Of a stretch of 64,000 nucleotides of DNA, positions 1 through 64,000 are shown piece by piece. Each line of letters begins with the position of its first letter. The stretch's first letter is position 1. Source of the DNA: Maritimibacter sp. (lineage in GTDB: Bacteria > Pseudomonadota > Alphaproteobacteria > Rhodobacterales > Rhodobacteraceae); assembly GCA_017792445.1 (NCBI GenBank), contig CP051232.1:1178001-1242000 (forward strand). Reading direction: 5' to 3'. Position numbers and translations under genes: made by a program. The notes beneath the pieces were generated by a model. That model was not told the DNA's origin and made no database searches. It saw only the letters and a list, made by a program, of their open reading frames with translations.

Positions 1-507
1 ATGCTCTGCCAGATGCGCCGCAAGACGCATTGCATCCTGCCGGTAAGCGGTGACCACACCGCCCCGGACCGAGCCGCCGGGCGACGGGTCGCCTTCGCGC
101 CGCGCGAACTCGCGCAGCAGGCGGTCGCGGCGTTTCGCGGACTGGCGCGGGGCATAGGGCCCGGGGTCGCAGGGCACCTCGACATGGCCGTCCGACAGGC
201 GGACAAGGATCACCCCAAGCCCAAGGCGGCGGCACAGCGCGATGTTGTCCTTCAACGCGCGATGAAACGCGCGCCCGGTCTTGCGCGGGACGCAGACATA
301 GACGGTGTCGCTGATCGCCAGCCGCGCCACGGCCTGATGCAGAAGGGTCAGCGAGAAGGCCGTCTTCAGCTCGACGATCACCGGCGGGGCGTCGCCGCGA
401 CAGGCGACCACGTCGGCCTCGGCCACGTCGCCTTTCACCTCGTACCCCTGCCCTTCGAGAAACGCCTTCACGGGCGGGTAGAGATCTGTTTCGCGCATGT
501 CGGCCAT
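1..507 (-). CDS. DUF2161 family putative PD-(D/E)XK phosphodiesterase (3' end outside window)
   Basis: Reading leftward from an ATG at 507 gives 169 codons open to the window edge, so the C-terminus is missing. The start reads MADMRETDLYPPVKAFLEGQ. A PD-(D/E)XK-like core follows: an acidic stretch (GDVAEADVVACRG), then PPVIVELKTAF, where ELK fits the catalytic (D/E)XK strand. It then continues through a helix and a VYVCVPRK strand. This matches the DUF2161 family, common in Rhodobacteraceae and predicted from fold to be a nuclease or phosphodiesterase; its substrate is not known. It is divergent from the pyrophosphatase gene, with about 120 bases between them holding both promoters. A GTG nine bases upstream (516) is an alternative start. 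Family assignment is fairly sure; activity is inference. Confidence 0.75.
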   Translation of the reverse strand, partial: MADMRETDLYPPVKAFLEGQGYEVKGDVAEADVVACRGDAPPVIVELKTAFSLTLLHQAVARLAISDTVYVCVPRKTGRAFHRALKDNIALCRRLGLGVILVRLSDGHVEVPCDPGPYAPRQSAKRRDRLLREFARREGDPSPGGSVRGGVVTAYRQDAMRLAAHLAEH

Positions 508-629
508 GCGCGCCACTTGACCTCACCTGCCGCCGCGTGACAACCCGCCGCCGTAGCCCTATAGAGGCGCCCGAAACGCACGACCGATACGCCTGCACCA
601 ACGCCTTCCTGAAAACGACGGACAGAGAC

Positions 630-1550
630 ATGACCATCAAAGTCTTCGGCCACAAATCCCCCGACACCGATTCCACCGGCTCGCCCCTGATCTGGGCCTG
701 GTACCTTTCCGAGCACCGCGGCCAGCCCGCCGAGGCGAAGCTGCTGGGCGAGCCCAACACCGAGGCCGCCTTCGTCCTGAAGCGCTGGGGCTATGACAAG
801 CCCGAGATCATCTCGGGCGTCGCAGCGGGTGACGAGGTCGTCATCGTCGACACCAACAACCCGGCCGAACTGCCCGACGCGATCAACGACGCGGACATCC
901 TGCAGATCATCGACCACCACAAGCTGACTGGCGGTCTGGAAACGAAAGGCCCGATCGACATCACGATCAAGCCGCTCGCCTGCACCGCGACCATCATGCA
1001 CAACCTGATGGGCGACAACGACGCCAAGATGCCCGAAGGCATCAAGGGCCTGATGCTGTCGTGCATCCTGTCCGACACGCTGGAATTCCGCTCGCCCACC
1101 ACGACCGAGCAGGACAAGGCGCTGGCCGAGCAGCTTGCCGCCGACCTCGGCCTGTCGATCCCGGACTACGCCTCCGAGATGTTCGCGGCGAAATCGGATG
1201 TGTCGGCCTTCTCGGACGCCGAGCTGATCCGCATGGACTCGAAGGAATACGAAGTTTCGGGCACCAAGTTCCGCGTCTCGGTTCTGGAAACCACCGCGCC
1301 GAACATCCCGCTGGACCGCAAGGCGTCGCTGATGGAGACGATGAAAACCGTCGCCGCCGAGGATGGCGTGGACGAGGTTCTGCTGTTCGTCGTCGATATC
1401 CTGAAGGAAGAAGCGACGCTGCTGGTGCCGAATGACACCGTCAAGACGGTGGCCGAGAAGAGCTTTGGCGCAACCGTTTCGGGCGACACCGTGGTGCTGC
1501 CGGGCGTGATGAGCCGCAAGAAGCAGATCATTCCGGCGCTGACGCTGTAA
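630..1550 (+). CDS. ppaC: Manganese-dependent inorganic pyrophosphatase (family II)
   Basis: Hydrolyses pyrophosphate to two phosphates in the cytoplasm, pulling biosynthetic reactions forward. The 306-residue protein has the DHH-superfamily layout of family II enzymes: GHKSPDTDS at residues 7-15 and DTNNP at 74-78 for metal binding, DHH at 95-97, and SRKKQ at 295-299 in the C-terminal DHHA2 domain that binds substrate phosphates. Length is typical of the family. The frame is open further upstream, but the ATG at 630 gives MTIKVFGHKSPDTDS, the usual N-terminus, so it was chosen. A strong terminator follows 24 bases after the stop, so the gene is probably transcribed alone. Confidence 0.95.
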   Translation: MTIKVFGHKSPDTDSTGSPLIWAWYLSEHRGQPAEAKLLGEPNTEAAFVLKRWGYDKPEIISGVAAGDEVVIVDTNNPAELPDAINDADILQIIDHHKLTGGLETKGPIDITIKPLACTATIMHNLMGDNDAKMPEGIKGLMLSCILSDTLEFRSPTTTEQDKALAEQLAADLGLSIPDYASEMFAAKSDVSAFSDAELIRMDSKEYEVSGTKFRVSVLETTAPNIPLDRKASLMETMKTVAAEDGVDEVLLFVVDILKEEATLLVPNDTVKTVAEKSFGATVSGDTVVLPGVMSRKKQIIPALTL

Positions 1551-1573
1551 GCGAAACGCTTTCCGAATGCCTG

Positions 1574-1602
1574 AAGACCCCCGCATCGCCGGGGGTCTTT
1601 TC
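1574..1602 (+). terminator. Rho-independent terminator after ppaC
   Basis: A nine-base perfect stem (AAGACCCCC, 1574-1582, pairing with GGGGGTCTT, 1591-1599) with an eight-base loop runs into a short T tract. It sits 24 bases after the pyrophosphatase stop codon. Confidence 0.9.
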
Positions 1603-1700
1603 GTATCGGGCCCTCGTGCACCATCTGTGTGCGGCGATCCGGGTTGCGCCCGCCGGGTGCGGCTGTCACCCATGGCGCGTTGCAGTCCAGCGAGAGCCAG

Positions 1701-2432
1701 ATGACCGATCCCTACCGCCATCACCCCGGCCTGCGCGGCAAGATCGAGGATCCGCTGACCTCGTTCTTCCGCACCTTCGATTCCGCGGCGATCGAGGCGG
1801 AACTGGCGGCGCGCGGCCTTGACCCGATGCCCGCCTATCCGGACGATGTGCGCGAGGCATTCCGCAACACCGCGCTTGAGGACCGGCGCGACAGCGACCT
1901 GTGGGTCTTCGCCTATGGTTCGCTGATGTGGAACCCGGCCTTCCTGTTCGAGGAGGTGCGCCGCGCCCACCTGCCCGGCTTCGCCCGCCGTTTTATCCTG
2001 AAAGACGTCTCGGGCGGTCGCGGCACGCCGGATCATCCCGGCGTCATGGCGGCTCTGGACCGCGACCCGGACGGGCCGGGTTGCGACGGGCTTGCGTTTC
2101 GCATCGCCGCCGAACGGCTGGAGGAAGAGACCGACATCCTGTGGCGCCGCGAGCGCATCTCGCCCTGTTACCATGAGGAATTCTTGCCAGCGGGCACCGA
2201 CCATGGCGAGATCACCGTGCTTGCCTTTACCGCCGACCACGACGCCGACATGATCCATCCCGACCTGTCTCACGCGGATCAGGTCGCCTATGCCGCGACG
2301 GGCGAAGGCATCCTTGGCACCAGCCTCGAGTATATCGAGAACCTCGCCGAGCACTTCGAGATCCTGAAAATCGAGGATGCCGACATGGCGCGCCTTCTGT
2401 CCGATGCGCGGGACTTGCGGGCCAGGTCCTGA
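1701..2432 (+). CDS. ChaC-like gamma-glutamylcyclotransferase (copy 1)
   Basis: Predicted glutathione-specific gamma-glutamylcyclotransferase, which would release 5-oxoproline and Cys-Gly from glutathione in the cytoplasm. The 243-residue protein carries the family glycine loop VFAYGSLMW (residues 69-77), GRGTPDHPG (106-114) and the WRRE segment whose glutamate (about 151) is the likely general acid/base. It ends with YIENLAEHFEILKIED, typical of ChaC. It has a 65-residue N-terminal extension that the second copy in this window (23742-24287) lacks. The start at 1701 follows a GAGAG-type ribosome site; earlier in-frame starts give a non-conserved leader that overlaps the terminator region. Confidence 0.85.
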   Translation: MTDPYRHHPGLRGKIEDPLTSFFRTFDSAAIEAELAARGLDPMPAYPDDVREAFRNTALEDRRDSDLWVFAYGSLMWNPAFLFEEVRRAHLPGFARRFILKDVSGGRGTPDHPGVMAALDRDPDGPGCDGLAFRIAAERLEEETDILWRRERISPCYHEEFLPAGTDHGEITVLAFTADHDADMIHPDLSHADQVAYAATGEGILGTSLEYIENLAEHFEILKIEDADMARLLSDARDLRARS

Positions 2433-2540
2433 ACGCGGGACCCGCTTGAGGCATCCGGCGCCCGGGCGCCACGATCGCGGGTTCCAGCGCCTGTTGGTTC
2501 GTGCGATACCGCCCCCGAACGCGCAGCCAAGGCCCGCCCC

Positions 2541-3413
2541 ATGACCCGCATCATTCACCACCTTTCCGAGATTTCCGCCGAGTATGACGCCGTTTTCTGC
2601 GACGTCTGGGGCTGCCTGCACAACGGGCGCGAGCCCTTCGCCGAAGCGGTCGCCGCATTGCAGGCGTTCCGGGCCAAGGGCGGGTCGGTGGTGCTGGTCA
2701 CCAACGCCCCGCGCGCCTGGACCGAGGTGGCGAAGGGCCTGGACCGGATCGGCGTGCCGCGCGACGCATGGGATGCTATTGCGACGTCGGGCGACAGCGC
2801 CCGCACCGCACTGTTCACCGGCGCGGTAGGCAGCAAGGTGCATTTCATCGGCTACGAGACCGACCGCACCATCTTCGAGCCGCCGAAAATCCTGGACGAT
2901 CCGATCCATGTCGACGTGGTGCCGTTGCAAGAGGCCGAGGGGTTGGTCGTCGCCGGGCCGGAAGACCCCTATGCCGATCCGTCGGTCTATCGCGGTGACT
3001 TCCTGTACGCGAAGACCAAGGGCATGAAGCTTCTGTGCATGAACCCCGACGTGATCGTCGACGTGGGGGACAAGCGCCAGTGGTGCGCCGGCGCGCTGGC
3101 CGAACTTTATACCGAGATGGGCGGCGAAAGCCTGTATTTCGGCAAGCCGCACCCACCGATCTACGATCTGGCCCGGCGGCGTCTGGCCGCGATGGAGAAA
3201 GATGTGCCCGAGGCGCGCATCCTCTGCATCGGCGACGGCATCCACACGGATGTGCAGGGCGCGGTTGGCGAGGATCTGGACGTGCTTTTCGTCGCGGGCG
3301 GGCTGGCGGCAGAGGACACGCTGGACGGCGCGCATCCGCATTCCGACCGGCTGGACGCATGGCTGAACATCCACGGGTTCGACCCGACTTTCAGCATCGG
3401 GTTCCTCCGCTAG
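2541..3413 (+). CDS. TIGR01459-type HAD hydrolase
   Basis: A class IIA HAD-superfamily phosphatase of 290 residues. Motif I is VFCDVWGCLHNG, with the nucleophile aspartate at 21; the tryptophan in DVWG replaces the usual DxDGT spacing and marks the TIGR01459 clade of alphaproteobacteria. Motif II is LVTNAPRAW. The late acidic motif GDGIHTDVQGA (metal binding) and FGKPHPPIYD are also present. Relatives act on small phosphorylated metabolites such as phosphoglycolate or nucleotides; the substrate of this clade is not established. It stands between a ChaC gene and a MaoC gene on the same strand, with gaps of about 110 and 125 bases, so it is probably a separate transcript. Confidence 0.85.
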   Translation: MTRIIHHLSEISAEYDAVFCDVWGCLHNGREPFAEAVAALQAFRAKGGSVVLVTNAPRAWTEVAKGLDRIGVPRDAWDAIATSGDSARTALFTGAVGSKVHFIGYETDRTIFEPPKILDDPIHVDVVPLQEAEGLVVAGPEDPYADPSVYRGDFLYAKTKGMKLLCMNPDVIVDVGDKRQWCAGALAELYTEMGGESLYFGKPHPPIYDLARRRLAAMEKDVPEARILCIGDGIHTDVQGAVGEDLDVLFVAGGLAAEDTLDGAHPHSDRLDAWLNIHGFDPTFSIGFLR

Positions 3414-3453
3414 CCCGAAACGACGCGGCAATAAAATTTCAAATTGTGCGGCA

Positions 3454-3479
3454 TTTCGTGACCTAAATTACTTTCGTGA
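3454..3479 (+). repeat. Two direct copies of TTTCGTGA upstream of the MaoC gene
   Basis: The octamer TTTCGTGA occurs at 3454-3461 and 3472-3479, 18 bases apart, in an unusually AT-rich 50 bases. The second copy ends 59 bases before the MaoC-family start codon. Their position suits a regulator site or promoter elements. No known binding motif was recognised. Confidence 0.4.
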
Positions 3480-3538
3480 TTGATCCGTAGGCCGCCGGAC
3501 GGTATATGCTGCAGTGCAACAACCGCCCGGAGGCCGTC

Positions 3539-3982
3539 ATGCTCGACAACCTGGAACGTGGCACGATTTGTATCGAGGATCTCGAGATCGGCATGTGCCG
3601 CTATCTGCGCAAGCAGGTCACCGACCGCGATATCGAGCTGTTCGCCGAGGTGTCGACCGACCGCAACCCGGTGCATCTGGACGACGCCTATGCGATGGAC
3701 ACGATCTTCGAGGGCCGCATCGCGCACGGGATGCTGACCGCGGGGCTGATCTCGGCGGTCATCGGCGAGCAGCTTCCCGGACATGGAACGGTCTACCTTG
3801 GCCAGACGCTGAAATTCATGGCCCCGGTGCGCCCCGGCGACATGGTCTATGCCGAGGTGAAGGTGCGCGAGATCGATCACTCGCGGCGGCGGGTCACGCT
3901 TGATTGTCACTGCGCCGTGGGCGATACGGTCGTCCTGAAAGGCGAAGCGCTGGTCCTGGCGCCCAGCCGGAAATTCGACTGA
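3539..3982 (+). CDS. MaoC-family (R)-specific enoyl-CoA hydratase
   Basis: A single hotdog-fold hydratase of 147 residues that would add water to trans-2-enoyl-CoA to give (R)-3-hydroxyacyl-CoA. The signature is intact: DRNPVH, with the catalytic Asp 41 and His 46 of the hydratase-2 motif, then GRIAHGML (59-66), and later APVRPGD. The ATG at 3539 was chosen because a clear Shine-Dalgarno GGAGG lies five bases before it and the product then has family length; a longer in-frame start at 3506 lacks this. It may feed (R)-hydroxyacyl-CoA into polyhydroxyalkanoate or lipid metabolism, but nothing nearby decides this. Confidence 0.9.
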   Translation: MLDNLERGTICIEDLEIGMCRYLRKQVTDRDIELFAEVSTDRNPVHLDDAYAMDTIFEGRIAHGMLTAGLISAVIGEQLPGHGTVYLGQTLKFMAPVRPGDMVYAEVKVREIDHSRRRVTLDCHCAVGDTVVLKGEALVLAPSRKFD

Positions 3983-4014
3983 CGGACGGGGCCTCCCCCG
4001 TCGCTCGGGGGACC

Positions 4015-4956
4015 ATGAAGACCTTCACCGACTGGACAGGGATCGCCGACGCCGACAAGGGCGCGTCCGCCGCTATCGGCAATTTCGACGGCGTACACCT
4101 TGGCCATCAGGCTGTCATCGACATCGCCCGGTCCGAGGCGACGCGCACCGGCGCGCCGCTTGGCATCATGACCTTCGAGCCGCACCCGCGCGAGTTCTTC
4201 GCCCCCGACGCCCCTCCCTTCCGGCTGATGAGCGCCGAGACAAAGTCGCACCGGCTGGAGAAGCTGGGCGTGGATCAGCTGTACCAGCTTCCGTTCGACG
4301 CCCGGCTGTCGGGGCTGTCGGCCGAGGACTTCGCCCGCGTGGTGATCGCCGAGGGGCTGGGCCTGAGCCATGTCGTTGTTGGCGCCGACTTCTGCTTTGG
4401 GAAGGGCCGGACGGGCACCACCGGAATGTTGCAGGAGTTTGGCGCGCGTTTCGGCTTTGGCGTGACGGTTGCCGAGCTCGTCGAGACGGCGGGGCTGGAA
4501 GTCTCGTCGACACGCATCCGCACCGCGCTGGCCGAGGGAGAGCCGCGCCACGCCGCCGCGATGCTGGGGCACTGGCACCGGATCGACGGCGCCGTGCGGC
4601 ATGGCGACAAGCGGGGCCGCGACCTCGGCTATCCGACCGCCAACATGTCGATCACCGGGCTGCACCCACCGAAATTCGGCGTCTATGCCGTGAAGGCCGA
4701 CATCCTGACCGGACCGCACAAGGGCAGCTATGACGGCGCCGCCAACATCGGCCTGCGCCCGATGTTCGGAGAGAACGTGCCGAACCTCGAAACCTTCCTG
4801 TTCGACTTCAGCGGCGATCTGTACGACCAGCACCTGTCGATCGCGCTGGTCGACTACCTGCGCCCCGAGGCGAAGTTCGACAGCCTCGACGCATTGGTCG
4901 CGCAGATGGACGCCGACTGCGCCCGCGCGCGCGAGATCCTCGCGGCGCTGCCATGA
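4015..4956 (+). CDS. ribF: Bifunctional riboflavin kinase / FAD synthetase
   Basis: Phosphorylates riboflavin to FMN and adenylylates FMN to FAD. The 313-residue protein has the N-terminal nucleotidyltransferase domain, with GNFDGVHLGHQ containing the HxGH ATP-binding motif, and EVSSTRIRTAL near its end. The C-terminal kinase domain has the metal/phosphate motif GYPTANM. Length matches bacterial RibF. The ATG at 4015, behind a GGGGGA site, starts the conserved region; the open frame upstream belongs to the previous gene's other frames. It overlaps the next gene by four bases (ATGA), so the two are translationally coupled. Confidence 0.95.
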   Translation: MKTFTDWTGIADADKGASAAIGNFDGVHLGHQAVIDIARSEATRTGAPLGIMTFEPHPREFFAPDAPPFRLMSAETKSHRLEKLGVDQLYQLPFDARLSGLSAEDFARVVIAEGLGLSHVVVGADFCFGKGRTGTTGMLQEFGARFGFGVTVAELVETAGLEVSSTRIRTALAEGEPRHAAAMLGHWHRIDGAVRHGDKRGRDLGYPTANMSITGLHPPKFGVYAVKADILTGPHKGSYDGAANIGLRPMFGENVPNLETFLFDFSGDLYDQHLSIALVDYLRPEAKFDSLDALVAQMDADCARAREILAALP

Positions 4957-5429
4957 CCGCCGACCCGATCGACCGCCACGGATTGCGGGACAGGTTCTGG
5001 GAGCGGGTACCGCTGAAGAACCTCACCCCGCGCGAGTGGGAGGCGCTGTGCGACGGCTGCGGCAAGTGTTGCCTGAACAAGCTTGAAGACCCGGACACGA
5101 ACGAGGTCGCCTTTACCCGTATCGCCTGCCGCCTGCTGGACGATGCGACCTGCCGCTGTGCGCAGTACGAGATCCGCAAGCAGTTCGTGCCCGACTGCGT
5201 CGTGCTGACCCCGAAGAACATCGGCGAGATCGCCTATTGGATGCCCGAGACCTGCGCCTACCGGCTGCTGTACGAAGGCAAGGCGCTGTACGACTGGCAC
5301 CCGTTGATCTCGGGCACGCCGGACACGGTGCACGAGGCGGGCGTCTCGGTGCAGGGCTGGACGGTGCCAGAGTTCGAAATCCCGGAAGAAGACTGGGAAG
5401 ACTATATCATCGAAGAGCCGAAAGGCTGA
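4953..5429 (+). CDS. YcgN-family cysteine cluster protein
   Basis: A 158-residue member of the YcgN/UPF0260 (YkgJ-like zinc/iron-chelating) family. The N-terminal third holds the cysteine motif CDGCGKCC, and further cysteines follow in IACRLL, ATCRCAQY and VPDCVVL. This spacing is that of a bound metal or Fe-S cluster. The family has no settled biochemical role. It overlaps ribF by four bases and is surely co-transcribed with it, which could hint at a flavin or metal link, but that is only inference from position. Confidence 0.85.
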   Translation: MTADPIDRHGLRDRFWERVPLKNLTPREWEALCDGCGKCCLNKLEDPDTNEVAFTRIACRLLDDATCRCAQYEIRKQFVPDCVVLTPKNIGEIAYWMPETCAYRLLYEGKALYDWHPLISGTPDTVHEAGVSVQGWTVPEFEIPEEDWEDYIIEEPKG

Positions 5430-5565
5430 CGTCGCGCTTGCGTGGGGCCGACGCCCCGCGTTTCCCCGGGCATTTCCGGTCAGAACACGCAGCAGCGGGC
5501 GCGATTGCCCTCTGCCGCCGAATATGGTCTGACACGGGCAATCCCCGAACTTCAGGACGACCGCG

Positions 5566-6618
5566 ATGTTCTTCTCTTCCGACAACACGTCCCCCGCGCA
5601 TCCCAAGGTGATCGAGGCGCTGGCCGCCGCCAATACCGGTTACGTGCCGTCCTACGGCGCCGATCCGATCATGGACGAAGTGCGCGACCGAATCCGCGAC
5701 ATCTTCGAGGCGCCGGAGGCCGCGGTGTATCTGGTCGCCACCGGCACTGCCGCGAACGTGCTGTCGCTGGCCTGCTACTGTCCGCCGTGGGCCGCGATCT
5801 TCTGCCACCGCAACGCGCATATCGAGGAGGACGAATGCGCGTCGCCCGAGTTCTATACCGGCGGCGCCAAGCTGGTGCTGGTGGATGGCGAGCACGCCAA
5901 GATGACGCCGGAGGGTCTGCGCGAGACGATCCGCTTCACCGGGCGCGGCGGGGTGCACAATGTGCAGCGCGGTATGGTGTCGATCACCGACGTGACGGAG
6001 AACGGGACGGTCTATTCGGTATCCGAGGTGGCGGCGCTGGCCGCCGTGGCGAAGGACTATGACCTGCCGGTCCACATGGACGGCGCGCGGTTCGCGAATG
6101 CGCTGGTGTCGACCAACGCCTCGCCCGCCGACCTGACGTGGCGCGCGGGCGTCGACGTGCTGTCCTTCGGCGGCACCAAGAACGGCCTGATGGGGGTCGA
6201 GGCGGTGGTGCTGTTCGATCCGAAGAAGGCATGGGAGTTCGAGTTGCGCCGCAAGCGCGGCGGGCACCTGTTCTCGAAGCATCGCTTCCTGTCGGCGCAG
6301 ATGCAGGCCTATCTGACCGACGACCTGTGGCTGGACATGGCGCGGACCGCGAACGCGCGCGCCGACCGGCTGGCCGAGGGCATCCTGAAGGTGCCCGGCG
6401 CCAGCCTTGTCCATCCGCAGGACGCCAACATGGTGTTCGCCGCCTTCCCGCGCGGGCTGCACCACAAGGTGCGCGCGGCGGGCGCGGCGTATCACGTCTG
6501 GCCCGGCCACCAGTCGCTTGACGGCGACCCGGATCAGCCCGTCTCGGGCCGGCTCGTGTGCAGCTGGTGCACCGGCGAGGACGAGATCGACAGCTTCCTT
6601 GGTGCGCTGACCGCCTGA
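5566..6618 (+). CDS. ltaE: Low-specificity L-threonine aldolase
   Basis: A fold-type I PLP enzyme that cleaves L-threonine or L-allo-threonine to glycine and acetaldehyde. The 350-residue protein begins MFFSSDNTSPAHPKV, the usual N-terminus of this family, with SYGADP, the substrate-region histidine in CHRNAH, the PLP aspartate in HMDGARF (172), and the Schiff-base lysine at 205 in SFGGTKNG. Length is normal. It stands alone, about 135 bases after the YcgN gene and converging on the isomerase-like gene ten bases downstream. A second, unrelated (fold III) D-threonine-aldolase-like gene occurs at 50830-51885. Confidence 0.92.
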   Translation: MFFSSDNTSPAHPKVIEALAAANTGYVPSYGADPIMDEVRDRIRDIFEAPEAAVYLVATGTAANVLSLACYCPPWAAIFCHRNAHIEEDECASPEFYTGGAKLVLVDGEHAKMTPEGLRETIRFTGRGGVHNVQRGMVSITDVTENGTVYSVSEVAALAAVAKDYDLPVHMDGARFANALVSTNASPADLTWRAGVDVLSFGGTKNGLMGVEAVVLFDPKKAWEFELRRKRGGHLFSKHRFLSAQMQAYLTDDLWLDMARTANARADRLAEGILKVPGASLVHPQDANMVFAAFPRGLHHKVRAAGAAYHVWPGHQSLDGDPDQPVSGRLVCSWCTGEDEIDSFLGALTA

Positions 6619-6628
6619 CCTTGGCCCG

Positions 6629-7228
6629 TCAGAGCTTGCCGGACAGGTGCAGGTCGAGGTCTTCAAGACTGTCCTGCCCCCAGAACCTTTCGTCGCCATC
6701 CGTGATGTAGAAGGGCGAGCCGAAGACGCCATGCGAAACGGCGTCTTCAAGGTTCGTGGCGTAGGTCTCGGCCCCGGCCAGCAGCCCGCTGTCGGCAAGG
6801 GAAGGGTCGAAGCCCGCCGCGGACAGGCAGTCGCGGATCACGTCGTCCTGCGCGATGTCCTTCTCTTCCGCCCAGCAGGCGCGAAGAATGCCGTGCGTCA
6901 GCGCCGCCATGTCGCCGCCGCCCGCCGACTGCGCCGCGATGATGGCATAGGACGACGGCGCCGCGTTGGTTGGAAAATGCGCGGGCTTCAGGTTGATCGG
7001 CATCCCGAGTTTCTTCGCCGTCCGCGCAAGAAGCTGAAGGCGATAGACCAGCCGGCCCTCGAAGCGCTCGGCGGGCGGGGTGCCTCCGGTGCGGGGAAAC
7101 GCCGCCATCAGGTCATAGGGCTTGTAGGTCACCGAGACCCCGTGCTTCCCGGCGATCTCTTCCATCCGGGTCCCTGCGAGATAGCTGAATGGCGAGATTG
7201 TCGAGAAGTAATAGTCGATATGCGGCAA
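6629..7228 (-). CDS. 2-hydroxychromene-2-carboxylate isomerase / kappa GST-like (DsbA family)
   Basis: A 199-residue thioredoxin-fold protein of the DsbA/kappa-class glutathione transferase group. The N-terminus [16 protein letters not shown] carries the serine that replaces the DsbA catalytic cysteine and activates glutathione in HCCA isomerases. The C-terminal part has [20 protein letters not shown], the conserved cis-proline and helix region. In naphthalene degraders the family isomerises 2-hydroxychromene-2-carboxylate, but many copies in bacteria without that pathway are generic glutathione-dependent isomerases. No aromatic-degradation gene is near, so the substrate is open. It is divergent from prs. 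Confidence 0.85.
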
Positions 7229-7338
7229 CGGCCCGGCCTCCCTACGCTGCGTCTTGTTTGCAAGACCGTATCAGGGTGCTAAGCGGTGGCCAACGTCACG
7301 AATCCGTCATCCCTGCATCTTCCCAGAGACCTGCTGCC

Positions 7339-8358
7339 ATGCCCGCGATCCACGAACCCAAACTGATGTCCGGCAACGCCAACCTGACCCTCGCCTCTGC
7401 CGTCGCACGGCGGATGTCGATGCACCGGGGCGTGAACGTCGGCCTGGTGGAAGCGCGGGTCGAGCGCTTCAACGACGGCGAGATCTTCGTCGAGGTCTTC
7501 GAGAACGTCCGCGGCGAGGATATGTTCATCCTCCAGCCGACCTCGAACCCGGCGAACGACAACCTGATGGAACTGCTGATCATGGCTGACGCGCTGCGCC
7601 GGTCGTCGGCGGCGCGGATCACCGCCGTGATCCCCTATTTCGGCTATGCCCGTCAGGATCGCCGCACCAAGGCCCGCACTCCGATTTCGGCCAAGCTGGT
7701 CGCCAACATGATGGTCACCGCAGGGATCGAGCGGATCCTGACGATGGACCTGCACGCGGCGCAGATTCAGGGTTTCTTCGACATCCCGGTGGACAACCTG
7801 TACGCCGCGCCGGTCTTCGCGCTGGACATCGAGCACCAGTTCAAGGGCAAGCTGAAGGACGTCACCGTGATTTCGCCCGACGTGGGTGGCGTGGCGCGCG
7901 CCCGCGAGCTTGCAAAGCGGATCGGCGTGCAACTGGCCATCGTGGACAAGCGCCGCGAGAAGCCGGGCGAGGTCGCCGAGATGACCGTGATCGGTGACGT
8001 GAAGGGCAAGACCTGTATCATCGTCGACGACATCTGCGACACCGCCGGCACCCTGTGCAAGGCGGCCGAGGTGTTGATGGAGCAGGGCGCGAAAGAGGTC
8101 CACTCGTATATTACGCACGGCGTTCTGTCCGGCCCTGCCGTCGAGCGGATCACCAAGTCGGTGATGAAGTCTCTGGTGATCACCGACACCATTCAGGCGA
8201 CTGCGCCGGTGAAGGCCGCGAAGAACATCCGTATCGTTCCGACCGCTCCGATCTTCGCTCAGGCGATCCTGAACATCTGGAACGGCACCTCTGTCTCGTC
8301 GCTGTTCGAGACCGAGACGCTGCATCCGATCTACGAAGGCACCTACGCCCGGTTCTGA
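7339..8358 (+). CDS. prs: Ribose-phosphate pyrophosphokinase
   Basis: Makes PRPP from ribose 5-phosphate and ATP, for nucleotide, histidine and tryptophan synthesis. The 339-residue protein has the ATP-site flexible segment YARQDRRTK, the [11 protein letters not shown] motif, and the PRPP-binding loop [12 protein letters not shown]. The frame is open upstream, but the ATG at 7339 gives [19 protein letters not shown], matching the family N-terminus. The last 16 bases overlap the end of the convergent MFS gene. Confidence 0.95.
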
Positions 8359-9563
8359 ACGCCGGGCCGGGTCAGCCTGTACGCGAGCGGCAATACGCAC
8401 GCGACGATGGCTGCCGACAGCAGGAAGGGCGCGCCGGGCATTCGCACCGCCGCGTCCGGACCTGCGAAGACCGAGAATACCGGGGTGAACACCAAGGGGC
8501 CGATCACGGCGGCAAGCGAACCGAGCGAGGCGATCACGCCCTGAATCATGCCCTGCCGGTCTTCGTCGGCGGCATTTGCGGACAGGGCGGTCAGGGTTGG
8601 CGGAACGAGGTCCGACAGAGCCGCCAACGGCATCACCAGCGCCACGGCCCAGACGCTGCCCGCCAGCCCGAAGCCCATGAACCCGACCAGCGCCGTTATC
8701 AGTCCGCACAGCGCCAGCCTGCCCTCTCCCAGCCGGGCCACGGCGACGGGCATCACGAAAACCTGGGCCAGCGCGGCCAGAAGGCCGTAGCCCGACAGCG
8801 ACAGGCCGATCACCAGCGCGGACCAGCCGAACATCTCGCGGCCCCAGAAGGCCCAGAGCGTCGGGTAGACCATGTTGGCGAACTCGAAGAGACCAATGCA
8901 AATCAGCGGGATCGCCATGCCGGGCATCGCCCACGCGATTGCGAAACTGGCGAAGGGGTTCAGGTCTCGGGCGCCGAAGGCCCGGCGGCGGTCCTTCGGC
9001 AGCGATTCCGGCAGCACCAGCAGCCCCAGCACAAGGTTCGCGGCCGCCAGCACCGCTGCCACCCAGAACGGCGCGGTGACGTGCCAAGCGGCGACAAGCC
9101 CGCCCAGCGACGGGCCGATCACGAAGCCGATGCCGAAGGCCGCGCCGATCATGCCGAACCGTGCCGCCCTGTCCTCGCGCGGGGTGATGTCCGAGATATA
9201 GGCCGTGGCGGTGATGAAGGTCGCGCCCGCCAACCCGGCCAATGTCCGACCGATCAGCAGCAGCCAAAACGTGCCCGCAAGCGCCATCACCACATAGTCG
9301 ATGGCAAGGAAGAACAGTGCCGCCAGCAGCACGGGCTTGCGGCCCCACGCGTCGGACACAGAGCCCACGATAGGGCCGAAGACGAACTGCGCCCCGGCAT
9401 AGGCCGCCATCAGCACACCCGCCCAGATCGAGCCCTCGGCAGTGTCGTGCGCGCCGACGCGTTCCATCAGGTCGGGCATGATCGGAAACACGATCCCGAT
9501 GCCGATAGCGTCGATCACCAGCGTGGCGAGGATAAAGACGTATGGACCAATGCGAAGCGCCAT
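8343..9563 (-). CDS. TCR/Tet-family MFS transporter
   Basis: A 406-residue major facilitator carrier with about 12 hydrophobic segments. The loop between segments 2 and 3 has the MFS motif A form [14 protein letters not shown], and segment 1 is [18 protein letters not shown], both close to class A/C tetracycline efflux proteins (drug:H+ antiporter, 12 segments). Many chromosomal members do not give tetracycline resistance, and no TetR-type regulator lies next to this gene, so the substrate cannot be stated. It converges on prs and overlaps it by 16 bases. Confidence 0.87.
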
Positions 9564-9611
9564 GACGGTTTGTTTCCCGCCACCCGCGTCAAGGCAAGCG
9601 TGAACTGACCG

Positions 9612-9962
9612 CTAGTACATTTGCCAGTCGTCGTCGTGCGGCAGTTCGCCGATGGCCAGCCAGTCCGCCCGGATGCGCGCGACACGGCTGTCGCCCCACG
9701 TCCGGAACACAAGCTCGAACCCCTCGGGCGTGATCGCCTCGGCCGAGATGTCGGCGCGCTGGTTCCGGTCGCCGTCGGTATCCCACATGGAAATAGACAC
9801 GTGAACGGCGGGGGTTGCGCGGAACGGGTGAGAGAACGCGACCTTGCAGCGGCGCATCCGGGGGCCGTCGCCCGACCACATGCGGCCGTCGTTCTCAAAA
9901 TCAGAGAACATCGGAACGCTGCCCTGATCGACACCGACCAGGTGGTTGCTCAGCCGTCTCAT
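9612..9962 (-). CDS. H-type lectin domain protein
   Basis: A 116-residue protein matching the H-type lectin domain (Helix pomatia agglutinin fold, GalNAc-binding): MRRLSNHLVGVDQGSVPMFS, then an acidic stretch, RRCKVAFSHPF, VHVSISMWDTD and the late W-x-A-I-G-E segment. The ATG at 9962 is preceded by GGAGG. A longer in-frame start would run back through the atpC terminator and was rejected. No signal peptide or membrane segment is visible, so if it binds sugar it does so inside the cell or leaves by an unusual route. It lies just beyond the atp operon terminator on the same strand. Confidence 0.8.
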   Translation of the reverse strand: MRRLSNHLVGVDQGSVPMFSDFENDGRMWSGDGPRMRRCKVAFSHPFRATPAVHVSISMWDTDGDRNQRADISAEAITPEGFELVFRTWGDSRVARIRADWLAIGELPHDDDWQMY

Positions 9963-10030
9963 TCCGATCGTTTCCTCCGACCCCTGCAATCCAAGATTGA
10001 ATTCGCCCCTCGCGAATTCCGATTTTACGA

Positions 10031-10066
10031 AAAGAAAAAGCCCCGGCAAGTCTGCCGGGGCTTCTT
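10031..10066 (-). terminator. Terminator of the atp operon
   Basis: A perfect ten-base stem (AGCCCCGGCA, 10039-10048, with TGCCGGGGCT, 10053-10062) with a four-base loop. Reading leftward it is followed by a T-rich tract (10033-10038). It lies 26 bases after the atpC stop. Confidence 0.92.
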
Positions 10067-10091
10067 TAAGAGTGCCTTAAGGCTGGGTCGG

Positions 10092-10487
10092 TCAGACCAT
10101 GTCCTCGGCCAGGTGGGCCAGATCGGACAGCGCCTTGGACGTGATGTCCTTCTCGTGGTCCTCGGCGGCCTCGTGCCGGGCTTCCGCCTCGGCGCGCAGT
10201 TCGTCGAGGAATTCCTTCGACACCTCGCCGCGCGGGATTGCCCGCTCGGCCAGCACCGAAGTCGATTCCGCCGAGATCTCGGCGAAACCGCCGGACACCA
10301 CGTAGTCCTGCGTGCCTTCCGGCCCTTCGACCGACAGCACACCCGGACGCAGCGTCGTGATGACGGGCGCGTGGCCCGGCATCGCGGTCAGGTCGCCCTC
10401 GGTGCCCGGGATCTTCACGGCAGTGGCCTTCACAGAGGCCAGCTTCCGTTCCGGGGACACGAGGTCGAATTGCATGGTATCGGCCAT
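10092..10487 (-). CDS. atpC: F1F0 ATP synthase epsilon subunit
   Basis: The epsilon subunit of F1, part of the central stalk and an inhibitor of ATP hydrolysis. It has 131 residues: a beta-sandwich domain with [11 protein letters not shown] and the conserved [14 protein letters not shown], then a C-terminal helical hairpin with the acidic run from [17 protein letters not shown] onward. It is the last gene of the atpHAGDC operon, 11 bases after atpD, followed at once by a strong terminator. Confidence 0.95.
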
Positions 10488-10498
10488 CTTGCCCTACC

Positions 10499-12821
<2,323 letters not shown>

Positions 12822-12833
12822 TCGCCTTCCCCC

Positions 12834-14372
<1,539 letters not shown>

Positions 14373-14373
14373 C

Positions 14374-14934
14374 TTATCCGACCTCTTTCATTGCGTTCTG
14401 TAGGTTGGCGAGCTTCGAGCGGATCGACGTGTCGATCATCTTCGAGCCCACCTTAACGACGAGACCACCGATGAGGCTTTCATCGACGGTCGTATTGATC
14501 TTCACGTCCTTGCCCACGGTCGAGGCGAGGGTCTTGGCCAGCTTCTCGGACTGGGTCTTGGTCAGCGCCTTGGCCGAAATCACGTCCGCGGTCACTTCGC
14601 CTTTCTCGGCGGCGATGCGGTCGCGCAGGTTGCGCAGCATGTACGGCAGGACGAACAGGCGGCGTTTCGACGCCATCAGGGCCAGTACGTTCGTCATCGT
14701 CGGCGACAGGCCCATCTTCTGCGCCACCGCGGTGATCGCAGCGCCCTGCGAGTCCCGGCTGTAGATCGGCGAGCTGATCAGGTCGCGCAGATCGGCGCTT
14801 TCGGCGAGTGCGGCTTCCAGCGCGTCCACGTCGGACTCGAGTTTGGCGATGGAGTTGTCTTCCTTGGCCAGTTCAAAGACGGCCGTCGCGTAGCGCGCAG
14901 CGATGCCGGTCGAAATCGAAGCTGTTTCGGACAC
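14374..14934 (-). CDS. atpH: F1F0 ATP synthase delta subunit
   Basis: The peripheral-stalk subunit joining F1 to F0, 186 residues. The start is a GTG at 14934 giving [20 protein letters not shown], the usual N-terminus in this group. A good site, GGAAGGA, lies just before it, whereas the longer in-frame ATG at 15057 adds a non-conserved leader. The C-terminal segment [19 protein letters not shown] is the family signature. It is the first gene of the atpHAGDC operon. The F0 genes are not in the window, as is usual in alphaproteobacteria. Confidence 0.95.
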
Positions 14935-15302
14935 GTCGATCCTTCCGAGTGTTGAAGCCCCGTTCCCCCCCACGCATGACGCGGGCCGAGGCAGCCCAAG
15001 TGGCAAGGCCCAGTGGCCCAGCCTCCAAAATCGGCGCCGGTCTAGCAGAGCCCTCACCCGCCCGCAACATTCTTAGCCCGCTTTCCGGAATGCCGAAACC
15101 CTAGCAAAACAAGGCGCTGGCGATTCCGCGTCCGATTGCCGCCAAATAAAGTAGCGAAATAGTCACGAATTTCTGCCGTCGGACCCGCGAATCCCCTGAT
15201 TATCGCGATTTTTCCAGCCTCGCGGCTGTTAGCGCCACCGTCTCGCACAAGGCGTGTCGGGCCTGCGTCAGAACTTCATACATGAAGGATTTTGCGGCGC
15301 CG
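14935..15302. other. Intergenic region carrying the atp operon promoter
   Basis: This stretch separates the atpH start from the end of the leftward methyltransferase gene, so it should hold the atp operon promoter. The part near 15,125-15,200 is clearly richer in A and T than its surroundings (AATAAAGTAGCGAAATAGTC). I could not fix -35 and -10 boxes. The short open frames within it have no recognisable product. Confidence 0.5.
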
Positions 15303-16046
15303 TCAGACCGGCTTTGCTTCCGGCTGGGTCAGCCCTTCGAGCACGCGCAGCGGCTTTCGGACGCGCTCCTTGATACCCTTCGTCGGCGCCGATACCCGCT
15401 TGGTCGCCTCGACGATCAGCACGCCCCCGGCATAGCTCATCGACAGGCGGCGGCCGGTCCGTTCCCAGAAGTTCCCGGTCTTCAGCCAGAACCGCGCGGC
15501 GGACGGAGGCTGGTACAAGGCCGCGCTGCTGCGGGCCGGTTCAAGCGAATGGCGCTCTAGCTGCGTTTCGAGTTGCGACAGCGAATAGGGCCGGCCGAAG
15601 CCAAAAGGCGTGCCGTCGCGCCGCGCCCAAAGCCCCGCGCGGTTCGGCACGATGAATAGCGCCTTGCCGCCCGGCACCAGCACCCGGCGGCATTCGTCCA
15701 AAAGCTTCGACGCGTTCTCGCTTGTCTCCAGCCCGTGCAACAGGATCAGCTTGTCCGCCTGCCCCGTCTGCAGCGGCCACAGCGTTTCTTCGCATAGCAC
15801 CGAGACGTTGGGCTGGCCGCCGGGCCACGGCATCACGCCCTGCTGGCCGGGCATCAGCGCGACGACCCGTTGTGCGGTCGTCAGGTAAGGCCGCAGCAGA
15901 GGGGCGGCGAAGCCGAAGCCGACCACCGTCTCGCCCGGTGCATCCGGCCACATCTCGATCACCTGATTGCGGATAGCACGCTGCGCCGACCGGCCCAATG
16001 CCGAGCGGTAGTAGAAGTTGCGCAGGTCCAGAACGTCCAGATGCAT
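15303..16046 (-). CDS. Class I SAM-dependent methyltransferase
   Basis: A 247-residue protein with a methyltransferase_11-like layout: a glycine-containing first strand ([15 protein letters not shown]), an acidic second strand region, and [20 protein letters not shown], the post-III strand with the VLxPGG signature of ubiE-like enzymes. The usual GxGxG motif I is altered to GFGFAAP, so SAM binding is likely but not typical. The start is at 16046 ([13 protein letters not shown]), because the frame above it has no conserved sequence and would overlap gloB, which diverges from this gene with about 60 bases between them. The substrate is unknown; this gene is often found beside gloB in the group. 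Confidence 0.82.
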
Positions 16047-16109
16047 TGCAGCCCGTTGGCGTATCGGCGAGGGTCGGGGCGAAGAATACCGCAGCAAGAA
16101 GGAAAGACC

Positions 16110-16871
16110 ATGCCCCTCGAGATCGTCACCGTCCCCTGCCTGCGCGACAATTACGCCTACCTTGTGAAAGGGCCCGACGGCGTTTGCCTGATCGACGCGC
16201 CCGAGGCCGGCCCGATCATCGACGCGCTCGAAAGCCGCGGCTGGGACCTTGGCGCGATCCTGATCACGCACCACCACCACGATCACGTCGATGGCGTCGA
16301 GGAACTGCGCGCGAAGTACGGCTGCAAGGTGATGGGCCCCAAGGCCGAGGCCGACAAACTGCCGCCGCTCGACATGGCGCTGGAGGAAGGCATGAACGGC
16401 GGCGAGGGCGACGCCTATACCGTGCCGCTTGCGGTGCCGGGCCACACGCTGGGCCACCTCGCTTTCCATTTCCCGAAAGCCAAGGCCGTGTTCTCGGCCG
16501 ACAGTCTAATGGCACTCGGTTGCGGGCGACTGTTCGAGGGAACGCCGGAAATGATGTGGGACTCGATGCAGAAGTTTCTGGCGATGCCGGATGACACGCT
16601 GGTGTATTCCGGCCACGAGTACACCGCGTCCAACGCCCGCTTTGCGCTGACCATCGAACCGGACAACGCGGCGTTGCAGGCGCGGGCCAGGGACATCGAA
16701 GTCAAGCGAGCGCGAAACGAACCCACCGTGCCAGCCAGCATTGGTGAGGAAAAGGAAACAAACCCCTTTCTTCGGGCGCACTTGCACGAGGTTAAGGCGC
16801 TCCTAAATATGGAGTCGTCGCCCGACGCCGAAGTCTTTGCGGAGATCCGCAGGCGCAAGGACTCCTTCTGA
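16110..16871 (+). CDS. gloB: Hydroxyacylglutathione hydrolase (glyoxalase II)
   Basis: Hydrolyses S-D-lactoylglutathione to D-lactate and glutathione, the second step of methylglyoxal detoxification. The 253-residue metallo-beta-lactamase protein has the metal motif [10 protein letters not shown], then [10 protein letters not shown], the bridging aspartate in FSADSL, and the late metal histidine in YSGHEYT. The C-terminal glyoxalase II domain contains [20 protein letters not shown], which marks true GloB. The ATG at 16110 follows an AAGGAAAG site. Confidence 0.95.
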
Positions 16872-16884
16872 CAACGTCGCAACC

Positions 16885-16914
16885 TTGGGCAGCCCGCGTT
16901 GCCCTCCTGCCCAA
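16885..16914 (+). terminator. Possible terminator after gloB
   Basis: An eight-base perfect inverted repeat (TTGGGCAG, 16885-16892, with CTGCCCAA, 16907-16914) around a 14-base loop, starting 14 bases after the gloB stop. There is no T tract, so it is weak or Rho-assisted at best. Confidence 0.35.
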
Positions 16915-17058
16915 ATTCCGGTCGCGTGAATAAAAATGTGACCGTCCCCCACGAGAAAACCCTTGAAGCGCGGGAAAAAGAACCGAACCTTAAAGGTATG
17001 AGGTCACGGTGGAGAACGGGGCCCAGGCCCTCTCCGCCCAAGCGAAGGAGCACGACAG

Positions 17059-19380
17059 GTGCCGTCATTTTCGAACACCCTCGAGCAAGCCATTCATTCG
17101 GCTCTGGCGCTGGCGAACGCCCGCCGCCATGAGCTTGCGACGCTGGAGCATCTGCTTCTGGCTCTCGTCGACGAACCCGACGCGGCCAAGGTCATGCAGG
17201 CCTGCAGCGTCGATCTGGATGCGCTGCGCAAGACGCTGGTGGATTTCATCGACGACGACCTTTCGACCCTTGTCACCGATGTTGACGGGTCCGAGGCCGT
17301 GCCGACCGCCGCGTTCCAGCGTGTCATCCAGCGCGCCGCGATCCACGTCCAGTCTTCCGGCCGGACCGAGGTTACCGGCGCAAATGTGCTGGTCGCGATT
17401 TTCGCCGAACGCGAATCCAATGCCGCCTACTTCCTGCAAGAGCAGGACATGACCCGCTATGACGCGGTCAACTTCATCGCGCACGGCGTGGCGAAGGACC
17501 CGTCCTACGGTGAATCGCGCCCCGTGCAGGGCGCCACCGAGGCAGAGGAGGAAACCCAAACGGCCGAGGATGACTCCAAGGGCGAAAGCGCTCTGGCGAA
17601 ATACTGCGTCGATCTGAACGCGAAGTCGAAGAAGGGGGATGTCGATCCCCTGATCGGCCGCGCGCAGGAGGTCGAGCGCTGCATCCAGGTTCTGTGCCGC
17701 CGGCGCAAGAACAACCCGCTTCTGGTCGGTGACCCCGGTGTCGGCAAGACCGCCATCGCCGAGGGGCTCGCCCACAAGATCGTCGGCGGCGAGACGCCCG
17801 ACGTGCTGAAGGGCGCGACCATCTACTCGCTCGACATGGGGGCGCTGCTTGCCGGCACCCGCTATCGCGGCGACTTCGAAGAGCGGCTGAAGGCCGTCGT
17901 GTCCGAGCTTGAAGAGCACCCGGACGCGATCCTGTTCATCGACGAGATTCACACCGTGATCGGCGCCGGCGCCACGTCCGGCGGTGCCATGGACGCATCG
18001 AACCTTCTGAAGCCCGCGCTTCAGGGCGGCAAGCTGCGCTGCATGGGCTCGACGACCTACAAGGAGTTCCGCCAGCACTTCGAGAAGGACCGCGCGCTGT
18101 CGCGGCGCTTCCAGAAGATCGACGTGAACGAGCCCACGGTCGATGACGCGGTGAAGATCCTGAAGGGTCTGAAGCCCTATTTCGAGAAGCACCACGAGAT
18201 CAAGTACACCTCTGACGCGATCAAGTCGGCGGTGGAACTTTCGGCCCGCTACATCCATGACCGGAAACTGCCGGACAAGGCCATCGACGTGATCGACGAG
18301 GCCGGCGCCGCGCAGCACCTGGTTGCGGACAGCAAGCGTCGCAAGACCATCGGCTCGAAGGAGATCGAGGCCGTCGTTGCCAAGATCGCCCGTATCCCGC
18401 CGAAGAACGTCAGCAAGGACGACGCCGAGGTGCTGAAGGATCTGGAGGGTACGCTGAAGCGCGTGGTCTTCGGTCAGGACGCCGCGATCGAGGCGCTGTC
18501 CTCTGCGATCAAGCTGGCCCGTGCCGGCCTGCGCGAACCGGAGAAGCCGATCGGCAACTACCTGTTCGCGGGCCCGACCGGCGTCGGCAAGACCGAGGTC
18601 GCGCGCCAGTTGGCGGACTCGCTGGGTGTGGAACTGCTGCGCTTCGATATGTCGGAGTACATGGAGAAGCACGCGGTCTCGCGGCTGATCGGCGCGCCTC
18701 CGGGCTATGTCGGGTTCGACCAGGGCGGCATGCTGACCGACGGCGTCGACCAGCACCCGCACTGTGTGCTGCTGCTGGACGAGATCGAGAAGGCGCACCC
18801 GGATGTGTACAACATCCTTCTGCAGGTGATGGACCACGGCAAGCTGACCGACCACAACGGCCGGACGGTGGACTTCCGCAATGTGATCCTGATCATGACC
18901 TCGAACGCCGGGGCCGCGGAACTGGCGAAAGAGGCGATGGGCTTCGGCCGTGACCGCCGCGAGGGCGAGGATACCGCTGCGATCGAACGTCAGTTCACGC
19001 CGGAATTCCGCAACCGTCTGGACGCGGTCATCTCGTTCGGCGCGCTGCCGAAAGAGGTCATCCTGCAGGTCGTCGAGAAGTTCGTGCTGCAGCTGGAAGC
19101 CCAGTTGATGGACCGCGGCGTGACGATCGAACTGACCAAGCCGGCAGCCGAATGGCTGGGAGAGAAGGGTTACGACGACAAGATGGGCGCCCGCCCGCTT
19201 GGCCGCGTGATCCAGGAGAACATCAAGAAGCCGCTGGCGGAAGAGCTGCTGTTCGGCAAGCTCGCCAAGGGTGGCGTGGTGAAGGTTGGCGTCAAGGACG
19301 GCAAGATCGACCTGCGGGTCGAAGAGGCCGGCGCACCGCGCATCGCCTCGAAGAAGCCGCCGCTTCTGACCGCCGACTGA
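17059..19380 (+). CDS. clpA: ATP-dependent Clp protease ATP-binding subunit ClpA
   Basis: AAA+ unfoldase that feeds proteins to ClpP; with the adaptor ClpS it degrades N-end-rule substrates. 773 residues: Clp_N repeats (1-145), a charged linker, D1 ATPase with GDPGVGKTAI (about 224-233) and ILFIDEIHTVIGAG, and D2 ATPase with GPTGVGKTEV (about 505-514) and VLLLDEIEKAH. The loop that docks on ClpP reads AMGFGR where E. coli ClpA has IGL, an MGF variant of the (I/L/V)GF tripeptide. The middle domain of ClpB is absent, which fits ClpA. The start codon is GTG, eight bases after AAGGAG. No clpS gene is adjacent. A terminator follows. Confidence 0.96.
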   Translation: MPSFSNTLEQAIHSALALANARRHELATLEHLLLALVDEPDAAKVMQACSVDLDALRKTLVDFIDDDLSTLVTDVDGSEAVPTAAFQRVIQRAAIHVQSSGRTEVTGANVLVAIFAERESNAAYFLQEQDMTRYDAVNFIAHGVAKDPSYGESRPVQGATEAEEETQTAEDDSKGESALAKYCVDLNAKSKKGDVDPLIGRAQEVERCIQVLCRRRKNNPLLVGDPGVGKTAIAEGLAHKIVGGETPDVLKGATIYSLDMGALLAGTRYRGDFEERLKAVVSELEEHPDAILFIDEIHTVIGAGATSGGAMDASNLLKPALQGGKLRCMGSTTYKEFRQHFEKDRALSRRFQKIDVNEPTVDDAVKILKGLKPYFEKHHEIKYTSDAIKSAVELSARYIHDRKLPDKAIDVIDEAGAAQHLVADSKRRKTIGSKEIEAVVAKIARIPPKNVSKDDAEVLKDLEGTLKRVVFGQDAAIEALSSAIKLARAGLREPEKPIGNYLFAGPTGVGKTEVARQLADSLGVELLRFDMSEYMEKHAVSRLIGAPPGYVGFDQGGMLTDGVDQHPHCVLLLDEIEKAHPDVYNILLQVMDHGKLTDHNGRTVDFRNVILIMTSNAGAAELAKEAMGFGRDRREGEDTAAIERQFTPEFRNRLDAVISFGALPKEVILQVVEKFVLQLEAQLMDRGVTIELTKPAAEWLGEKGYDDKMGARPLGRVIQENIKKPLAEELLFGKLAKGGVVKVGVKDGKIDLRVEEAGAPRIASKKPPLLTAD

Positions 19381-19401
19381 CCGGCAGCAACAGAACATTG
19401 G

Positions 19402-19430
19402 AAAGGGCCCCCTTTGCGGGGCCCTTTTTC
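19402..19430 (+). terminator. Terminator after clpA
   Basis: A ten-base stem (AAAGGGCCCC, 19402-19411, with GGGGCCCTTT, 19418-19427) and a six-base loop, continuing into further Ts. It starts 21 bases after the clpA stop. Confidence 0.92.
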
Positions 19431-19458
19431 GTTCCGGGCACGCCCGGACGGTGCATGG

Positions 19459-19809
19459 TTACAGAATGGCGACGCGTTCGACCCGTTCGGGATCCGGGAA
19501 GGGGCGGTACAGGCCGTAGTCGACGGCGTCGATCATGCCATGCACCTTCTCGTACAGGTCCGCCACATCCTCGGACCGGGAACAGGCGTGGCTGAAAATC
19601 GCGTCCAGCGCGGCAAGCCCTTCCACCTCGATCTCAAGCACGAAGTCGCGGTGCCGACCGGATGCAAGGTTCAGCTTGCGGCGAAACAGACGCCACCGCA
19701 GGACAAGTCCCTGCGACACCAGATGGTCCATCCACCGTTCCAGCGCAGCGGCAAAAACGATGGCCTTCGCATCGTTCTTCAAATCGATCATGCAGTGATA
19801 CAGGTTCAT
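19459..19809 (-). CDS. Conserved hypothetical protein, DUF6614-like
   Basis: A 116-residue soluble protein beginning MNLYHCMIDLKNDAKAIVFA. It alternates strand-like and helix-like segments (YHCMIDL, then a helix with ALERWMDHL, then LRWRLFRRKLNL, then DFVLEIEVEG), which looks like a ferredoxin-like or dimeric alpha/beta-barrel fold. I match it to DUF6614 from memory and with reserve. No signal peptide or catalytic motif is visible. It is transcribed toward clpA, with the clpA terminator between them, and lies downstream of the OmpA-domain gene with no gene in between, apart from a gap of 67 bases. Confidence 0.65.
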   Translation of the reverse strand: MNLYHCMIDLKNDAKAIVFAAALERWMDHLVSQGLVLRWRLFRRKLNLASGRHRDFVLEIEVEGLAALDAIFSHACSRSEDVADLYEKVHGMIDAVDYGLYRPFPDPERVERVAIL

Positions 19810-19876
19810 CCGCCAAAGCCTCCCGCCGGTGCGGCGTACCAGCCGCGGGTTGAGAAGGCGTAAACGGCGGCGGCTG

Positions 19877-22465
19877 TTACTTCTCGGTCAGCTTCAGTTC
19901 GATCCGGCGGTTCTGGGCGCGCGCCTCTGGGCTGTCGCCTTCCGCGATGGGCTGCCACTCGCCGAAGCCCGTCGCGGCCAGCCGGTCGGGCGGGAAATCC
20001 AGATCGTCGATCATGAAGCGCACCACGGACAGCGCACGGGCCTGGCTAAGCTGCCAGTTGTCTTCCCAGCGCCCGCCACGCACGGCGGTGTCGTCCGTAT
20101 GCCCGTCGACCCGCAGCACCCAGTCGATCTGCGACGGGATCTGGTCGGCCACGTCGCGCAGGATCTCGACGACGCCCGCGATCTGTTCCTTGCCGGCGTC
20201 CGACAGTTCCGCGTCGCCCACCTGGAACAGCACTTCGGACGAGAACACGAAGCGGTCGCCCTGAATGCGGACGCCCTCGCGCCCCGACAGAAGCTGCGAC
20301 AGCAGGCCGAAGAATTCCGACCGGTAGCGTTCCAGTTCTTCCTTCTGGCGTTCCAGTTCCAGCCGCAGCGCTTCTTCCGCATCGGCGCGCAGGCGTTCCT
20401 GCTGCGCCGCGCGCGCCAGCGCCGCGTTCAACTGGGCGCCCAGCGCCTCGATCTGCACGTCGGACTGCGCATCCTCTTCGGCGGCAAGGTTCAGCATGGA
20501 TTGCAGCGTGGCGATCTGGCGGCGAAGCTCTCCCACCTGCTCGTTCAGCACCTGTATACGGCGCTGATCGGCTGCAGAGGCGGCCTCGGCCTCGCCCAGC
20601 TTGTCGTTGGCGGTGGCGAGCAGCAGGTCGTTGCGCTCCTGCTCTGTCAGTGCGGCCTCTGCGGCGCGCTCGGCCTGCCGCTGTGCGGCCAGCGCGGCGG
20701 CCAACTGGTTGCGCAGATCCTCTTCGCTGACCTCGGCAGAGCCGCGCAGCGACGTCAGTTCCGCCTGTGCGTTGTCAAGCGTAGCCTCGGCTTCGGCCTG
20801 CGCGGCCAAGGCGGCCTCCAGCCGTTCGGTCAGGTCGCTTTCCGCGGCACGGGCCGCTGCCAGAAGGGTCAGCGTCTCTTCCGCCTCGCGCCGCTTTTCC
20901 TCCAATGCCAAGGACATCGCGGTCAGTTCCGCGTCCGATTCCTCCAGCCGCGCACGCAGAGCTTCTGCCGCCGCCTGATCCGCCAGCCGCGCGGCCTCTT
21001 CTTCCGACAGCGCGGTTTCGACACCTTCAAGCTGTTCGCGAAGCTGCTCTGCCGCGGCCGCCTCTGCCAGCCGCTCGGCTTCCGCGTCGGTCAATTCGGC
21101 CTCGGCCGCGTTGAGACGCGCGCGCAGTTCGGCGGCGGCGGCTTCCTCTGCCAGCCGTGCTTTCTCCGCCTCGTCCAGATCGGACTCGGCCGTCTCGAAC
21201 CGCCGGCGCAGTTCCTCGAGCGCGGCCTGTTCCGCCAGCCGTGCCGCCTCGGCGTCGCTGAGTTGCGTCGCCATGTTCTCCATCGCGCGGCGCAGTTGCT
21301 CGACCTCGGCCAGACGCGCGATGCGGGCGGCGTCGGTTTCGCCGACCGTCTGTTCCAGCGCGGCAAGGCGGGCGCGCAGGGCCTCCGCCGCCGCCTGCTG
21401 CGCCAGTTGCTCGGCTTCGGCCTCGCTTAGTTCGGCCTGCGTGTCTTCCAGCTGATCGCGCAGCAGGGACGCCGTCTGTTCCGCGTCCGCCTCGCGTTGC
21501 GAAAGCTCGGCTTCCAGACGCACGATGCGCTCGGCCAATGTCTCGTTCTCTGCCGTCGCCGCCGCCGCCGCATCTTCTTCCGAAAGCAGCCGGTCTCGCA
21601 GCGCGGCCAGCTGCTCCAGTGTGGCCTGCTGGCTGTCGGTCGTCTCGGCCAGACTGGCGGTCAGCGCCACGATCTGCTCGCGCAGGCTGGCGGCCTCGTC
21701 CTGCGCCGTGGCCAGCGTCGAACGCTCTTCATCCAGCGCGGACTGCATCAGGGCCAGCCGGTCGTTCAGGTTGGCATTTTCGTTCCGGGCGCCTTCAAGC
21801 TGCGCCAGCGACCGGACCAGCGAGGCGTCGCGGTCGGACACCTTCTGTTCCAGTTCGGCCACCAGCGCTTCCAGCGCCTCGCGGCGGGCCGCGGCAAGGC
21901 GGGCGGCTTCGGTCTGTTCGTCGATCTCGTCGCGGGCCTGCGCAAGGGCCAGTTGCAACGCCTCCTGCTCCGATATCAGTTCCGCGTTCTCGCCCTGAAG
22001 CTCGGACAGGTCCGCGGCCAGCGCCTCGCCCTCGGCAAGCGCCTCGTCGCGCTGCGCAAGCAGACTGGCGACCTGTTCCTCGAACGAGGCGATCCGCGCG
22101 GCGCGGGCCTCCAGTTCTTCGGTCTGGCCTGCGATTTCGGATTGCAGTTCTGCGATCAGCGACGCCTGCGCCTCGCCCTGCGCGCGGGCATCTGCCAACG
22201 TCGCATTGAGAGTGCTCAATTCACCTTCCAGCGCCTCGCTGCGGCGCTCTTCGACGCCCAAGGCGCGGGCCAGCACATTGACCTCGGTGGCCAGCGCGTC
22301 AAGTTCGTCTTCCTGTCCGTGGATCTGTTCCTGCAGGACGAACTGCACGACCATGAAGATGGTCAGCACGAACATCAGCACCAGCAGCAAACCCGTCATC
22401 GCGTCGACGAAGCCGGGCCAGATGTTGCCCGACATGCGGTTGACGGATCGGCGGCTCAGGGGCAT
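19877..22465 (-). CDS. MotB/OmpA-like inner-membrane protein with very long coiled coil
   Basis: 862 residues. A short basic N-terminus leads into PGFVDAMTGLLLVLMF, one membrane segment (about 22-43) with Asp 21 in the place of the proton-carrying aspartate of MotB and TolR. Residues 44 to about 725 are almost continuous coiled coil rich in A, E, L, R and Q, with six 28-residue repeats at 346-513. Residues 731-862 are an OmpA-type peptidoglycan-binding domain (DGHTDDTAVRGGRW, LSQARALSVVRFM, GFGEWQP, ARAQNRRIELKL). It should sit in the inner membrane with the coil and OmpA domain in the periplasm, powered with the MotA/TolQ-like partner encoded four bases upstream. The function is not known; it is conserved in this bacterial group. 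Confidence 0.85.
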   Translation of the reverse strand: MPLSRRSVNRMSGNIWPGFVDAMTGLLLVLMFVLTIFMVVQFVLQEQIHGQEDELDALATEVNVLARALGVEERRSEALEGELSTLNATLADARAQGEAQASLIAELQSEIAGQTEELEARAARIASFEEQVASLLAQRDEALAEGEALAADLSELQGENAELISEQEALQLALAQARDEIDEQTEAARLAAARREALEALVAELEQKVSDRDASLVRSLAQLEGARNENANLNDRLALMQSALDEERSTLATAQDEAASLREQIVALTASLAETTDSQQATLEQLAALRDRLLSEEDAAAAATAENETLAERIVRLEAELSQREADAEQTASLLRDQLEDTQAELSEAEAEQLAQQAAAEALRARLAALEQTVGETDAARIARLAEVEQLRRAMENMATQLSDAEAARLAEQAALEELRRRFETAESDLDEAEKARLAEEAAAAELRARLNAAEAELTDAEAERLAEAAAAEQLREQLEGVETALSEEEAARLADQAAAEALRARLEESDAELTAMSLALEEKRREAEETLTLLAAARAAESDLTERLEAALAAQAEAEATLDNAQAELTSLRGSAEVSEEDLRNQLAAALAAQRQAERAAEAALTEQERNDLLLATANDKLGEAEAASAADQRRIQVLNEQVGELRRQIATLQSMLNLAAEEDAQSDVQIEALGAQLNAALARAAQQERLRADAEEALRLELERQKEELERYRSEFFGLLSQLLSGREGVRIQGDRFVFSSEVLFQVGDAELSDAGKEQIAGVVEILRDVADQIPSQIDWVLRVDGHTDDTAVRGGRWEDNWQLSQARALSVVRFMIDDLDFPPDRLAATGFGEWQPIAEGDSPEARAQNRRIELKLTEK
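20927..21430 (-). repeat. Six tandem 28-residue (84-base) coiled-coil repeats
   Basis: Residues 346-513 of the OmpA-domain protein fall into six consecutive units of exactly 28 residues, starting at 346, 374, 402, 430, 458 and 486. The common pattern is L(S/T/D)(D/E)AEAARLAE.AA.E.LR.R; four of the six are close matches and the second is divergent. Each unit equals four heptads. The DNA repeats are diverged, so the array is old rather than recently amplified. Confidence 0.85.
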
Positions 22466-22469
22466 CGGC

Positions 22470-23651
22470 CTAGCCCTCGGTCGCCGCGCGAGTCAGTTCT
22501 CGGACGGCCTCGGTCAGCGCGGCGATGTCCGACCGCAGGTTCACGGTCGATTCCTGCCGGCCGGCGGACATTTCCTCGAGAATGCGCAGCAATTGCACGT
22601 CGATCGACCGCAGGCGCATCCGGCTTTCGGCGTCCATGCCGCCGCCACCGCCCTGCGACGCCTGCTGGTCCAGCACCTCGACCAGCCTCTGTTGTCCATC
22701 GACCACGCGTTCCAGCATACGGCCGCTCGAATCCTCGCGGTCCAGCTGCGAGGCGACCCGCTCAAGACTTTCCGAAAGCGAGCCCAGCCTTTGATCGACC
22801 TGACTGCGGGCAATGTCGGACTGCGCGATGATGTCGCGCAGGCCTTCCATCTGGGTATCCATATGTTCGAGCACCGCGATCACCGCGTCCTGCTCGGTCG
22901 TCGCTTCGGCGTCGCCGGACGAGATGCCAAGCCGGGTGATGGTCGACACCCATTCTTCCAGCTCGCGGTAAAAGCGGTTCTGCCCGTGACCGGCGAACAA
23001 TTCCAGCAGACCGACGACCAGCGAGCCCGCAAGACCCAGCAGCGAGGACGAGAAGGCGACGCCCATGCCGCCCAGCTGCGCCTCGAGCCCGGTCATCAGG
23101 CGGTTGAACACTTCTAGCCCGGATTCGTTGCTTGTCGGCGCGAGCGAGCGGATCGTGTCGACGACCGCGGGCACCGTCGTGGCGAGGCCGAAGAAAGTGC
23201 CGAGCAGGCCGAGGAACACCAGGAGATTGGTGATATAGCGCGTGATGTCGCGGATTTCGTCGATGCGGGTGGCGACCGAGTCGAGGATCGACCGCGACGA
23301 GGCCGCGCTGATCTGCATCCGGGTGTCGCGCCGCCGTAGCAGCGCCGCCAGCGGCGCCAGCAGACGTGGGGCGTGGCCTGAACGAACCTCGGGGTCGCCG
23401 CCTGCGAAGCCGACGATCCAGTTCACCGACCTGACAAGCTGAAACACCTGCGCGAAACACGCGACGATCCCGATGAAGAACACCAGCGCGATGAAACCGT
23501 TCAGGTAGAGGTTGGCCAGAAAAACCGACTCGACCCGCGGAAAGGCGAGATAGGCCCCGAATGCGACGAGGCCCAAGACGATCACCATCAAGACGATCTG
23601 CCGGATCGGCTGTGAAAAATACGGCGCGGCCTCGCGCTCCGTCTGCACCAT
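22470..23651 (-). CDS. MotA/TolQ/ExbB-like proton channel subunit
   Basis: 393 residues with four likely membrane segments (about 17-37, 46-71, 139-163 and 194-220). The last two carry FLGLLGTFFGLATTVP and GMGVAFSSSLLGLAGSLVVG, the segment 3/4 signatures of the MotA/TolQ/ExbB family that line the proton path. A cytoplasmic tail (221-393) is helical, glutamine-rich and interrupted by a five-glycine run. It is the first gene of a two-gene operon, four bases before its OmpA-domain partner, so both are made together. By family knowledge it should form a pentamer around a dimer of the partner and convert ion flow into movement. No flagellar, Tol or TonB gene is adjacent, so it is neither a flagellar stator nor the Tol pump. 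Confidence 0.87.
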   Translation of the reverse strand: MVQTEREAAPYFSQPIRQIVLMVIVLGLVAFGAYLAFPRVESVFLANLYLNGFIALVFFIGIVACFAQVFQLVRSVNWIVGFAGGDPEVRSGHAPRLLAPLAALLRRRDTRMQISAASSRSILDSVATRIDEIRDITRYITNLLVFLGLLGTFFGLATTVPAVVDTIRSLAPTSNESGLEVFNRLMTGLEAQLGGMGVAFSSSLLGLAGSLVVGLLELFAGHGQNRFYRELEEWVSTITRLGISSGDAEATTEQDAVIAVLEHMDTQMEGLRDIIAQSDIARSQVDQRLGSLSESLERVASQLDREDSSGRMLERVVDGQQRLVEVLDQQASQGGGGGMDAESRMRLRSIDVQLLRILEEMSAGRQESTVNLRSDIAALTEAVRELTRAATEG

Positions 23652-23741
23652 TTGGGGCGTTTCCCGGGAATGCCTTTTGTCGGAACGATATTGGGGATTG
23701 TCCCGAGTGCCAACACCTGTGGCGGGATTAAAGCACTCTAA

Positions 23742-24287
23742 TCAGGCGGATTCCGCCAAGGTGCGGACCCTTTGCGACAGCCAGAGCAGATCCGCGTCCT
23801 CGATACCCAGTTCCTGCAGGTGCGATTGGGTGTTGTAGAGGTACTCGGTGTTCGGTCCGCGCCCGCCAACCGCCGAGGAAATCACCTCGGCCTGCCGCTC
23901 CAAAGTCAGGCCGCCGCAGTACTGTACGTGATCGGTGTCGACGACGTAGACGACCGCCTCGACCTCTTCGCCATCCGCAAGCTGCAGGGGCAGCATCCGT
24001 TCGACATAGGCCGACGAGATCAGTTCGCGTTCGCGCAGGTAGTCCAGCGTCTGTTCGCGGTGCAGATCGGGCACGCGGAAGCCAAGCCCGTGGCATTCCG
24101 CATCGTCATGCGGGTCCAGCGCCAGCACAAGGCCCGGGTGTTCGGGCGTGCCGCGATGATGGATCGACCACATGCAGAAGGTGCGGGCATAGCCCCTGAG
24201 CGTGGCCAGTTCCCGGCGGTCGTGTTCAAAACCCGGGTTCCACATCAGCGAGCCGTAGCCGAAGACCCACAGCGGTGCGTCAGTCAT
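23742..24287 (-). CDS. ChaC-like gamma-glutamylcyclotransferase (copy 2)
   Basis: A compact 181-residue ChaC protein: VFGYGSLMWNPGF at the N-terminus, HRGTPEHPGL, YLRERELIS with the likely catalytic glutamate, and NTEYLYNTQSHLQELGIED near the end. It lacks the 65-residue extension of the copy at 1701-2432, and the two differ widely in sequence, so they are old paralogues or one was acquired separately. The start at 24287 follows AAAGGG; a further ATG at 24323 adds a basic leader unlike the family. It is divergent from the DUF2125 gene. Confidence 0.87.
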   Translation of the reverse strand: MTDAPLWVFGYGSLMWNPGFEHDRRELATLRGYARTFCMWSIHHRGTPEHPGLVLALDPHDDAECHGLGFRVPDLHREQTLDYLRERELISSAYVERMLPLQLADGEEVEAVVYVVDTDHVQYCGGLTLERQAEVISSAVGGRGPNTEYLYNTQSHLQELGIEDADLLWLSQRVRTLAESA

Positions 24288-24352
24288 GTCGTTTGCCCTT
24301 TTGCATCCGCGCCTTATAAACACGGCCGGGCAGGCAGGGCAAAGGGGTCGGC

Positions 24353-25141
24353 ATGCGCTCTTTCTTTATCGGCGTCTTCGCCATCTTCGTGGCGGCCATC
24401 CTTTGGTCCGGCTGGTGGTGGTATGGCTCGACAGTCGAGGAGCGCACGATCGCGGCGTGGATCGGCCGGACCGATGGCGCCAGCGCCCGGGTGGTGTCGA
24501 CGTCGGGCTATCCGAACCGCTTCGACACCACGGTGACCGGCCCCGAGCTGAAGGGCGACCGGATGGACTGGTCGGCGGAGTTCATGCAGATCCTGCGGCT
24601 GTCCTACCGCGCCGGGCGCTATATCCTTGTTTTCGACACGACGCAGCGGATCGACACCGGCGTTCAGGTGATGACGCTGACGGCCGAGCAGGCGCGCGCC
24701 AGTGTCGCCCGGGATCGGGGCACGCTGCGGTCGAGCTTCGTGATCGACGCGCCGTCGCTGGCGTCTTCGGCCGGCTGGACCGCGACCGCCAACACGATGC
24801 TTTTCGCCACGCGCCCCGACAGCGGCGGAACAGAGGTCGGTCTGGACCTTCGGACGCTGGAATTCGGCGGCGTCACTTCGGATGTGCATCTGCAGGGCGT
24901 GGTGAAGGAAGGCGCGGATGGTCAGCCAAGCGGCGAGCTTTTGCTGAAGGTCGGCCACTGGCCGTCGTTCCTGGCGCTACTGCGGGCGCTTGAAGCCGTC
25001 ACGCCGGATCAGTTCGACCTGCTGTCGCAGCCGACTGAAGAACGTGTGCAGATGACGGTCATCCTGACCAATGGCAGGGTCAGCCTTGGCGGCGTCGACA
25101 TCGGGCCGCTGCCGATCATGCCGCTGCCCCTGCCCTACTGA
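24353..25141 (+). CDS. DUF2125 protein, exported or membrane-anchored
   Basis: 262 residues. The N-terminus has one hydrophobic segment (about 4-24, MRSFFIGVFAIFVAAILW) and the rest looks periplasmic: a long run of beta strands with YPNRFDTTVTGPEL and a C-terminus of ILTNGRVSLGGVDIGPLP, the DUF2125 signature. The family is widespread in Rhodobacterales and its role is unknown. The domain resembles AsmA-like lipid-transfer beta structures in pattern only, which I would not press. It converges with the extensin gene, 18 bases apart. Confidence 0.8.
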   Translation: MRSFFIGVFAIFVAAILWSGWWWYGSTVEERTIAAWIGRTDGASARVVSTSGYPNRFDTTVTGPELKGDRMDWSAEFMQILRLSYRAGRYILVFDTTQRIDTGVQVMTLTAEQARASVARDRGTLRSSFVIDAPSLASSAGWTATANTMLFATRPDSGGTEVGLDLRTLEFGGVTSDVHLQGVVKEGADGQPSGELLLKVGHWPSFLALLRALEAVTPDQFDLLSQPTEERVQMTVILTNGRVSLGGVDIGPLPIMPLPLPY

Positions 25142-25159
25142 CCGGATCGGCCGCCAGCC

Positions 25160-26464
25160 TCAGCGGCAGTAGGGGCCGTATCCGTGCTTCGCAACGTCGA
25201 GGTGGAAGTGGTCCTGGTGCTGGGCATCGGAGCGCGGGCCAAGAACGGTGCCGAAAGTGCCGCAGGCGCGGGCGTGGATGGTTTGCAGGATCGGTCCGGC
25301 AACCTTGTCGCGCCAGCCGGCCAGCACCGTATGCACAGTGCCGTCCTTCAGGATCAGCGCCGAGATGTCGATGGCTTTGCCACGCCCATGCTCGGACACC
25401 GGAGCACCCGGAACGTGGTTCCGCGTCCGGCAGGTGTAGCTTCCGGCAACGCGCAGCGCGGCGATCCCGCCGCCGGTCTTGCCCACCGTCGGGATCACGG
25501 TGTTGGTGACCCAGCTGCGCAGCGCGACCGCGGTTTCGCAGCTGATCGTGGCAGGGGTCGTCAGGGCGACACCGTCGACGGCGGTGATCCGCACCGGGTT
25601 CTGCAACCCGCACCCTTGCAGCTTGGCGGGGATCGCCGGGATCGCCTGCCCCCGGATCGCCGGATCGCCGCAGACCGAGCCTTCGGTCGGGTATTTGGAT
25701 TTGTTGGGCGCGCGGAAGATCGTGGCCAACAGCCCCTTCGGACGGCCCGGAGGCGCGGTCGGCGCGGGCGTGACGACGGGTGCCGCGGCTGTCGTCACGA
25801 CTTCGGCCGGGGCCTCGGGTTCTGGCGCGCGAACGACGACGCGCGGACGGGGGACCGGGATCGGCGACAGGATCAGGCCGCGGTTCACCACGGCGATTTC
25901 GGCGTCGGCCTCGGGCGTTTCGGCCTCGTCACTTGCGTCCGCCTCGGGCAGAAGCTCTGCCGGGACAAGGTCCGCGGGCCGAAGCATCGGCAGGCGGGAC
26001 GAAACCCCGGCGACCACGGGGGTGTCATCGGCTGCCGCGTCCTCGGACGAAGTGTCGGCGACGACGGTTTCATCTTCGACGGGCGTCGCGTCGGTTTCGA
26101 CCTCGGCGACAACCGGCGCCTCCGAGTCGGTCTCGACCTCGGGCTCTGCCGCTTCGGCGGCGATGGCGGCGACGTCCGCGTCACTCAGGTCTTCAGAGGC
26201 ATCGCCTTCCGCGAAGGGAACCGGCACCTCGACCTCTGCCAGATCGGCCTCTGCCGTGGGCAGCGGATCTTCGCCCATCGGAGTGGCTTCGGCTGTTTCC
26301 GCGACCAGATCTGTGGGCCGGCGCACCGGAAGCACGGCGGCCAACAGCGCGCCTTCCGGGTCCGGGCGCGTCTCGGGCAGCATCGAAACGGCGGGCGCTT
26401 CGGCCATCGCCGGAACCGCGCCAGCGGCCAGAACCATGGGTAAGATCAGGTAACGGAAGTTCAT
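25160..26464 (-). CDS. Extensin-family periplasmic protein, possible LAS-type metallopeptidase
   Basis: 434 residues: a signal peptide (1-21, ending AMA), a long acidic and proline-rich linker (about 25-245), and the extensin-like C-terminal domain (250-434). That domain has six cysteines (265, 285, 309, 345, 401, 433), suitable for three disulfides. It also has SEHGRGKAIDI (His 359, Asp 366) and DHFHLD (His 419, His 421), the metal-binding pattern SxHxxGxAxD plus HxH seen in M15/VanY-type D,D-peptidases. A role in trimming peptidoglycan cross-bridges is therefore likely, though unproven for this family. The start overlaps the tyrC stop by four bases. Confidence 0.85.
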   Translation of the reverse strand: MNFRYLILPMVLAAGAVPAMAEAPAVSMLPETRPDPEGALLAAVLPVRRPTDLVAETAEATPMGEDPLPTAEADLAEVEVPVPFAEGDASEDLSDADVAAIAAEAAEPEVETDSEAPVVAEVETDATPVEDETVVADTSSEDAAADDTPVVAGVSSRLPMLRPADLVPAELLPEADASDEAETPEADAEIAVVNRGLILSPIPVPRPRVVVRAPEPEAPAEVVTTAAAPVVTPAPTAPPGRPKGLLATIFRAPNKSKYPTEGSVCGDPAIRGQAIPAIPAKLQGCGLQNPVRITAVDGVALTTPATISCETAVALRSWVTNTVIPTVGKTGGGIAALRVAGSYTCRTRNHVPGAPVSEHGRGKAIDISALILKDGTVHTVLAGWRDKVAGPILQTIHARACGTFGTVLGPRSDAQHQDHFHLDVAKHGYGPYCR

Positions 26465-27381
26465 TTCCGGCTCGTTCCTCTGCCGAAGTCGGGCGCTTCG
26501 GTGTCCTGCCCCGCTTCGATGATCCCGCGTCGGATCGCGCGGGTGCGTGTAAAGTAATCGAACAGTTGCTCGCCGTCACCCGTCCGGATCGCGCGCTGCA
26601 AGGCGAACAGCTCTTCCGTGAACCGGCCGAGGATTTCCAGCGTCGCCTCCTTGTTGGTCAGGAACACGTCCCGCCACATCGTCGGGTCCGACGCGGCGAT
26701 CCGGGTGAAGTCCCGGAAACCTGCCGCAGAATACTTGATAACCTCTGAATCCGTGACACGTCGCAGGTCATCCGCCACGCCGACCATTGTGTAGGCGATC
26801 AGGTGCGGGGTGTGGCTTGTGACCGCGAGAACAAGGTCGTGGTGGTCCGCGTCCATCTCTTCGACGTTGGCGCCCATCCCTTCCCACAGTGTCCGCAGCT
26901 TCGCGACAGCATCGGCATCACAGCCCGCATCGGTGATCAGAAGGCACCAGCGGTTCTCGAACAAAGTCGCGAAACCGGCGTGTGGGCCGGAGTGCTCGGT
27001 CCCCGCCAAAGGGTGACCGGGCACGAAATGGACGCTTTCGGGCAGATGCGGCGCCACCGCTTCGACCACGTTTTTCTTGACCGAGCCGACATCGGTAACC
27101 GTCGCACCCGGCTTCAGGTGCGGGGCGATCTCGGCAGCCAGCGGCCCCATCGCGCCAACCGGCACGGCCAGCACGATGAGATCGGCGTCCTTCACAGCCT
27201 CGGCGGCGGTTTCCGTCACGCGGTCGCACAGGCCCAGCCCGACAGCCACGTCGCGGGTCTCTTTCGAGCGGGCGGTGCCCACGACCTCACCCGCAAGACC
27301 GTGCGCCTTCATGGCAAGACCCATCGACCCCGCGATCAAACCCAGACCGATCAGGGCAACCCGTTCGTAGACCTGACTCAT
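26461..27381 (-). CDS. tyrC: Prephenate/arogenate dehydrogenase
   Basis: Oxidative decarboxylation of prephenate or arogenate in tyrosine synthesis. 306 residues with the NAD(P) motif [13 protein letters not shown] at the N-terminus, [19 protein letters not shown], the catalytic histidines in [16 protein letters not shown], and [12 protein letters not shown]. All match the TyrA/TyrC dehydrogenase domain; no chorismate mutase domain is fused. The start at 27381 overlaps the end of hisC by four bases, and the stop overlaps the extensin gene by four, giving a tightly coupled hisC–tyrC–extensin operon. HisC-type enzymes can also act on aromatic keto acids, so the pairing makes metabolic sense. 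Cyclohexadienyl specificity cannot be decided by eye. Confidence 0.93.
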
Positions 27382-28478
27382 ACGCCGGCTCCCTCGGTCC
27401 GTGCCTCCATGAAACCGCCGATGACATGCGCCACCCGGCGGCACGAGGCCTCGTCGCCGACAGTGATCCGCAGGCAGTCGGGGAAGCCGTAGCCCCCCAC
27501 GCGCCGCACAAGGATACCGGCCTCTTTCAGCGCGGCGTCACAGGCGCCTGCCTCGTCCTCGGAGGAGAACCGAGCGAGGATGAAGTTGGCATGCGCCGGG
27601 TCCGAGGGCACGCCCTTGGCGGCCAGAGCCTCGGCCAGCCATGTCCGCAGACGGGTGTTCTCGGACAGGCACTTTTCGACGAAGGTGCGGTCGCGCACGG
27701 CGGCTTCGGCGGCAGCCAGCGCCGGGACCGACAGGTTGAACGGACCGCGGATGCGGTTCATCACGTCGATCACCTCGCGGTGGGCATAGCCCCAGCCGAC
27801 CCGAAGCCCCCCCAGCCCGTAGGCCTTGGAGAAGGTCCGCAGCATCACGACGTTCGGCTTCGCATCCACCAGCGACACGCCGCCGTCATAACCCCGCGCG
27901 AATTCGGCATAGGCGCTGTCTATCACCAGCATCGCGGTGTCCGGCACGCCATCGGCCAGCCGCGCCAGTTCCGCGTCGGTCAGGATGGTCGAGGTCGGGT
28001 TGCCCGGATTGGTGATGAAGACCAGCCGCGTCTGCGGAGTGCAGGCCGACAGCACCGCGTCGACGTCCACCCGCCGCTCGCGCTCGGGAGCGACGACCGG
28101 AGTCGCCCCGGCGGCGCGGGCGGAAATCTTGTACATCGAGAAACCGTGCTCGGTGTAGATCACCTCGTCTCCCGGACCGGCATAGCACTGGCACAGGAAG
28201 TGGATGATCTCGTCCGATCCGACGCCGCAGATGATGCGGTCGGGGTCCAGCCCGTGGACCTCGCCGATCGCCGCGCGCAGGCTGGCGTGATCGGTGGACG
28301 GATATCGATGCATCAGGTGCGCGGACCGCTTCAGCGCTTCCATCGCCTTCGGGCTGGGGCCAAAGGGGTTTTCGTTCGACGACAGCTTCACGACGTCTTC
28401 GCGGCCCTCGATCGAGGACTGGCCGCTGACGTAAAGCTTGATGTCCATGATGCCGGGTTGTGGCTGAATGCCGGTCAT
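27378..28478 (-). CDS. hisC: Histidinol-phosphate aminotransferase
   Basis: Fold-type I PLP aminotransferase, 366 residues, acting on histidinol phosphate and probably also on aromatic keto acids. It has [12 protein letters not shown] near the N-terminus, [11 protein letters not shown], the PLP aspartate in VIDSAYAEF, the Schiff-base lysine at 218 in [16 protein letters not shown], and a C-terminal LRITVGD. The first gene of the hisC–tyrC–extensin operon, with no other histidine gene near, it is likely dedicated at least partly to aromatic amino acids. Confidence 0.94.
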
Positions 28479-28677
28479 TTTCGCGGTCTCCTTCAGCGGT
28501 CGTCATAGCCGCCCGGTTGCGGCGGCGCCAGCGTCAATCCGGCGCGGCGGATTGTCCGGTGGAAGCAAAAGCTTGGCCGCCCGCCGCCAGACCGCCGGCA
28601 GGGTCTTGCGCCCGATGATGACGGCGCCGCACTCGCCGCCGCGATACGACGCGAAATTGCCGGAGATGCAACCCGGC

Positions 28678-28902
28678 CTAGCCCGGCTGCTTCATCACGG
28701 TGACCTTGTAGGGCGCGCCGGTGCGGTCGTAGGTCGTCCATTCCCCGACCTGCGCGCCCATGTCGAAATGCCCCGACCGCATCAGCGTGCCGTCTTTTCG
28801 GAAGAACTCGAAATAGCCGTGCTCGCGTCCGTCCTTCCGATGCCCCCGGACCCAAAGCGATCCGTCGCGGTGCAGCTTCTCGAACGGACCGTCGTCGGTC
28901 AT
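28678..28902 (-). CDS. Small MORN/YwqK-type repeat protein
   Basis: 74 residues made almost entirely of MORN/YwqK-like repeats: GSLWVRGHRKDGREHGYFEF, FRKDGTLMRSGHFDMGAQVG, EWTTYDRTGAP. It is soluble, with no signal peptide. Databases often label such proteins antitoxin components, but no toxin is adjacent. The start overlaps the plsY stop by four bases, so it is translated from the plsY message. A role at the membrane with PlsY is possible but only suggested by the coupling. Confidence 0.75.
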   Translation of the reverse strand: MTDDGPFEKLHRDGSLWVRGHRKDGREHGYFEFFRKDGTLMRSGHFDMGAQVGEWTTYDRTGAPYKVTVMKQPG

Positions 28903-29486
28903 TTCTTCGCGCCGATTTTCGGTTCGGTCCCCGCCAGCAAGCGCGAGATATTCGACCGGTGCTTCACCCAGACAAGCGCCGACATCAGCAGGATCAGCAC
29001 CGCACCGTGCCAGTGGTAGAAAAACAGCGCGTAGACCGGGGCAAGCGCGGATGCTGCCAGCGCCGAAAGCGAGGAGAACCGGAAGATCAGTGCCGCCACC
29101 AGCCAGGTCGCACAGGCGGCAAGGCCCACGGGAAAGCTCAGCGCCAGCAGGGTGCCAAGGAACGTCGCCACGCCCTTGCCACCGCGAAAGCCAAGGAACA
29201 CGGGCCACAGGTGCCCCGCCATCGCGAACAGTGCCGCGACGCCCGCCGCATCCTCGCCCACCAGCCAGCGCGCCAGCAGTACCGCCGCCGCGCCCTTGCC
29301 GGCGTCACCGATCAGCGTCAGCAGAGCCGCCAGCTTGTTGCCGGTCCGCAGGACGTTGGTCGCGCCGATGTTGCCGGACCCCACGCTGCGCAGGTCGCCC
29401 AGCCCGAATATCCGCGCCATCAACAGGCCGAAGGACACCGAGCCCAGCAAATAGGCCAGCACCGCTGTCAGGATCAAAAGGAACAT
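28899..29486 (-). CDS. plsY: Acyl-phosphate:glycerol-3-phosphate acyltransferase
   Basis: Integral membrane enzyme that makes lysophosphatidic acid from acyl phosphate, the first acylation of phospholipid synthesis. 195 residues, about five hydrophobic segments, with the two PlsY signatures GSGNIGATNVLRTGN and FRGGKGVATFLG. The ATG at 29486 (MFLLILTAVLAYLLGSVSFG) was chosen since it opens the first membrane segment; the ATG 12 codons upstream is less likely. The partner gene plsX is not in the window. Confidence 0.94.
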   Translation of the reverse strand: MFLLILTAVLAYLLGSVSFGLLMARIFGLGDLRSVGSGNIGATNVLRTGNKLAALLTLIGDAGKGAAAVLLARWLVGEDAAGVAALFAMAGHLWPVFLGFRGGKGVATFLGTLLALSFPVGLAACATWLVAALIFRFSSLSALAASALAPVYALFFYHWHGAVLILLMSALVWVKHRSNISRLLAGTEPKIGAKK

Positions 29487-29555
29487 CGCACCCCCCGTTC
29501 GTCGCGCGGCCAATCTGTCCAAAAACGCGCGCCGAGGAAAGGGCTGCTTTCGGTG

Positions 29556-29912
29556 TCAGTCGGCCCCGGCATTGGCAAAGCGCGGCAAGCTCTGCTCGAC
29601 CCAGTCGGCAAACTCGCGCAGCCGGTCCGCGGCCTCGACCCCAAGCGGCGTCAGGCGATAGTCGACGCGCGGGGGGATTTCCCCGTGATCCGTGCGCAGG
29701 ACCATCCCGGCGGCGCAAAGGTTCGTCAGCGTCTCGGCCAGCATCCGTTCCGAGATGCCGCCGATGCTGCGGCGGATCTCGGCGAAGCGGAACGTCCCGT
29801 CTTTCAAGACGATCAGGATCAGCGGGGCCCAGCGACTTGTCAGCAGGCGCAGCACCTCGCGCGAAGGACACTGGGCGGCAAGGACGTCGGGCGTCATCGG
29901 GGTGTCGGTCAT
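29556..29912 (-). CDS. HxlR-family transcriptional regulator
   Basis: 118 residues with the MarR/HxlR winged-helix: CPSREVLRLLTSRWAPLILI at the N-terminus, including the conserved cysteine (about 14) used as a redox sensor in several HxlR proteins, then FRFAEIRRSIGGISERMLAE as the recognition region and YRLTPLGVE in the wing. It diverges from a QorB/YtfG-like reductase gene, the same arrangement as ytfH/ytfG in E. coli and qorR/qorB in corynebacteria. The inverted repeats at 29972-30004 between them are the likely binding site. A good GGAGGG site precedes the ATG at 29912. Confidence 0.92.
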   Translation of the reverse strand: MTDTPMTPDVLAAQCPSREVLRLLTSRWAPLILIVLKDGTFRFAEIRRSIGGISERMLAETLTNLCAAGMVLRTDHGEIPPRVDYRLTPLGVEAADRLREFADWVEQSLPRFANAGAD

Positions 29913-29971
29913 GCGGCCCTCCGGTCGGGTTGTGCGTATGCGCAGGGGACGGTCTCTCGCCTCCCGGCCCA

Positions 29972-30004
29972 CTTACTATTATGTAAGTACTTACTATTCG
30001 TAAG
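29972..30004. promoter_or_regulatory. Likely HxlR operator: paired CTTAC…GTAAG inverted repeats
   Basis: Two inverted repeats lie side by side: CTTAC-6-GTAAG (29972-29987) and CTTAC-5-GTAAG (29990-30004). The join between them is itself a perfect 12-base palindrome, GTAAGTACTTAC (29983-29994). The element lies 60 bases before the regulator start and 55 before the reductase start, so one complex could control both genes. Confidence 0.8.
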
Positions 30005-30059
30005 CAAGGCTTTTAGGTTCCGCCCATCCAACGAACGACCGGACTGAAAGGACAGACGA

Positions 30060-30899
30060 ATGACCATTGCGGTAACAGGAGCCACAGGCCAACTCGGACG
30101 CCTCGTCATCGAGGGGCTGAAGGAAAAGGGCGCGGATGCCATTGCGCTGGTCCGCGACCCGGCGAAAGCCAGCGGTATGGGCGTGCCGGTTCGGCTTGCC
30201 GACTACGACAAGCCCGAAACGCTTTCCCCGGCGCTGGAAGGTGTCGACACCCTGCTGTTGATCTCGGGCAGCGAGATCGGTCAGCGCGCGCGCCAGCACG
30301 CGGCGGTGATCGAGGCCGCCAAGACGGCGGGCGTGACGCGCATCGTCTACACCTCGCTTTTGAACGCGCCGACCAGCACGCTGTCGCTGGCCGAGGAACA
30401 CCGCGCGACCGAAGCCCTGCTGGCCGACTCTGGCCTGTCGGTGACGCTGCTGCGCAATGGCTGGTACACCGAGAACTACACGGGGTCGGTCCCTCCCGCC
30501 GTCGCCAACGGCGCCTTTGTCGGCAGCGCCGGTGAGGGCCGCATCGCCTCTGCCACCCGCGCGGACTTTGCCGCCGCAGCGGTCGAGGCCGTGACGGGTG
30601 AGGGACACGAGGGCAAGACCTACGAACTGGCGGGCGATGCAGCCTATACTCTGGCCGATCTTGCGGCAGAGATTTCGGCGCAGACCGGAAAGGACATCCC
30701 TTACGTCGACATGCCGGCCGAAGAATACGCGAAGGTTCTGGAAAGCATCGGGCTCGATGCCGGGATGGCCGGGGCGATCGCGTCATTCGACGTCGAGGCC
30801 GCCAAAGGCGCGCTTTACTCCGACGACAAGACACTGTCGCGGCTGATCGGCCGCCCGACGACAACCCTGTCGGACGCGGTCAAGGCCGCGCTGGCCTGA
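30060..30899 (+). CDS. NAD(P)-binding quinone reductase-like protein (QorB/YtfG type)
   Basis: A 279-residue atypical short-chain dehydrogenase (NmrA-like). The nucleotide loop is TGATGQLGRLV, followed by IALVRDP, VDTLLLISGS, IVYTSLLNAP and LLRNGWYTENY, all features of NAD(P)H:quinone oxidoreductase type 2 and NmrA-like sensors. The position opposite an HxlR regulator supports a QorB-like role in quinone or electrophile stress. The catalytic Tyr-x3-Lys of classical SDRs is absent, as usual in this group. The next gene, udgX, ends 16 bases beyond on the other strand. Confidence 0.88.
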   Translation: MTIAVTGATGQLGRLVIEGLKEKGADAIALVRDPAKASGMGVPVRLADYDKPETLSPALEGVDTLLLISGSEIGQRARQHAAVIEAAKTAGVTRIVYTSLLNAPTSTLSLAEEHRATEALLADSGLSVTLLRNGWYTENYTGSVPPAVANGAFVGSAGEGRIASATRADFAAAAVEAVTGEGHEGKTYELAGDAAYTLADLAAEISAQTGKDIPYVDMPAEEYAKVLESIGLDAGMAGAIASFDVEAAKGALYSDDKTLSRLIGRPTTTLSDAVKAALA

Positions 30900-30915
30900 C
30901 GCGCGGCAGGATCTA

Positions 30916-32328
30916 TCAGACGATCCGTCCGCGTGCCGCGACAAGGTCCTCGCGGAACCGTTCGGTTTCCTCGGTCCGGCGCACCGGGTCGGGGAGCCGC
31001 AGCAGGTACGACGGGTGAACGGTTACGAACACGGGGCCGTGGGGCGTTTCCTCCACGGCTCCGCGCCGCTTCAGAAGACCGTCTCGACGGCCGGTCAGGC
31101 TTTGCAGCGCGGTTGCGCCCATGGACAGGATCAGCTCGGGTCTCACCAGCTTCAGCTCTGCCTCCAGCCACCATTTCGCGTGCTCGATCTCTGTCCGGTT
31201 CGGTGGCTCGTGCAGCCGCCGCTTGCCGCTGCGGCGGAACTTGAACTGCTTGACCGCATTCGTGACATAGGCTGCCTGCCGGTCCAGACCGGCCTGCCCT
31301 GCCACCTTGTCGAACAACTGCCCGGCGGGACCGACGAAGGGGCGGCCCTGCTGATCCTCGTGATCGCCCGGCTGCTCGCCCACCACCATCAACCGCGCGT
31401 CGGCGGGGCCCTCGCCCAGCACGATCCGACCCAGCCCCTCGGGCAAATCGCGGCTCGCCTCGGCGGCGCGCGTCCGCAACTCGTCCCACGTGACAGGCCG
31501 CGCGGCGCGGGCCCGGCCAAGGATGCGCTCTGCCCGGACCGGAGGCAGCGCGGGCATCGCCGCGCGCATCTCGGCGGCACGCGCCTCTGCCCCGGCAATC
31601 AGTTCGGGGATGTGGCGTGCTTCCGGCAGGTTCTTCCAATATTTGCGCGGCATCTCGGACGTCATCGCCTGCACCTTCACCCGCGCCGGGTTGAAGATGT
31701 TGCGGAAGTAAGTGCCCCACAGCGCCTCGGCCCCGTCCTCGGGGAGATCGGGCCGCGGCTGGCCCTCGGCAAAACTGACCTTTCCCGCCTCGAACCGCGC
31801 GGTCACGTCGGGCGTCGCGATGATCCAGTCCATGTCGCCAAACCGGCGGGCGAAGAAGGGCGCGGTGGGCTCGACCGTGTGGTGCGACGGTTCGAACCAC
31901 GCGGCGAAGGCGCGGCGACCGCCGCTGCCCGCGCCGATGTCACGAAACCGGACGAAGGCCTTCATCTTGTGGGCGCAGCGGTTGACGTTCTTCTCCATCG
32001 CCCGCAACCGCGCAAGGTCGGCATCGCCGCGATCCGACAACAGGCGCGGATGGCGTTTCACGCGCAGCAGGAAGGCATAGAGCCGCGCGAACCGTTCCGG
32101 GTCGGAATGCCAGACAACGCGCGATGCGAGGTCGACGAAGCCTTTGGGAACGGTGACATCCGCCGAGGACGGCGCAGGCGTAACAGCACCGCCGAACAGG
32201 TCGTCGGGCGCGTCCTCGCCAAAGCGCCACAGGACGGCTTCCGCCGGAACGCCATCGGCCAGCAGGCCGCGCGCGGCGTCGCGCCACGCGGTCCATGTGC
32301 CGATCCGGGGAAGCTGTATCGTGCGCAT
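30916..32328 (-). CDS. DUF4130–UdgX fusion (TIGR03914/TIGR03915), uracil-DNA-binding repair protein
   Basis: 470 residues. Residues about 85-250 are the DUF4130 domain (MEKNVNRCAHKMKAFVRFRD, WFEPSHHTVE, FGDMDWIIATPD). Residues about 290-470 are a UDG-superfamily domain of UdgX type: VVGEQPGDHEDQQGRPFVGP (316-335), KRRLH (369-373), whose histidine forms a covalent link to the uracil site in UdgX, and TVHPSYLLR. The only cysteine in the protein is Cys 118, in DUF4130; the UDG domain has none, so it cannot bind the Fe-S cluster found in M. smegmatis UdgX. It follows the radical SAM gene by three bases and uses that gene's reading-through ribosomes, as no good ribosome site is seen. Confidence 0.9.
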   Translation of the reverse strand: MRTIQLPRIGTWTAWRDAARGLLADGVPAEAVLWRFGEDAPDDLFGGAVTPAPSSADVTVPKGFVDLASRVVWHSDPERFARLYAFLLRVKRHPRLLSDRGDADLARLRAMEKNVNRCAHKMKAFVRFRDIGAGSGGRRAFAAWFEPSHHTVEPTAPFFARRFGDMDWIIATPDVTARFEAGKVSFAEGQPRPDLPEDGAEALWGTYFRNIFNPARVKVQAMTSEMPRKYWKNLPEARHIPELIAGAEARAAEMRAAMPALPPVRAERILGRARAARPVTWDELRTRAAEASRDLPEGLGRIVLGEGPADARLMVVGEQPGDHEDQQGRPFVGPAGQLFDKVAGQAGLDRQAAYVTNAVKQFKFRRSGKRRLHEPPNRTEIEHAKWWLEAELKLVRPELILSMGATALQSLTGRRDGLLKRRGAVEETPHGPVFVTVHPSYLLRLPDPVRRTEETERFREDLVAARGRIV

Positions 32329-32331
32329 GGC

Positions 32332-33561
32332 TCAGAACAGCGACAACTGCTCGGGCGGCGGCGCGAACCGGGCGCGCAGATCGGCGCTGTCGGTCAGGGC
32401 GCCGGGGCGCCAGTCGCGCAGCACGATGAAGGGCCGCGCGTGTTTCAGGTTCGCGCCCATGCGTTGCAGGTCCTCGTAGCGCAGGGTGCGATGCCGCCGC
32501 GTCGCCAGCACCCGCTTTACCGTCTTGGTACCGAAGCCCGGCACGCGCAACAGCAACTCTCGCTCGGCCCTTTGCACGTCGACCGGAAAGCGGTCGCGGT
32601 GCGCCAGCGCCCACGCGAGTTTCGGGTCGACCTCGAGATCGAGGTTCCCATCGGGCCGTGACCCGGTGATCTCGTCGACGCCGAAGCCATAGAAGCGCAG
32701 CAGCCAGTCGGCCTGATACAGGCGATGTTCCCGCACCAGCGGCGGCTTGATCAGCGGCAGCTTGGCAGAGCTTTCGGGGATCGGGGAAAAGGCCGAGTAA
32801 TACACTCGTTTCAGCCCGTGATCGCCGTACAACTGCGTCGACTGTCCAAGAATGGTCCGGTCGGTCGACTCGTCCGCGCCGACGATCATCTGGGTCGACT
32901 GGCCGGCGGGCGCGAAACGGGGTGGGCGCTTGCCGGTGTGGGTCCGGTCCTTGGACGCTGTGCGCTTGGCCTTCACCTCGGCCATCGCCGCCCGGATCGT
33001 GCCCGCATCCTTCTCGGGCGCGTAGGCTTCCAGCGAGCGCACCGTCGGCAGTTCGATGTTGACCGACAGGCGGTCCGCGAACAGCCCGGCCTGTTCGATC
33101 AGTTCCGGCGCGGCGTCGGGGATGGTCTTGAGATGGATGTAACCCCGGAACCCCTCGCGCTCGCGCAGCAGCCGCGCGATCCGGACCATGTCTTCCATCG
33201 TCTTGTCGGGCGAGCGGATGATGCCCGAGGACAGGAACAGCCCCTCGATGTAGTTGCGGCGGTAGAATTCGATCGTCAGGTGAACCACTTCTTCAGGCGT
33301 GAAGCGGGCGCGCGGGGTGTTGGACGACACGCGGTTCACGCAATAGGCGCAGTCGTAGATGCAGAAGTTCGTCATCAGGATCTTCAGCAGACTGATACAG
33401 CGCCCGTCCGGCGCATAGGCGTGGCAGATCCCCGAGCCCTCGGTTGAGCCCAGACCACCCTTGCGACTGTCGCGCCGGGTCGTGCCAGACGACGCGCAAG
33501 AGGCATCGTACCGCGCCGCGTCGGAAAGAATCGCCAGTTTCTGTTGCAGGGTCAAAGGCAT
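32332..33561 (-). CDS. Putative DNA modification/repair radical SAM protein (TIGR03916)
   Basis: 409 residues. The radical SAM motif is CIYDCAYC (cysteines 67, 71 and 74), with extra cysteines at 22, 46 and 55. Other conserved pieces are NIELPTVRSLEAYAPEKD, TQMIVGADESTD, and a helix-hairpin-helix DNA-binding segment VPGFGTKTVKRVL (340-352). The last five residues are QLSLF (405-409), the consensus for binding the DNA polymerase beta sliding clamp. It is encoded three bases before the DUF4130–UdgX fusion and is its usual partner. Substrate and reaction are unknown; action on damaged or modified DNA is inferred from the family name, the HhH motif and the partner. Confidence 0.9.
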   Translation of the reverse strand: MPLTLQQKLAILSDAARYDASCASSGTTRRDSRKGGLGSTEGSGICHAYAPDGRCISLLKILMTNFCIYDCAYCVNRVSSNTPRARFTPEEVVHLTIEFYRRNYIEGLFLSSGIIRSPDKTMEDMVRIARLLREREGFRGYIHLKTIPDAAPELIEQAGLFADRLSVNIELPTVRSLEAYAPEKDAGTIRAAMAEVKAKRTASKDRTHTGKRPPRFAPAGQSTQMIVGADESTDRTILGQSTQLYGDHGLKRVYYSAFSPIPESSAKLPLIKPPLVREHRLYQADWLLRFYGFGVDEITGSRPDGNLDLEVDPKLAWALAHRDRFPVDVQRAERELLLRVPGFGTKTVKRVLATRRHRTLRYEDLQRMGANLKHARPFIVLRDWRPGALTDSADLRARFAPPPEQLSLF

Positions 33562-33731
33562 GTGTTCATGATATGTTCACATTCCGCGCCCCGCAACGGG
33601 CTGGCCGATCACATTTTCGACGGGGTGCGGAAGCTGCGCCGACAGTCCCGTCGGGCCAGACATAAGCCGACGCTCGCTGTCGTTGTCCGCTGGTTGCCTG
33701 TTCGTGGCTGGATGCCGGCACAGGCGCGGCG

Positions 33732-34217
33732 CTAGAGATCGTAGCGCTTCAGAACCTTATCGACGCGTTGGCCATTGCCCATGCGATAGCCCTCGATCCG
33801 GCCGTAGTCCTCGAACCCGCGACTTTGGTAATAGGTCAGCCCGCTGGCGTTGTCGGCACGGATTTCCGCGTTGATCCAAGCATAGCCAGCCGCGCGACAG
33901 GCAGTCGCGGTGGCGCGGAACAAGGCGGACCCTACGCCCAGCCCGGTGCGCCCGACCTTCGCGAAGGTGGCGATCTGCGCGACCTTCTCCCCCAGCTTCG
34001 GATGGGGATCGACCCACTGAAAGCCCAGTATCGTGCCGTCGTCGTCTTCAGCCACATGCCAGATCGAGCGCGGGTCGCCGCGCATCCACTCTGTCAGGTC
34101 GCTGACGGTGACGGGCTCGGTGATCGCCGTGGTGCCGCCGATCGCGATGATCTCGTTCAGGATCTCCGCCATCCCCGTGGCATCCAGCGCTCCGGCGCGG
34201 CGCACGTGCAGGGTCAT
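33732..34217 (-). CDS. GNAT-family N-acetyltransferase
   Basis: A 161-residue phosphinothricin-acetyltransferase-like GNAT protein: MTLHVRRAGALDATGMAEIL at the start, GFQWVDPHPKLGEKV and the acetyl-CoA loop KVGRTGLGVGSALF, then YAWINAEIRADNASGLTYYQ and GFEDYGRIEGYR. PAT-type enzymes acetylate small amines or herbicide-like amino acids; which compound is used here is unknown. It overlaps the HD-domain gene by four bases (34214-34217) and so is co-translated with it. Confidence 0.88.
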   Translation of the reverse strand: MTLHVRRAGALDATGMAEILNEIIAIGGTTAITEPVTVSDLTEWMRGDPRSIWHVAEDDDGTILGFQWVDPHPKLGEKVAQIATFAKVGRTGLGVGSALFRATATACRAAGYAWINAEIRADNASGLTYYQSRGFEDYGRIEGYRMGNGQRVDKVLKRYDL

Positions 34218-34810
34218 CCCATAGCCCCCATCAGTTCCGCGTGGCGATCCGTGAACGCCTTCCGCACGATCTTGGGTTCGCGCAGGTGCAGGGTCAGGCC
34301 CTCTGCCTGCTCGGCTGCCGCCTTCCCGAAAAAGCGCGTCGCTTCCGCTTCGCTGAAACCGGCAAGCTGCACCGCCTCCAGCCAGGCCGAAACCTTGTCG
34401 GCCTGCTTGATCTGCTTCTTCACCTTTGCAGGTATCTGCGCCGGCAGGCCGAACCGGATGTGGATCGCCGCCGTCAAACGGTCGTCCAGCGCACCGTAGT
34501 TTGGTCCGACAGCCGCCTTCACGGGCGAGATCATATCGCCGATCACGTATTCCGGCGCATCGTGCAACAGCGCGGCCAGCCGCCACTTCACCGGGGCGTC
34601 GGGGTGCTGACGGCTGAAGATCTCTTCCACCAGCAAGGAATGCTCGGCGACAGAATAGGCGTGATCCCCCCGCGTCTGGCCGTTCCAACGCGCCACGAAG
34701 GCAAGACCGTGGGCGATATCCTCGATCTCGATATCCATCGGCGTCGGGTCCAGCAGGTCTAGCCGACGGCCGGAAAGCATCCTTTGCCAAGCGCGGGTCT
34801 GGGGGGGCAT
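34214..34810 (-). CDS. HD-domain hydrolase (YfbR-like)
   Basis: 198 residues with the HD motif: YSVAEHSLLVEEIF carries the first histidine, LAALLHDAPEYVIGDM the His-Asp pair, then ADKVSAWLEAVQ a later aspartate. This arrangement is that of YfbR-like 5'-deoxynucleotidases acting on dNMPs. The start at 34810 is preceded by AAGGA; the upstream part of the frame lacks conserved sequence. It is followed by the GNAT gene with a four-base overlap and diverges from a small secreted protein gene. Confidence 0.87.
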   Translation of the reverse strand: MPPQTRAWQRMLSGRRLDLLDPTPMDIEIEDIAHGLAFVARWNGQTRGDHAYSVAEHSLLVEEIFSRQHPDAPVKWRLAALLHDAPEYVIGDMISPVKAAVGPNYGALDDRLTAAIHIRFGLPAQIPAKVKKQIKQADKVSAWLEAVQLAGFSEAEATRFFGKAAAEQAEGLTLHLREPKIVRKAFTDRHAELMGAMG

Positions 34811-34960
34811 CCGTCGTCCTTCGTGCTGCTCGGTTCGCGGCTTTGTCCTGCCACAGCCGCGCCCGCCATTGGAAGCCGCATTCGGCTTGGCGGTCACATC
34901 CGGGGAACGAAACCGGCGCGACGGGCGTTCAACCTGCAACCGCACCCGGAGACACATGCC

Positions 34961-35281
34961 ATGAAGACGCCCGTGACCCTAGCCGTGTCCACCCTTGGCC
35001 TGACCGCTCTTTTTGCACCCGCAGCACTGGCCCAGCAGGATGATATCGTCTGCGCCGAACGCGATGCCATCGTGGAACGTCTGGGCGCCGATTTCGGCGA
35101 ACAGCCCACCGGCGGCGGCGTCATGTCGCGAGAGCAGTTGCTGGAGATCTGGTCGGCTCCGGACACCGGCACGTGGACCGCCCTGATGACCTTCGCCGAC
35201 GGCACCAGCTGCATCGTGGGAAGCGGAGAAAACTGGCACCAGGGCCTGCCCGATGCCGTTCCGGCCGGCACCCGCATGTAA
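34961..35281 (+). CDS. Small secreted protein of unknown function
   Basis: 106 residues with a clear signal peptide (MKTPVTLAVSTLGLTALFAP, then an ALA-Q cleavage near 24-25). The mature part of about 82 residues has two cysteines (VCAERDAI and TSCIVGSGE) that could form a disulfide. It is periplasmic or exported. I do not recognise a domain. Similar small proteins with a C-terminal SCIVGSGENW segment occur in the group, but no function is known. Confidence 0.75.
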   Translation: MKTPVTLAVSTLGLTALFAPAALAQQDDIVCAERDAIVERLGADFGEQPTGGGVMSREQLLEIWSAPDTGTWTALMTFADGTSCIVGSGENWHQGLPDAVPAGTRM

Positions 35282-35372
35282 AACGGCTACCTACTGTCCT
35301 TTAGGTCTGGTTGCCCGGGTTACGGTACGATGCTAGAGGCGTCGTGACCGGAACCACCAGGAGCCGCCCGAG

Positions 35373-36764
35373 ATGGCAACAGATTACATCGTCAAGGACA
35401 TTTCCCTCGCCGAGTTTGGCCGCAAGGAACTCGATATCGCCGAAACCGAAATGCCGGGCCTGATGGCCCTGCGCGAAGAGTATGGCGAGAGCAAACCCTT
35501 GAAAGGCGCGCGGATTGCGGGCTCGCTCCACATGACGATCCAGACCGCGGTGCTGATCGAGACGCTCGTCGCCCTTGGCGCGGACGTCCGCTGGGCCTCG
35601 TGCAACATCTTCTCGACTCAGGACCATGCAGCCGCAGCAATCGCCGCCGCCGGCGTGCCGGTGTTCGCCGTCAAGGGCGAAACACTGGTCGAATACTGGG
35701 ACTATTGTGACAAGATCTTCGACTTTAAAGATGGCGCCAACATGATCCTCGACGATGGCGGCGACGCCACCCTGTACATCCTGATCGGCGCGCGCGTCGA
35801 AGCGGGTGAAGAGGACCTGATCGCCGTCCCGACCAGCGAAGAGGAAGAAGCCCTGTTCGCCCAGATCAAGAAGCGCATGGCCGCGAACCCGGGCTGGTTC
35901 ACCAAGCAGCGCAGCCTGATCAAGGGTGTCTCGGAAGAGACCACCACCGGCGTTCACCGCCTGTACGAGCTGATGAAGCAGGGCCAGCTGCCGTTCCCGG
36001 CGATCAACGTCAACGACAGCGTCACCAAGTCGAAGTTCGACAACAAGTACGGCTGTAAAGAGTCGCTGGTCGACGGCATCCGCCGCGCCACCGACACCAT
36101 GATGGCCGGCAAGGTCGCCGTCGTCTGCGGTTACGGTGACGTGGGCAAAGGCTCTGCCGCCTCGCTGTCCGGCGCCGGCGCCCGCGTGAAGGTCACCGAA
36201 AGCGACCCGATCTGCGCGCTGCAGGCCGCGATGGACGGTTACGAAGTCGTGACGCTGGAAGACGTGATCGACAGCGCCGACATCTTCATCACCACGACCG
36301 GCAACAAGGACGTGATCCGCATCGAGCACATGCGCGCGATGAAGAACATGGCCATCGTCGGCAACATCGGCCACTTCGACAACGAGATCCAGGTGGCTCA
36401 GCTGAAGAACCACAAGTGGACCAACATCAAGGATCAGGTGGACATGATCGAGATGCCCTCGGGCAACAAGATCATCCTGCTGTCCGAGGGCCGTCTGCTG
36501 AACCTCGGCAACGCCACCGGCCACCCGTCCTTCGTGATGTCGGCCTCGTTCACCAACCAGACCCTCGCCCAGATCGAGCTTTGGACCCGTGGCGACGAGT
36601 ACAAGAACGAAGTCTACGTTCTGCCGAAGCACCTCGACGAGAAGGTTGCGGCCCTGCACCTCGAGAAGGTCGGCGCCAAGCTGACCAAGCTGACGACCGA
36701 GCAGGCTGCGTATATCGGTGTGAACGCCGACGGTCCGTTCAAGCCGGAACACTACCGCTACTGA
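35373..36764 (+). CDS. ahcY: Adenosylhomocysteinase
   Basis: Reversibly splits S-adenosylhomocysteine into adenosine and homocysteine, keeping methylation going. 463 residues: substrate segment [17 protein letters not shown], cysteine-containing [17 protein letters not shown], the NAD-binding [24 protein letters not shown], and the C-terminal KPEHYRY with the conserved lysine and tyrosine that reach into the next subunit. The length matches the NAD-dependent tetrameric enzyme. It is a single gene with its own terminator. Confidence 0.98.
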
Positions 36765-36821
36765 TTGGCGAATATGCCGATTTCCGCCGACTTCACGGTC
36801 GGCGGGAACCGGCCCCTTCGA

Positions 36822-36866
36822 AAACGCCCCGCTGGCAATGGTTCGCCATTCCGCGGGGCGTTTCTC
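36822..36866 (+). terminator. Terminator after ahcY
   Basis: An 11-base stem (AAACGCCCCGC, 36822-36832, with GCGGGGCGTTT, 36853-36863) enclosing a smaller nested hairpin (TGGC…GCCA), with a short T tract after it. Confidence 0.85.
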
Positions 36867-36931
36867 GTTTGGGGGAACGGAAACACCGCCTTGTGCCTTG
36901 GGTCGTCATACAGTGACCAATGGAGGCACAG

Positions 36932-37630
36932 ATGAAACTGAAGAACCTGACGATGGGCGCGGCCCTGGCAGCTCTGGTTGCCGGCGGTGCCTTTGCTCAA
37001 GACACCAGCACCGAAACCGACATGGCCACGGAACCGCCGGCGATGACCGACGGTGGCGACATGGCGAACGGAACCGACATGATGGACGGCACGGCGGCCG
37101 AGCAAGCCCCGGTCTTCGCCAGCATCGAGGAAATGACCGTCGGTGATGTCGTCGGCATGGTGGCCTACGATCCCGAAGGCACCAAGATCGCCGAGATCGA
37201 CTATGTCGTGAACCCTGCTGACGGCGCTGCGGCCGTGCTTGGTATCGGTGGCTTCCTGGGTCTGGGTGAATACACCGTCGCCCTGCCGCTGGAGGACTTC
37301 CAGCTGAGCGAAGACGGCACCTTCTTCACCCTCGCGACCGACAAGGAAACCCTGAAGTCGCAGCCCGAGTTCGATGAGGCCAATGTCGAGGGCCTGCCCG
37401 ACGACATGCTGATCGCCGACCTGATGGCGGACAGCGCCCCGGCGCCGGTGACCGACGAAGCGGCGCCGGTTGACGAGACCTCGGAAGCCGACCCGGCTGC
37501 GACCGACATGCCGGCGGCCGAAGAAGAAACCGCCGAGACCAAGGAAATGCCGGTCGAGGAGTCGGAAGAAGTCGTCGAGAACAGTGCCGACGAAGCGACC
37601 GACGAAGAAATGTCGACCATGAGCAACTGA
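36932..37630 (+). CDS. Secreted PRC-barrel protein
   Basis: 232 residues: a signal peptide (MKLKNLTMGAALAALVAGGA, then FAQ), a PRC-barrel core at about 65-150 (GDVVGMVAYDPEGTKIAEID, VLGIGGFLGLGEYTVALPLE) and a strongly acidic Ala/Glu/Pro-rich tail of about 85 residues. PRC-barrels typically mediate contact with partners or small ligands, as in photosynthetic reaction centre H subunits and RimM. In Rhodobacterales such secreted proteins are common but uncharacterised. A GGAGG lies six bases before the ATG at 36932, which decides the start. Confidence 0.85.
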   Translation: MKLKNLTMGAALAALVAGGAFAQDTSTETDMATEPPAMTDGGDMANGTDMMDGTAAEQAPVFASIEEMTVGDVVGMVAYDPEGTKIAEIDYVVNPADGAAAVLGIGGFLGLGEYTVALPLEDFQLSEDGTFFTLATDKETLKSQPEFDEANVEGLPDDMLIADLMADSAPAPVTDEAAPVDETSEADPAATDMPAAEEETAETKEMPVEESEEVVENSADEATDEEMSTMSN

Positions 37631-37654
37631 CGCGATCCCGCGTTGTTGTAAGGC

Positions 37655-37682
37655 AGAGGCGCGCCGCATCCGGTGCGCCTCT
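37655..37682 (+). terminator. Terminator-like hairpin after the PRC-barrel gene
   Basis: An eight-base stem (AGAGGCGC, 37655-37662, with GCGCCTCT, 37675-37682) that starts 25 bases after the stop codon. Only two Ts follow, so termination would be inefficient. Confidence 0.45.
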
Positions 37683-37738
37683 TGCATGTCCGGGACCTAT
37701 CCCCGAAGGTCCGGGCAACCGCGAACAGGGAGGCTCGG

Positions 37739-38707
37739 ATGCGCATTATCGTCTACGGAGTAGGAGCGATCGGCGGGGTCGTCGCCGCGGCCTTGGCCCT
37801 CGCCGGGCGCGAGGTCGTCGGCATCGCGCGGGGCGGCATGCTGGACGCGATCCGCAAGGACGGCCTGAGCCTTCGCAGCAGCCGCGGCACCGAGCAGGCG
37901 CAGTTCGACTGCGTGGCCAGCCCGGCAGAGATCGACTTCCGCCCGGACGACATCATCATGCTGACGATGAAGGGGCAGGACACCGGCGCAGCCTTGCATG
38001 CCCTGCGCAACGCGGGCGTCCGCGAGCAGGCGATCTTCTGTTGCCAGAACGGCGTCGCGAACGAACGGCAGGCCCTGCGGCTGTTCCCGAACGTCCATGG
38101 GGTAACAGTGATGATGCCCGCCACTTACCTTGACCCCGGCCGCGTCGCGATCTTCGTCGAGCCGAAGTTCGGCATGTTCGATATCGGGCGCTTCCCCGGC
38201 GGCATGGATGACGCCGACCGTGCCTTTGCCGAAGCGCTGGAAGCCGCCAACGTCGCCGCCTTCCCGATGGAAGACGTGATGGCGTCGAAATACGGCAAGC
38301 TGATCATGAACCTTGGCAACATCGTTCAGGCTGCCGTGGGTGTCGATGTGGACGGCAGCTCGATCTCGAAACGCGCCCGCGCCGAGGGCGAGGCCGCTCT
38401 GAAAGGCGCCGGCATCCCGTTTCTGGACGTCGGAGCAGACGACCCGCGCCGCGACGAGTTCATGCGGTCGGTCAAGCTGGAGGGCGAGACCTACGTCGGC
38501 GGCTCGACAACGCAAAGCCTGACCCGCGGCTCTGGCAGCGTCGAAACCGATTACCTGAACGGCGAGATTTCCCTGATCGGGCGGCTCAACGGTATTCCCA
38601 CGCCCGTGAACGATCGCCTGACCACCTTGTCGGCAGAGCTTCTTGGCGGCGGCAAAGGGGCCGGGTCGATGACGCTGGAAGAACTGACCGCCTACGTCGA
38701 CGCCTGA
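37739..38707 (+). CDS. PanE/ApbA-like 2-dehydropantoate 2-reductase family protein
   Basis: 322 residues, Rossmann motif YGVGAIGGVVAAALA at the N-terminus, then CCQNGVANE (catalytic lysine/asparagine region) and SKYGKLIMNLGNIVQA, the ketopantoate-reductase signature with its active-site lysine. The gene is not near panB or panC, and the family includes several side-group reductases, so true ketopantoate reductase activity is not certain. The ATG at 37739 has a GGGAGG site upstream. Confidence 0.85.
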   Translation: MRIIVYGVGAIGGVVAAALALAGREVVGIARGGMLDAIRKDGLSLRSSRGTEQAQFDCVASPAEIDFRPDDIIMLTMKGQDTGAALHALRNAGVREQAIFCCQNGVANERQALRLFPNVHGVTVMMPATYLDPGRVAIFVEPKFGMFDIGRFPGGMDDADRAFAEALEAANVAAFPMEDVMASKYGKLIMNLGNIVQAAVGVDVDGSSISKRARAEGEAALKGAGIPFLDVGADDPRRDEFMRSVKLEGETYVGGSTTQSLTRGSGSVETDYLNGEISLIGRLNGIPTPVNDRLTTLSAELLGGGKGAGSMTLEELTAYVDA

Positions 38708-38816
38708 TCCGCCGCACGTTTATCCTTTCCGCACGCAACATTCGCGTCTAACGTTAACTTGCATTAACGGGCTGGAAACAATTCGGCCGAACCAAGAACC
38801 CGCGAGAGAGGGACCT

Positions 38817-39158
38817 ATGGGAAAACGTGACGAACTGATTGAAAAATACGCCGAAGATCTGAAGGAAAAGTGCGGCATGACGCCGGACATGGACCTTCTT
38901 ACAAAGGTCACCATCGGCTGCGGTCCCTCGATTTACGATGCCGACGCGTCGACCGTCGCTTCCAGCCAGGAAGGCGAACTTGAGACCGTGAAGAACAATT
39001 TCCTGATCAAGAAGCTCGGCCTGTCGGATGGTCCGGAACTGATGTCCGGGATCGACAAGGTCATCGAGACCTACGGCAAGTCGGAACGCAACAAGTACCG
39101 CGCCGTCGTCTACTACCTTCTCGTCAAGCATTTCGGCAAGGAAGCCGTCTACGCCTGA
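38817..39158 (+). CDS. DUF2853 family protein
   Basis: 113-residue small helical protein, MGKRDELIEKYAEDLKEKCG at the N-terminus and NKYRAVVYYLLVKHFGKEAV at the C-terminus, matching DUF2853 (structures exist, function unknown). No signal peptide. A GAGAGAGGGA site precedes the start codon. The intergenic region upstream (38708-38816) has two TTAAC motifs ten bases apart at 38754-38768. Confidence 0.87.
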   Translation: MGKRDELIEKYAEDLKEKCGMTPDMDLLTKVTIGCGPSIYDADASTVASSQEGELETVKNNFLIKKLGLSDGPELMSGIDKVIETYGKSERNKYRAVVYYLLVKHFGKEAVYA

Positions 39159-39436
39159 CGCCTGTTTCGCGGCCGGCGCGCACGCCGCCGGCCGCCGCTT
39201 CGCCAGCGTTCTGGCGGTGATCTCTGTAGAATTCGAAATAGCTTCCGCTTGCTTCGTGCAGGTCGTGGGCGCATGGTCATTGCGACACCGATCAGAAGGA
39301 TCGGGACCTTATCCGATACACGCGGGGTGCCCCATCGGGGGTGTGAGGATCGCGTGGGAAGCTGGAGGGTCTCGACCTTTGCCGGGGCCCTCCACATCAC
39401 AAAATCTCCGGACGCTGAACGCCTATTGCCGGTCCA

Positions 39437-39823
39437 TCAGTAGAATATGCCCAGCACGATCCCCATCAGGGTCATGCCCGCCGCCGGATAGACACCGTCC
39501 ATCCAGATCAGCGACTTCGACTTGTTGCTGAACAGGACATTGGTCGCGATCCATGGCGCGGCGATGAACAGACCAAGTCCAAGCCCGGTGATCGCCGCCT
39601 TGCCGACCGTGTCGATCCCCGACATCGCCAGCACGTGCCGGGTCATGCCCGCGACCACGATGCAGCACAGGAAACTGCCGATATAGGGCACGGGGTTTGA
39701 GCGGTCGATCGTCTCTTCCGTCAGACCCTGCGCCTCCATCCACCGCGTCCCGATCACGCCGTACCAGACGGCCCCGAAAATCCACGCGGCGGCGGCGGCG
39801 AGGATGACACTGATGATACCCAT
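39437..39823 (-). CDS. DUF1761 integral membrane protein
   Basis: 128 residues with four likely membrane segments: MGIISVILAAAAAWIFGAVW, GSFLCCIVVAGMTRHVLAM, AAITGLGLGLFIAAPWIATN and GMTLMGIVLGIFY. The WYGVIGTRWMEAQG loop and the overall pattern match DUF1761, a small membrane family with no known role. It is transcribed alone. The 278-base gap on its 3' side (39159-39436) holds only a GC-rich hairpin at 39171-39193. Confidence 0.82.
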   Translation of the reverse strand: MGIISVILAAAAAWIFGAVWYGVIGTRWMEAQGLTEETIDRSNPVPYIGSFLCCIVVAGMTRHVLAMSGIDTVGKAAITGLGLGLFIAAPWIATNVLFSNKSKSLIWMDGVYPAAGMTLMGIVLGIFY

Positions 39824-39890
39824 TCAACTCTCCCTGGTTCCCGTTTCCGGCAAGTATGCCGCAGGGCGCGCTGTCGGGCTACTGCAAGCT

Positions 39891-40310
39891 TCAGGGGTCG
39901 ATGCCGGCCAGGCCACAGACGGCTTTCCACTCTGCTTCCGTGACCGGCTGGACCGACAGGCGCGAGTTGTTAACCAACACCATATCGCCAAGGCGCGGAT
40001 CGTCCTTGATGTCGGCCAGCGTGACCGGCGTCTTCACCGGCTTCACCGCCTTGATGTCCACGCAGTCCCAGCGGTCGTCGTCGGTGGTGCTGTCGGGATG
40101 GCTTTCGGCGCAGACCTCGACGATGCCGACGACGGCTTTTTCCTTCTGCGAATGATAGAAAAAGCCACGGTCGCCCAGCTTCATCTCGCGCATGAAATTG
40201 CGGGCCTGATAGTTGCGGACGCCGTCCCATTCCTCGCCCGCGTCGCCCTTGGCCACCTGGTCGTCCCACGACCATGTCGAGGGTTCGGATTTGAAAAGCC
40301 AATAGGCCAT
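39891..40310 (-). CDS. EVE-domain protein
   Basis: 139 residues made of a single EVE domain: MAYWLFKSEPSTWSWDDQVA at the start, WDGVRNYQARNFMREMKLGD, FFYHSQKEKAVVGIVEV, then VSVRP-like NNSRLSVQPVTEAEW. EVE domains belong to the PUA-like group and bind modified bases such as 5-methyl- or 5-hydroxymethylcytosine in DNA. Single-domain bacterial forms of this type are widespread housekeeping proteins. It is followed on the left by DUF1761 and preceded by gpsA–tsaD on the same strand. Confidence 0.92.
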   Translation of the reverse strand: MAYWLFKSEPSTWSWDDQVAKGDAGEEWDGVRNYQARNFMREMKLGDRGFFYHSQKEKAVVGIVEVCAESHPDSTTDDDRWDCVDIKAVKPVKTPVTLADIKDDPRLGDMVLVNNSRLSVQPVTEAEWKAVCGLAGIDP

Positions 40311-40376
40311 GGCGCGTCTCCCGCAGTCAGCGATACGGGGAATACCTAGGAAGATCCTGCCCGCCCGGCAAGCCGC

Positions 40377-41342
40377 CTATTCCGGCCGAAGAGGGCGGGC
40401 CAACAGCGCGTCGGCAGCCTGTTCAACCGTCCACGATCCATCCAGCACCGCCGCGATGGCGGTCGTGATCGGCATTTCCAGCCCCTCGCGCGCCGCAAGC
40501 GCCGACACGGCGCGGGCCGTCGCGATGCCCTCGGTCGTGGCAAGCGTCTTGGCCTTGCCCGCCCTGCCGAGGCGAAGGCCATAGGCGTAGTTGCGGGACT
40601 TCTCGGAGGTGCAGGTCAGCACCAGATCGCCCAGCCCCGAAAGCCCAGCCAGTGTGTCGCGCTGCGCGCCGCGCGCCATCGCCAGCCGAAGGATCTCGGC
40701 ATAGCCCCGGGTCATCAAAGCCGCGCGGGCGCTTTCGCCAAGGCCCGCACCGATCGCCATACCGCAGGCGATGGCGATCACGTTCTTCAGCGCGCCACCC
40801 AATTCCACGCCCGCCATGTCGGTGCTGCGGTACAGACGCAGAACCGGGGTCGACAGCCTTTCCTGCATCGCTTTCGCCGCCGCCTCATCGGTCGAGGCAA
40901 GCGTCAGGGCGGTGGGCAGGCCATGCGCGATGTCGATGGCGAAGCTTGGGCCGGACAGCAGCGCCGGCACCGCACCGGGCGCCGCGGCGGCAATCACACC
41001 GGACGGGCCAAGACCCGAGGACAAATCGACACCCTTACAGCAGGCCACCAGTTGTTTGCCCGGCCAGAGGTCCGGCGCGGCCTTGAGGAACTGGGAAAGC
41101 GACTGCATCGGCACCGACAGCAGCAGGATCTCCGCCTCGGCGGCGCGGGCCAGATCGGCGACGGGTTCAACCGTGTCCGGCAAGGCGACGCCGGGCAGGC
41201 GCTCGGCGTTCTCGCGCGTCTCGGACATCGTGCGCACCTGTTCAGGGTCGCGTGCCCACAGGCGCACCGGGTCGCCTTCGCGCGCCAGCGCCACCGCCAA
41301 GGCGGTCCCGAACGCGCCTGCTCCGAGTACGGCGAGGCTCAT
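40377..41342 (-). CDS. gpsA: NAD(P)-dependent glycerol-3-phosphate dehydrogenase
   Basis: Makes sn-glycerol 3-phosphate for phospholipids. 321 residues with the nucleotide loop [37 protein letters not shown], the catalytic lysine in [14 protein letters not shown] and [14 protein letters not shown]. Length and motifs are full. The start overlaps the stop of tsaD by four bases, giving a tsaD–gpsA pair. Confidence 0.96.
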
Positions 41343-42436
41343 GCCTTGGCTCCCCGTTTGCCGCTGCCCAGCATGGGGGCGCTCGACTGATCGAGCGGCC
41401 AGCGCGGGCGTGCGGACAGTGTCATGTCGTCAACCTTGCCCGCCCGGAACAGTTCCAGCCCGGCCCATGCAATCATCGCGGCGTTGTCCGTACACAAAGC
41501 CAGCGGCGGCGCGGTGAAGCCTGCGCCCGCGTCTTCCGCCACCTGTTCCAGCGCCGCCCGGATAGCGCTGTTGGCCGCGACGCCGCCGGCAACCGCCAGC
41601 ATCGGCACCTCGGGCGCATCGTCGAGGTACAATGTCAGCGCGCGGCGGGTCTTTTCGGCCAGCACGTCCGTGACCGCGGCCTGAAACCCGGCGCAGAGGT
41701 CGGCGCGGTCCTGCACCGTCAACCCGCCCTTCTCGGCGACCAAAGCGTCGCGGGTCCGCAACAGCGCCGTCTTCAGGCCGGAAAAGCTCATATCGCAGCC
41801 GGGACGGTCCAACAGCGGACGCGGAAAGGCAAAGCGGCGGGGATCCCCGGATTTCGCTTCTGCCTCGACAGAGGGACCACCGGGCTGCGGCAGACCAAGA
41901 AGCTTTGCGGTCTTATCGAACGCCTCGCCCGGCGCATCGTCGATGGTCCCGCCCAGACGGCTGTAATCTTCGGGCCCGCGCACCAGCAGGAACTGGCAAT
42001 GCCCGCCCGAGACCAGAAGCATCAGGTAGGGAAAGGTCAGCCCGTCCGTCAGCCGGGGCGTCAGGGCATGACCGGCAAGGTGGTTCACGCCCACCAGCGG
42101 CAGACCGGTTCCGGCGGACAGCCCTTTGGCGCACATCACGCCAGCCAGAACGCCGCCGATCAGGCCCGGCCCTGCGGTGACGGCGATGACGTCCACACCG
42201 TCCAGCGTCAGCCCCGCCGTGTCCAGCGCCTGCTCGACGCACAGGTCCAGCTTCTCGGTATGGGCCCGCGCCGCAATTTCGGGGACCACGCCGCCGAACG
42301 CCGCGTGCAGGTCGCCCTGCCCGGCCACCACGTTCGACAGGATCTCGGCCGCTGCGCCGTCGACGTGGCGGATCACCGCCGCGCCGGTGTCGTCGCAGCT
42401 GCTTTCCAGTCCCAGCACTGTCAGCGTCTTGGTCAT
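41339..42436 (-). CDS. tsaD: tRNA N6-threonylcarbamoyladenosine transferase subunit
   Basis: The catalytic subunit that transfers threonylcarbamoyl to A37 of ANN-decoding tRNAs. 365 residues: [15 protein letters not shown] at the start, the metal-binding [14 protein letters not shown] (HxxxH), [13 protein letters not shown] and [12 protein letters not shown], all conserved in the Kae1/TsaD family. It is divergent from hemD, 76 bases away. Confidence 0.97.
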
Positions 42437-42512
42437 CCGCCAGCCATGTTGCGTGAATACCGGACGGCAGGTAACACCTGCCCATGCGTCCTACAATCCC
42501 GGCGGCCTGACC

Positions 42513-43211
42513 GTGACCACGCTGCTTCTGACCCGACCGCTTCCCCAGTCCGAACGGTTCGCCGCGATGGTCGGCGAAACGCTTCCCGATTTGCCGGTCG
42601 TGATCTCGCCCATTCTGCGGATCGTGCCAGCCGATACGCCTGAATTGCGGGACGGCGAGGACGTTATCCTGACCTCTGCCAACGCACTTGGCGTCATTGA
42701 TCCGAATTTGTTGACGGGCCGGACCGCCTATTGCGTCGGCGACCGGACAGCAGAGGCGGCCAAAGCCGCCGGAATGCACGCCGTCTCCGCCGATGGCGAT
42801 GCGGATGCCTTGGTGCGCTTGCTTCAGTCCATCCCGGTGGCCGAACCGCTTGTCCACCTGCGCGGACGCCACAGCCGGGGCGATGTCGCCGGCAGTCTGG
42901 TGCGGGCCGGACTCGATGTGCGCGAGATTGTCGTCTACGACCAGCAGCCCGCATCGCTGACGCCCGAGGCGCGCGTTTTGCTGAACAAGACCGCCCCGGT
43001 GATCCTGCCCCTGTTCTCGGCGCGCAGCGCGGCACTATTGTCGGAAGCCGCTTGTGACTCGCGTGCCGCTTTGGCGGTCATTGCGATCAGCAAGGTCGCG
43101 GCAAGCGCGTGGAACGGTCCCATCCCCGCGCGGCTTGTCGTCGCGGCGCGGCCCAAGGCAGAGGCAATCTTGGACGAGATCGGGAAAATCTGCGCAGAAT
43201 GGTCGGGTTGA
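42513..43211 (+). CDS. hemD: Uroporphyrinogen-III synthase
   Basis: Closes and inverts the linear tetrapyrrole hydroxymethylbilane. 232 residues. HemD is poorly conserved, but TTLLLTRPLPQSERFA at the N-terminus, DVILTSANALGVI, AYCVGDRTAEAAKAAG and LHLRGRH-like VHLRGRHSRGDVAGSL fit, as does the tail. The GTG at 42513 gives the correct N-terminus; no ATG is in phase nearby. The neighbours support this: the next two genes are the mitofilin-like and HemY proteins that follow hemD in this group. Confidence 0.85.
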   Translation: MTTLLLTRPLPQSERFAAMVGETLPDLPVVISPILRIVPADTPELRDGEDVILTSANALGVIDPNLLTGRTAYCVGDRTAEAAKAAGMHAVSADGDADALVRLLQSIPVAEPLVHLRGRHSRGDVAGSLVRAGLDVREIVVYDQQPASLTPEARVLLNKTAPVILPLFSARSAALLSEAACDSRAALAVIAISKVAASAWNGPIPARLVVAARPKAEAILDEIGKICAEWSG

Positions 43212-43291
43212 GACCTATAGGGCGGCGCACTAGTTTGACTTTGCGATAGGCGCCCGGCAATCCGGTCGCACAACGAAGGGGGCTGCACCAG

Positions 43292-44710
43292 GTGGCTAAG
43301 ACACCAAAGAAAGGCGACACGAGCGCCGATTCCAAGCCGGACGCCGCAATCGAGCCGGAGACCGCGCCGAAGAAGGCGCCGGATCCGAAGCCCAGCCCCA
43401 AGGATGCGCCTGCCGCCAAGATCGGCCCCGAGAGCGAGTCGCGGGTAGAAGCTGCGAAGCCTGCGGCTACGACCAAGCCAGCGGCCGCCGCCGCAGCGAA
43501 GCCCGAGACGAAAGCCGACGCCGCGCCCAAGGTGACGCCTGACGCCGCGACCAAGGCGAAGCCCGAAGCGGCGCCCAAGTCGGAACCCGAAGCGGCCAAG
43601 ATCGAGGATGCGGCGGACACACCGCCCGCCTCCGAGATGCCGCCGATAGCGGCGACGCCTAGCGAGTCCCCCACCCAGCCCGCGCCGGCTCCGGCACAGG
43701 CGTCCGGCGTCGGTGGGATGCTCATCGGCGGCGTGCTTGCGGCGCTGATCGGCGCTGCGGTCGTCGTGTTCGCGCAAGCGATTGGCCTGCTGTCGTTCGG
43801 CGGTGCAGACGATGAAACGATTGCGCGCATCGACCAGCTTGAGACGGAACTCGCCGATACACGCTCGGCCCTGACCGCCGCACAGGACGAGGTCGCCGCA
43901 CTGTCCGAAGCGGAACCTGACCTGTCCGCCGTGACCGGAGAGATCGAAAGCGTCCGCGCCGATCTGACCGCGCTGTCCGGGACGCTGGACGACACCAACC
44001 AGCGACTGTCCGACGTTGCCGTGCAGCAGATCCCCGAGGCTGAACTGCCCGCCGCGATTTCAGACGCCTACGACGAAAAGCTGGCCGATCTTCTGGCGAC
44101 CATCGACGGCCGCTTTACCGAGATGCAGGGCGCGCTTGACGAACGACTGGCCGAACTGGACGCCACCCGCTCTGCCGCGTCCGAGGCCGAAGCCGCCGCC
44201 ATGGCCGCCGCGCAGATGGCAGAGGCCCGCGCCGCGTTCTCGGTCGTCACGACCGCGCTTGAGACCGGCAATGCCTATGCCGAACCGCTGGATCAGGTCG
44301 CCGAACTGTCGGGCGCAGAGGTTCCCGAGCCGCTGTCGGCAAACGCTGCCGAGGGCATTCCGTCTCTGGACGCGTTGCAGGACAGCTTCCCGGAAGCCGC
44401 CCGTGCCGCGCTGACGGTGTCGTCGCGGGCCGCTGCCGAAGAAGGCGAGCTGAGCACCTTCGAGGCCTTCCTGCGCACGCAGGTCGGCGCACGCTCGCTT
44501 GAGCCCCGCGAGGGAAATGACCCCGACGCCGTGCTGTCGCGGGCCGAGGCCGCTGTCGCCGCCGCCGATCTGGATACCGCACTGACCGAATTGCAGGCTC
44601 TGCCGCAGGTCGGACAGGATGCCATGGCCGATTGGGTGGCGCAGGCTACCTTGCGCCGTGACGTGCTGGCGGCCGCCGAACAGCTTTCAGAACAACTGAC
44701 AACGAATTGA
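43292..44710 (+). CDS. Mitofilin (Mic60)-like inner-membrane protein
   Basis: 472 residues: a 135-residue N-terminal region rich in K, P and A, a single membrane segment (about 139-165), a coiled-coil region (about 173-300) and a C-terminal domain resembling mitofilin (about 300-472). Alphaproteobacterial Mic60 proteins of this layout sit in the same place, between hemD and hemY, and can bend membranes; in Rhodobacter they are linked to intracytoplasmic membranes. The start codon is GTG at 43292. The C-terminal domain should lie in the periplasm. The assignment rests on layout and gene order rather than strong sequence motifs. Confidence 0.82.
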   Translation: MAKTPKKGDTSADSKPDAAIEPETAPKKAPDPKPSPKDAPAAKIGPESESRVEAAKPAATTKPAAAAAAKPETKADAAPKVTPDAATKAKPEAAPKSEPEAAKIEDAADTPPASEMPPIAATPSESPTQPAPAPAQASGVGGMLIGGVLAALIGAAVVVFAQAIGLLSFGGADDETIARIDQLETELADTRSALTAAQDEVAALSEAEPDLSAVTGEIESVRADLTALSGTLDDTNQRLSDVAVQQIPEAELPAAISDAYDEKLADLLATIDGRFTEMQGALDERLAELDATRSAASEAEAAAMAAAQMAEARAAFSVVTTALETGNAYAEPLDQVAELSGAEVPEPLSANAAEGIPSLDALQDSFPEAARAALTVSSRAAAEEGELSTFEAFLRTQVGARSLEPREGNDPDAVLSRAEAAVAAADLDTALTELQALPQVGQDAMADWVAQATLRRDVLAAAEQLSEQLTTN

Positions 44711-44720
44711 GGACGACGGA

Positions 44721-46280
44721 ATGCTTTGGTCTCTTGTGAAGGTCGTCCTGTTCGTCGCGCTGATCGCCGCCGCGACGCTGGGTGCCGGATACCTGATGGA
44801 AACCGACGGCGGCATCCGGGTTTCCGTCGCCAACACCGAATTCAACCTTGGCCCGCTTCAGGCCGTGATCGCGATGATCCTGCTGGTCGTGGTGGTCTGG
44901 CTCTTCATCAAGCTGGTGGGCCTGCTGGTCGCCTGCCTGCGGTTCCTGAACGGCGACGAGACCGCGATCTCGCGCTATTTCGCCCGCAACCGCGAGCGGA
45001 AAGGGTTTCAGGCACTGGCCGACGGCATGATGGCGCTGGCCTCGGGCGAGGGCCGCGTTGCGATGGCCAAGGCGCAGAAGGCCGAGAAATACCTGCACCG
45101 CCCCGAACTGACCAACCTGCTGACCGCGCAAGCGGCCGAGATGGCGGGCGACCGTCGCAAGGCCGAAGAAACCTACAAGCGGCTGCTGTCCGACGACCGC
45201 ACCCGGTTCGTAGGTGTGCGCGGGATCATGAAGCAAAAGCTGGCGGAAGGTGAAACCGACACCGCGCTGAAGCTGGCCGAGAAAGCCTTTGCCCTGAAGC
45301 CCAAGCACGAAGAGGTGCAGGACATCCTGCTGCGCCTGCAGGCCGAGAAAGGCGATTGGGCCGGCGCGCGCCATACGCTTGGCGCCAAGCTGAAGCACGG
45401 CAGCCTGCCGCGCGACGTGTTCCGTCGCCGCGACGCGGTGCTGGCGCTGTCCGAGGCAAAGGACGTGCTGGACGAGGATAAAAGCGTCGAGTCGCGCGAA
45501 GCCGCGATCGAGGCGAACCGCCTGTCGCCCGACCTGATCCCCGCCGCCGTGCTGGCGGCGCAGCGCTACATCGACCAGAACAAGCCGCGCTACGCCGCGC
45601 GGGTGCTGAAGAAGGCATGGGAGGTGCAGCCGCACCCCGACCTCGCAGCCGCTTTCGCCGAGATCGCGCCGGACGAGACCCCGCAGGAACGCATCAAGCG
45701 GTTCCAGACGCTGACCCGGTTGAAGCCCGACCATCCCGAGACCCGGATGCTTCTGGCGGAACTGAACCTTGCCGCCGAGGATTTCCCTGCCGCGCGCCGC
45801 GCGCTTGGCGATCTTGCCCAGTCCGAGCCGACCGCCCGGTCGCTGGCGATCATGGCCGCTGTGGAACGCGGCGAGGGCGCCGACGAGTCGGTCGTGCGTG
45901 CCTATCTCGCCCGGGCCTTGACGGCGTCTCGCGGGCCTCAGTGGGTCTGTGACAACTGCCAGTCGATCCACGCCCACTGGGCCCCGGTGTGCAGCAACTG
46001 CTCGGCCTTCGACACGCTGGCATGGCGTGTCCCGGCGGAAGGCGAGGTGGCGATGCCCGGCTCGACCGGGATGCTGCCGCTGATCGTCGGCAAGCCCTCG
46101 CAGCCCGCCGATGTACCCGCGACGGTACCCGACGCACAGGTCGCGGACCCCGTCGCGCCGCCTGCGGATCCGGCCCCCGAGCCCGCACCCGAGGCCCCCG
46201 CCGCGGACACGGCAGAGCCTGCACCGACCGAAGTCGCGGACGCCGAAATCGTCGAGGACGACGCCGACAAAAAACCTTGA
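44721..46280 (+). CDS. hemY: HemY-type TPR membrane protein with zinc ribbon
   Basis: 519 residues. Two N-terminal membrane segments (about 4-25 and 47-70), a HemY_N region, then tetratricopeptide-like helical repeats (about 85-400). Next come CDNC (410-413) and CSNC (424-427), a four-cysteine zinc-binding ribbon, then a disordered P/A/D-rich tail. This HemY is the membrane TPR protein associated with heme synthesis, not protoporphyrinogen oxidase. The TPR-plus-ribbon end recalls LapB/YciM of E. coli, where the ribbon docks on the TPRs. It lies ten bases after the Mic60-like gene, so the two are one operon with hemD. Confidence 0.9.
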   Translation: MLWSLVKVVLFVALIAAATLGAGYLMETDGGIRVSVANTEFNLGPLQAVIAMILLVVVVWLFIKLVGLLVACLRFLNGDETAISRYFARNRERKGFQALADGMMALASGEGRVAMAKAQKAEKYLHRPELTNLLTAQAAEMAGDRRKAEETYKRLLSDDRTRFVGVRGIMKQKLAEGETDTALKLAEKAFALKPKHEEVQDILLRLQAEKGDWAGARHTLGAKLKHGSLPRDVFRRRDAVLALSEAKDVLDEDKSVESREAAIEANRLSPDLIPAAVLAAQRYIDQNKPRYAARVLKKAWEVQPHPDLAAAFAEIAPDETPQERIKRFQTLTRLKPDHPETRMLLAELNLAAEDFPAARRALGDLAQSEPTARSLAIMAAVERGEGADESVVRAYLARALTASRGPQWVCDNCQSIHAHWAPVCSNCSAFDTLAWRVPAEGEVAMPGSTGMLPLIVGKPSQPADVPATVPDAQVADPVAPPADPAPEPAPEAPAADTAEPAPTEVADAEIVEDDADKKP

Positions 46281-46329
46281 TTTTGGGGCTACACTTGCGC
46301 GGCGGGCGGTGCTAAACGGCCCGCCAGTG

Positions 46330-46405
46330 GCCGCTGTAGCTCAGCTGGTAGAGCACGTCATTCGTAATGATGGGGTCGGGGGTTCGAGTCCCTTCAGCGG
46401 CACCA
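46330..46405 (+). tRNA. tRNA-Thr (anticodon CGT)
   Basis: A complete 76-base cloverleaf: acceptor GCCGCTG/CAGCGGC, D arm GCTC/GAGC, anticodon stem CGTCA/TGATG with loop TTCGTAA and anticodon CGT (reads ACG, threonine), T loop TTCGAGT, discriminator A and an encoded CCA end. The T stem has two G-T pairs at its outer end. Downstream of hemY, probably with its own promoter. Confidence 0.95.
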
Positions 46406-46440
46406 CGACTTTCCAAGACAGTCAAAGTCGGACCTGACAG

Positions 46441-46460
46441 GCGGCGCCTTTTGGCGCCGC
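46441..46460. terminator. Perfect GC-rich hairpin between tRNA-Thr and the sugar transferase gene
   Basis: GCGGCGCC (46441-46448), a TTTT loop, then GGCGCCGC (46453-46460). It lies 35 bases after the tRNA and seven bases beyond the convergent sugar transferase stop. It is symmetric and could end both transcripts, but no T tract follows on either side. Confidence 0.45.
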
Positions 46461-46467
46461 GCCTTGG

Positions 46468-47181
46468 TCAGCGTCCGGTGCGCTTCACCATGACGACCGT
46501 TGTCTTCAGCAGGATCGCGATGTCCTGCCGCAAAGACAGCGACCCAAGGTAGCTGGCGTCAAAGTCCGCACGGGCGGCGAAGCTGCTGGCGTTGCGGTCC
46601 GACACCTGCCAGTTGCCGGTGATGCCGGGACGAAGCCGGGCATAGGCCCTGCCGGGATACAGGCTTTTCTGGCTGGGCATCATCGGGCGCGGTCCGACAA
46701 TCGACATCTCGCCCCGCAGCACGTTCCACAGTTGAGGCAGCTCGTCCATCGACGAGCGGCGCATGAAATGCCCGAACCGTGTGATGCGGGGGTCGTGGTC
46801 CAGCTTCTGCTTGGTGTCCCACTCGACACGGGCATCCGGATGCGCCTCCAGATAGGCGTCCAGCGTCGCGTCGGCATCGGGCACCATCGTCCGGATCTTC
46901 CACATGCGGAACTCGCGACCAAGCCGCCCGACGCGGGTCTGGCTGTAAAACGGGTTGCGCCCGTCCGTCACTGCGAGGACGGCAAGGCCCGCGATCAGAA
47001 CGATGGCGAACGGAGCCAGCGCCAGCACAAGCGCAATATCGAGGACGCGCTTGCCGGCCCGGCGATACAATCGGCCTTTGAACCGTTCCCAAGCAAAAAG
47101 TCCGTCTCGGACAGTATTTCTGTCATCACGCGAGGCTACCGCGTGAAACGCCTTGTGATCTTGAACAGTCAAAACTCGCAC
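46468..47181 (-). CDS. Polyprenyl-phosphate sugar phosphotransferase (exopolysaccharide priming)
   Basis: 237 residues of the bacterial sugar transferase family (PF02397), which loads the first sugar phosphate on undecaprenyl phosphate. It has one N-terminal membrane segment (about 44-69, VLDIALVLALAPFAIVLIAG), FYSQTRVGRLGREFRMWKIRTM, the SSMDELPQLWNVLRGEMSIVGPRP core, and RPGITGNWQVSDR near the end. The start is a GTG at 47181; no ATG is usable and no Shine-Dalgarno is clear, so the exact start is uncertain. It is separated from a divergent ExeA-like ATPase by a 339-base region. Confidence 0.9.
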   Translation of the reverse strand: MRVLTVQDHKAFHAVASRDDRNTVRDGLFAWERFKGRLYRRAGKRVLDIALVLALAPFAIVLIAGLAVLAVTDGRNPFYSQTRVGRLGREFRMWKIRTMVPDADATLDAYLEAHPDARVEWDTKQKLDHDPRITRFGHFMRRSSMDELPQLWNVLRGEMSIVGPRPMMPSQKSLYPGRAYARLRPGITGNWQVSDRNASSFAARADFDASYLGSLSLRQDIAILLKTTVVMVKRTGR

Positions 47182-47520
47182 CCATCAATCTAAACAGAAG
47201 TCACAGACACAGCATTCAACCGAAGCGAAATGTGAACCCCAAATTAACCACTGGACACGCCTCGATTTCGCCACGGAGATACCACAATGTCGGCGCGGTG
47301 TATGCACTTTTACCGAAAGTTTTCATAAGTTTTCCGCAACCATTTCTTAACCTGACGCACCTAGCGCCCTGCGAATCTGGGGTGCCAAATCGCAACACTT
47401 GGCGCGGGAATCGGCAGCTTTCCGCTGATGCAAGCTGTAATCCGCCGATTGACCCGGGGTCCGTTCGCACTTTGGAAACAAAGTGGTAAGCGTCGCGCCA
47501 TTGGTCCAATGGGCAATGGC
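47182..47520. other. AT-rich regulatory region between divergent exopolysaccharide genes
   Basis: Unusually AT-rich for the window, with ACTTTTACCGAAAGTTTTC near 47307-47325, CATAAGTTTTCC just after, and scattered TTAACC motifs at about 47244 and 47348. It must hold the promoters of the sugar transferase and the ATPase. No coding potential stands out, and I could not fix -35/-10 boxes. Confidence 0.55.
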
Positions 47521-48423
47521 ATGGCGCGCATTAAGCTTTATACAGATTTCTTCAAGTTCGAGGACAACCCGTTCACGCTCGTCCCCGATCCTGAGTACCT
47601 GTACTGGTCGCCGCAGCACCGGGAAGCCTTCGCGATCTTCGAATTCGGTATCATGTCGCTGGCTCCGATCACGCTGCTGACCGGGGAAATAGGTGCCGGG
47701 AAGACCACGCTGATCCAGGCGATGCTGCCGAAGCTCGACTCGGACGTGACGGTCGGGCTTGTGTCGAACGCGCAGGGCGACCGCGGCGAACTGCTGCAAT
47801 GGATCCTCTATTCGCTGGGCGAGGGCTTCCGCGCCGACGCGGGCCACGTCCAGACTTTCGAGCGGCTGCAAGAGGTGATCCTGCGCGAATACGCAGCGGG
47901 CCGCCGGATCGTGCTGATCTTCGACGAAGCGCAGAACCTGTCCGAGGACGGGTTGGAAGAGCTTCGCATGCTGACCAACCTGAACTCGCGCAAGGATGTT
48001 CTGGTGCAGCTTGTCCTCGTCGGCCAGCCGGAACTGCGCGAGATGGTAAACCGTCCCGGCATGCATCAACTGCTGCAGCGCGTGGCTGCCAGCTATCATC
48101 TGAAGAAGCTCGAAAAGCGCTATGCCGCGGACTACATCCGGCACCGCGTGCGGATCGCGGGCGGCACCGGGGACGAATTCTCGGATTGCGCTTGCGACGC
48201 GATCTACGACGCGACGAAGGGCGTGCCGCGGCTGGTGAACCAGTTGTGCGAATTCACCCTGCTGTATGCTTGGGCCGGCAAGGTGAAACGCGTCGATGCC
48301 AGTACGGTGGGAGACGTGTTGGCGGATGGCGTGTTCTTCCGCGGCCATGACCCCGATCTAGACCCCAGCGTCGCCAGCCTGAAACTACGGACGAGTTACC
48401 CGGGAACGTCCCCCGTGGTCTGA
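47521..48423 (+). CDS. ExeA/GspA-like AAA ATPase
   Basis: 300 residues with Walker A GEIGAGKTT (55-63), Walker B VLIFDEAQNL (131-140) and sensor VLVGQPELREM. It begins MARIKLYTDFFKFEDNPFTL, the N-terminus of the ExeA/XrtA-associated ATPase family. Such ATPases help pass exopolysaccharide or secretion machinery across the wall. Unlike GspA it has no C-terminal membrane segment or peptidoglycan-binding domain. The ATG at 47521 was chosen because conservation starts there, although the frame is open back to 47428. Confidence 0.85.
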   Translation: MARIKLYTDFFKFEDNPFTLVPDPEYLYWSPQHREAFAIFEFGIMSLAPITLLTGEIGAGKTTLIQAMLPKLDSDVTVGLVSNAQGDRGELLQWILYSLGEGFRADAGHVQTFERLQEVILREYAAGRRIVLIFDEAQNLSEDGLEELRMLTNLNSRKDVLVQLVLVGQPELREMVNRPGMHQLLQRVAASYHLKKLEKRYAADYIRHRVRIAGGTGDEFSDCACDAIYDATKGVPRLVNQLCEFTLLYAWAGKVKRVDASTVGDVLADGVFFRGHDPDLDPSVASLKLRTSYPGTSPVV

Positions 48424-48444
48424 CACGCCGCCCGGCGCGTCGGT

Positions 48445-49482
48445 TCAGTCTGCCGGCGGCGCGACAGAAGCGCCGGCAAGGAAGGTGCACCCTTGCAGCA
48501 CGGTATGAACCGGCGCGTCCGGCGTGGCGATGCGACGGCGCAGCATCCGCACCGCCTCGCGCCCCATTTCCCGCCGGTCGACGTCCAGCGTTGTCAGCCG
48601 CGGGGTCGCCATCTGGCTCCAGCCGATGTTGTCGAAACCGGTGACCGAGAAATCGTCCGGCACTTTCAGCCCCGCCTCCCACGCCGCCTGCAGCACACCC
48701 AGCGCCATCAGGTCGTTGGCACACACCGCCGCCGTCCATTCGGGCTTGCCATGGGTGGCAAAGAAGCGGCGGAAGTGCTCGTAGGCGGTTTCCTCGCGGT
48801 CGTAGCCGATATTGATCACCTCGGCCTCGACCTCGGGATGTGCGGCGGCAACGTCGCGGAAAGCGGCAAGCCTCAGTTTCGGGTTCTGGCGCAGGTTCCC
48901 GACGAGGAACGCGATCTTGCGGTGCCCGGCTGCGATCACGTGCTCGGTCATCATCGCCGAGCCGGAATAGTTGTCGGGCAGGATCGCATCGAACCGCATC
49001 TTCGGGTCGATATTGTTCACGATGACCATCGTGCCCTCGTCGCGGAAATACTCGGACAGGTCGTCCGGCAGGTCGGCGTAGAAACAGATCGCGTTGCGGG
49101 TCTGATGGTCGCCCATGATGCCCCGGATGCGATCCAGCGTGATGTCCGCCTCGGGCATCAGGTATGGGAAGATGTCGACGCCGTGCTCGGCTGCCGCATC
49201 CTTCACCCCATCGAAGTTCTCCTGGAACACCTGGTGCAGACCGCCCGTGACAGGGTGCATCGGCAGGAACACCGCGACCCGTTCAGACACCAGCGCCTCG
49301 GGGACGGAATATCCCATGCTGCTGGCGATCTCGAGGATGCGGGCGCGCACCTCGGGCCGGGTGCCCGGAGCACCGGACAGGGCACGCGAGACCGTGCTGA
49401 TGCTCACCTCGGCGCGCCGGGCGATGTCCGCCTGGTTGATCTTGCGCGGCGCGGCGGCAGTTTTTGCGCGGCTCTCGCTCAT
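48445..49482 (-). CDS. LacI-family transcriptional regulator
   Basis: 345 residues: a LacI helix-turn-helix (INQADIARRAEVSISTVSRA, near the start), the hinge helix, then a periplasmic-binding-like ligand domain with VAVFLPMHPVTGGLHQVFQE, ILPDNYSGSAMMTEHVI and SVTGFDNIGW. It lies at the edge of a two-operon carbohydrate-type locus. A palindrome (TGATTTGCGCAAGTGC, 49512-49527), almost identical to one between the divergent operons, sits 30 bases ahead of its own start, which implies autoregulation. The ATG at 49482 was chosen; an in-frame GTG at 49500 overlaps the ribosome site GGAGG. Confidence 0.95.
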   Translation of the reverse strand: MSESRAKTAAAPRKINQADIARRAEVSISTVSRALSGAPGTRPEVRARILEIASSMGYSVPEALVSERVAVFLPMHPVTGGLHQVFQENFDGVKDAAAEHGVDIFPYLMPEADITLDRIRGIMGDHQTRNAICFYADLPDDLSEYFRDEGTMVIVNNIDPKMRFDAILPDNYSGSAMMTEHVIAAGHRKIAFLVGNLRQNPKLRLAAFRDVAAAHPEVEAEVINIGYDREETAYEHFRRFFATHGKPEWTAAVCANDLMALGVLQAAWEAGLKVPDDFSVTGFDNIGWSQMATPRLTTLDVDRREMGREAVRMLRRRIATPDAPVHTVLQGCTFLAGASVAPPAD

Positions 49483-49511
49483 GGATATCTGTCCTCCCAC
49501 GGGTCAGCGGC

Positions 49512-49527
49512 TGATTTGCGCAAGTGC
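49512..49527. promoter_or_regulatory. LacI operator in front of the regulator gene
   Basis: TGATTTGCGCAAGTGC, with the perfect core TTGCGCAA at 49516-49523. It is 30 bases before the regulator start codon and matches 14 of 16 bases with the element at 55005-55020, so it is very probably a binding site of the same LacI protein. Confidence 0.8.
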
Positions 49528-49559
49528 CGGAATTTTGCAACCCGCTCCGCCGCCAAAAC

Positions 49560-50783
49560 TCAGACTGCCTTCATTGAATCACGCGCCGTTCCATAGTGCC
49601 GTGCCAGCAGGGCCACGATCACAAGCATTCCGATGCAGCCAGCGACAGAGACCGGGGCCAGCCCAAGGCGGTCCGCAAGCACGCCCATCGCCATCGCGCC
49701 AATCGCGGGACCCGCGCGGAAGGTCATGCCGAACAGGCTCATGATCCTGCCGCGCATGTTGGCCGGAGCCGACACCTGCATCACCGTTTGCGCCGACACG
49801 CCACCCGCAGCGATGGCCGCGCCGTACAGCACCGAGAACGCGATGGCCGCCGTCGCCGTCTGCGACATCGCCAGCCCGATCCCGCCCACGACCGCCACAC
49901 CCGCGCCGACGTAGGACAGGCGCACCAAGCCGCCGACCCCGCCAAGCATGTTGGCGAAACCCGCGATGATCGCGCCAAGGCCCATGGCAGAGCTGAGCCG
50001 CGCCAAAGTCTCGGCATCCCCCGACAGGGTGACGTCTGCCAGTTCGGGCAGCAATTCACCAATCGGTCGCAGCAGGAAAGCCGCCGCCACGAACAGCGCG
50101 AAGATCGGGCCAGAGCCGGGCGCGGTCGCGACGAAGCGGAAGGCGGACCACGTCTCGGCCAGTACCGAGCCAGAGCTGGTCATCCTGTCGAGCGGCGCGA
50201 ACCGCACCAAAGCAAAGCCCAGCCACGACAGCGCCATCAGGGCGGCCGTCACCCAGAAGGCCAATGCGACGCCCGACATGGCGATCAGAACACCGGCGAT
50301 GGCGGGGCCGATGAATCGGGCCACGTTGAACAGGATCGAATGTAGAGAGATCGCGGTGCCCAGCTGAGGCCGCGCGCAGACGCCCGTGATCGCGGCATGG
50401 GCGGCCGGCTGGACGAAGCCGGTGACGATCCCGTTCGCGGCCATCATCCCGGTCAGCACCCAGATCCCCAGCGCGTCCTGCCCGGCCAGCAAGGCCATTA
50501 CGCAGAACAGCGCGGTGGCGGCGCCATAGCAGGCGAGAAGAACGCGGCGCACCTCGATCCGGTCTGCCAATACGCCGGCCCACGGTCCGATCAGCAAGGC
50601 GGGCAGCATGTCGGCGGCAACGACGACGCCAACCCAGCTGCTTTGCCCGGTCAGCGCCCAGGCATGCCAGCCGCTGACGGTGCGCAGCATCCAATAGGAC
50701 AGCTGCGTCGCGATGTTGCCCGCGGTGTATATGTCGAAGTTGACGTCACCGCCCAACACCCGAAGGTCATGGATCACGGGCAT
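49560..50783 (-). CDS. MFS transporter (EntS-like, MFS_3)
   Basis: 407 residues, about 12 hydrophobic segments, with motif A as GPWAGVLADRIEVRRVLL and LFNVARFIGPAIAGVL, close to the MFS_3/enterobactin exporter group. These usually export siderophores, lipids or drugs. It is the last gene of the leftward arm of the LacI locus, 46 bases after the D-threonine-aldolase-like gene. It may export a product or by-product of the pathway, but nothing in the sequence fixes a substrate. The ATG at 50783 is preferred; one at 50816 adds eleven residues of low quality. Confidence 0.85.
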   Translation of the reverse strand: MPVIHDLRVLGGDVNFDIYTAGNIATQLSYWMLRTVSGWHAWALTGQSSWVGVVVAADMLPALLIGPWAGVLADRIEVRRVLLACYGAATALFCVMALLAGQDALGIWVLTGMMAANGIVTGFVQPAAHAAITGVCARPQLGTAISLHSILFNVARFIGPAIAGVLIAMSGVALAFWVTAALMALSWLGFALVRFAPLDRMTSSGSVLAETWSAFRFVATAPGSGPIFALFVAAAFLLRPIGELLPELADVTLSGDAETLARLSSAMGLGAIIAGFANMLGGVGGLVRLSYVGAGVAVVGGIGLAMSQTATAAIAFSVLYGAAIAAGGVSAQTVMQVSAPANMRGRIMSLFGMTFRAGPAIGAMAMGVLADRLGLAPVSVAGCIGMLVIVALLARHYGTARDSMKAV

Positions 50784-50829
50784 GGACGCCCCCCAGCCAC
50801 CGGCTGCGAAACACATCCATGCCCAAAGT

Positions 50830-51885
50830 TCATTTTGTACAACCTCGAGCAGAGACGTCCCAAAACTCGAAGCTGCCGTCCTTCTGCTTCACCGCGACCT
50901 GATCGTGCAGGTTGCTGACCGGGCAGACGTGGTTGGGCAGGATCAGAACCTTCTCGCCCACGCGCGGACCGGGAAGGTCCGGGTCGATGGTGACCATGCC
51001 GTGCTCTTCCGTCAGCCGCTCGATCACCGCATCGGGATAATCAACAAGCAGACCGTGGCCCTTGTTCGGCGCGGCGACCGGATCGCTGGTCAGCGTCTTG
51101 GTTCCGCAGTCCAGAACGAAGTGGCCGGGCTTCGGCGTGCTGATGACCGTCGCCAACACGTGCAGCGCGCAATCTTCAAGGCTGGCGGCCCCGGCCGCGA
51201 CCGTGTTGCGGTCGTGGTAGATGTAGGTCCCCACCCGCAGCTGATCGACGATGCCAAGTTCATGCTGGTGGAAGGCCTTGGGTGTTCCGCCGCCCGAGAA
51301 CACGGGAAGGCCAAGGCCCGCGGCGTCCAGCAACGGTTTCAGTTCCTTCAGGAAGGCGACCGAGTTCTCGTTGGACGGATAGGTCATCAGGCCGGCAAAG
51401 CGCAGGCCGTCCGTGTCGTTGATCAGTTCGGCAAGCTCGTAAGCCGCTTTCGTGGTCACCACGCCCGTGCGGCCCATGCCGCTGTCGAATTCCACCAGAA
51501 CTCCGATCTCGGCCCCGGACATCGCCGCGGCTTCGCGCAGCGTGTCGACGGCGTTGACGCTGTCGGCGGCGACGGTAAACCGCGCCTTGCCCGCGATGGC
51601 GGCCAGACGGCGCGCCTTCTCCATCCCGATCAGCGGATACGAGATCAGGATGTCCTTGCAGCCGGTGTCCAGCATCACCTCGGCTTCGGTCAGCTTCTGG
51701 CACACCAGCCCCTCGGCCCCCAGCGCCAGTTGGCGCTTCGCCATCTCGACGATCTTGTGCGTCTTGATATGGGGCCAAAGCTTGATCCCGTGCGTGTCGC
51801 AGTAATTCTGCATCCGCTTCAGATTGGCGTCGACCTTGGCAAGGTCGACGACCGGCACGGGGGTTTCGAGTTCGTTGAGGCTCAA
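50830..51885 (-). CDS. D-threonine aldolase/D-serine dehydratase-like PLP enzyme
   Basis: 351 residues, fold-type III: an N-terminal alanine-racemase barrel with the PLP lysine in LWPHIKTHK, GVLVEFDSGMGRTG, VFSGGGTPKAFHQHE, and a C-terminal domain with the metal site PNHVCPVSNLHD. Enzymes of this class either cleave beta-hydroxy-D-amino acids to glycine and an aldehyde or dehydrate D-serine-like compounds; both need a divalent metal. The start overlaps the ABC ATPase stop by four bases. Within this locus it probably acts on an intermediate derived from the imported compound; its exact reaction is open. Confidence 0.88.
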   Translation of the reverse strand: MSLNELETPVPVVDLAKVDANLKRMQNYCDTHGIKLWPHIKTHKIVEMAKRQLALGAEGLVCQKLTEAEVMLDTGCKDILISYPLIGMEKARRLAAIAGKARFTVAADSVNAVDTLREAAAMSGAEIGVLVEFDSGMGRTGVVTTKAAYELAELINDTDGLRFAGLMTYPSNENSVAFLKELKPLLDAAGLGLPVFSGGGTPKAFHQHELGIVDQLRVGTYIYHDRNTVAAGAASLEDCALHVLATVISTPKPGHFVLDCGTKTLTSDPVAAPNKGHGLLVDYPDAVIERLTEEHGMVTIDPDLPGPRVGEKVLILPNHVCPVSNLHDQVAVKQKDGSFEFWDVSARGCTK

Positions 51886-52955
51886 GCGTCAATCTCCGGT
51901 AGTCTGCCGCCAGTGGCGGCATCGAACAGGTGCAGGTGGCCGGGGCGTGGCATCACGTTCAGGCTGGACCCGTCCTCGATTGCAGTCCGTTCACGGAACA
52001 TCACCGTCGACTCGACGCCGCCAATGCTTCCGTAGACGTAGGTGTCAGTACCGGTTTGCTCTACGATATTCGCGTCAAAGGCGAAACCGCCGGACGCAAC
52101 GATATCCAGATGCTCGGGGCGGACGCCCGCCAGAACCTTGCCGCCCTCGGCAACCTTGTAGGCCGCTGGAACCGGCACCGAACCTGCGCCGCTGTCCAGC
52201 ACCAGCATCCCGTCCTTGCAGGTCGCGGGCATCATGTTCATCGACGGCGACCCGATGAACTTTGCCACGAACACCGTTTCGGGCTTGTCGAACAGGTCCA
52301 GCGGCGTGCCGATCTGTTCGATCCGTCCCGCGTTCATGACGACGATCCGGTCCGCCAGCGTCATCGCCTCGATCTGGTCGTGCGTCACGTAGATCGAGGT
52401 GGTGCCGACCTTGTTGTGCAGCGCCTTGATCTCGGTCCGCATCTGCACCCGCAGCTGCGCATCGAGGTTCGACAGAGGTTCGTCGTACAGGAACAGCGAC
52501 GGCTCGCGCACGATGGCGCGGCCCATCGCCACCCGTTGCCGCTGCCCACCAGAGAGCTGTTTCGGGAAGCGGTCGAGATACGGGGAGAGGTTCAGGATCT
52601 CGGCCGCCCAAGCGATCTTCCGGTCGATGGCAGCGGCATCTTCGCCGCGCAACTTCGGCCCGTAGGCGATGTTTTCGCGGACATTCAGGTGGGGGAACAG
52701 GGCGTAGGACTGAAACACCATTGCGATGTTGCGTTTCTGCGGGGGCGTTTCGTTGCACTTCTTGCCCGCGATGAAGACCTCGCCATCGGTGATCTCTTCG
52801 AGACCCGCGATCATCCGCAGCAGCGTGGACTTGCCGCAGCCCGAGGGGCCGACCAGCACCACGAACTCGCCTTCGGGGATCAAGAGGTCCAGCGCCTGCA
52901 GGACCTCTTGATCCCCGTAGCTTTTGCTTACCCGCACCATGCGAAGATCGGCCAT
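51882..52955 (-). CDS. ABC transporter ATP-binding protein (UgpC/MalK type)
   Basis: 357 residues. Walker A GPSGCGKSTLL, Q-loop VFQSYALFPH, signature LSGGQRQRVAMGRAIVREP, Walker B LFLYDEPLSNLD, switch THD, and a C-terminal TOBE-like domain with VLAGVRPEHLD, the features of CUT1 sugar importer ATPases. Its partner permeases and binding protein lie in the divergent operon (55111-58200). One base separates it from the SDR gene and it overlaps the next gene by four bases. Confidence 0.95.
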   Translation of the reverse strand: MADLRMVRVSKSYGDQEVLQALDLLIPEGEFVVLVGPSGCGKSTLLRMIAGLEEITDGEVFIAGKKCNETPPQKRNIAMVFQSYALFPHLNVRENIAYGPKLRGEDAAAIDRKIAWAAEILNLSPYLDRFPKQLSGGQRQRVAMGRAIVREPSLFLYDEPLSNLDAQLRVQMRTEIKALHNKVGTTSIYVTHDQIEAMTLADRIVVMNAGRIEQIGTPLDLFDKPETVFVAKFIGSPSMNMMPATCKDGMLVLDSGAGSVPVPAAYKVAEGGKVLAGVRPEHLDIVASGGFAFDANIVEQTGTDTYVYGSIGGVESTVMFRERTAIEDGSSLNVMPRPGHLHLFDAATGGRLPEIDA

Positions 52956-52956
52956 G

Positions 52957-53766
52957 TCACACGTCCTCCAGGGTCAGTTCGCGGGCCATCTGGTGGTTGC
53001 CCGCCATCAGTCCGCCGTCGATGGGCAGCATCGCGCCCGAGATGAATGCGGCGTCGTCCGACGCAAGGAAAGCGATCGGCTTGGCGATGTCTTCCGGGGA
53101 TGCAACGCGGCCCAGCGGATACCAGCGCTTCAGCCCGTCCATCACGTCCGGCTTCTTGGCCAGCCGCGCATCCCACGCCGGGGTGCGGACGGTGCCGGGG
53201 CAGACGATGTTCGCGCGGATGTTGTACTCGCCGTATTCAGTCGCCATCGTCCGGGTGTAGGACAGAAGCGCCGACTTGGCGGCGCTGTAGCCCGGCTGTC
53301 CGAAGGTTGCGAGGCCGTTCACCGAGCCCACCACGACGATCGAGCCACCAGTCTTCTTCAGCATGTCGATACAGGCGTGGACGGTGTTGAACTGCCCCGC
53401 CATGTTGTCGGCGATCTCGGTGCGGAACGCTTCGGGCGTGGATTTGTCCAGCGTGGTCGACGTGCCGCCGGTGTTCGCGTTGGCGACGACGATGCTGACC
53501 GGGCCAAGCTCTGCCACGGCCTTGTCGACGGCGGCCTTCACCGCATCCGTGTCCCGGATGTCGGCGGCCGCGGCGGCGACCGGATGCCCCTCGGCCTTGT
53601 AGGCGTCGACGGCGGCCTGAACCGCATCGTCCTTGATGTCCATCACGATGACCTTGGCGCCCTCGGCAAGGAACTCCTTGACCACGGCCGTTCCGATGCC
53701 ACCCACCGCGCCAGTCACCAGCGCAACTTTTCCGTCCAGTCGTTTCACCTGACCCTGTCCCATCAT
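52957..53766 (-). CDS. Short-chain dehydrogenase/reductase
   Basis: 269 residues of the classical SDR family: TGAVGGIGTAVVKEF for the cofactor, VANANTGG where NNAG usually stands, catalytic serine in VGSVNGLA, and YSAAKSALL with Tyr and Lys. Later PGTVRTP and the ending GAMLPIDGGL are typical of sugar or hydroxy-acid dehydrogenases. It overlaps the upstream gene by four bases. In this operon it is the likely oxidation step. The aspartate after the second strand (VMDIKD) favours NAD. Confidence 0.92.
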   Translation of the reverse strand: MMGQGQVKRLDGKVALVTGAVGGIGTAVVKEFLAEGAKVIVMDIKDDAVQAAVDAYKAEGHPVAAAAADIRDTDAVKAAVDKAVAELGPVSIVVANANTGGTSTTLDKSTPEAFRTEIADNMAGQFNTVHACIDMLKKTGGSIVVVGSVNGLATFGQPGYSAAKSALLSYTRTMATEYGEYNIRANIVCPGTVRTPAWDARLAKKPDVMDGLKRWYPLGRVASPEDIAKPIAFLASDDAAFISGAMLPIDGGLMAGNHQMARELTLEDV

Positions 53767-54938
53767 ATGGCGGCCAGCGCACGGCCGATCCGGTCGAGAC
53801 CGGACTGCCGCATGTGGCCATAGTTGTAGAAAGCGAAGCCATCGACGCCCGCGTCGGCAAAGCCGGCGACCGTCGCGGCGAATGATCCTTCGGCACGGTG
53901 CTCGGCCGAAGTCGGGCGCAACACCACGCGCATGTCGGAATGCCCGATGTGCTGCGAGACCATCGCGTGATCCGTCAGCGCGGCCTTGCTGTAGAAACAG
54001 ACCTCAAGCCCGTCGCAGGCCTTGTCGATCCCGGCAAGGTCGCTGCCTTCCATCCACGACAACGCAAGCGGCTGATTGACGGACGGAATGATGTGAACGG
54101 TGGCGTCCTTGCGCACGGCTTCGCGGATCTCGGCCACCAATGAGGTCACCACACCGTTCCGCATCCGGATGTATTCACCAAGGTCCGGGTCCAGCAGCAG
54201 GTCGTTTTCCAGCCATAGGCGGTCCGTTGCCGGGTCGGTCTCCTCGGGCGCGGACAAGGCCGACTCGATCCGGGCCTTCACCCGATTCTGAAGACCGTTC
54301 ACATCTATGCCCACCTCTTGCGCAAGCCGTTTGCAATTTGCGCAAAAACATAGCCCCAAGTAAAATTCCAGCCGGGGAGAATCACCGATCAACGCGAACT
54401 CGTGGTGATAGCCGTGGCGGTACGGAAGCCAACCGGGGGTCTCCAGAGACAGACCGGCAATGTCATAGCTATCGGCGATATCGGCGCAAAGCGTCGTCGC
54501 GTAATCCCGCACTTCAGGGGCCGACGGACACAGGCTGTAGTGCAGCGGATCGCCATAGACGTTGCGGGTGATCGCCTCGGGATGCAGGGCGCCGATCCGG
54601 CTGTTGTGCAGCAGAACCGTCCACGCCTGAACGGTCAGCCCGCCATGATCGCACATACGCCCCATGACGTCGTCGGACTGCGCCAGTTCGCCGATTACAG
54701 GCTTGATTCCCTTGTATTTCCCGGGGTTCACGCGGCAGTGCGCAACGCCATCCTCGGGGAAGTAGACCTTGCCCGACTTCCCCTTGGGCCGGATGAACTT
54801 GCCCGCGTGATAGGACGCGGCCACGGCCACGGTGTTGACGCCGATGCCCGCCATGCTGTCGGCAAAAGCGTCCGGCCCCTCTTCCACGAGGTCCCACGTA
54901 TAGGCGTACATTGCGCGGTAGGGCGCTGTTTCGGCCAT
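53763..54938 (-). CDS. Uncharacterised protein, likely glycoside-hydrolase-like TIM barrel
   Basis: 391 residues with no signal peptide. Segments such as GVNTVAVAASYHAGKFI, SYDIAGLSLETPGWLPYRHG and the cysteine-rich LCFCANCKRLAQEVGIDV resemble uncharacterised glycosidase-like barrels in which an FCxxC loop follows a conserved acidic or tyrosine strand end. Other recognisable parts are VHIIPSVNQPLALSWMEG and GFADAGVDGFAFYNYGH. I cannot assign a family number. It is the first gene of the leftward arm and begins 70 bases from the shared operator; a longer in-frame ATG at 54998 would leave no room for a ribosome site. It may process the imported compound inside the cell. Confidence 0.7.
   Translation of the reverse strand: MAETAPYRAMYAYTWDLVEEGPDAFADSMAGIGVNTVAVAASYHAGKFIRPKGKSGKVYFPEDGVAHCRVNPGKYKGIKPVIGELAQSDDVMGRMCDHGGLTVQAWTVLLHNSRIGALHPEAITRNVYGDPLHYSLCPSAPEVRDYATTLCADIADSYDIAGLSLETPGWLPYRHGYHHEFALIGDSPRLEFYLGLCFCANCKRLAQEVGIDVNGLQNRVKARIESALSAPEETDPATDRLWLENDLLLDPDLGEYIRMRNGVVTSLVAEIREAVRKDATVHIIPSVNQPLALSWMEGSDLAGIDKACDGLEVCFYSKAALTDHAMVSQHIGHSDMRVVLRPTSAEHRAEGSFAATVAGFADAGVDGFAFYNYGHMRQSGLDRIGRALAAI
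54317..54346. promoter_or_regulatory. Two operator-like palindromes inside the GH-like gene
   Basis: CTTGCGCAAG (54317-54326) and TTTGCGCAAA (54337-54346), both perfect ten-base palindromes with the same TTGCGCAA core as the sites at 49512 and 55005. Their centres are exactly 20 bases apart. They lie over codons for the FCANCKRLAQ segment, so they could be a coincidence of codons. Confidence 0.45.
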
Positions 54939-55004
54939 TGCATTCCGTCCTGTTGTCTTCGCGGTCTGAACTGCCGCCTTGACGTCGAGGCTAGCCATGA
55001 AAAT

Positions 55005-55060
55005 GGATTTGCGCAAATGCAAAAATTTTCTTGACGGATTTGCGAAACCGCTCCTACCGT
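55005..55060. promoter_or_regulatory. Divergent promoter region with LacI operators
   Basis: GGATTTGCGCAAATGC (55005-55020) contains the perfect 12-base palindrome ATTTGCGCAAAT. A second copy, GGATTTGCGAAAC (55036-55048), lacks one central C and lies 31 bases on, about three turns of the helix. It falls between a candidate -35 (TTGACG, 55031-55036) and -10 (TACCGT, 55055-55060) of the rightward operon, 50 bases before the binding-protein start. A repressor here could block both arms. Confidence 0.75.
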
Positions 55061-55110
55061 TCGGTCATAACAACAATATCACAACTGCGAAAACCAACCG
55101 GGAGAATCTG

Positions 55111-56361
55111 ATGACCACCCATTTCCTGACCCGCTCCGGAAGCGTCCGCACCGGGCTTCTGGCCGGCGCTGCGACGCTTGGCATGATGGCGGCTGCCGCC
55201 GAAGCCGGCACCGTGCGCGTGACCATTCCGGAGTACAGCTCCAACACCCTGCCCTACTTCGAGCAGGCCGCCGAAGCCTTCATGGCCGAGAACCCGGACA
55301 CCACCATCGAACTGGAAATGGTGCCGTGGACCGCGTTGCAGCAGAAGCTGGTGACCGACATCTCGGGCGGCGTGAACGCCGACCTCGCCGTGATCGGCAC
55401 CCGCTGGATCCTCGACTATGCCGAACTGGGTGTGATCGAGCCGCTGGACGACTACATCACCGAGGAATTCTCGTCGCGCTTCTTCGAAGTGTTCCTGACC
55501 CCGTCGGTGATCGACGGCACCAACTACGGCTTGCCGATCGCAGCTTCGGCCCGCGCGATGTTCTACAACAAGGACATCCTTTCGGCCGCCGGCTACGACG
55601 CGCCTCCCGCGACCTGGGAAGAGCTGATGGAAGTGTCGGCCGCGATCAAGGAATCCGCGCCGGATGACGTGTTCGCCTACGGCCTGCAGGGCAAAAGCAC
55701 CGAAACCGACGTCTACTTCTACTATCCGATGTGGTCCTACGGCGGCACCATCCTGACCGAGGACGGCAAGTCCAACGTCAACACCGAAGCCGGCCTGACC
55801 GCGCTGACGATGTACAAGGAAATGATCGAGAACGGCTACACCCAGCCGGGCGTCGTCGACTACGCACGCGCCGACATCGAAACCCTGTTCAAGCAGGGCA
55901 AGCTGGGCATGATCATCACCGGCCCGTTCGTGTCGAAGCAGATTCAGGAACAGTCGCCTGACCTGAACTATGGTCTCGCCAAGGTTCCGGAAGGCACCAA
56001 CTTTGCGACCTACGGCGTCACCGACTCGATCGTGATGTTCGAGAACTCTGAAGTGAAAGAAGAGGCTTGGGCCTTCCTCGACTTCCTGTTCTCCAACGAA
56101 CAGCGCGTGAAGTTCGACGAGGCCGAAGGCTTCCTGCCGGTGAACCGCTTCGAGGCGGAACAGCCGCAGTTCGCCGACAACGAGGACCTCAAGGTCTTCA
56201 CCTCGCTGCTGGCCGACGCTCACTTCGCACCGCTCGTGGGCGGCTGGGAAGAGATCGCCGACGCGACCCTGACCAATCTCCAGGCGGTTTACCTGGGCCA
56301 GGCCGAACCGGCCGACGCCCTCGCCGAGATCGAAGCTGCCGTGAACGGCATCCTCGACTGA
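55111..56361 (+). CDS. Sugar-type ABC transporter substrate-binding protein
   Basis: 416 residues. Signal peptide of about 32 residues (SVRTGLLAGAATLGMMAAAA, then EA). The mature protein has the family-1 binding-protein layout, VRVTIPEYSSNTLPYFEQAA, then WTALQQKLVTDISGGVNADL, FYNKDILSAAGYDAPP, and TTEDGK-like loops. It is the periplasmic receptor for the CUT1 importer, and the first gene of the rightward arm. A GGGAGAA site precedes the ATG at 55111. The ligand cannot be told from sequence by eye. A hairpin terminator just after it probably raises its expression above the permeases. Confidence 0.94.
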   Translation: MTTHFLTRSGSVRTGLLAGAATLGMMAAAAEAGTVRVTIPEYSSNTLPYFEQAAEAFMAENPDTTIELEMVPWTALQQKLVTDISGGVNADLAVIGTRWILDYAELGVIEPLDDYITEEFSSRFFEVFLTPSVIDGTNYGLPIAASARAMFYNKDILSAAGYDAPPATWEELMEVSAAIKESAPDDVFAYGLQGKSTETDVYFYYPMWSYGGTILTEDGKSNVNTEAGLTALTMYKEMIENGYTQPGVVDYARADIETLFKQGKLGMIITGPFVSKQIQEQSPDLNYGLAKVPEGTNFATYGVTDSIVMFENSEVKEEAWAFLDFLFSNEQRVKFDEAEGFLPVNRFEAEQPQFADNEDLKVFTSLLADAHFAPLVGGWEEIADATLTNLQAVYLGQAEPADALAEIEAAVNGILD

Positions 56362-56372
56362 TCCCCTGACTG

Positions 56373-56406
56373 CGGGGCCCTGTTTCGGCAGGGTCCCGTA
56401 CTTTTT
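56373..56406 (+). terminator. Hairpin between binding protein and permease genes (partial terminator)
   Basis: A ten-pair stem (CGGGGCCCTG, 56373-56382, with CAGGGTCCCG, 56389-56398; one G-T pair) around TTTCGG, followed by TACTTTTT. It starts 12 bases after the binding-protein stop, while the permease genes follow without another promoter being seen, so it probably acts as an attenuator. Confidence 0.75.
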
Positions 56407-56438
56407 GGTTTTTCAGACCGGACAGGACGCGACACACG

Positions 56439-57362
56439 ATGGCCGCCGAAACCCAGACCATGACCCCGGCACGCGCGCAGTCGCGCGCAGCCTACGTCAT
56501 GGCGCCTTACCTGATGATCGCGCCGGGGCTGATCCTTGCCTGCTTCATCATCCTTTATCCGTTCTACGCGCTCATCAACACGTCCCTGCGCGAGGTCAAC
56601 CGGTTCGGGATGATCCGCGACCTGAACAATTTCGAGAACTTCACCGAGGTTTTCTCTGACCCGCTGTTCCACGCGGCGATCTGGCGGTCGGTCATCTGGA
56701 CCGGTTCGGTCGTGGGCGGCACGCTGCTGATCTCGGTCGTGACAGCCCTGATCCTGCACCGCCAGTTCTATGGCCGCGCCATCGCGCGGGTGATCGTCAT
56801 GTTGCCGTGGTCGGTGTCGCTATCGCTGCTGGCGGTCGTCTGGCGCTGGGCGCTGAACGCCGAAAGCGGCCTTCTGAACCATTCGCTGATGCAGATGGGC
56901 ATCCTTGACGCGCCGGTGGTCTGGCTGGGCAACGGCACCATCGCCTTCACCGTCGAGATCTTCATCGGCATTCTGGTGTCGATCCCCTTCACCACCACGA
57001 TCCTGCTGGGCGGCCTGTCGGCCATGCCGCAGGACATCTACGAGGCGGCGACGATGGAGGGCGCGACTCCCTGGCACAAGTTCCGCACCATCACCATGCC
57101 GCTGATGCGGCCCTTCGTGAACATCGCGGTCGTCCTGAACATGATCAACGTGTTCAACAGCTTCCCGATCATCTGGATCCTGACCGAGGGCGGGCCGGCG
57201 AACTCGACCGATATCCTTGTGACGTACCTTTACAAGATCGCGTTCAAGTACGGGAAACTTGGCGAGGCTTCGGTCGTGTCGCTGCTGATGGTCGTCTTCC
57301 TGCTGATCTGTTCGATCATCTATCTACGCCTCATCTCGCGGGAGCAGACCTATGGCAGCTAA
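56439..57362 (+). CDS. ABC transporter permease (MalF-like)
   Basis: 307 residues, six likely membrane segments. The EAA loop reads YEAATMEGATPWHKFRTITM, the ATPase-binding signature of this family, and GGPANSTDILVTYLYKIAF is typical of the MalF-like partner. It spans the inner membrane with the second permease, encoded with an 11-base overlap at its end. It belongs to the importer whose ATPase is in the divergent operon. Confidence 0.95.
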   Translation: MAAETQTMTPARAQSRAAYVMAPYLMIAPGLILACFIILYPFYALINTSLREVNRFGMIRDLNNFENFTEVFSDPLFHAAIWRSVIWTGSVVGGTLLISVVTALILHRQFYGRAIARVIVMLPWSVSLSLLAVVWRWALNAESGLLNHSLMQMGILDAPVVWLGNGTIAFTVEIFIGILVSIPFTTTILLGGLSAMPQDIYEAATMEGATPWHKFRTITMPLMRPFVNIAVVLNMINVFNSFPIIWILTEGGPANSTDILVTYLYKIAFKYGKLGEASVVSLLMVVFLLICSIIYLRLISREQTYGS

Positions 57363-58200
57363 AACCATCGATCCCATGGTGCGCCGCTCGTTCCTGATGT
57401 GGCTGGCACTGGCGCCCCTGCTGATCTGCAACCTGTTTCCCTTCGCGGTGATGATCTCGACGGCGCTGACGCCGGAACAGGACATCTACGCGCAGGGCAC
57501 CCAATGGATCCCCTCCCGCCTGACGTGGGAAAACTTCTCGGACATGTGGGAAACGGTGGGCTTCGGCACCGCGCTGGTGAACTCGCTTGTCGTCGGATTC
57601 ATCACCACGGTGATGACCGTTCTGGTGGCCGTTCCCGCGGCCTACGCGATGGCGCGGCGGCCGTTCAAGGGCATGCAGGCGTTCCGGATCTTCCTGCTGA
57701 TCACCCAGATGTTCTCGCCCGTGGTGCTGGTGATCGGCCTGTTCACCCTGATCGTCGGGCTTGGCCTGCTGGACTCGCTGGTGGCGCTGTCGGTGCTGTA
57801 CTGCTGCTTCCACATCGCCGTGGCGATTTGGATGCTGCAAAGCTACTTCGCGTCGATCCCGATCGAACTGGAACACGCCTCTTGGCTGGAAGGCGCCAGC
57901 AAGGCTTACACGCTGCGCAAGGTGTTCCTGCCGCTGGCCGCCCCCGCGATGGCGGTGGTCGCGCTGTTCACCTTCATCGGCGCATGGAACGAGTACGCGC
58001 TGGCGCTGGCGCTGATCCGGTCGTCGGAAACCTACACCCTGCCGCTGAAGATCGCGGCGCTGACGGGTGGCCGTTACCAGATCGAATGGCATCACGTGAT
58101 GGCGGCCACCTTCGTGGCGACGATCCCCGTCTCCATCATCTTCATCTGGCTTCAGCGCCACCTGATCGCCGGCCTGTCGGGCGGTGCGGTCAAGGGCTGA
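57352..58200 (+). CDS. ABC transporter permease (MalG-like)
   Basis: 282 residues, six likely membrane segments, with the EAA-type loop LEHASWLEGASKAYTLRKVF and the usual MalG ending. It starts within the last codons of the first permease (11-base overlap), so the two are made in equal amounts. The pair with the SBP and the UgpC-type ATPase makes a complete CUT1 importer. Confidence 0.95.
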   Translation: MAAKTIDPMVRRSFLMWLALAPLLICNLFPFAVMISTALTPEQDIYAQGTQWIPSRLTWENFSDMWETVGFGTALVNSLVVGFITTVMTVLVAVPAAYAMARRPFKGMQAFRIFLLITQMFSPVVLVIGLFTLIVGLGLLDSLVALSVLYCCFHIAVAIWMLQSYFASIPIELEHASWLEGASKAYTLRKVFLPLAAPAMAVVALFTFIGAWNEYALALALIRSSETYTLPLKIAALTGGRYQIEWHHVMAATFVATIPVSIIFIWLQRHLIAGLSGGAVKG

Positions 58201-58239
58201 GCCGAAACCAACCCTCTGACAGAAAGAAAAGAGGACAGC

Positions 58240-58626
58240 ATGACCAAGGTCATCGAACACTTCACCCACTCTGGCGCCACCGGCACCCCGCCGCTAAGCC
58301 CCGCCGTGCGCGCCGGCGACTACGTCTTCGTCTCGGGTCAGGTGCCCGCCGGTCCCGATGGCGCGATCGTCGGACACGAGATCATCGGCCAGACCAAGCA
58401 GGTCATGAAGAACATCGAAGCCGCTCTGGCGCTGGCCGGTTGCACCATGGACGACGTGTGCAAGACCACCGTCTGGCTGGATGACGCCCGCGACTTCGGC
58501 AAGTTCAACACGACCTACGGCTCGTTCTTCCCGAACGGCTTTCCGGCCCGGACGACCTGCGAAAGCCGCCTGATGGCGAACATCCTCGTGGAAGTCGAAG
58601 CAATCGCCTACAAGCCGCTCGGCTAA
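58240..58626 (+). CDS. RidA-family enamine/imine deaminase
   Basis: 128 residues of the YjgF/RidA family: a start near SGQVPAGPDG, GQTKQVMKNIEAALALAGC, VWLDD, and the conserved Arg 104 in FPARTTCESRL, which binds the carboxylate in RidA, followed by VEVEAIA. RidA hydrolyses reactive 2-aminoacrylate-type intermediates left by PLP enzymes. Its position in an operon with a PLP enzyme and an amidohydrolase suggests that an enamine or imine is formed in this pathway. 40 bases separate it from the permease gene. Confidence 0.92.
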   Translation: MTKVIEHFTHSGATGTPPLSPAVRAGDYVFVSGQVPAGPDGAIVGHEIIGQTKQVMKNIEAALALAGCTMDDVCKTTVWLDDARDFGKFNTTYGSFFPNGFPARTTCESRLMANILVEVEAIAYKPLG

Positions 58627-58671
58627 GCTCCCGCCAGCACCGGGACAACGGAAAAGAACAAGGACAACACC

Positions 58672-59880
58672 ATGACGGCGCAAGCCAAGACCTACGATCT
58701 GGTGCTGAAAGGCGGCCATCTGGTCGACGAGCGGAACGGGATCGACGGTGTCACCGACATCGCGATCAAGGCGGGCAAGGTGGCGGCGGTCGGGAAGGAT
58801 CTCGACCCGCAAGGCGCCACCGTCCGCGATGTCTCGGGCTGCTATGTCAGCCCGGGGCTCATCGACATCCACACGCATGTCTATCACAAGGCGACGTCGC
58901 TGGGCGTCGACCCCGATTTCATCTCGCGCCGCTCGGCGACCACGACGCTGGTCGACGCGGGCAGCGCGGGCGCGGGCAATTACGACGGCCTGCGCGACTA
59001 TGTGATGAAGCATTCGCCCTATAACATCCTCGCCTTCCTGAACGTGTCCTTCCCGGGCATCTTCGGCTTCGACAAGGACGTGCAGATCGGCGAGGCGACG
59101 CTGGCAGAGATGCTGCCGGTGCACCGCTGTGTTCAGAAGATCGAGGAAAACCGCGACAAGATCGTCGGCGTGAAGGTTCGCATTGGCGGCCCCGTCACCG
59201 GCAAATTCGGGCTTGGCGCGCTGGAACTGGCGCTGGAAGCCGCGAACGCCGTCGACCTGCCTCTGATGACGCACATCGGCGGCCCGCCCCCGTCCTATGC
59301 CGACGTCGTGTCGATGCTGCGTCCGGGCGACATCCTGACCCACTGCTACCGGCCCGAGCCGAATTCGGCGATCACCGAGAACGGAGAGATCCTGCCCGAG
59401 GTTCTTGCCGCCCGTGAACGCGGCGTGCTGTTCGACATTGCGCACGGCATGGGCGCGTTCGGCTACGAAAGCGCCGAGGTCGCACTGCGGCACGACTTCA
59501 AACCCGACGTGATCTCGTCCGACGTGCATGTCGTCGCGATCGAGGGGCCGGCGTACGACATGCTGCACACCATGTCGAAACTGATGAACTGCGGCCTGAC
59601 CGTCTCGGAGACGCTGGCGCGGTCATCGAACCGCCCGGCGCTGGCGATCAACCGGCCCGAATTGGGCCACCTTGGCGTGGGCGCTGTCGCCGATATCACC
59701 GTGCTTCAGGTCAACGAGGCCCGGATCACCTTCAGCGACGTGCGCGGGATCAAGCGCGACGGCAACAAGCTGTTCTACCCGGTGGCCGTCTACATGGCCG
59801 GTCGCGAGTCCGAAATCGCCCGGCGACCGTTCGAGGAAGGCAACTACGTGATGCAGCCCTGCCCCTGCGGGACACACTGA
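58672..59880 (+). CDS. Amidohydrolase/deacetylase-family metallohydrolase
   Basis: 402 residues of the amidohydrolase superfamily. Metal ligands: GLIDIHTHVY (His 67, His 69), a carbamylated-lysine candidate Lys 168 in VGVKVRIGG, MTHIGG, LTHCYRP, and the aspartate in VISSDVH. The overall sequence resembles the group that includes Atu3266-like deacetylases and dihydroorotase-like proteins; members remove acetyl or formyl groups from amines or amino acids. In this operon it likely deacylates the imported compound. Substrate not known. Confidence 0.9.
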   Translation: MTAQAKTYDLVLKGGHLVDERNGIDGVTDIAIKAGKVAAVGKDLDPQGATVRDVSGCYVSPGLIDIHTHVYHKATSLGVDPDFISRRSATTTLVDAGSAGAGNYDGLRDYVMKHSPYNILAFLNVSFPGIFGFDKDVQIGEATLAEMLPVHRCVQKIEENRDKIVGVKVRIGGPVTGKFGLGALELALEAANAVDLPLMTHIGGPPPSYADVVSMLRPGDILTHCYRPEPNSAITENGEILPEVLAARERGVLFDIAHGMGAFGYESAEVALRHDFKPDVISSDVHVVAIEGPAYDMLHTMSKLMNCGLTVSETLARSSNRPALAINRPELGHLGVGAVADITVLQVNEARITFSDVRGIKRDGNKLFYPVAVYMAGRESEIARRPFEEGNYVMQPCPCGTH

Positions 59881-59881
59881 T

Positions 59882-60637
59882 ATGGGGTTCGTCCCGAAGA
59901 TCGAGATCTGCGTGGAAGGCATTGACGAGGCGGTTCTGGCCGCCGAGGCCGGTGCCGACCGCGTGGAACTGTGCACCGCCCTGTCGGAAGGCGGGCTGAC
60001 CGCGTCCCCCGGCTTGCTGCGCGAGGCGGCGGCGCGGGTGAAGACCGCACAGGTCATGGCTATCGTGCGCCCGCGCAAGGGCGACTTCCTGTACTCCGAC
60101 GCCGAATACGCGGTGATGCTGGGCGATGTCGCCGCGATCCGCGAGGCCGGACTTCCGGGTATGGTCTGCGGCTGCCTGAACGCCGACGGCACCATTGACG
60201 AGCCGCGCATGAGCGAACTGGTCAAGGCGGCCGGTCCGATGGACGTCACCTGCCACCGCGCCTTCGACATGACCCCCGACGCCTTCGAGGCGTTGGATGC
60301 CCTGATCCGTTGCGGTGTCAGCCGCGTGCTGACCAGCGGCCAGAAAGCCGACGCCCGCGACGGGCTGGAACTTCTGCGCGGTCTGATCCGCCATGCGGCC
60401 GGCCGGATCGAGATCCTTGTCTGCGGGCAACTGTCGCCCTCCGACATCGACCCGCATGACGAGGGGCTGACCGGCTACGAGTTCCATTTCGCCGACGCAA
60501 CGGTCGAACCCGGCCCGATGGAATACCGCAACCCGGACGTGTTCATGGGCACCGACGACGGGGATGCGGAATACGAACGGCGGGTGATCGACATCACGCG
60601 ACTGACGGCGAAGATCAAGGAAAGCCGCGGGCTTTAA
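59882..60637 (+). CDS. cutC: CutC-family protein
   Basis: 251 residues, a TIM barrel of the CutC family: IEICVEGIDEAVLAAEAGAD, RVELCTALSEGGLTASPGLL, AIVRPRKGDFLYSDAEYAVM, CHRAFDMTPD, and GVSRVLTSGQKADARDGLEL. CutC was once linked to copper tolerance, but the evidence is thin and its chemistry is unresolved; the histidine and cysteine in RAFDMTP/CHR are conserved. It begins one base after the amidohydrolase stop, so the two are tightly coupled. Its presence in a catabolic operon points to a metabolic enzyme role rather than copper handling. Confidence 0.9.
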   Translation: MGFVPKIEICVEGIDEAVLAAEAGADRVELCTALSEGGLTASPGLLREAAARVKTAQVMAIVRPRKGDFLYSDAEYAVMLGDVAAIREAGLPGMVCGCLNADGTIDEPRMSELVKAAGPMDVTCHRAFDMTPDAFEALDALIRCGVSRVLTSGQKADARDGLELLRGLIRHAAGRIEILVCGQLSPSDIDPHDEGLTGYEFHFADATVEPGPMEYRNPDVFMGTDDGDAEYERRVIDITRLTAKIKESRGL

Positions 60638-60699
60638 GCCCTGGTTCATCGCGCTGTGCCATAGCTCTGTCCGACCGCGAAACGGCCGGGAAGGACAGA

Positions 60700-62328
60700 A
60701 TGTCCATCCACATCATCATCACCAGCGTCTCGACGACCGCGGCAGGCGATCATGCGGTCGACGTGACATATGCGGGCGACGTCGTTCTGGTGCAGCCCGA
60801 CCGTGTCGCCGCCGCCAGCGGCACCGGCGCGCGCGGTATCTATGCCGCCGTGGGCAGCATCGACGTCACGGTCGGCGGCACCGTCGCTTCGCAACTGGCG
60901 GAAGCGATCCTGCTGGCGTCGAACGACAACTCGGTCACCATCAGCGCAAACGGCACCGTCCTGTCCGGCAGCGCGGCGGGGGTCGCCTTTGACGGCACGG
61001 GCAACCAGCTGACCAACAGCGGCACGATCCAGTCCGGCAGTTTCGGGCTGTGGGTCACCGGGTCGGGGATGTTCATCAACGCCGGAACGATGACAGCGGT
61101 CGGCCCCGGTGCGCTGTTGCAAGACTTCGCCGGCTCGACCTTCGTCAATACCGGCACCATCAACGCGGACCTGCCCGGCATCCGGCTGGAGGGCGACGGC
61201 AGCCTTGTCGAGAACGCGGGCACCGTGATCAGCGCCGATCACGCGGTGCATTTCTCGGGCAGCGACCCCGGGGCGCGAAACACGCTGACCAACACCGGCA
61301 GCCTTTCCGGGCAGGCCGGCGCGTTTCTTGGCGGCGATGCGGTCGACGTGGTTCGCAACAGCGGCACGATGAGCGGCGCGATAGACACCGGCGGCGGCGC
61401 CGACGAGGTGCTGGTGACCGATGGCCTTGTCGCTGGCGACATTCGCACCGGCGCGGGGGCCGGCGTGCTTCGGCTGACGGGCGGCACTGTCGACGGCTCG
61501 GTCGACGCGGGCGATGGGGCCGACGTTCTGGACCTGCGCGGCGGCATCGTCACCGGTCTCATCGGCGGTGGCGCGGGCGATGACCTGTACATCGTGTCGG
61601 CCCCCCCCGTGTCGTTGGCAGAGGTTGAAACCGGCGGACACGACACCGTGCGCAGCGCCTCGGATCACGCCTTGGCCGACCATATCGAGGATCTTATCCT
61701 GACCGGCGCGGCCGATGTGTCCGGCACGGGCACGGACTGGCAGAACACCATCGTCGGCAATGCAGGCGACAACCGTCTGGCGGGCGAAGGCTCGCGCGAC
61801 GTGATCGAGGGTGGCGGAGGCCATGACACCATCGACAGCGGGCGCGGCAACGACATCGTCGATGCGGGCAACGGCGACGACCGTGTCGCGGGGCGCGCGG
61901 GGAACGACAACCTGACAGGCGGCGAAGGCGACGACTTTCTGTTCGGCGGGATCGGCAAGGACAACCTGTTCGGCGACGACGGGGACGACACGCTGAAAGG
62001 CGGCGGCGGGCAGGATGACATGACCGGCGGCGCGGGGCAGGACGTCTTCGTCTTCACACGCGCTTCGGACAGCCCCCCGACCGCGGGCGACGTCATCACG
62101 GACTTCGCGTCGGGGGAAGACCTGCTCGATTTCACCGGGCTCGTGCAAGGCACGCTCCAGCTGTCGCTGCTGGGAAGCTACACCGCCGGCGCCCCGTCCC
62201 TGCGGACCAGCGAGTCCACGGCCGGTGACACGCTGTTGTGGGTGGACGCGGACGGCGACGGGTCCGTCGATCTGCGGATCAGACTGTCCGGGACGACGGG
62301 ACTGAGCGAAAGCGACTTCCTGCTTTAG
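60700..62328 (+). CDS. RTX-type calcium-binding secreted protein
   Basis: 542 residues. The first 300 residues are repeats of short strands with Asn and Gly turns (NSGTIQSG, NAGTMTAVG, NTGTINADLP, NAGTVISADH, NTGSLSGQAG), like a right-handed beta-helix. Residues about 340-450 are RTX nonapeptides (GGGGHDTID, AGNGDDRVA, GGEGDDFLF, GDDGDDTLK, GGAGQDVFV) that bind calcium. The tail has DADGDGSVD, an EF-hand-like calcium loop. No signal peptide is present, as expected for type I export; export genes are not in the window. Function is not evident: probably a surface or adhesion protein. Confidence 0.88.
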   Translation: MSIHIIITSVSTTAAGDHAVDVTYAGDVVLVQPDRVAAASGTGARGIYAAVGSIDVTVGGTVASQLAEAILLASNDNSVTISANGTVLSGSAAGVAFDGTGNQLTNSGTIQSGSFGLWVTGSGMFINAGTMTAVGPGALLQDFAGSTFVNTGTINADLPGIRLEGDGSLVENAGTVISADHAVHFSGSDPGARNTLTNTGSLSGQAGAFLGGDAVDVVRNSGTMSGAIDTGGGADEVLVTDGLVAGDIRTGAGAGVLRLTGGTVDGSVDAGDGADVLDLRGGIVTGLIGGGAGDDLYIVSAPPVSLAEVETGGHDTVRSASDHALADHIEDLILTGAADVSGTGTDWQNTIVGNAGDNRLAGEGSRDVIEGGGGHDTIDSGRGNDIVDAGNGDDRVAGRAGNDNLTGGEGDDFLFGGIGKDNLFGDDGDDTLKGGGGQDDMTGGAGQDVFVFTRASDSPPTAGDVITDFASGEDLLDFTGLVQGTLQLSLLGSYTAGAPSLRTSESTAGDTLLWVDADGDGSVDLRIRLSGTTGLSESDFLL

Positions 62329-63230
62329 CCCGTGCGATACACCCGCCCCATCAGCATCGGGGTCAGGTACATCGGCACCTGATAGCAGCCGATGAAGATC
62401 AGCACCGGGTCCGTCGTGGCCGCAGGCAGCGCCACAAGGAACAGCGCCACGTTGCGATTGCCCGCGACGATACAGGCGCCGGGCGGCAGACCCGCGGCAT
62501 GGGCGGCGAATTGCAGGCCGAAGTTCATGGCGCAGGCCAGCGCCAGCCAGCCGAGGAACCGCAGCGGCTCGCCGGACAGCGCCGGGACCACCGCCGACAT
62601 CAGCCCGACCACCAGCACGGCAAGCGCGATGGCAAGCAGCCCGTCGATCACGCCGATGGTGTCCGGCGAGGGTTCCGGGAAGCAGCGCCGCCGCAGCGCG
62701 AATGCCGCGCCGGTCGCCGCAAGGATCACCGCCACCAGACGCAGCGCGGCCCCTGCGACTTCGGAAAACCCGCCCAGCGCGGGCGACAGCCACAGGACCG
62801 GCAGCACGGTCAGCGGGAACAGCGCGGTCCCGAGGATCAGCAGCCGCATCGCCGGGGCCGGATCGCGGCCCAGCATGACCGCGAAGGCCGGGCTTCCCGC
62901 GATGGACGGGGCCGACAATGCCAGCGTCAGCGCAAGACCCGCCGGTGTGTCCGCAAGACCCGCAGCGATCAGCAGCGCGACTCCCACGACAGGCACCGCC
63001 ATCTGCAGCACAAGGACGCGCCCAAGGCTCGCCCGCGCTTCTCCAAGGTTGCCGACCGCCGCGCGCATCCCGATCCTGAGAGCGCTCAGAAAGATCAGCC
63101 CGGCCACCAGCCACGGCAGCGCGGGCTTCATCGCCGCCGACAGCGACGGCAGCGCCAAACCTCCGGCCAGTCCGACGATCAGCGCCAGCCGCCCGTGGCG
63201 ACCGATCCGCCGCAGGCCGTTCGCGATCAC
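62325..63230 (-). CDS. BASS-like membrane carrier
   Basis: 301 residues with about nine hydrophobic segments. VAGNRNVALFLVALP matches the conserved crossover of bile acid:sodium symporter-like carriers, and GLPPGACIVAGN lies before it; the rest is poorly conserved. Substrates of the family range from bile acids to organic anions. The GTG at 63230 starts one base after the TRAP stop, which suits translational coupling; an in-frame ATG at 63278 would overlap that gene by 47 bases. It converges with the RTX gene and shares four bases with it. Confidence 0.72.
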   Translation of the reverse strand: MIANGLRRIGRHGRLALIVGLAGGLALPSLSAAMKPALPWLVAGLIFLSALRIGMRAAVGNLGEARASLGRVLVLQMAVPVVGVALLIAAGLADTPAGLALTLALSAPSIAGSPAFAVMLGRDPAPAMRLLILGTALFPLTVLPVLWLSPALGGFSEVAGAALRLVAVILAATGAAFALRRRCFPEPSPDTIGVIDGLLAIALAVLVVGLMSAVVPALSGEPLRFLGWLALACAMNFGLQFAAHAAGLPPGACIVAGNRNVALFLVALPAATTDPVLIFIGCYQVPMYLTPMLMGRVYRTG

Positions 63231-63231
63231 G

Positions 63232-64000
63232 TCAGCCGCCCGGCCTGCTTCGGATGTTGTCGGGAAGCCATGTGGCAAGGTCCGGCCATGCGATCAACAC
63301 GAACACCATGACCACCATGATCAGGAACATCGGAATCGCCGCCCTTGCGATAAAGCTCATCTCGTGGCCGGTCATGCCCTGAAGGACGAACAGGTTGAAC
63401 CCGATCGGGGGTGTGATCTGCGCCATCTCGACCACCACAACGATGAAGATGCCGAACCAGATCAGGTCGATCCCTGCCTCGCGAATCATCGGCTCTACCA
63501 CCGCCATCGTCAGCACCACTGACGAGATGCCGTCAAGGAAGCAGCCCAGCACGATGTAGAACACCAGCAACGCCATCAGCAGTTCGAACCGCGACAGGTC
63601 GAAGCTGGCGATCAGGTCCGCCAGCCCGCGCGGCAGGCCGGTGAAGCCCATCGACAGCGACAGGAAGGATGCGCCCGCAAGGATCAGCGCGATCATCGCG
63701 CTTGTACGGACCGCCCCCATCAGGCTTTCGATGAAGGTGCCCATGGTCAGCGAGCCCTGCGCCGCCGCCAGCACCAGCCCGCCGATGACGCCGAACGACG
63801 CCGCCTCGGTCGCGGTGGCAAAGCCCATGTACATCGACCCGATCACCACAAGGATCAGGCAGATCACCGGCAGCAGGAAGCGCGAGTTCTTCACCTTCTC
63901 CATGAAGCTCATCGCGGGCTCGGGTGTCGGGTCGAAATCCTTCATGACCTTCGACGACACCGCGACATAGGCCATGAACATCAGCGCCAGAACCAGACCG
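63232..64000 (-). CDS. TRAP transporter large permease subunit (N-terminal part outside window)
   Basis: At least 255 residues of the DctM large subunit, the C-terminal portion of the protein. It has several membrane segments and the typical GCFLDGISSVVLTMAVVEP and VEMAQITPPIGFNLFVLQGM motifs. TRAP importers take up organic acids, with a separate small permease and binding protein that must lie beyond the window edge. The frame is open to the right edge. It precedes the BASS-like gene by one base, an odd partner for a TRAP system. Confidence 0.92.
   Translation of the reverse strand, partial: GLVLALMFMAYVAVSSKVMKDFDPTPEPAMSFMEKVKNSRFLLPVICLILVVIGSMYMGFATATEAASFGVIGGLVLAAAQGSLTMGTFIESLMGAVRTSAMIALILAGASFLSLSMGFTGLPRGLADLIASFDLSRFELLMALLVFYIVLGCFLDGISSVVLTMAVVEPMIREAGIDLIWFGIFIVVVVEMAQITPPIGFNLFVLQGMTGHEMSFIARAAIPMFLIMVVMVFVLIAWPDLATWLPDNIRSRPGG

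Follow-up and report, generated by a model that had tools for sequence, protein, structure and literature searches.

The window analyzed here, a 64,000-nucleotide stretch of a Maritimibacter sp. genome, carries a 12-gene locus. We think it fairly likely that this locus is repressed by LacI and breaks down an N-acetylhexosamine by a non-phosphorylative oxidative route; the sugar is most likely N-acetyl-D-galactosamine (GalNAc) or a small glycoside thereof. Uptake of an acetylated amino sugar would probably be followed by its oxidation, deacetylation and deamination. Of the pathways described so far, the ong oxidative-chitin route comes nearest. The genes lie in two divergent arms, from LacI (48445) to CutC (60637), and all reading frames are open:

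48445 to 49500, minus strand: LacI-family regulator (Pfam PF00356 and PF13377)
49514 to 49525: putative LacI operator ATTTGCGCAAGT, one mismatch, between the MFS gene and lacI
49560 to 50816, minus strand: MFS transporter (MFS_3, efflux-type; Pfam PF05977, E 4e-28)
50830 to 51885, minus strand: fold-III PLP enzyme (PLP3), predicted 2-amino-2-deoxy-aldonate dehydratase/deaminase (Ala_racemase_N and D-ser_dehydrat; His-x-Cys)
51882 to 52955, minus strand: CUT1 (MalK-type) importer ATPase (ABC_tran and OB_MalK)
52957 to 53766, minus strand: SDR, predicted N-acetylhexosamine 1-dehydrogenase (adh_short_C2, E 8e-53)
53763 to 54938, minus strand: GH-like TIM-barrel protein GHL, of an unnamed family and probably cytoplasmic (AF2 model, Foldseek)
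55007 to 55018: putative LacI operator between the two arms, the perfect palindrome ATTTGCGCAAAT
55111 to 56361, plus strand: CUT1 sugar-binding protein (SBP_bac_1, E 1.5e-50)
56439 to 57362, plus strand: CUT1 permease 1 (BPD_transp_1; UgpA/MalF-like)
57352 to 58200, plus strand: CUT1 permease 2 (BPD_transp_1, E 1e-11)
58240 to 58626, plus strand: RidA, predicted enamine/imine hydrolase (Ribonuc_L-PSP, E 2e-27)
58672 to 59880, plus strand: amidohydrolase (EF_0837/PRK09237 kind), predicted N-acetylhexosaminate deacetylase (NF006689)
59882 to 60637, plus strand: CutC family protein (PF03932, E 3e-60)

Every gene type named in an earlier note on this DNA is present and had been correctly typed, as judged by Pfam and NCBIfam. 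Intergenic spacing within the arms is -11 to 77 bases, the gap between the MFS and LacI genes is 59 bases and the divergent gap is 172 bases. We compared the locus with 80 loci fetched for carrying a GHL gene, 23 of which are shorter than 20 kb. Gene calling recovered the GHL genes in the GHL cluster for 59 of the 80, and better calling for 69, so loci were counted by tblastn positions and not by gene calls. The full 12-gene set recurs with identical order and strands in five loci (one Maritimibacter, four Martelella), where LacI orthologs are 47-89% identical and MFS orthologs, in the same position in all five, 45-88%. Orthologs of permease 2 (49-97%) adjoin permease 1 in relatives. Tested for staying together, the genes are thus unscattered in the five nearest loci, and farther relatives hold a modular set.

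The half-palindrome 10-mer ATTTGCGCAA has four matches at three places in the window, every one inside the locus, compared with 0.07 expected; none of 100 shuffles reached four. This 10-mer was chosen from the divergent gap, where two matches occur by construction, and the remaining two places are the actual test. The full 12-mer at two mismatches gave no excess (three matches, a number reached by 23 of 100 shuffles). The core TTGCGCAA is present in the corresponding gap of five related loci (L001, L003, L005, L006 and L010), and the promoters carry, as expected for LacI regulation, a palindromic putative operator that relatives share. The recurrence of the set in five of 80 loci and the operator matches both exceed chance. 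The earlier view of one LacI-controlled unit is supported indirectly. The regulator itself matches NCBIfam RbsR/PurR-type models up to E 2e-32, under the equivalog cut-offs. One copy of the operator falls inside GHL (54336) and may be a second operator or merely codons for an FCANC stretch.

In the proposed pathway, the CUT1 importer would take up the sugar, as its family suggests, and the SDR would oxidize C1 to a lactone or aldonate. GHL may act on the sugar or sugar acid, either as a glycosidase freeing it or as a lactonase opening it. The amidohydrolase would then strip the N-acetyl group from the N-acetylhexosaminate. From their motifs and the ong precedent, PLP3 would dehydrate the 2-amino-3-hydroxy acid and RidA would hydrolyze the enamine or imine to 2-keto-3-deoxy-galactonate (or -gluconate) and ammonia. 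A kinase and an aldolase for the 2-keto-3-deoxy acid may be encoded elsewhere in the genome, which holds one DgoK and two KDPG-aldolase-family genes as candidates.

The ong cluster serves oxidative chitin utilization in Pseudoalteromonas prydzensis ACAM 620; according to the portion of the source available (PMC9537276), OngB deacetylates GlcNAc1A, OngC converts GlcN1A to KDG and ammonia, and the RidA gene ongD is required for growth on GlcNAc1A. The same text reports that OngC needs no OngD to yield KDG and ammonia in vitro, and its authors describe the role of OngD as unknown, so the RidA step is putative even in ong (PMC9537276). Both systems would lead through a deacylase, a fold-III PLP deaminase (in the window, a predicted one) and RidA to 2-keto-3-deoxy-gluconate with no prior phosphorylation, as far as that text describes ong (PMC9537276), and the RidA protein of the window corresponds to OngD. 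Relatives of the window locus also carry the ong deacetylase and deaminase types. However, OngB is of the D-aminoacylase type, whereas the window deacylase is of the EF_0837 type, with no other amidohydrolase among the 12 genes; the window PLP enzyme is D-threonine-aldolase-like with His-x-Cys; and SSS transport and RpiR in ong contrast with CUT1 and LacI in the window. An SDR and GHL go beyond the ong-type steps, and no KdgK is among the 12 genes. The earlier note was aware of no published pathway combining these genes. This exact combination is indeed absent from the literature searched, but its core is that of the ong pathway as given in the available text (PMC9537276), and the claim was too strong.

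An alphaproteobacterial ong cluster acting on LPMO-derived GlcNAc1A is an unlikely identity for the locus, even with step types that match those in the available description of ong (PMC9537276). Four loci from Andreprevotia, Chitiniphilus and Chitinolyticbacter (L048, L056, L060 and L064), arranged as PLP-RpiR-D-aminoacylase-RidA-PfkB kinase-GHL, keep the ongCRBD order of that description, with GHL sitting where ongA follows kdgK (PMC9537276); we name the PfkB kinase KdgK from its context. For the L060 deacylase, PpOngB (563 bits) ranks behind the amidohydrolase 9g5m (657), which also outscores PpOngB for the D-aminoacylase of L047. An SDR would be superfluous for an already oxidized substrate, though, and the window importer and regulator are unlike those of ong. 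We rated a chitin/LPMO origin lower because the LPMO_10 and GH20 profiles, corresponding to the LPMO and GH20 hexosaminidase of ong, each had 0 matches in the host genome.

In Pfam domains and in its PLP lysine stretch, the fold-III PLP enzyme PLP3 agrees with the D-threonine aldolase/D-serine dehydratase family; it scores closest overall to the aldolases (PDB 4v15, 191.5 bits), yet bears the metal motif of a dehydratase: His-x-Cys, found in the window and in 12 of 12 relatives. In the available part of PMC4401734, D-serine dehydratase has His and Cys and no His193, and D-threonine aldolase has His/Asp; PLP3 has no His-x-Asp site, and the stretch holding the aldolase base His193 is a gap in its alignment to 4v15. 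The earlier statement that the substrate is split by the PLP enzyme therefore lacks support, and retro-aldol cleavage was dropped as the leading view owing to the His-x-Cys motif. We now consider it improbable that PLP3 is a retro-aldolase turning the deacetylated hexosaminate into glycine and a four-carbon aldehyde, even though its top PDB matches are D-threonine aldolases and a KDG kinase and aldolase are absent from the 12 genes. A RidA in the operon suits an enamine-forming dehydratase, and RidA is found in 35 of the 39 loci possessing a fold-III PLP gene, in keeping with the earlier suggestion that it clears an enamine.

Motifs of these enzyme families occur in the SDR (TGAVGGIG and YSAAK), the amidohydrolase (HTH, GVKVR, THIG, THC and SDVH) and PLP3 (the lysine stretch PHIKTHK). 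The SDR gene is immediately downstream of GHL in 64 of the 80 loci and absent from 16, one of which is cut by a contig end; the only PDB match of the protein at E 1e-45 is 5tt0, an SDR with no stated function. The amidohydrolase passes the curated PRK09237/EF_0837 cut-off (NF006689, 383.5 bits versus 371) and falls below the narrower TIGR03583 (268 versus 432). It belongs to the same sequence family as PDB 2ogj, 2ics, 8je0 and 8wzy, an orphan family as regards natural substrate. One member reportedly has acetyl-(R)-mandelate esterase activity, and a literature search on COG3964 enzymes returned no paper on the enzymes themselves. The window-type amidohydrolase occurs in 20 of the 80 loci, a D-aminoacylase in 31, both in 0 and neither in 29. 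On the GHL tree, this corresponds to a minimum of three deacylase swaps (51 rows), or two when only amidohydrolases of at least 60% identity are counted (49 rows). Because it alternates with the D-aminoacylase/OngB type, we predict the enzyme to be an N-acetylhexosaminate deacetylase, which favors the deacylation step of the earlier note. Among amidohydrolase relatives at 43-51% identity, GHL is absent in 28 of 30 loci, within stretches of roughly 4 kb. These relatives, the 29 loci with neither deacylase type and the 16 loci lacking an SDR gene count against the proposed pathway.

Import is suggested by a complete CUT1 ABC importer (MalK-type ATPase, SBP_bac_1 and two permeases), consistent with the sugar-type uptake claimed earlier. 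Checked for membership in a known clade with a fixed ligand, the binding protein has its best PDB match at 121 bits, too distant for a solved structure to fix its ligand. The galacto assignment comes from betaproteobacterial relatives and not from the clade of the window. In L047 and L055, GHL occurs with GH31, LysR, DgoK (PF05035), a CUT1 importer 46-56% identical to that of the window, RidA, SDR, a fold-III PLP enzyme, a D-aminoacylase-type amidohydrolase and a PF01081 aldolase (among loci of this type, Pfam was run on L047). The L047 GH31 best matches one 963-residue protein (6m76, 400.7 bits; 7f7r and 7f7q, 397-399; next, 194), and 7f7r and 7f7q are named GH31 alpha-N-acetylgalactosaminidase. 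Clusters with GH31 and DgoK, from Sapientia (L047), Solimicrobium (L055), Undibacterium (L074), Massilia (L067) and Pseudoduganella (L076), share the CUT1 importer, RidA, GHL, SDR and a fold-III PLP enzyme with the window. They differ from it in their D-aminoacylase-type deacylase, D-serine-deaminase-like PLP enzyme, GH31, DgoK kinase, LysR regulator and in-cluster aldolase (L047 and L055; matches of 29-30% in L067 and L076). No GH31, kinase or aldolase is among the 12 genes of the window; of the candidates in the host genome, one aldolase is 45% identical to that of L047 and the DgoK merely 23% identical to its counterpart there.

These relatives also bear on whether the locus instead degrades an N-acyl-D-beta-hydroxy-amino acid of the N-acyl-D-serine/threonine type, through deacylation and PLP dehydration with RidA, the SDR oxidizing something else. 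D-aminoacylases are the alternative deacylase type in relatives, L062 holds an amino-acid permease by Pfam, with like genes in eight loci, and OngC is also active on D-serine and D-threonine in the available text of PMC9537276. Yet a CUT1 binding protein or permease of at least 40% identity is found in 20 of the 80 loci, GH31 in 11 and DgoK in 15 (at least 71% identical to that of L047), and a KDG/KDGal kinase and KDPG aldolase accompany bacterial and archaeal relatives. A serine/threonine route would have no need of CUT1, kinases, an aldolase or GH31, and we give it little credence; an N-acylated amino sugar, the class proposed in the earlier note, fits better. The substrate may vary by clade, because many alphaproteobacterial relatives have an NMT1/Tau-type importer and two Gfo/Idh/MocA genes in place of CUT1. 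On a Haloferax plasmid, a CUT1 importer, creatininase, GHL, MR/MLE enzyme, SDR, Rid, Eda and KDG/KDGal kinase occur together. The labels DgoK, aldolase, LysR, PfkB kinase, RpiR, Gfo/Idh and NMT1/Tau were first assigned visually, with a Pfam check on one representative of each; the 'VOC' protein had no Pfam match.

At E 0.001, GHL matched neither Pfam nor NCBIfam, and hence no curated GH model of these libraries; a sequence-profile search against PDB sequences gave chance-level matches only (MtrR, E 0.41-0.64). Its AF2 model (mean pLDDT 89.9) best matched the PgaB GH domain in Foldseek (E 1.7e-12, TMq 0.59), with which it shares a TIM-barrel fold at about 13% identity (4p7o); matches to viral models were weak (seven at E <= 0.001, best TMq 0.52 among these). 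Residue E178 (numbering from 54974), which the model places at the end of presumed barrel strand 4, is invariant in 41 sequences. From bacteria through haloarchaea, as many as five kinds of candidate deacylase are found beside GHL, which is labeled 'hypothetical protein' in 18 of 20 plasmid records among the matches listed. Tentatively, and as a possibility short of an even chance, we propose that GHL is a new enzyme family whose undescribed reaction, opening of a lactone or release of an amino-sugar acid from a glycoside, is indispensable to a widespread N-acetylhexosamine pathway of the non-phosphorylative type. This pathway would span Alpha-, Beta- and Gammaproteobacteria, Bacillota and haloarchaea, with deacylase, deaminase and importer each swapped for unrelated proteins and GHL kept.

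Less probably than GalNAc, though not negligibly so, the locus may serve a different N-acetylated amino sugar (an N-acetyl-aminouronic acid, N-acetylmannosamine or an amino-sugar disaccharide), with GHL acting as a cytoplasmic glycosidase. CUT1 systems often take oligosaccharides, and the GHL fold is nearest to glycoside hydrolases, PgaB first, some PgaB structures holding GlcN or GlcNAc. A disaccharide seems less natural where GHL adjoins amino-acid permeases or, in nine loci, an MFS carrier (MFS_1 in L031 by Pfam, FucP-like by eye).

The Nag and Aga routes for amino sugars are phosphorylated, and a literature search for an oxidative GalNAc or galactosaminate route found none among the matches listed. 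If the GalNAc reading holds, GalNAc and related amino sugars would be burnt via sugar acids and 2-keto-3-deoxy-hexonates, without phosphorylated Nag/Aga and outside chitin oxidation. It would also supply a testable function for the unnamed GHL family, suggest what orphan EF_0837-type amidohydrolases act on physiologically, and explain in chemical terms why such operons contain RidA.

The MFS and CutC proteins stand outside the proposed steps. The earlier note listed an MFS carrier; the protein is present, but a role in uptake is not clear because it matches MFS_3 and efflux-type models. CutC was found in five of the 80 loci, plus a partial copy at the cut end of L068.

The earlier note had read this region as a single LacI-controlled import and catabolism unit of two divergent operons, and that layout was borne out: the locus holds 12 genes in two divergent arms, with overlaps or near-contact between genes within each arm. 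Preferred start sites are 54938 for GHL, the GH-like TIM-barrel protein, and 55111 for the binding protein. G+C is 61–66% in the locus and 61–69% in the whole window.

46330–46405: tRNA-Thr, same flank as the next entry
46468–48423: bacterial sugar transferase (Bac_transf) and AAA_22 ATPase
48445–60637, both strands: the 12-gene locus
53763–54938, minus strand: GHL, first from the middle outward
Second, minus strand: SDR
Third, minus strand: MalK-type ATPase
50830–51885, minus strand, fourth: fold-III PLP enzyme (PLP3)
Fifth, minus strand: MFS carrier
Sixth, minus strand: LacI regulator
First, plus strand: binding protein
Second and third, plus strand: two permeases
Fourth, plus strand: RidA
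58672–59880, plus strand, fifth: amidohydrolase
Sixth, plus strand: CutC
60700–62328, opposite flank, beyond CutC: ORF containing RTX calcium-binding repeats (matches to HemolysinCabind and Peptidase_M10_C)

Scanning genome contigs for GHL gave 86 confirmed stretches, from which 80 loci were retained. Based on tblastn with the window proteins, the full set of 12 genes was present in five of these with identical order and strands, namely one from Maritimibacter (L001; GHL 91% identical to the window copy) and four from Martelella (L003, L005, L006 and L010; 54–55%). In the GHL tree, the window falls within a nine-row clade (SH-aLRT 100), seven rows of which (window, L001–L003, L005, L006 and L010) group with an SH-aLRT of 99. 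GHL is uncommon: counting its own genome, it occurs in 5/385 genomes of the class and 6/398 of the phylum, and among the 22 same-family genomes listed in the latter set it was found in just its own and one other.

Neighbor counts over the 80 loci are lower bounds, since 23 loci are shorter than 20 kb: SDR (n = 64), RidA (n = 42), D-serine-deaminase-type PLP (n = 27), PLP3-type (n = 12, never together with the former), DgoK-like (n = 17; 15 at ≥71% identity and two at 26%), GH31 (n = 11), PfkB kinase of the KdgK kind (n = 6) and CutC (n = 5). RidA was present in 35 of the 39 loci holding either PLP gene type. Wherever the SDR occurs it lies downstream of GHL on the same strand (64/64), with gaps between aligned ends of −9 to 85 (median 27). 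Rhizobiales loci combine RpiR with an NMT1/Tau-type importer, a pair of Gfo/Idh/MocA genes and either of the two deacylases; betaproteobacterial loci have GH31, LysR, DgoK, a CUT1 or MFS carrier, RidA, GHL, SDR, PLP and D-aminoacylase, some adding an aldolase. Andreprevotia, Chitiniphilus and Chitinolyticbacter carry PLP, RpiR, D-aminoacylase, RidA, PfkB kinase and GHL without SDR; the Duganella-type layout (L062 scanned) has RpiR, an amidohydrolase-family protein, an amino-acid permease, RidA, GHL and PLP; and in two Silvimonas loci (L051 and L054) GHL was the only query gene found. Two Gfo/Idh/MocA families (28 and 25 loci) and a 115-residue VOC-like protein (20 loci; no match in a Pfam search) accompany GHL and the NMT1/Tau-type importer in L017 and others.

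The window-type amidohydrolase (EF_0837/PRK09237 kind) occurs in 20/80 loci, at 69–96% identity in 18 and 46–48% in L004 and L066, and a D-aminoacylase in 31/80; no locus has both and 29 have neither. The GHL tree requires at least three swaps between them (51 rows), or two (49 rows) when only amidohydrolases at ≥60% identity are counted. The D-aminoacylases of L047 and L060 score 442 and 563 bits against PpOngB, the GlcNAc1A deacetylase of Pseudoalteromonas prydzensis, but are outscored by 9g5m (514 and 657 bits) and, for L047, by an Alcaligenes-type D-aminoacylase (492 bits). The window amidohydrolase presumably acts as a deacetylase on compounds of the type handled by the D-aminoacylases of related loci. 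Its family is broader than GHL (37/385 class genomes). Among 30 amidohydrolase loci examined as 4-kb stretches, of which the window's own falls short of GHL, L118 (72% identical) has GHL and SDR; GHL was not found in the stretches of the remaining 28 (43–51% identity), seven of which hold a fold-III PLP gene. A second EF_0837-type amidohydrolase, 49% identical, lies elsewhere in the same genome (G000:C1:3060527-3061588).

By score, PLP3 ranks nearest to D-threonine aldolases. The window protein and 12/12 relatives have His-x-Cys, as does dehydratase 3wqc, where aldolases 4v15, 7dib, 6qkb and 7yqa have His-x-Asp. According to PMC4401734, metal ligands are His and Cys in the dehydratase and His and Asp in the aldolase, and the dehydratase lacks His193; aligned to 4v15, PLP3 has a gap over the stretch holding this residue. 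A crude scan detected QH in one of 12 relatives (L001), a hit taken to be the FHQHE segment elsewhere in the protein rather than the base at the aligned position. Sequences of the other PLP cluster show HPC in 23/24 cases, the 24th being incomplete.

GHL has no match in Pfam or NCBIfam. Its AlphaFold model is a TIM barrel of good confidence (pLDDT 89.9), with PgaB, Cwp19, GH42 and GH156 as nearest folds (TMq about 0.5–0.6). Invariant residues over 41 sequences include H56, K59, H123, E178, H187, H190, H191, E192, R272, E309 and R353 (counted from 54974). In N-termini with an assignable start, no signal peptide was evident by eye, which makes a cytoplasmic GHL probable. A glycosidase would fit, agreeing with the modeled fold, and a lactonase fits too, agreeing with the GHL–SDR pairing; SDR-less loci speak against GHL being purely a partner of the SDR.

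Relatives of GHL are also plasmid-borne (152 records, 114 from Rhizobium). In the five Rhizobiaceae-type records read, with genes typed by a Pfam run on one record, a CUT2-like importer, Amidohydro_2, a D-ser_dehydrat PLP enzyme and an AstE/aspartoacylase-type deacylase were present in 5/5 and RidA in 4/5; one gene table lacks part of the importer, which tblastn matches. Rhizobium-type loci L091, L092, L097, L098 and L111 hold a cluster of this type, including RidA, and the four plasmid records annotate its GHL relative as hypothetical. Haloferax larsenii has GHL with a CUT1 importer, creatininase, MR/MLE enzyme, SDR, Rid, Eda and KDG/KDGal kinase; Haladaptatus pallidirubidus with a CUT1 importer, SDR, MR/MLE, RidA and creatininase; and Alicyclobacillus with PTE-family, creatininase, KDGP aldolase and xylulokinase-type genes. 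Much of one task list therefore returns with unrelated parts, the creatininase, AstE and PTE proteins presumably serving as deacylases. Haladaptatus caseinilyticus is a counterexample: near its GHL are an MR/MLE gene of the dipeptide-epimerase type and a gene for an M20 peptidase, whereas SDR, Rid and kinase were not found there. Two more alphaproteobacterial loci, L113 and L114, have a GHL relative together with a CUT1 importer, Gfo/Idh, creatininase and RidA, resembling the haloarchaeal layout.

Because deacylase, deaminase, Rid, KDG/KDGal kinase and aldolase keep recurring together, we infer a 2-amino-2-deoxy-aldonate route, the firmest of three proposals on the substrate. Less firmly, the input would be an unoxidized sugar, since an SDR is present and a search of the genome for LPMO and GH20 gave no match. 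Most tentatively, a galacto configuration is suggested by the importer, which is 43–57% identical to those adjacent to DgoK (L047, L055, L058, L067, L074 and L076) and to that of L057; its relatives also lie beside a GH31 that has named alpha-N-acetylgalactosaminidases among its best PDB matches. This is the weakest of the three because the window clade carries no GH31 in its gene set and many relatives have other importers. The genome encodes a DgoK (only 23% identical to that of L047) and two PF01081 aldolases, one of them sharing 45% identity with the aldolase of L047.

The same chemistry is described for oxidative chitin utilization (ong) in PMC9537276, which reports that complete pathways occur in Gammaproteobacteria, apart from a single betaproteobacterial case, and calls the role of the ong RidA unknown. 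An oxidative GalNAc or galactosaminate route was not found in the literature searched. For chitin-degrading haloarchaea, a glucosaminate route with glucose dehydrogenase, galactonate dehydratase and a RutC gene has been predicted (PMC12343721); the available portions mention unnamed hypothetical genes and name no GHL-like enzyme. The locus thus appears to be a variant of chemistry already known from ong, with one protein family inside that lacks a name.

A putative LacI operator half, ATTTGCGCAA, has four matches at three places in the window: the MFS–lacI gap (49514), GHL (54336) and the divergent gap (55007–55018, a perfect palindrome). Four matches compare with 0.07 expected and were reached by 0/100 shuffles, although the 10-mer was chosen from the divergent gap and its two matches there are by construction. 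The 12-mer with two mismatches tolerated has an ordinary three matches (23/100 shuffles also reach three), and the perfect 13-mer form occurs twice in the genome. The core, TTGCGCAA, lies within the divergent gap of 5/5 full loci. The copy at 54336–54345, inside the GHL coding region, is either a putative internal operator or a codon coincidence over FCANC; at about the matching coding position, TTGCGCAA is absent in L003 and present in L001, L005, L006 and L010.
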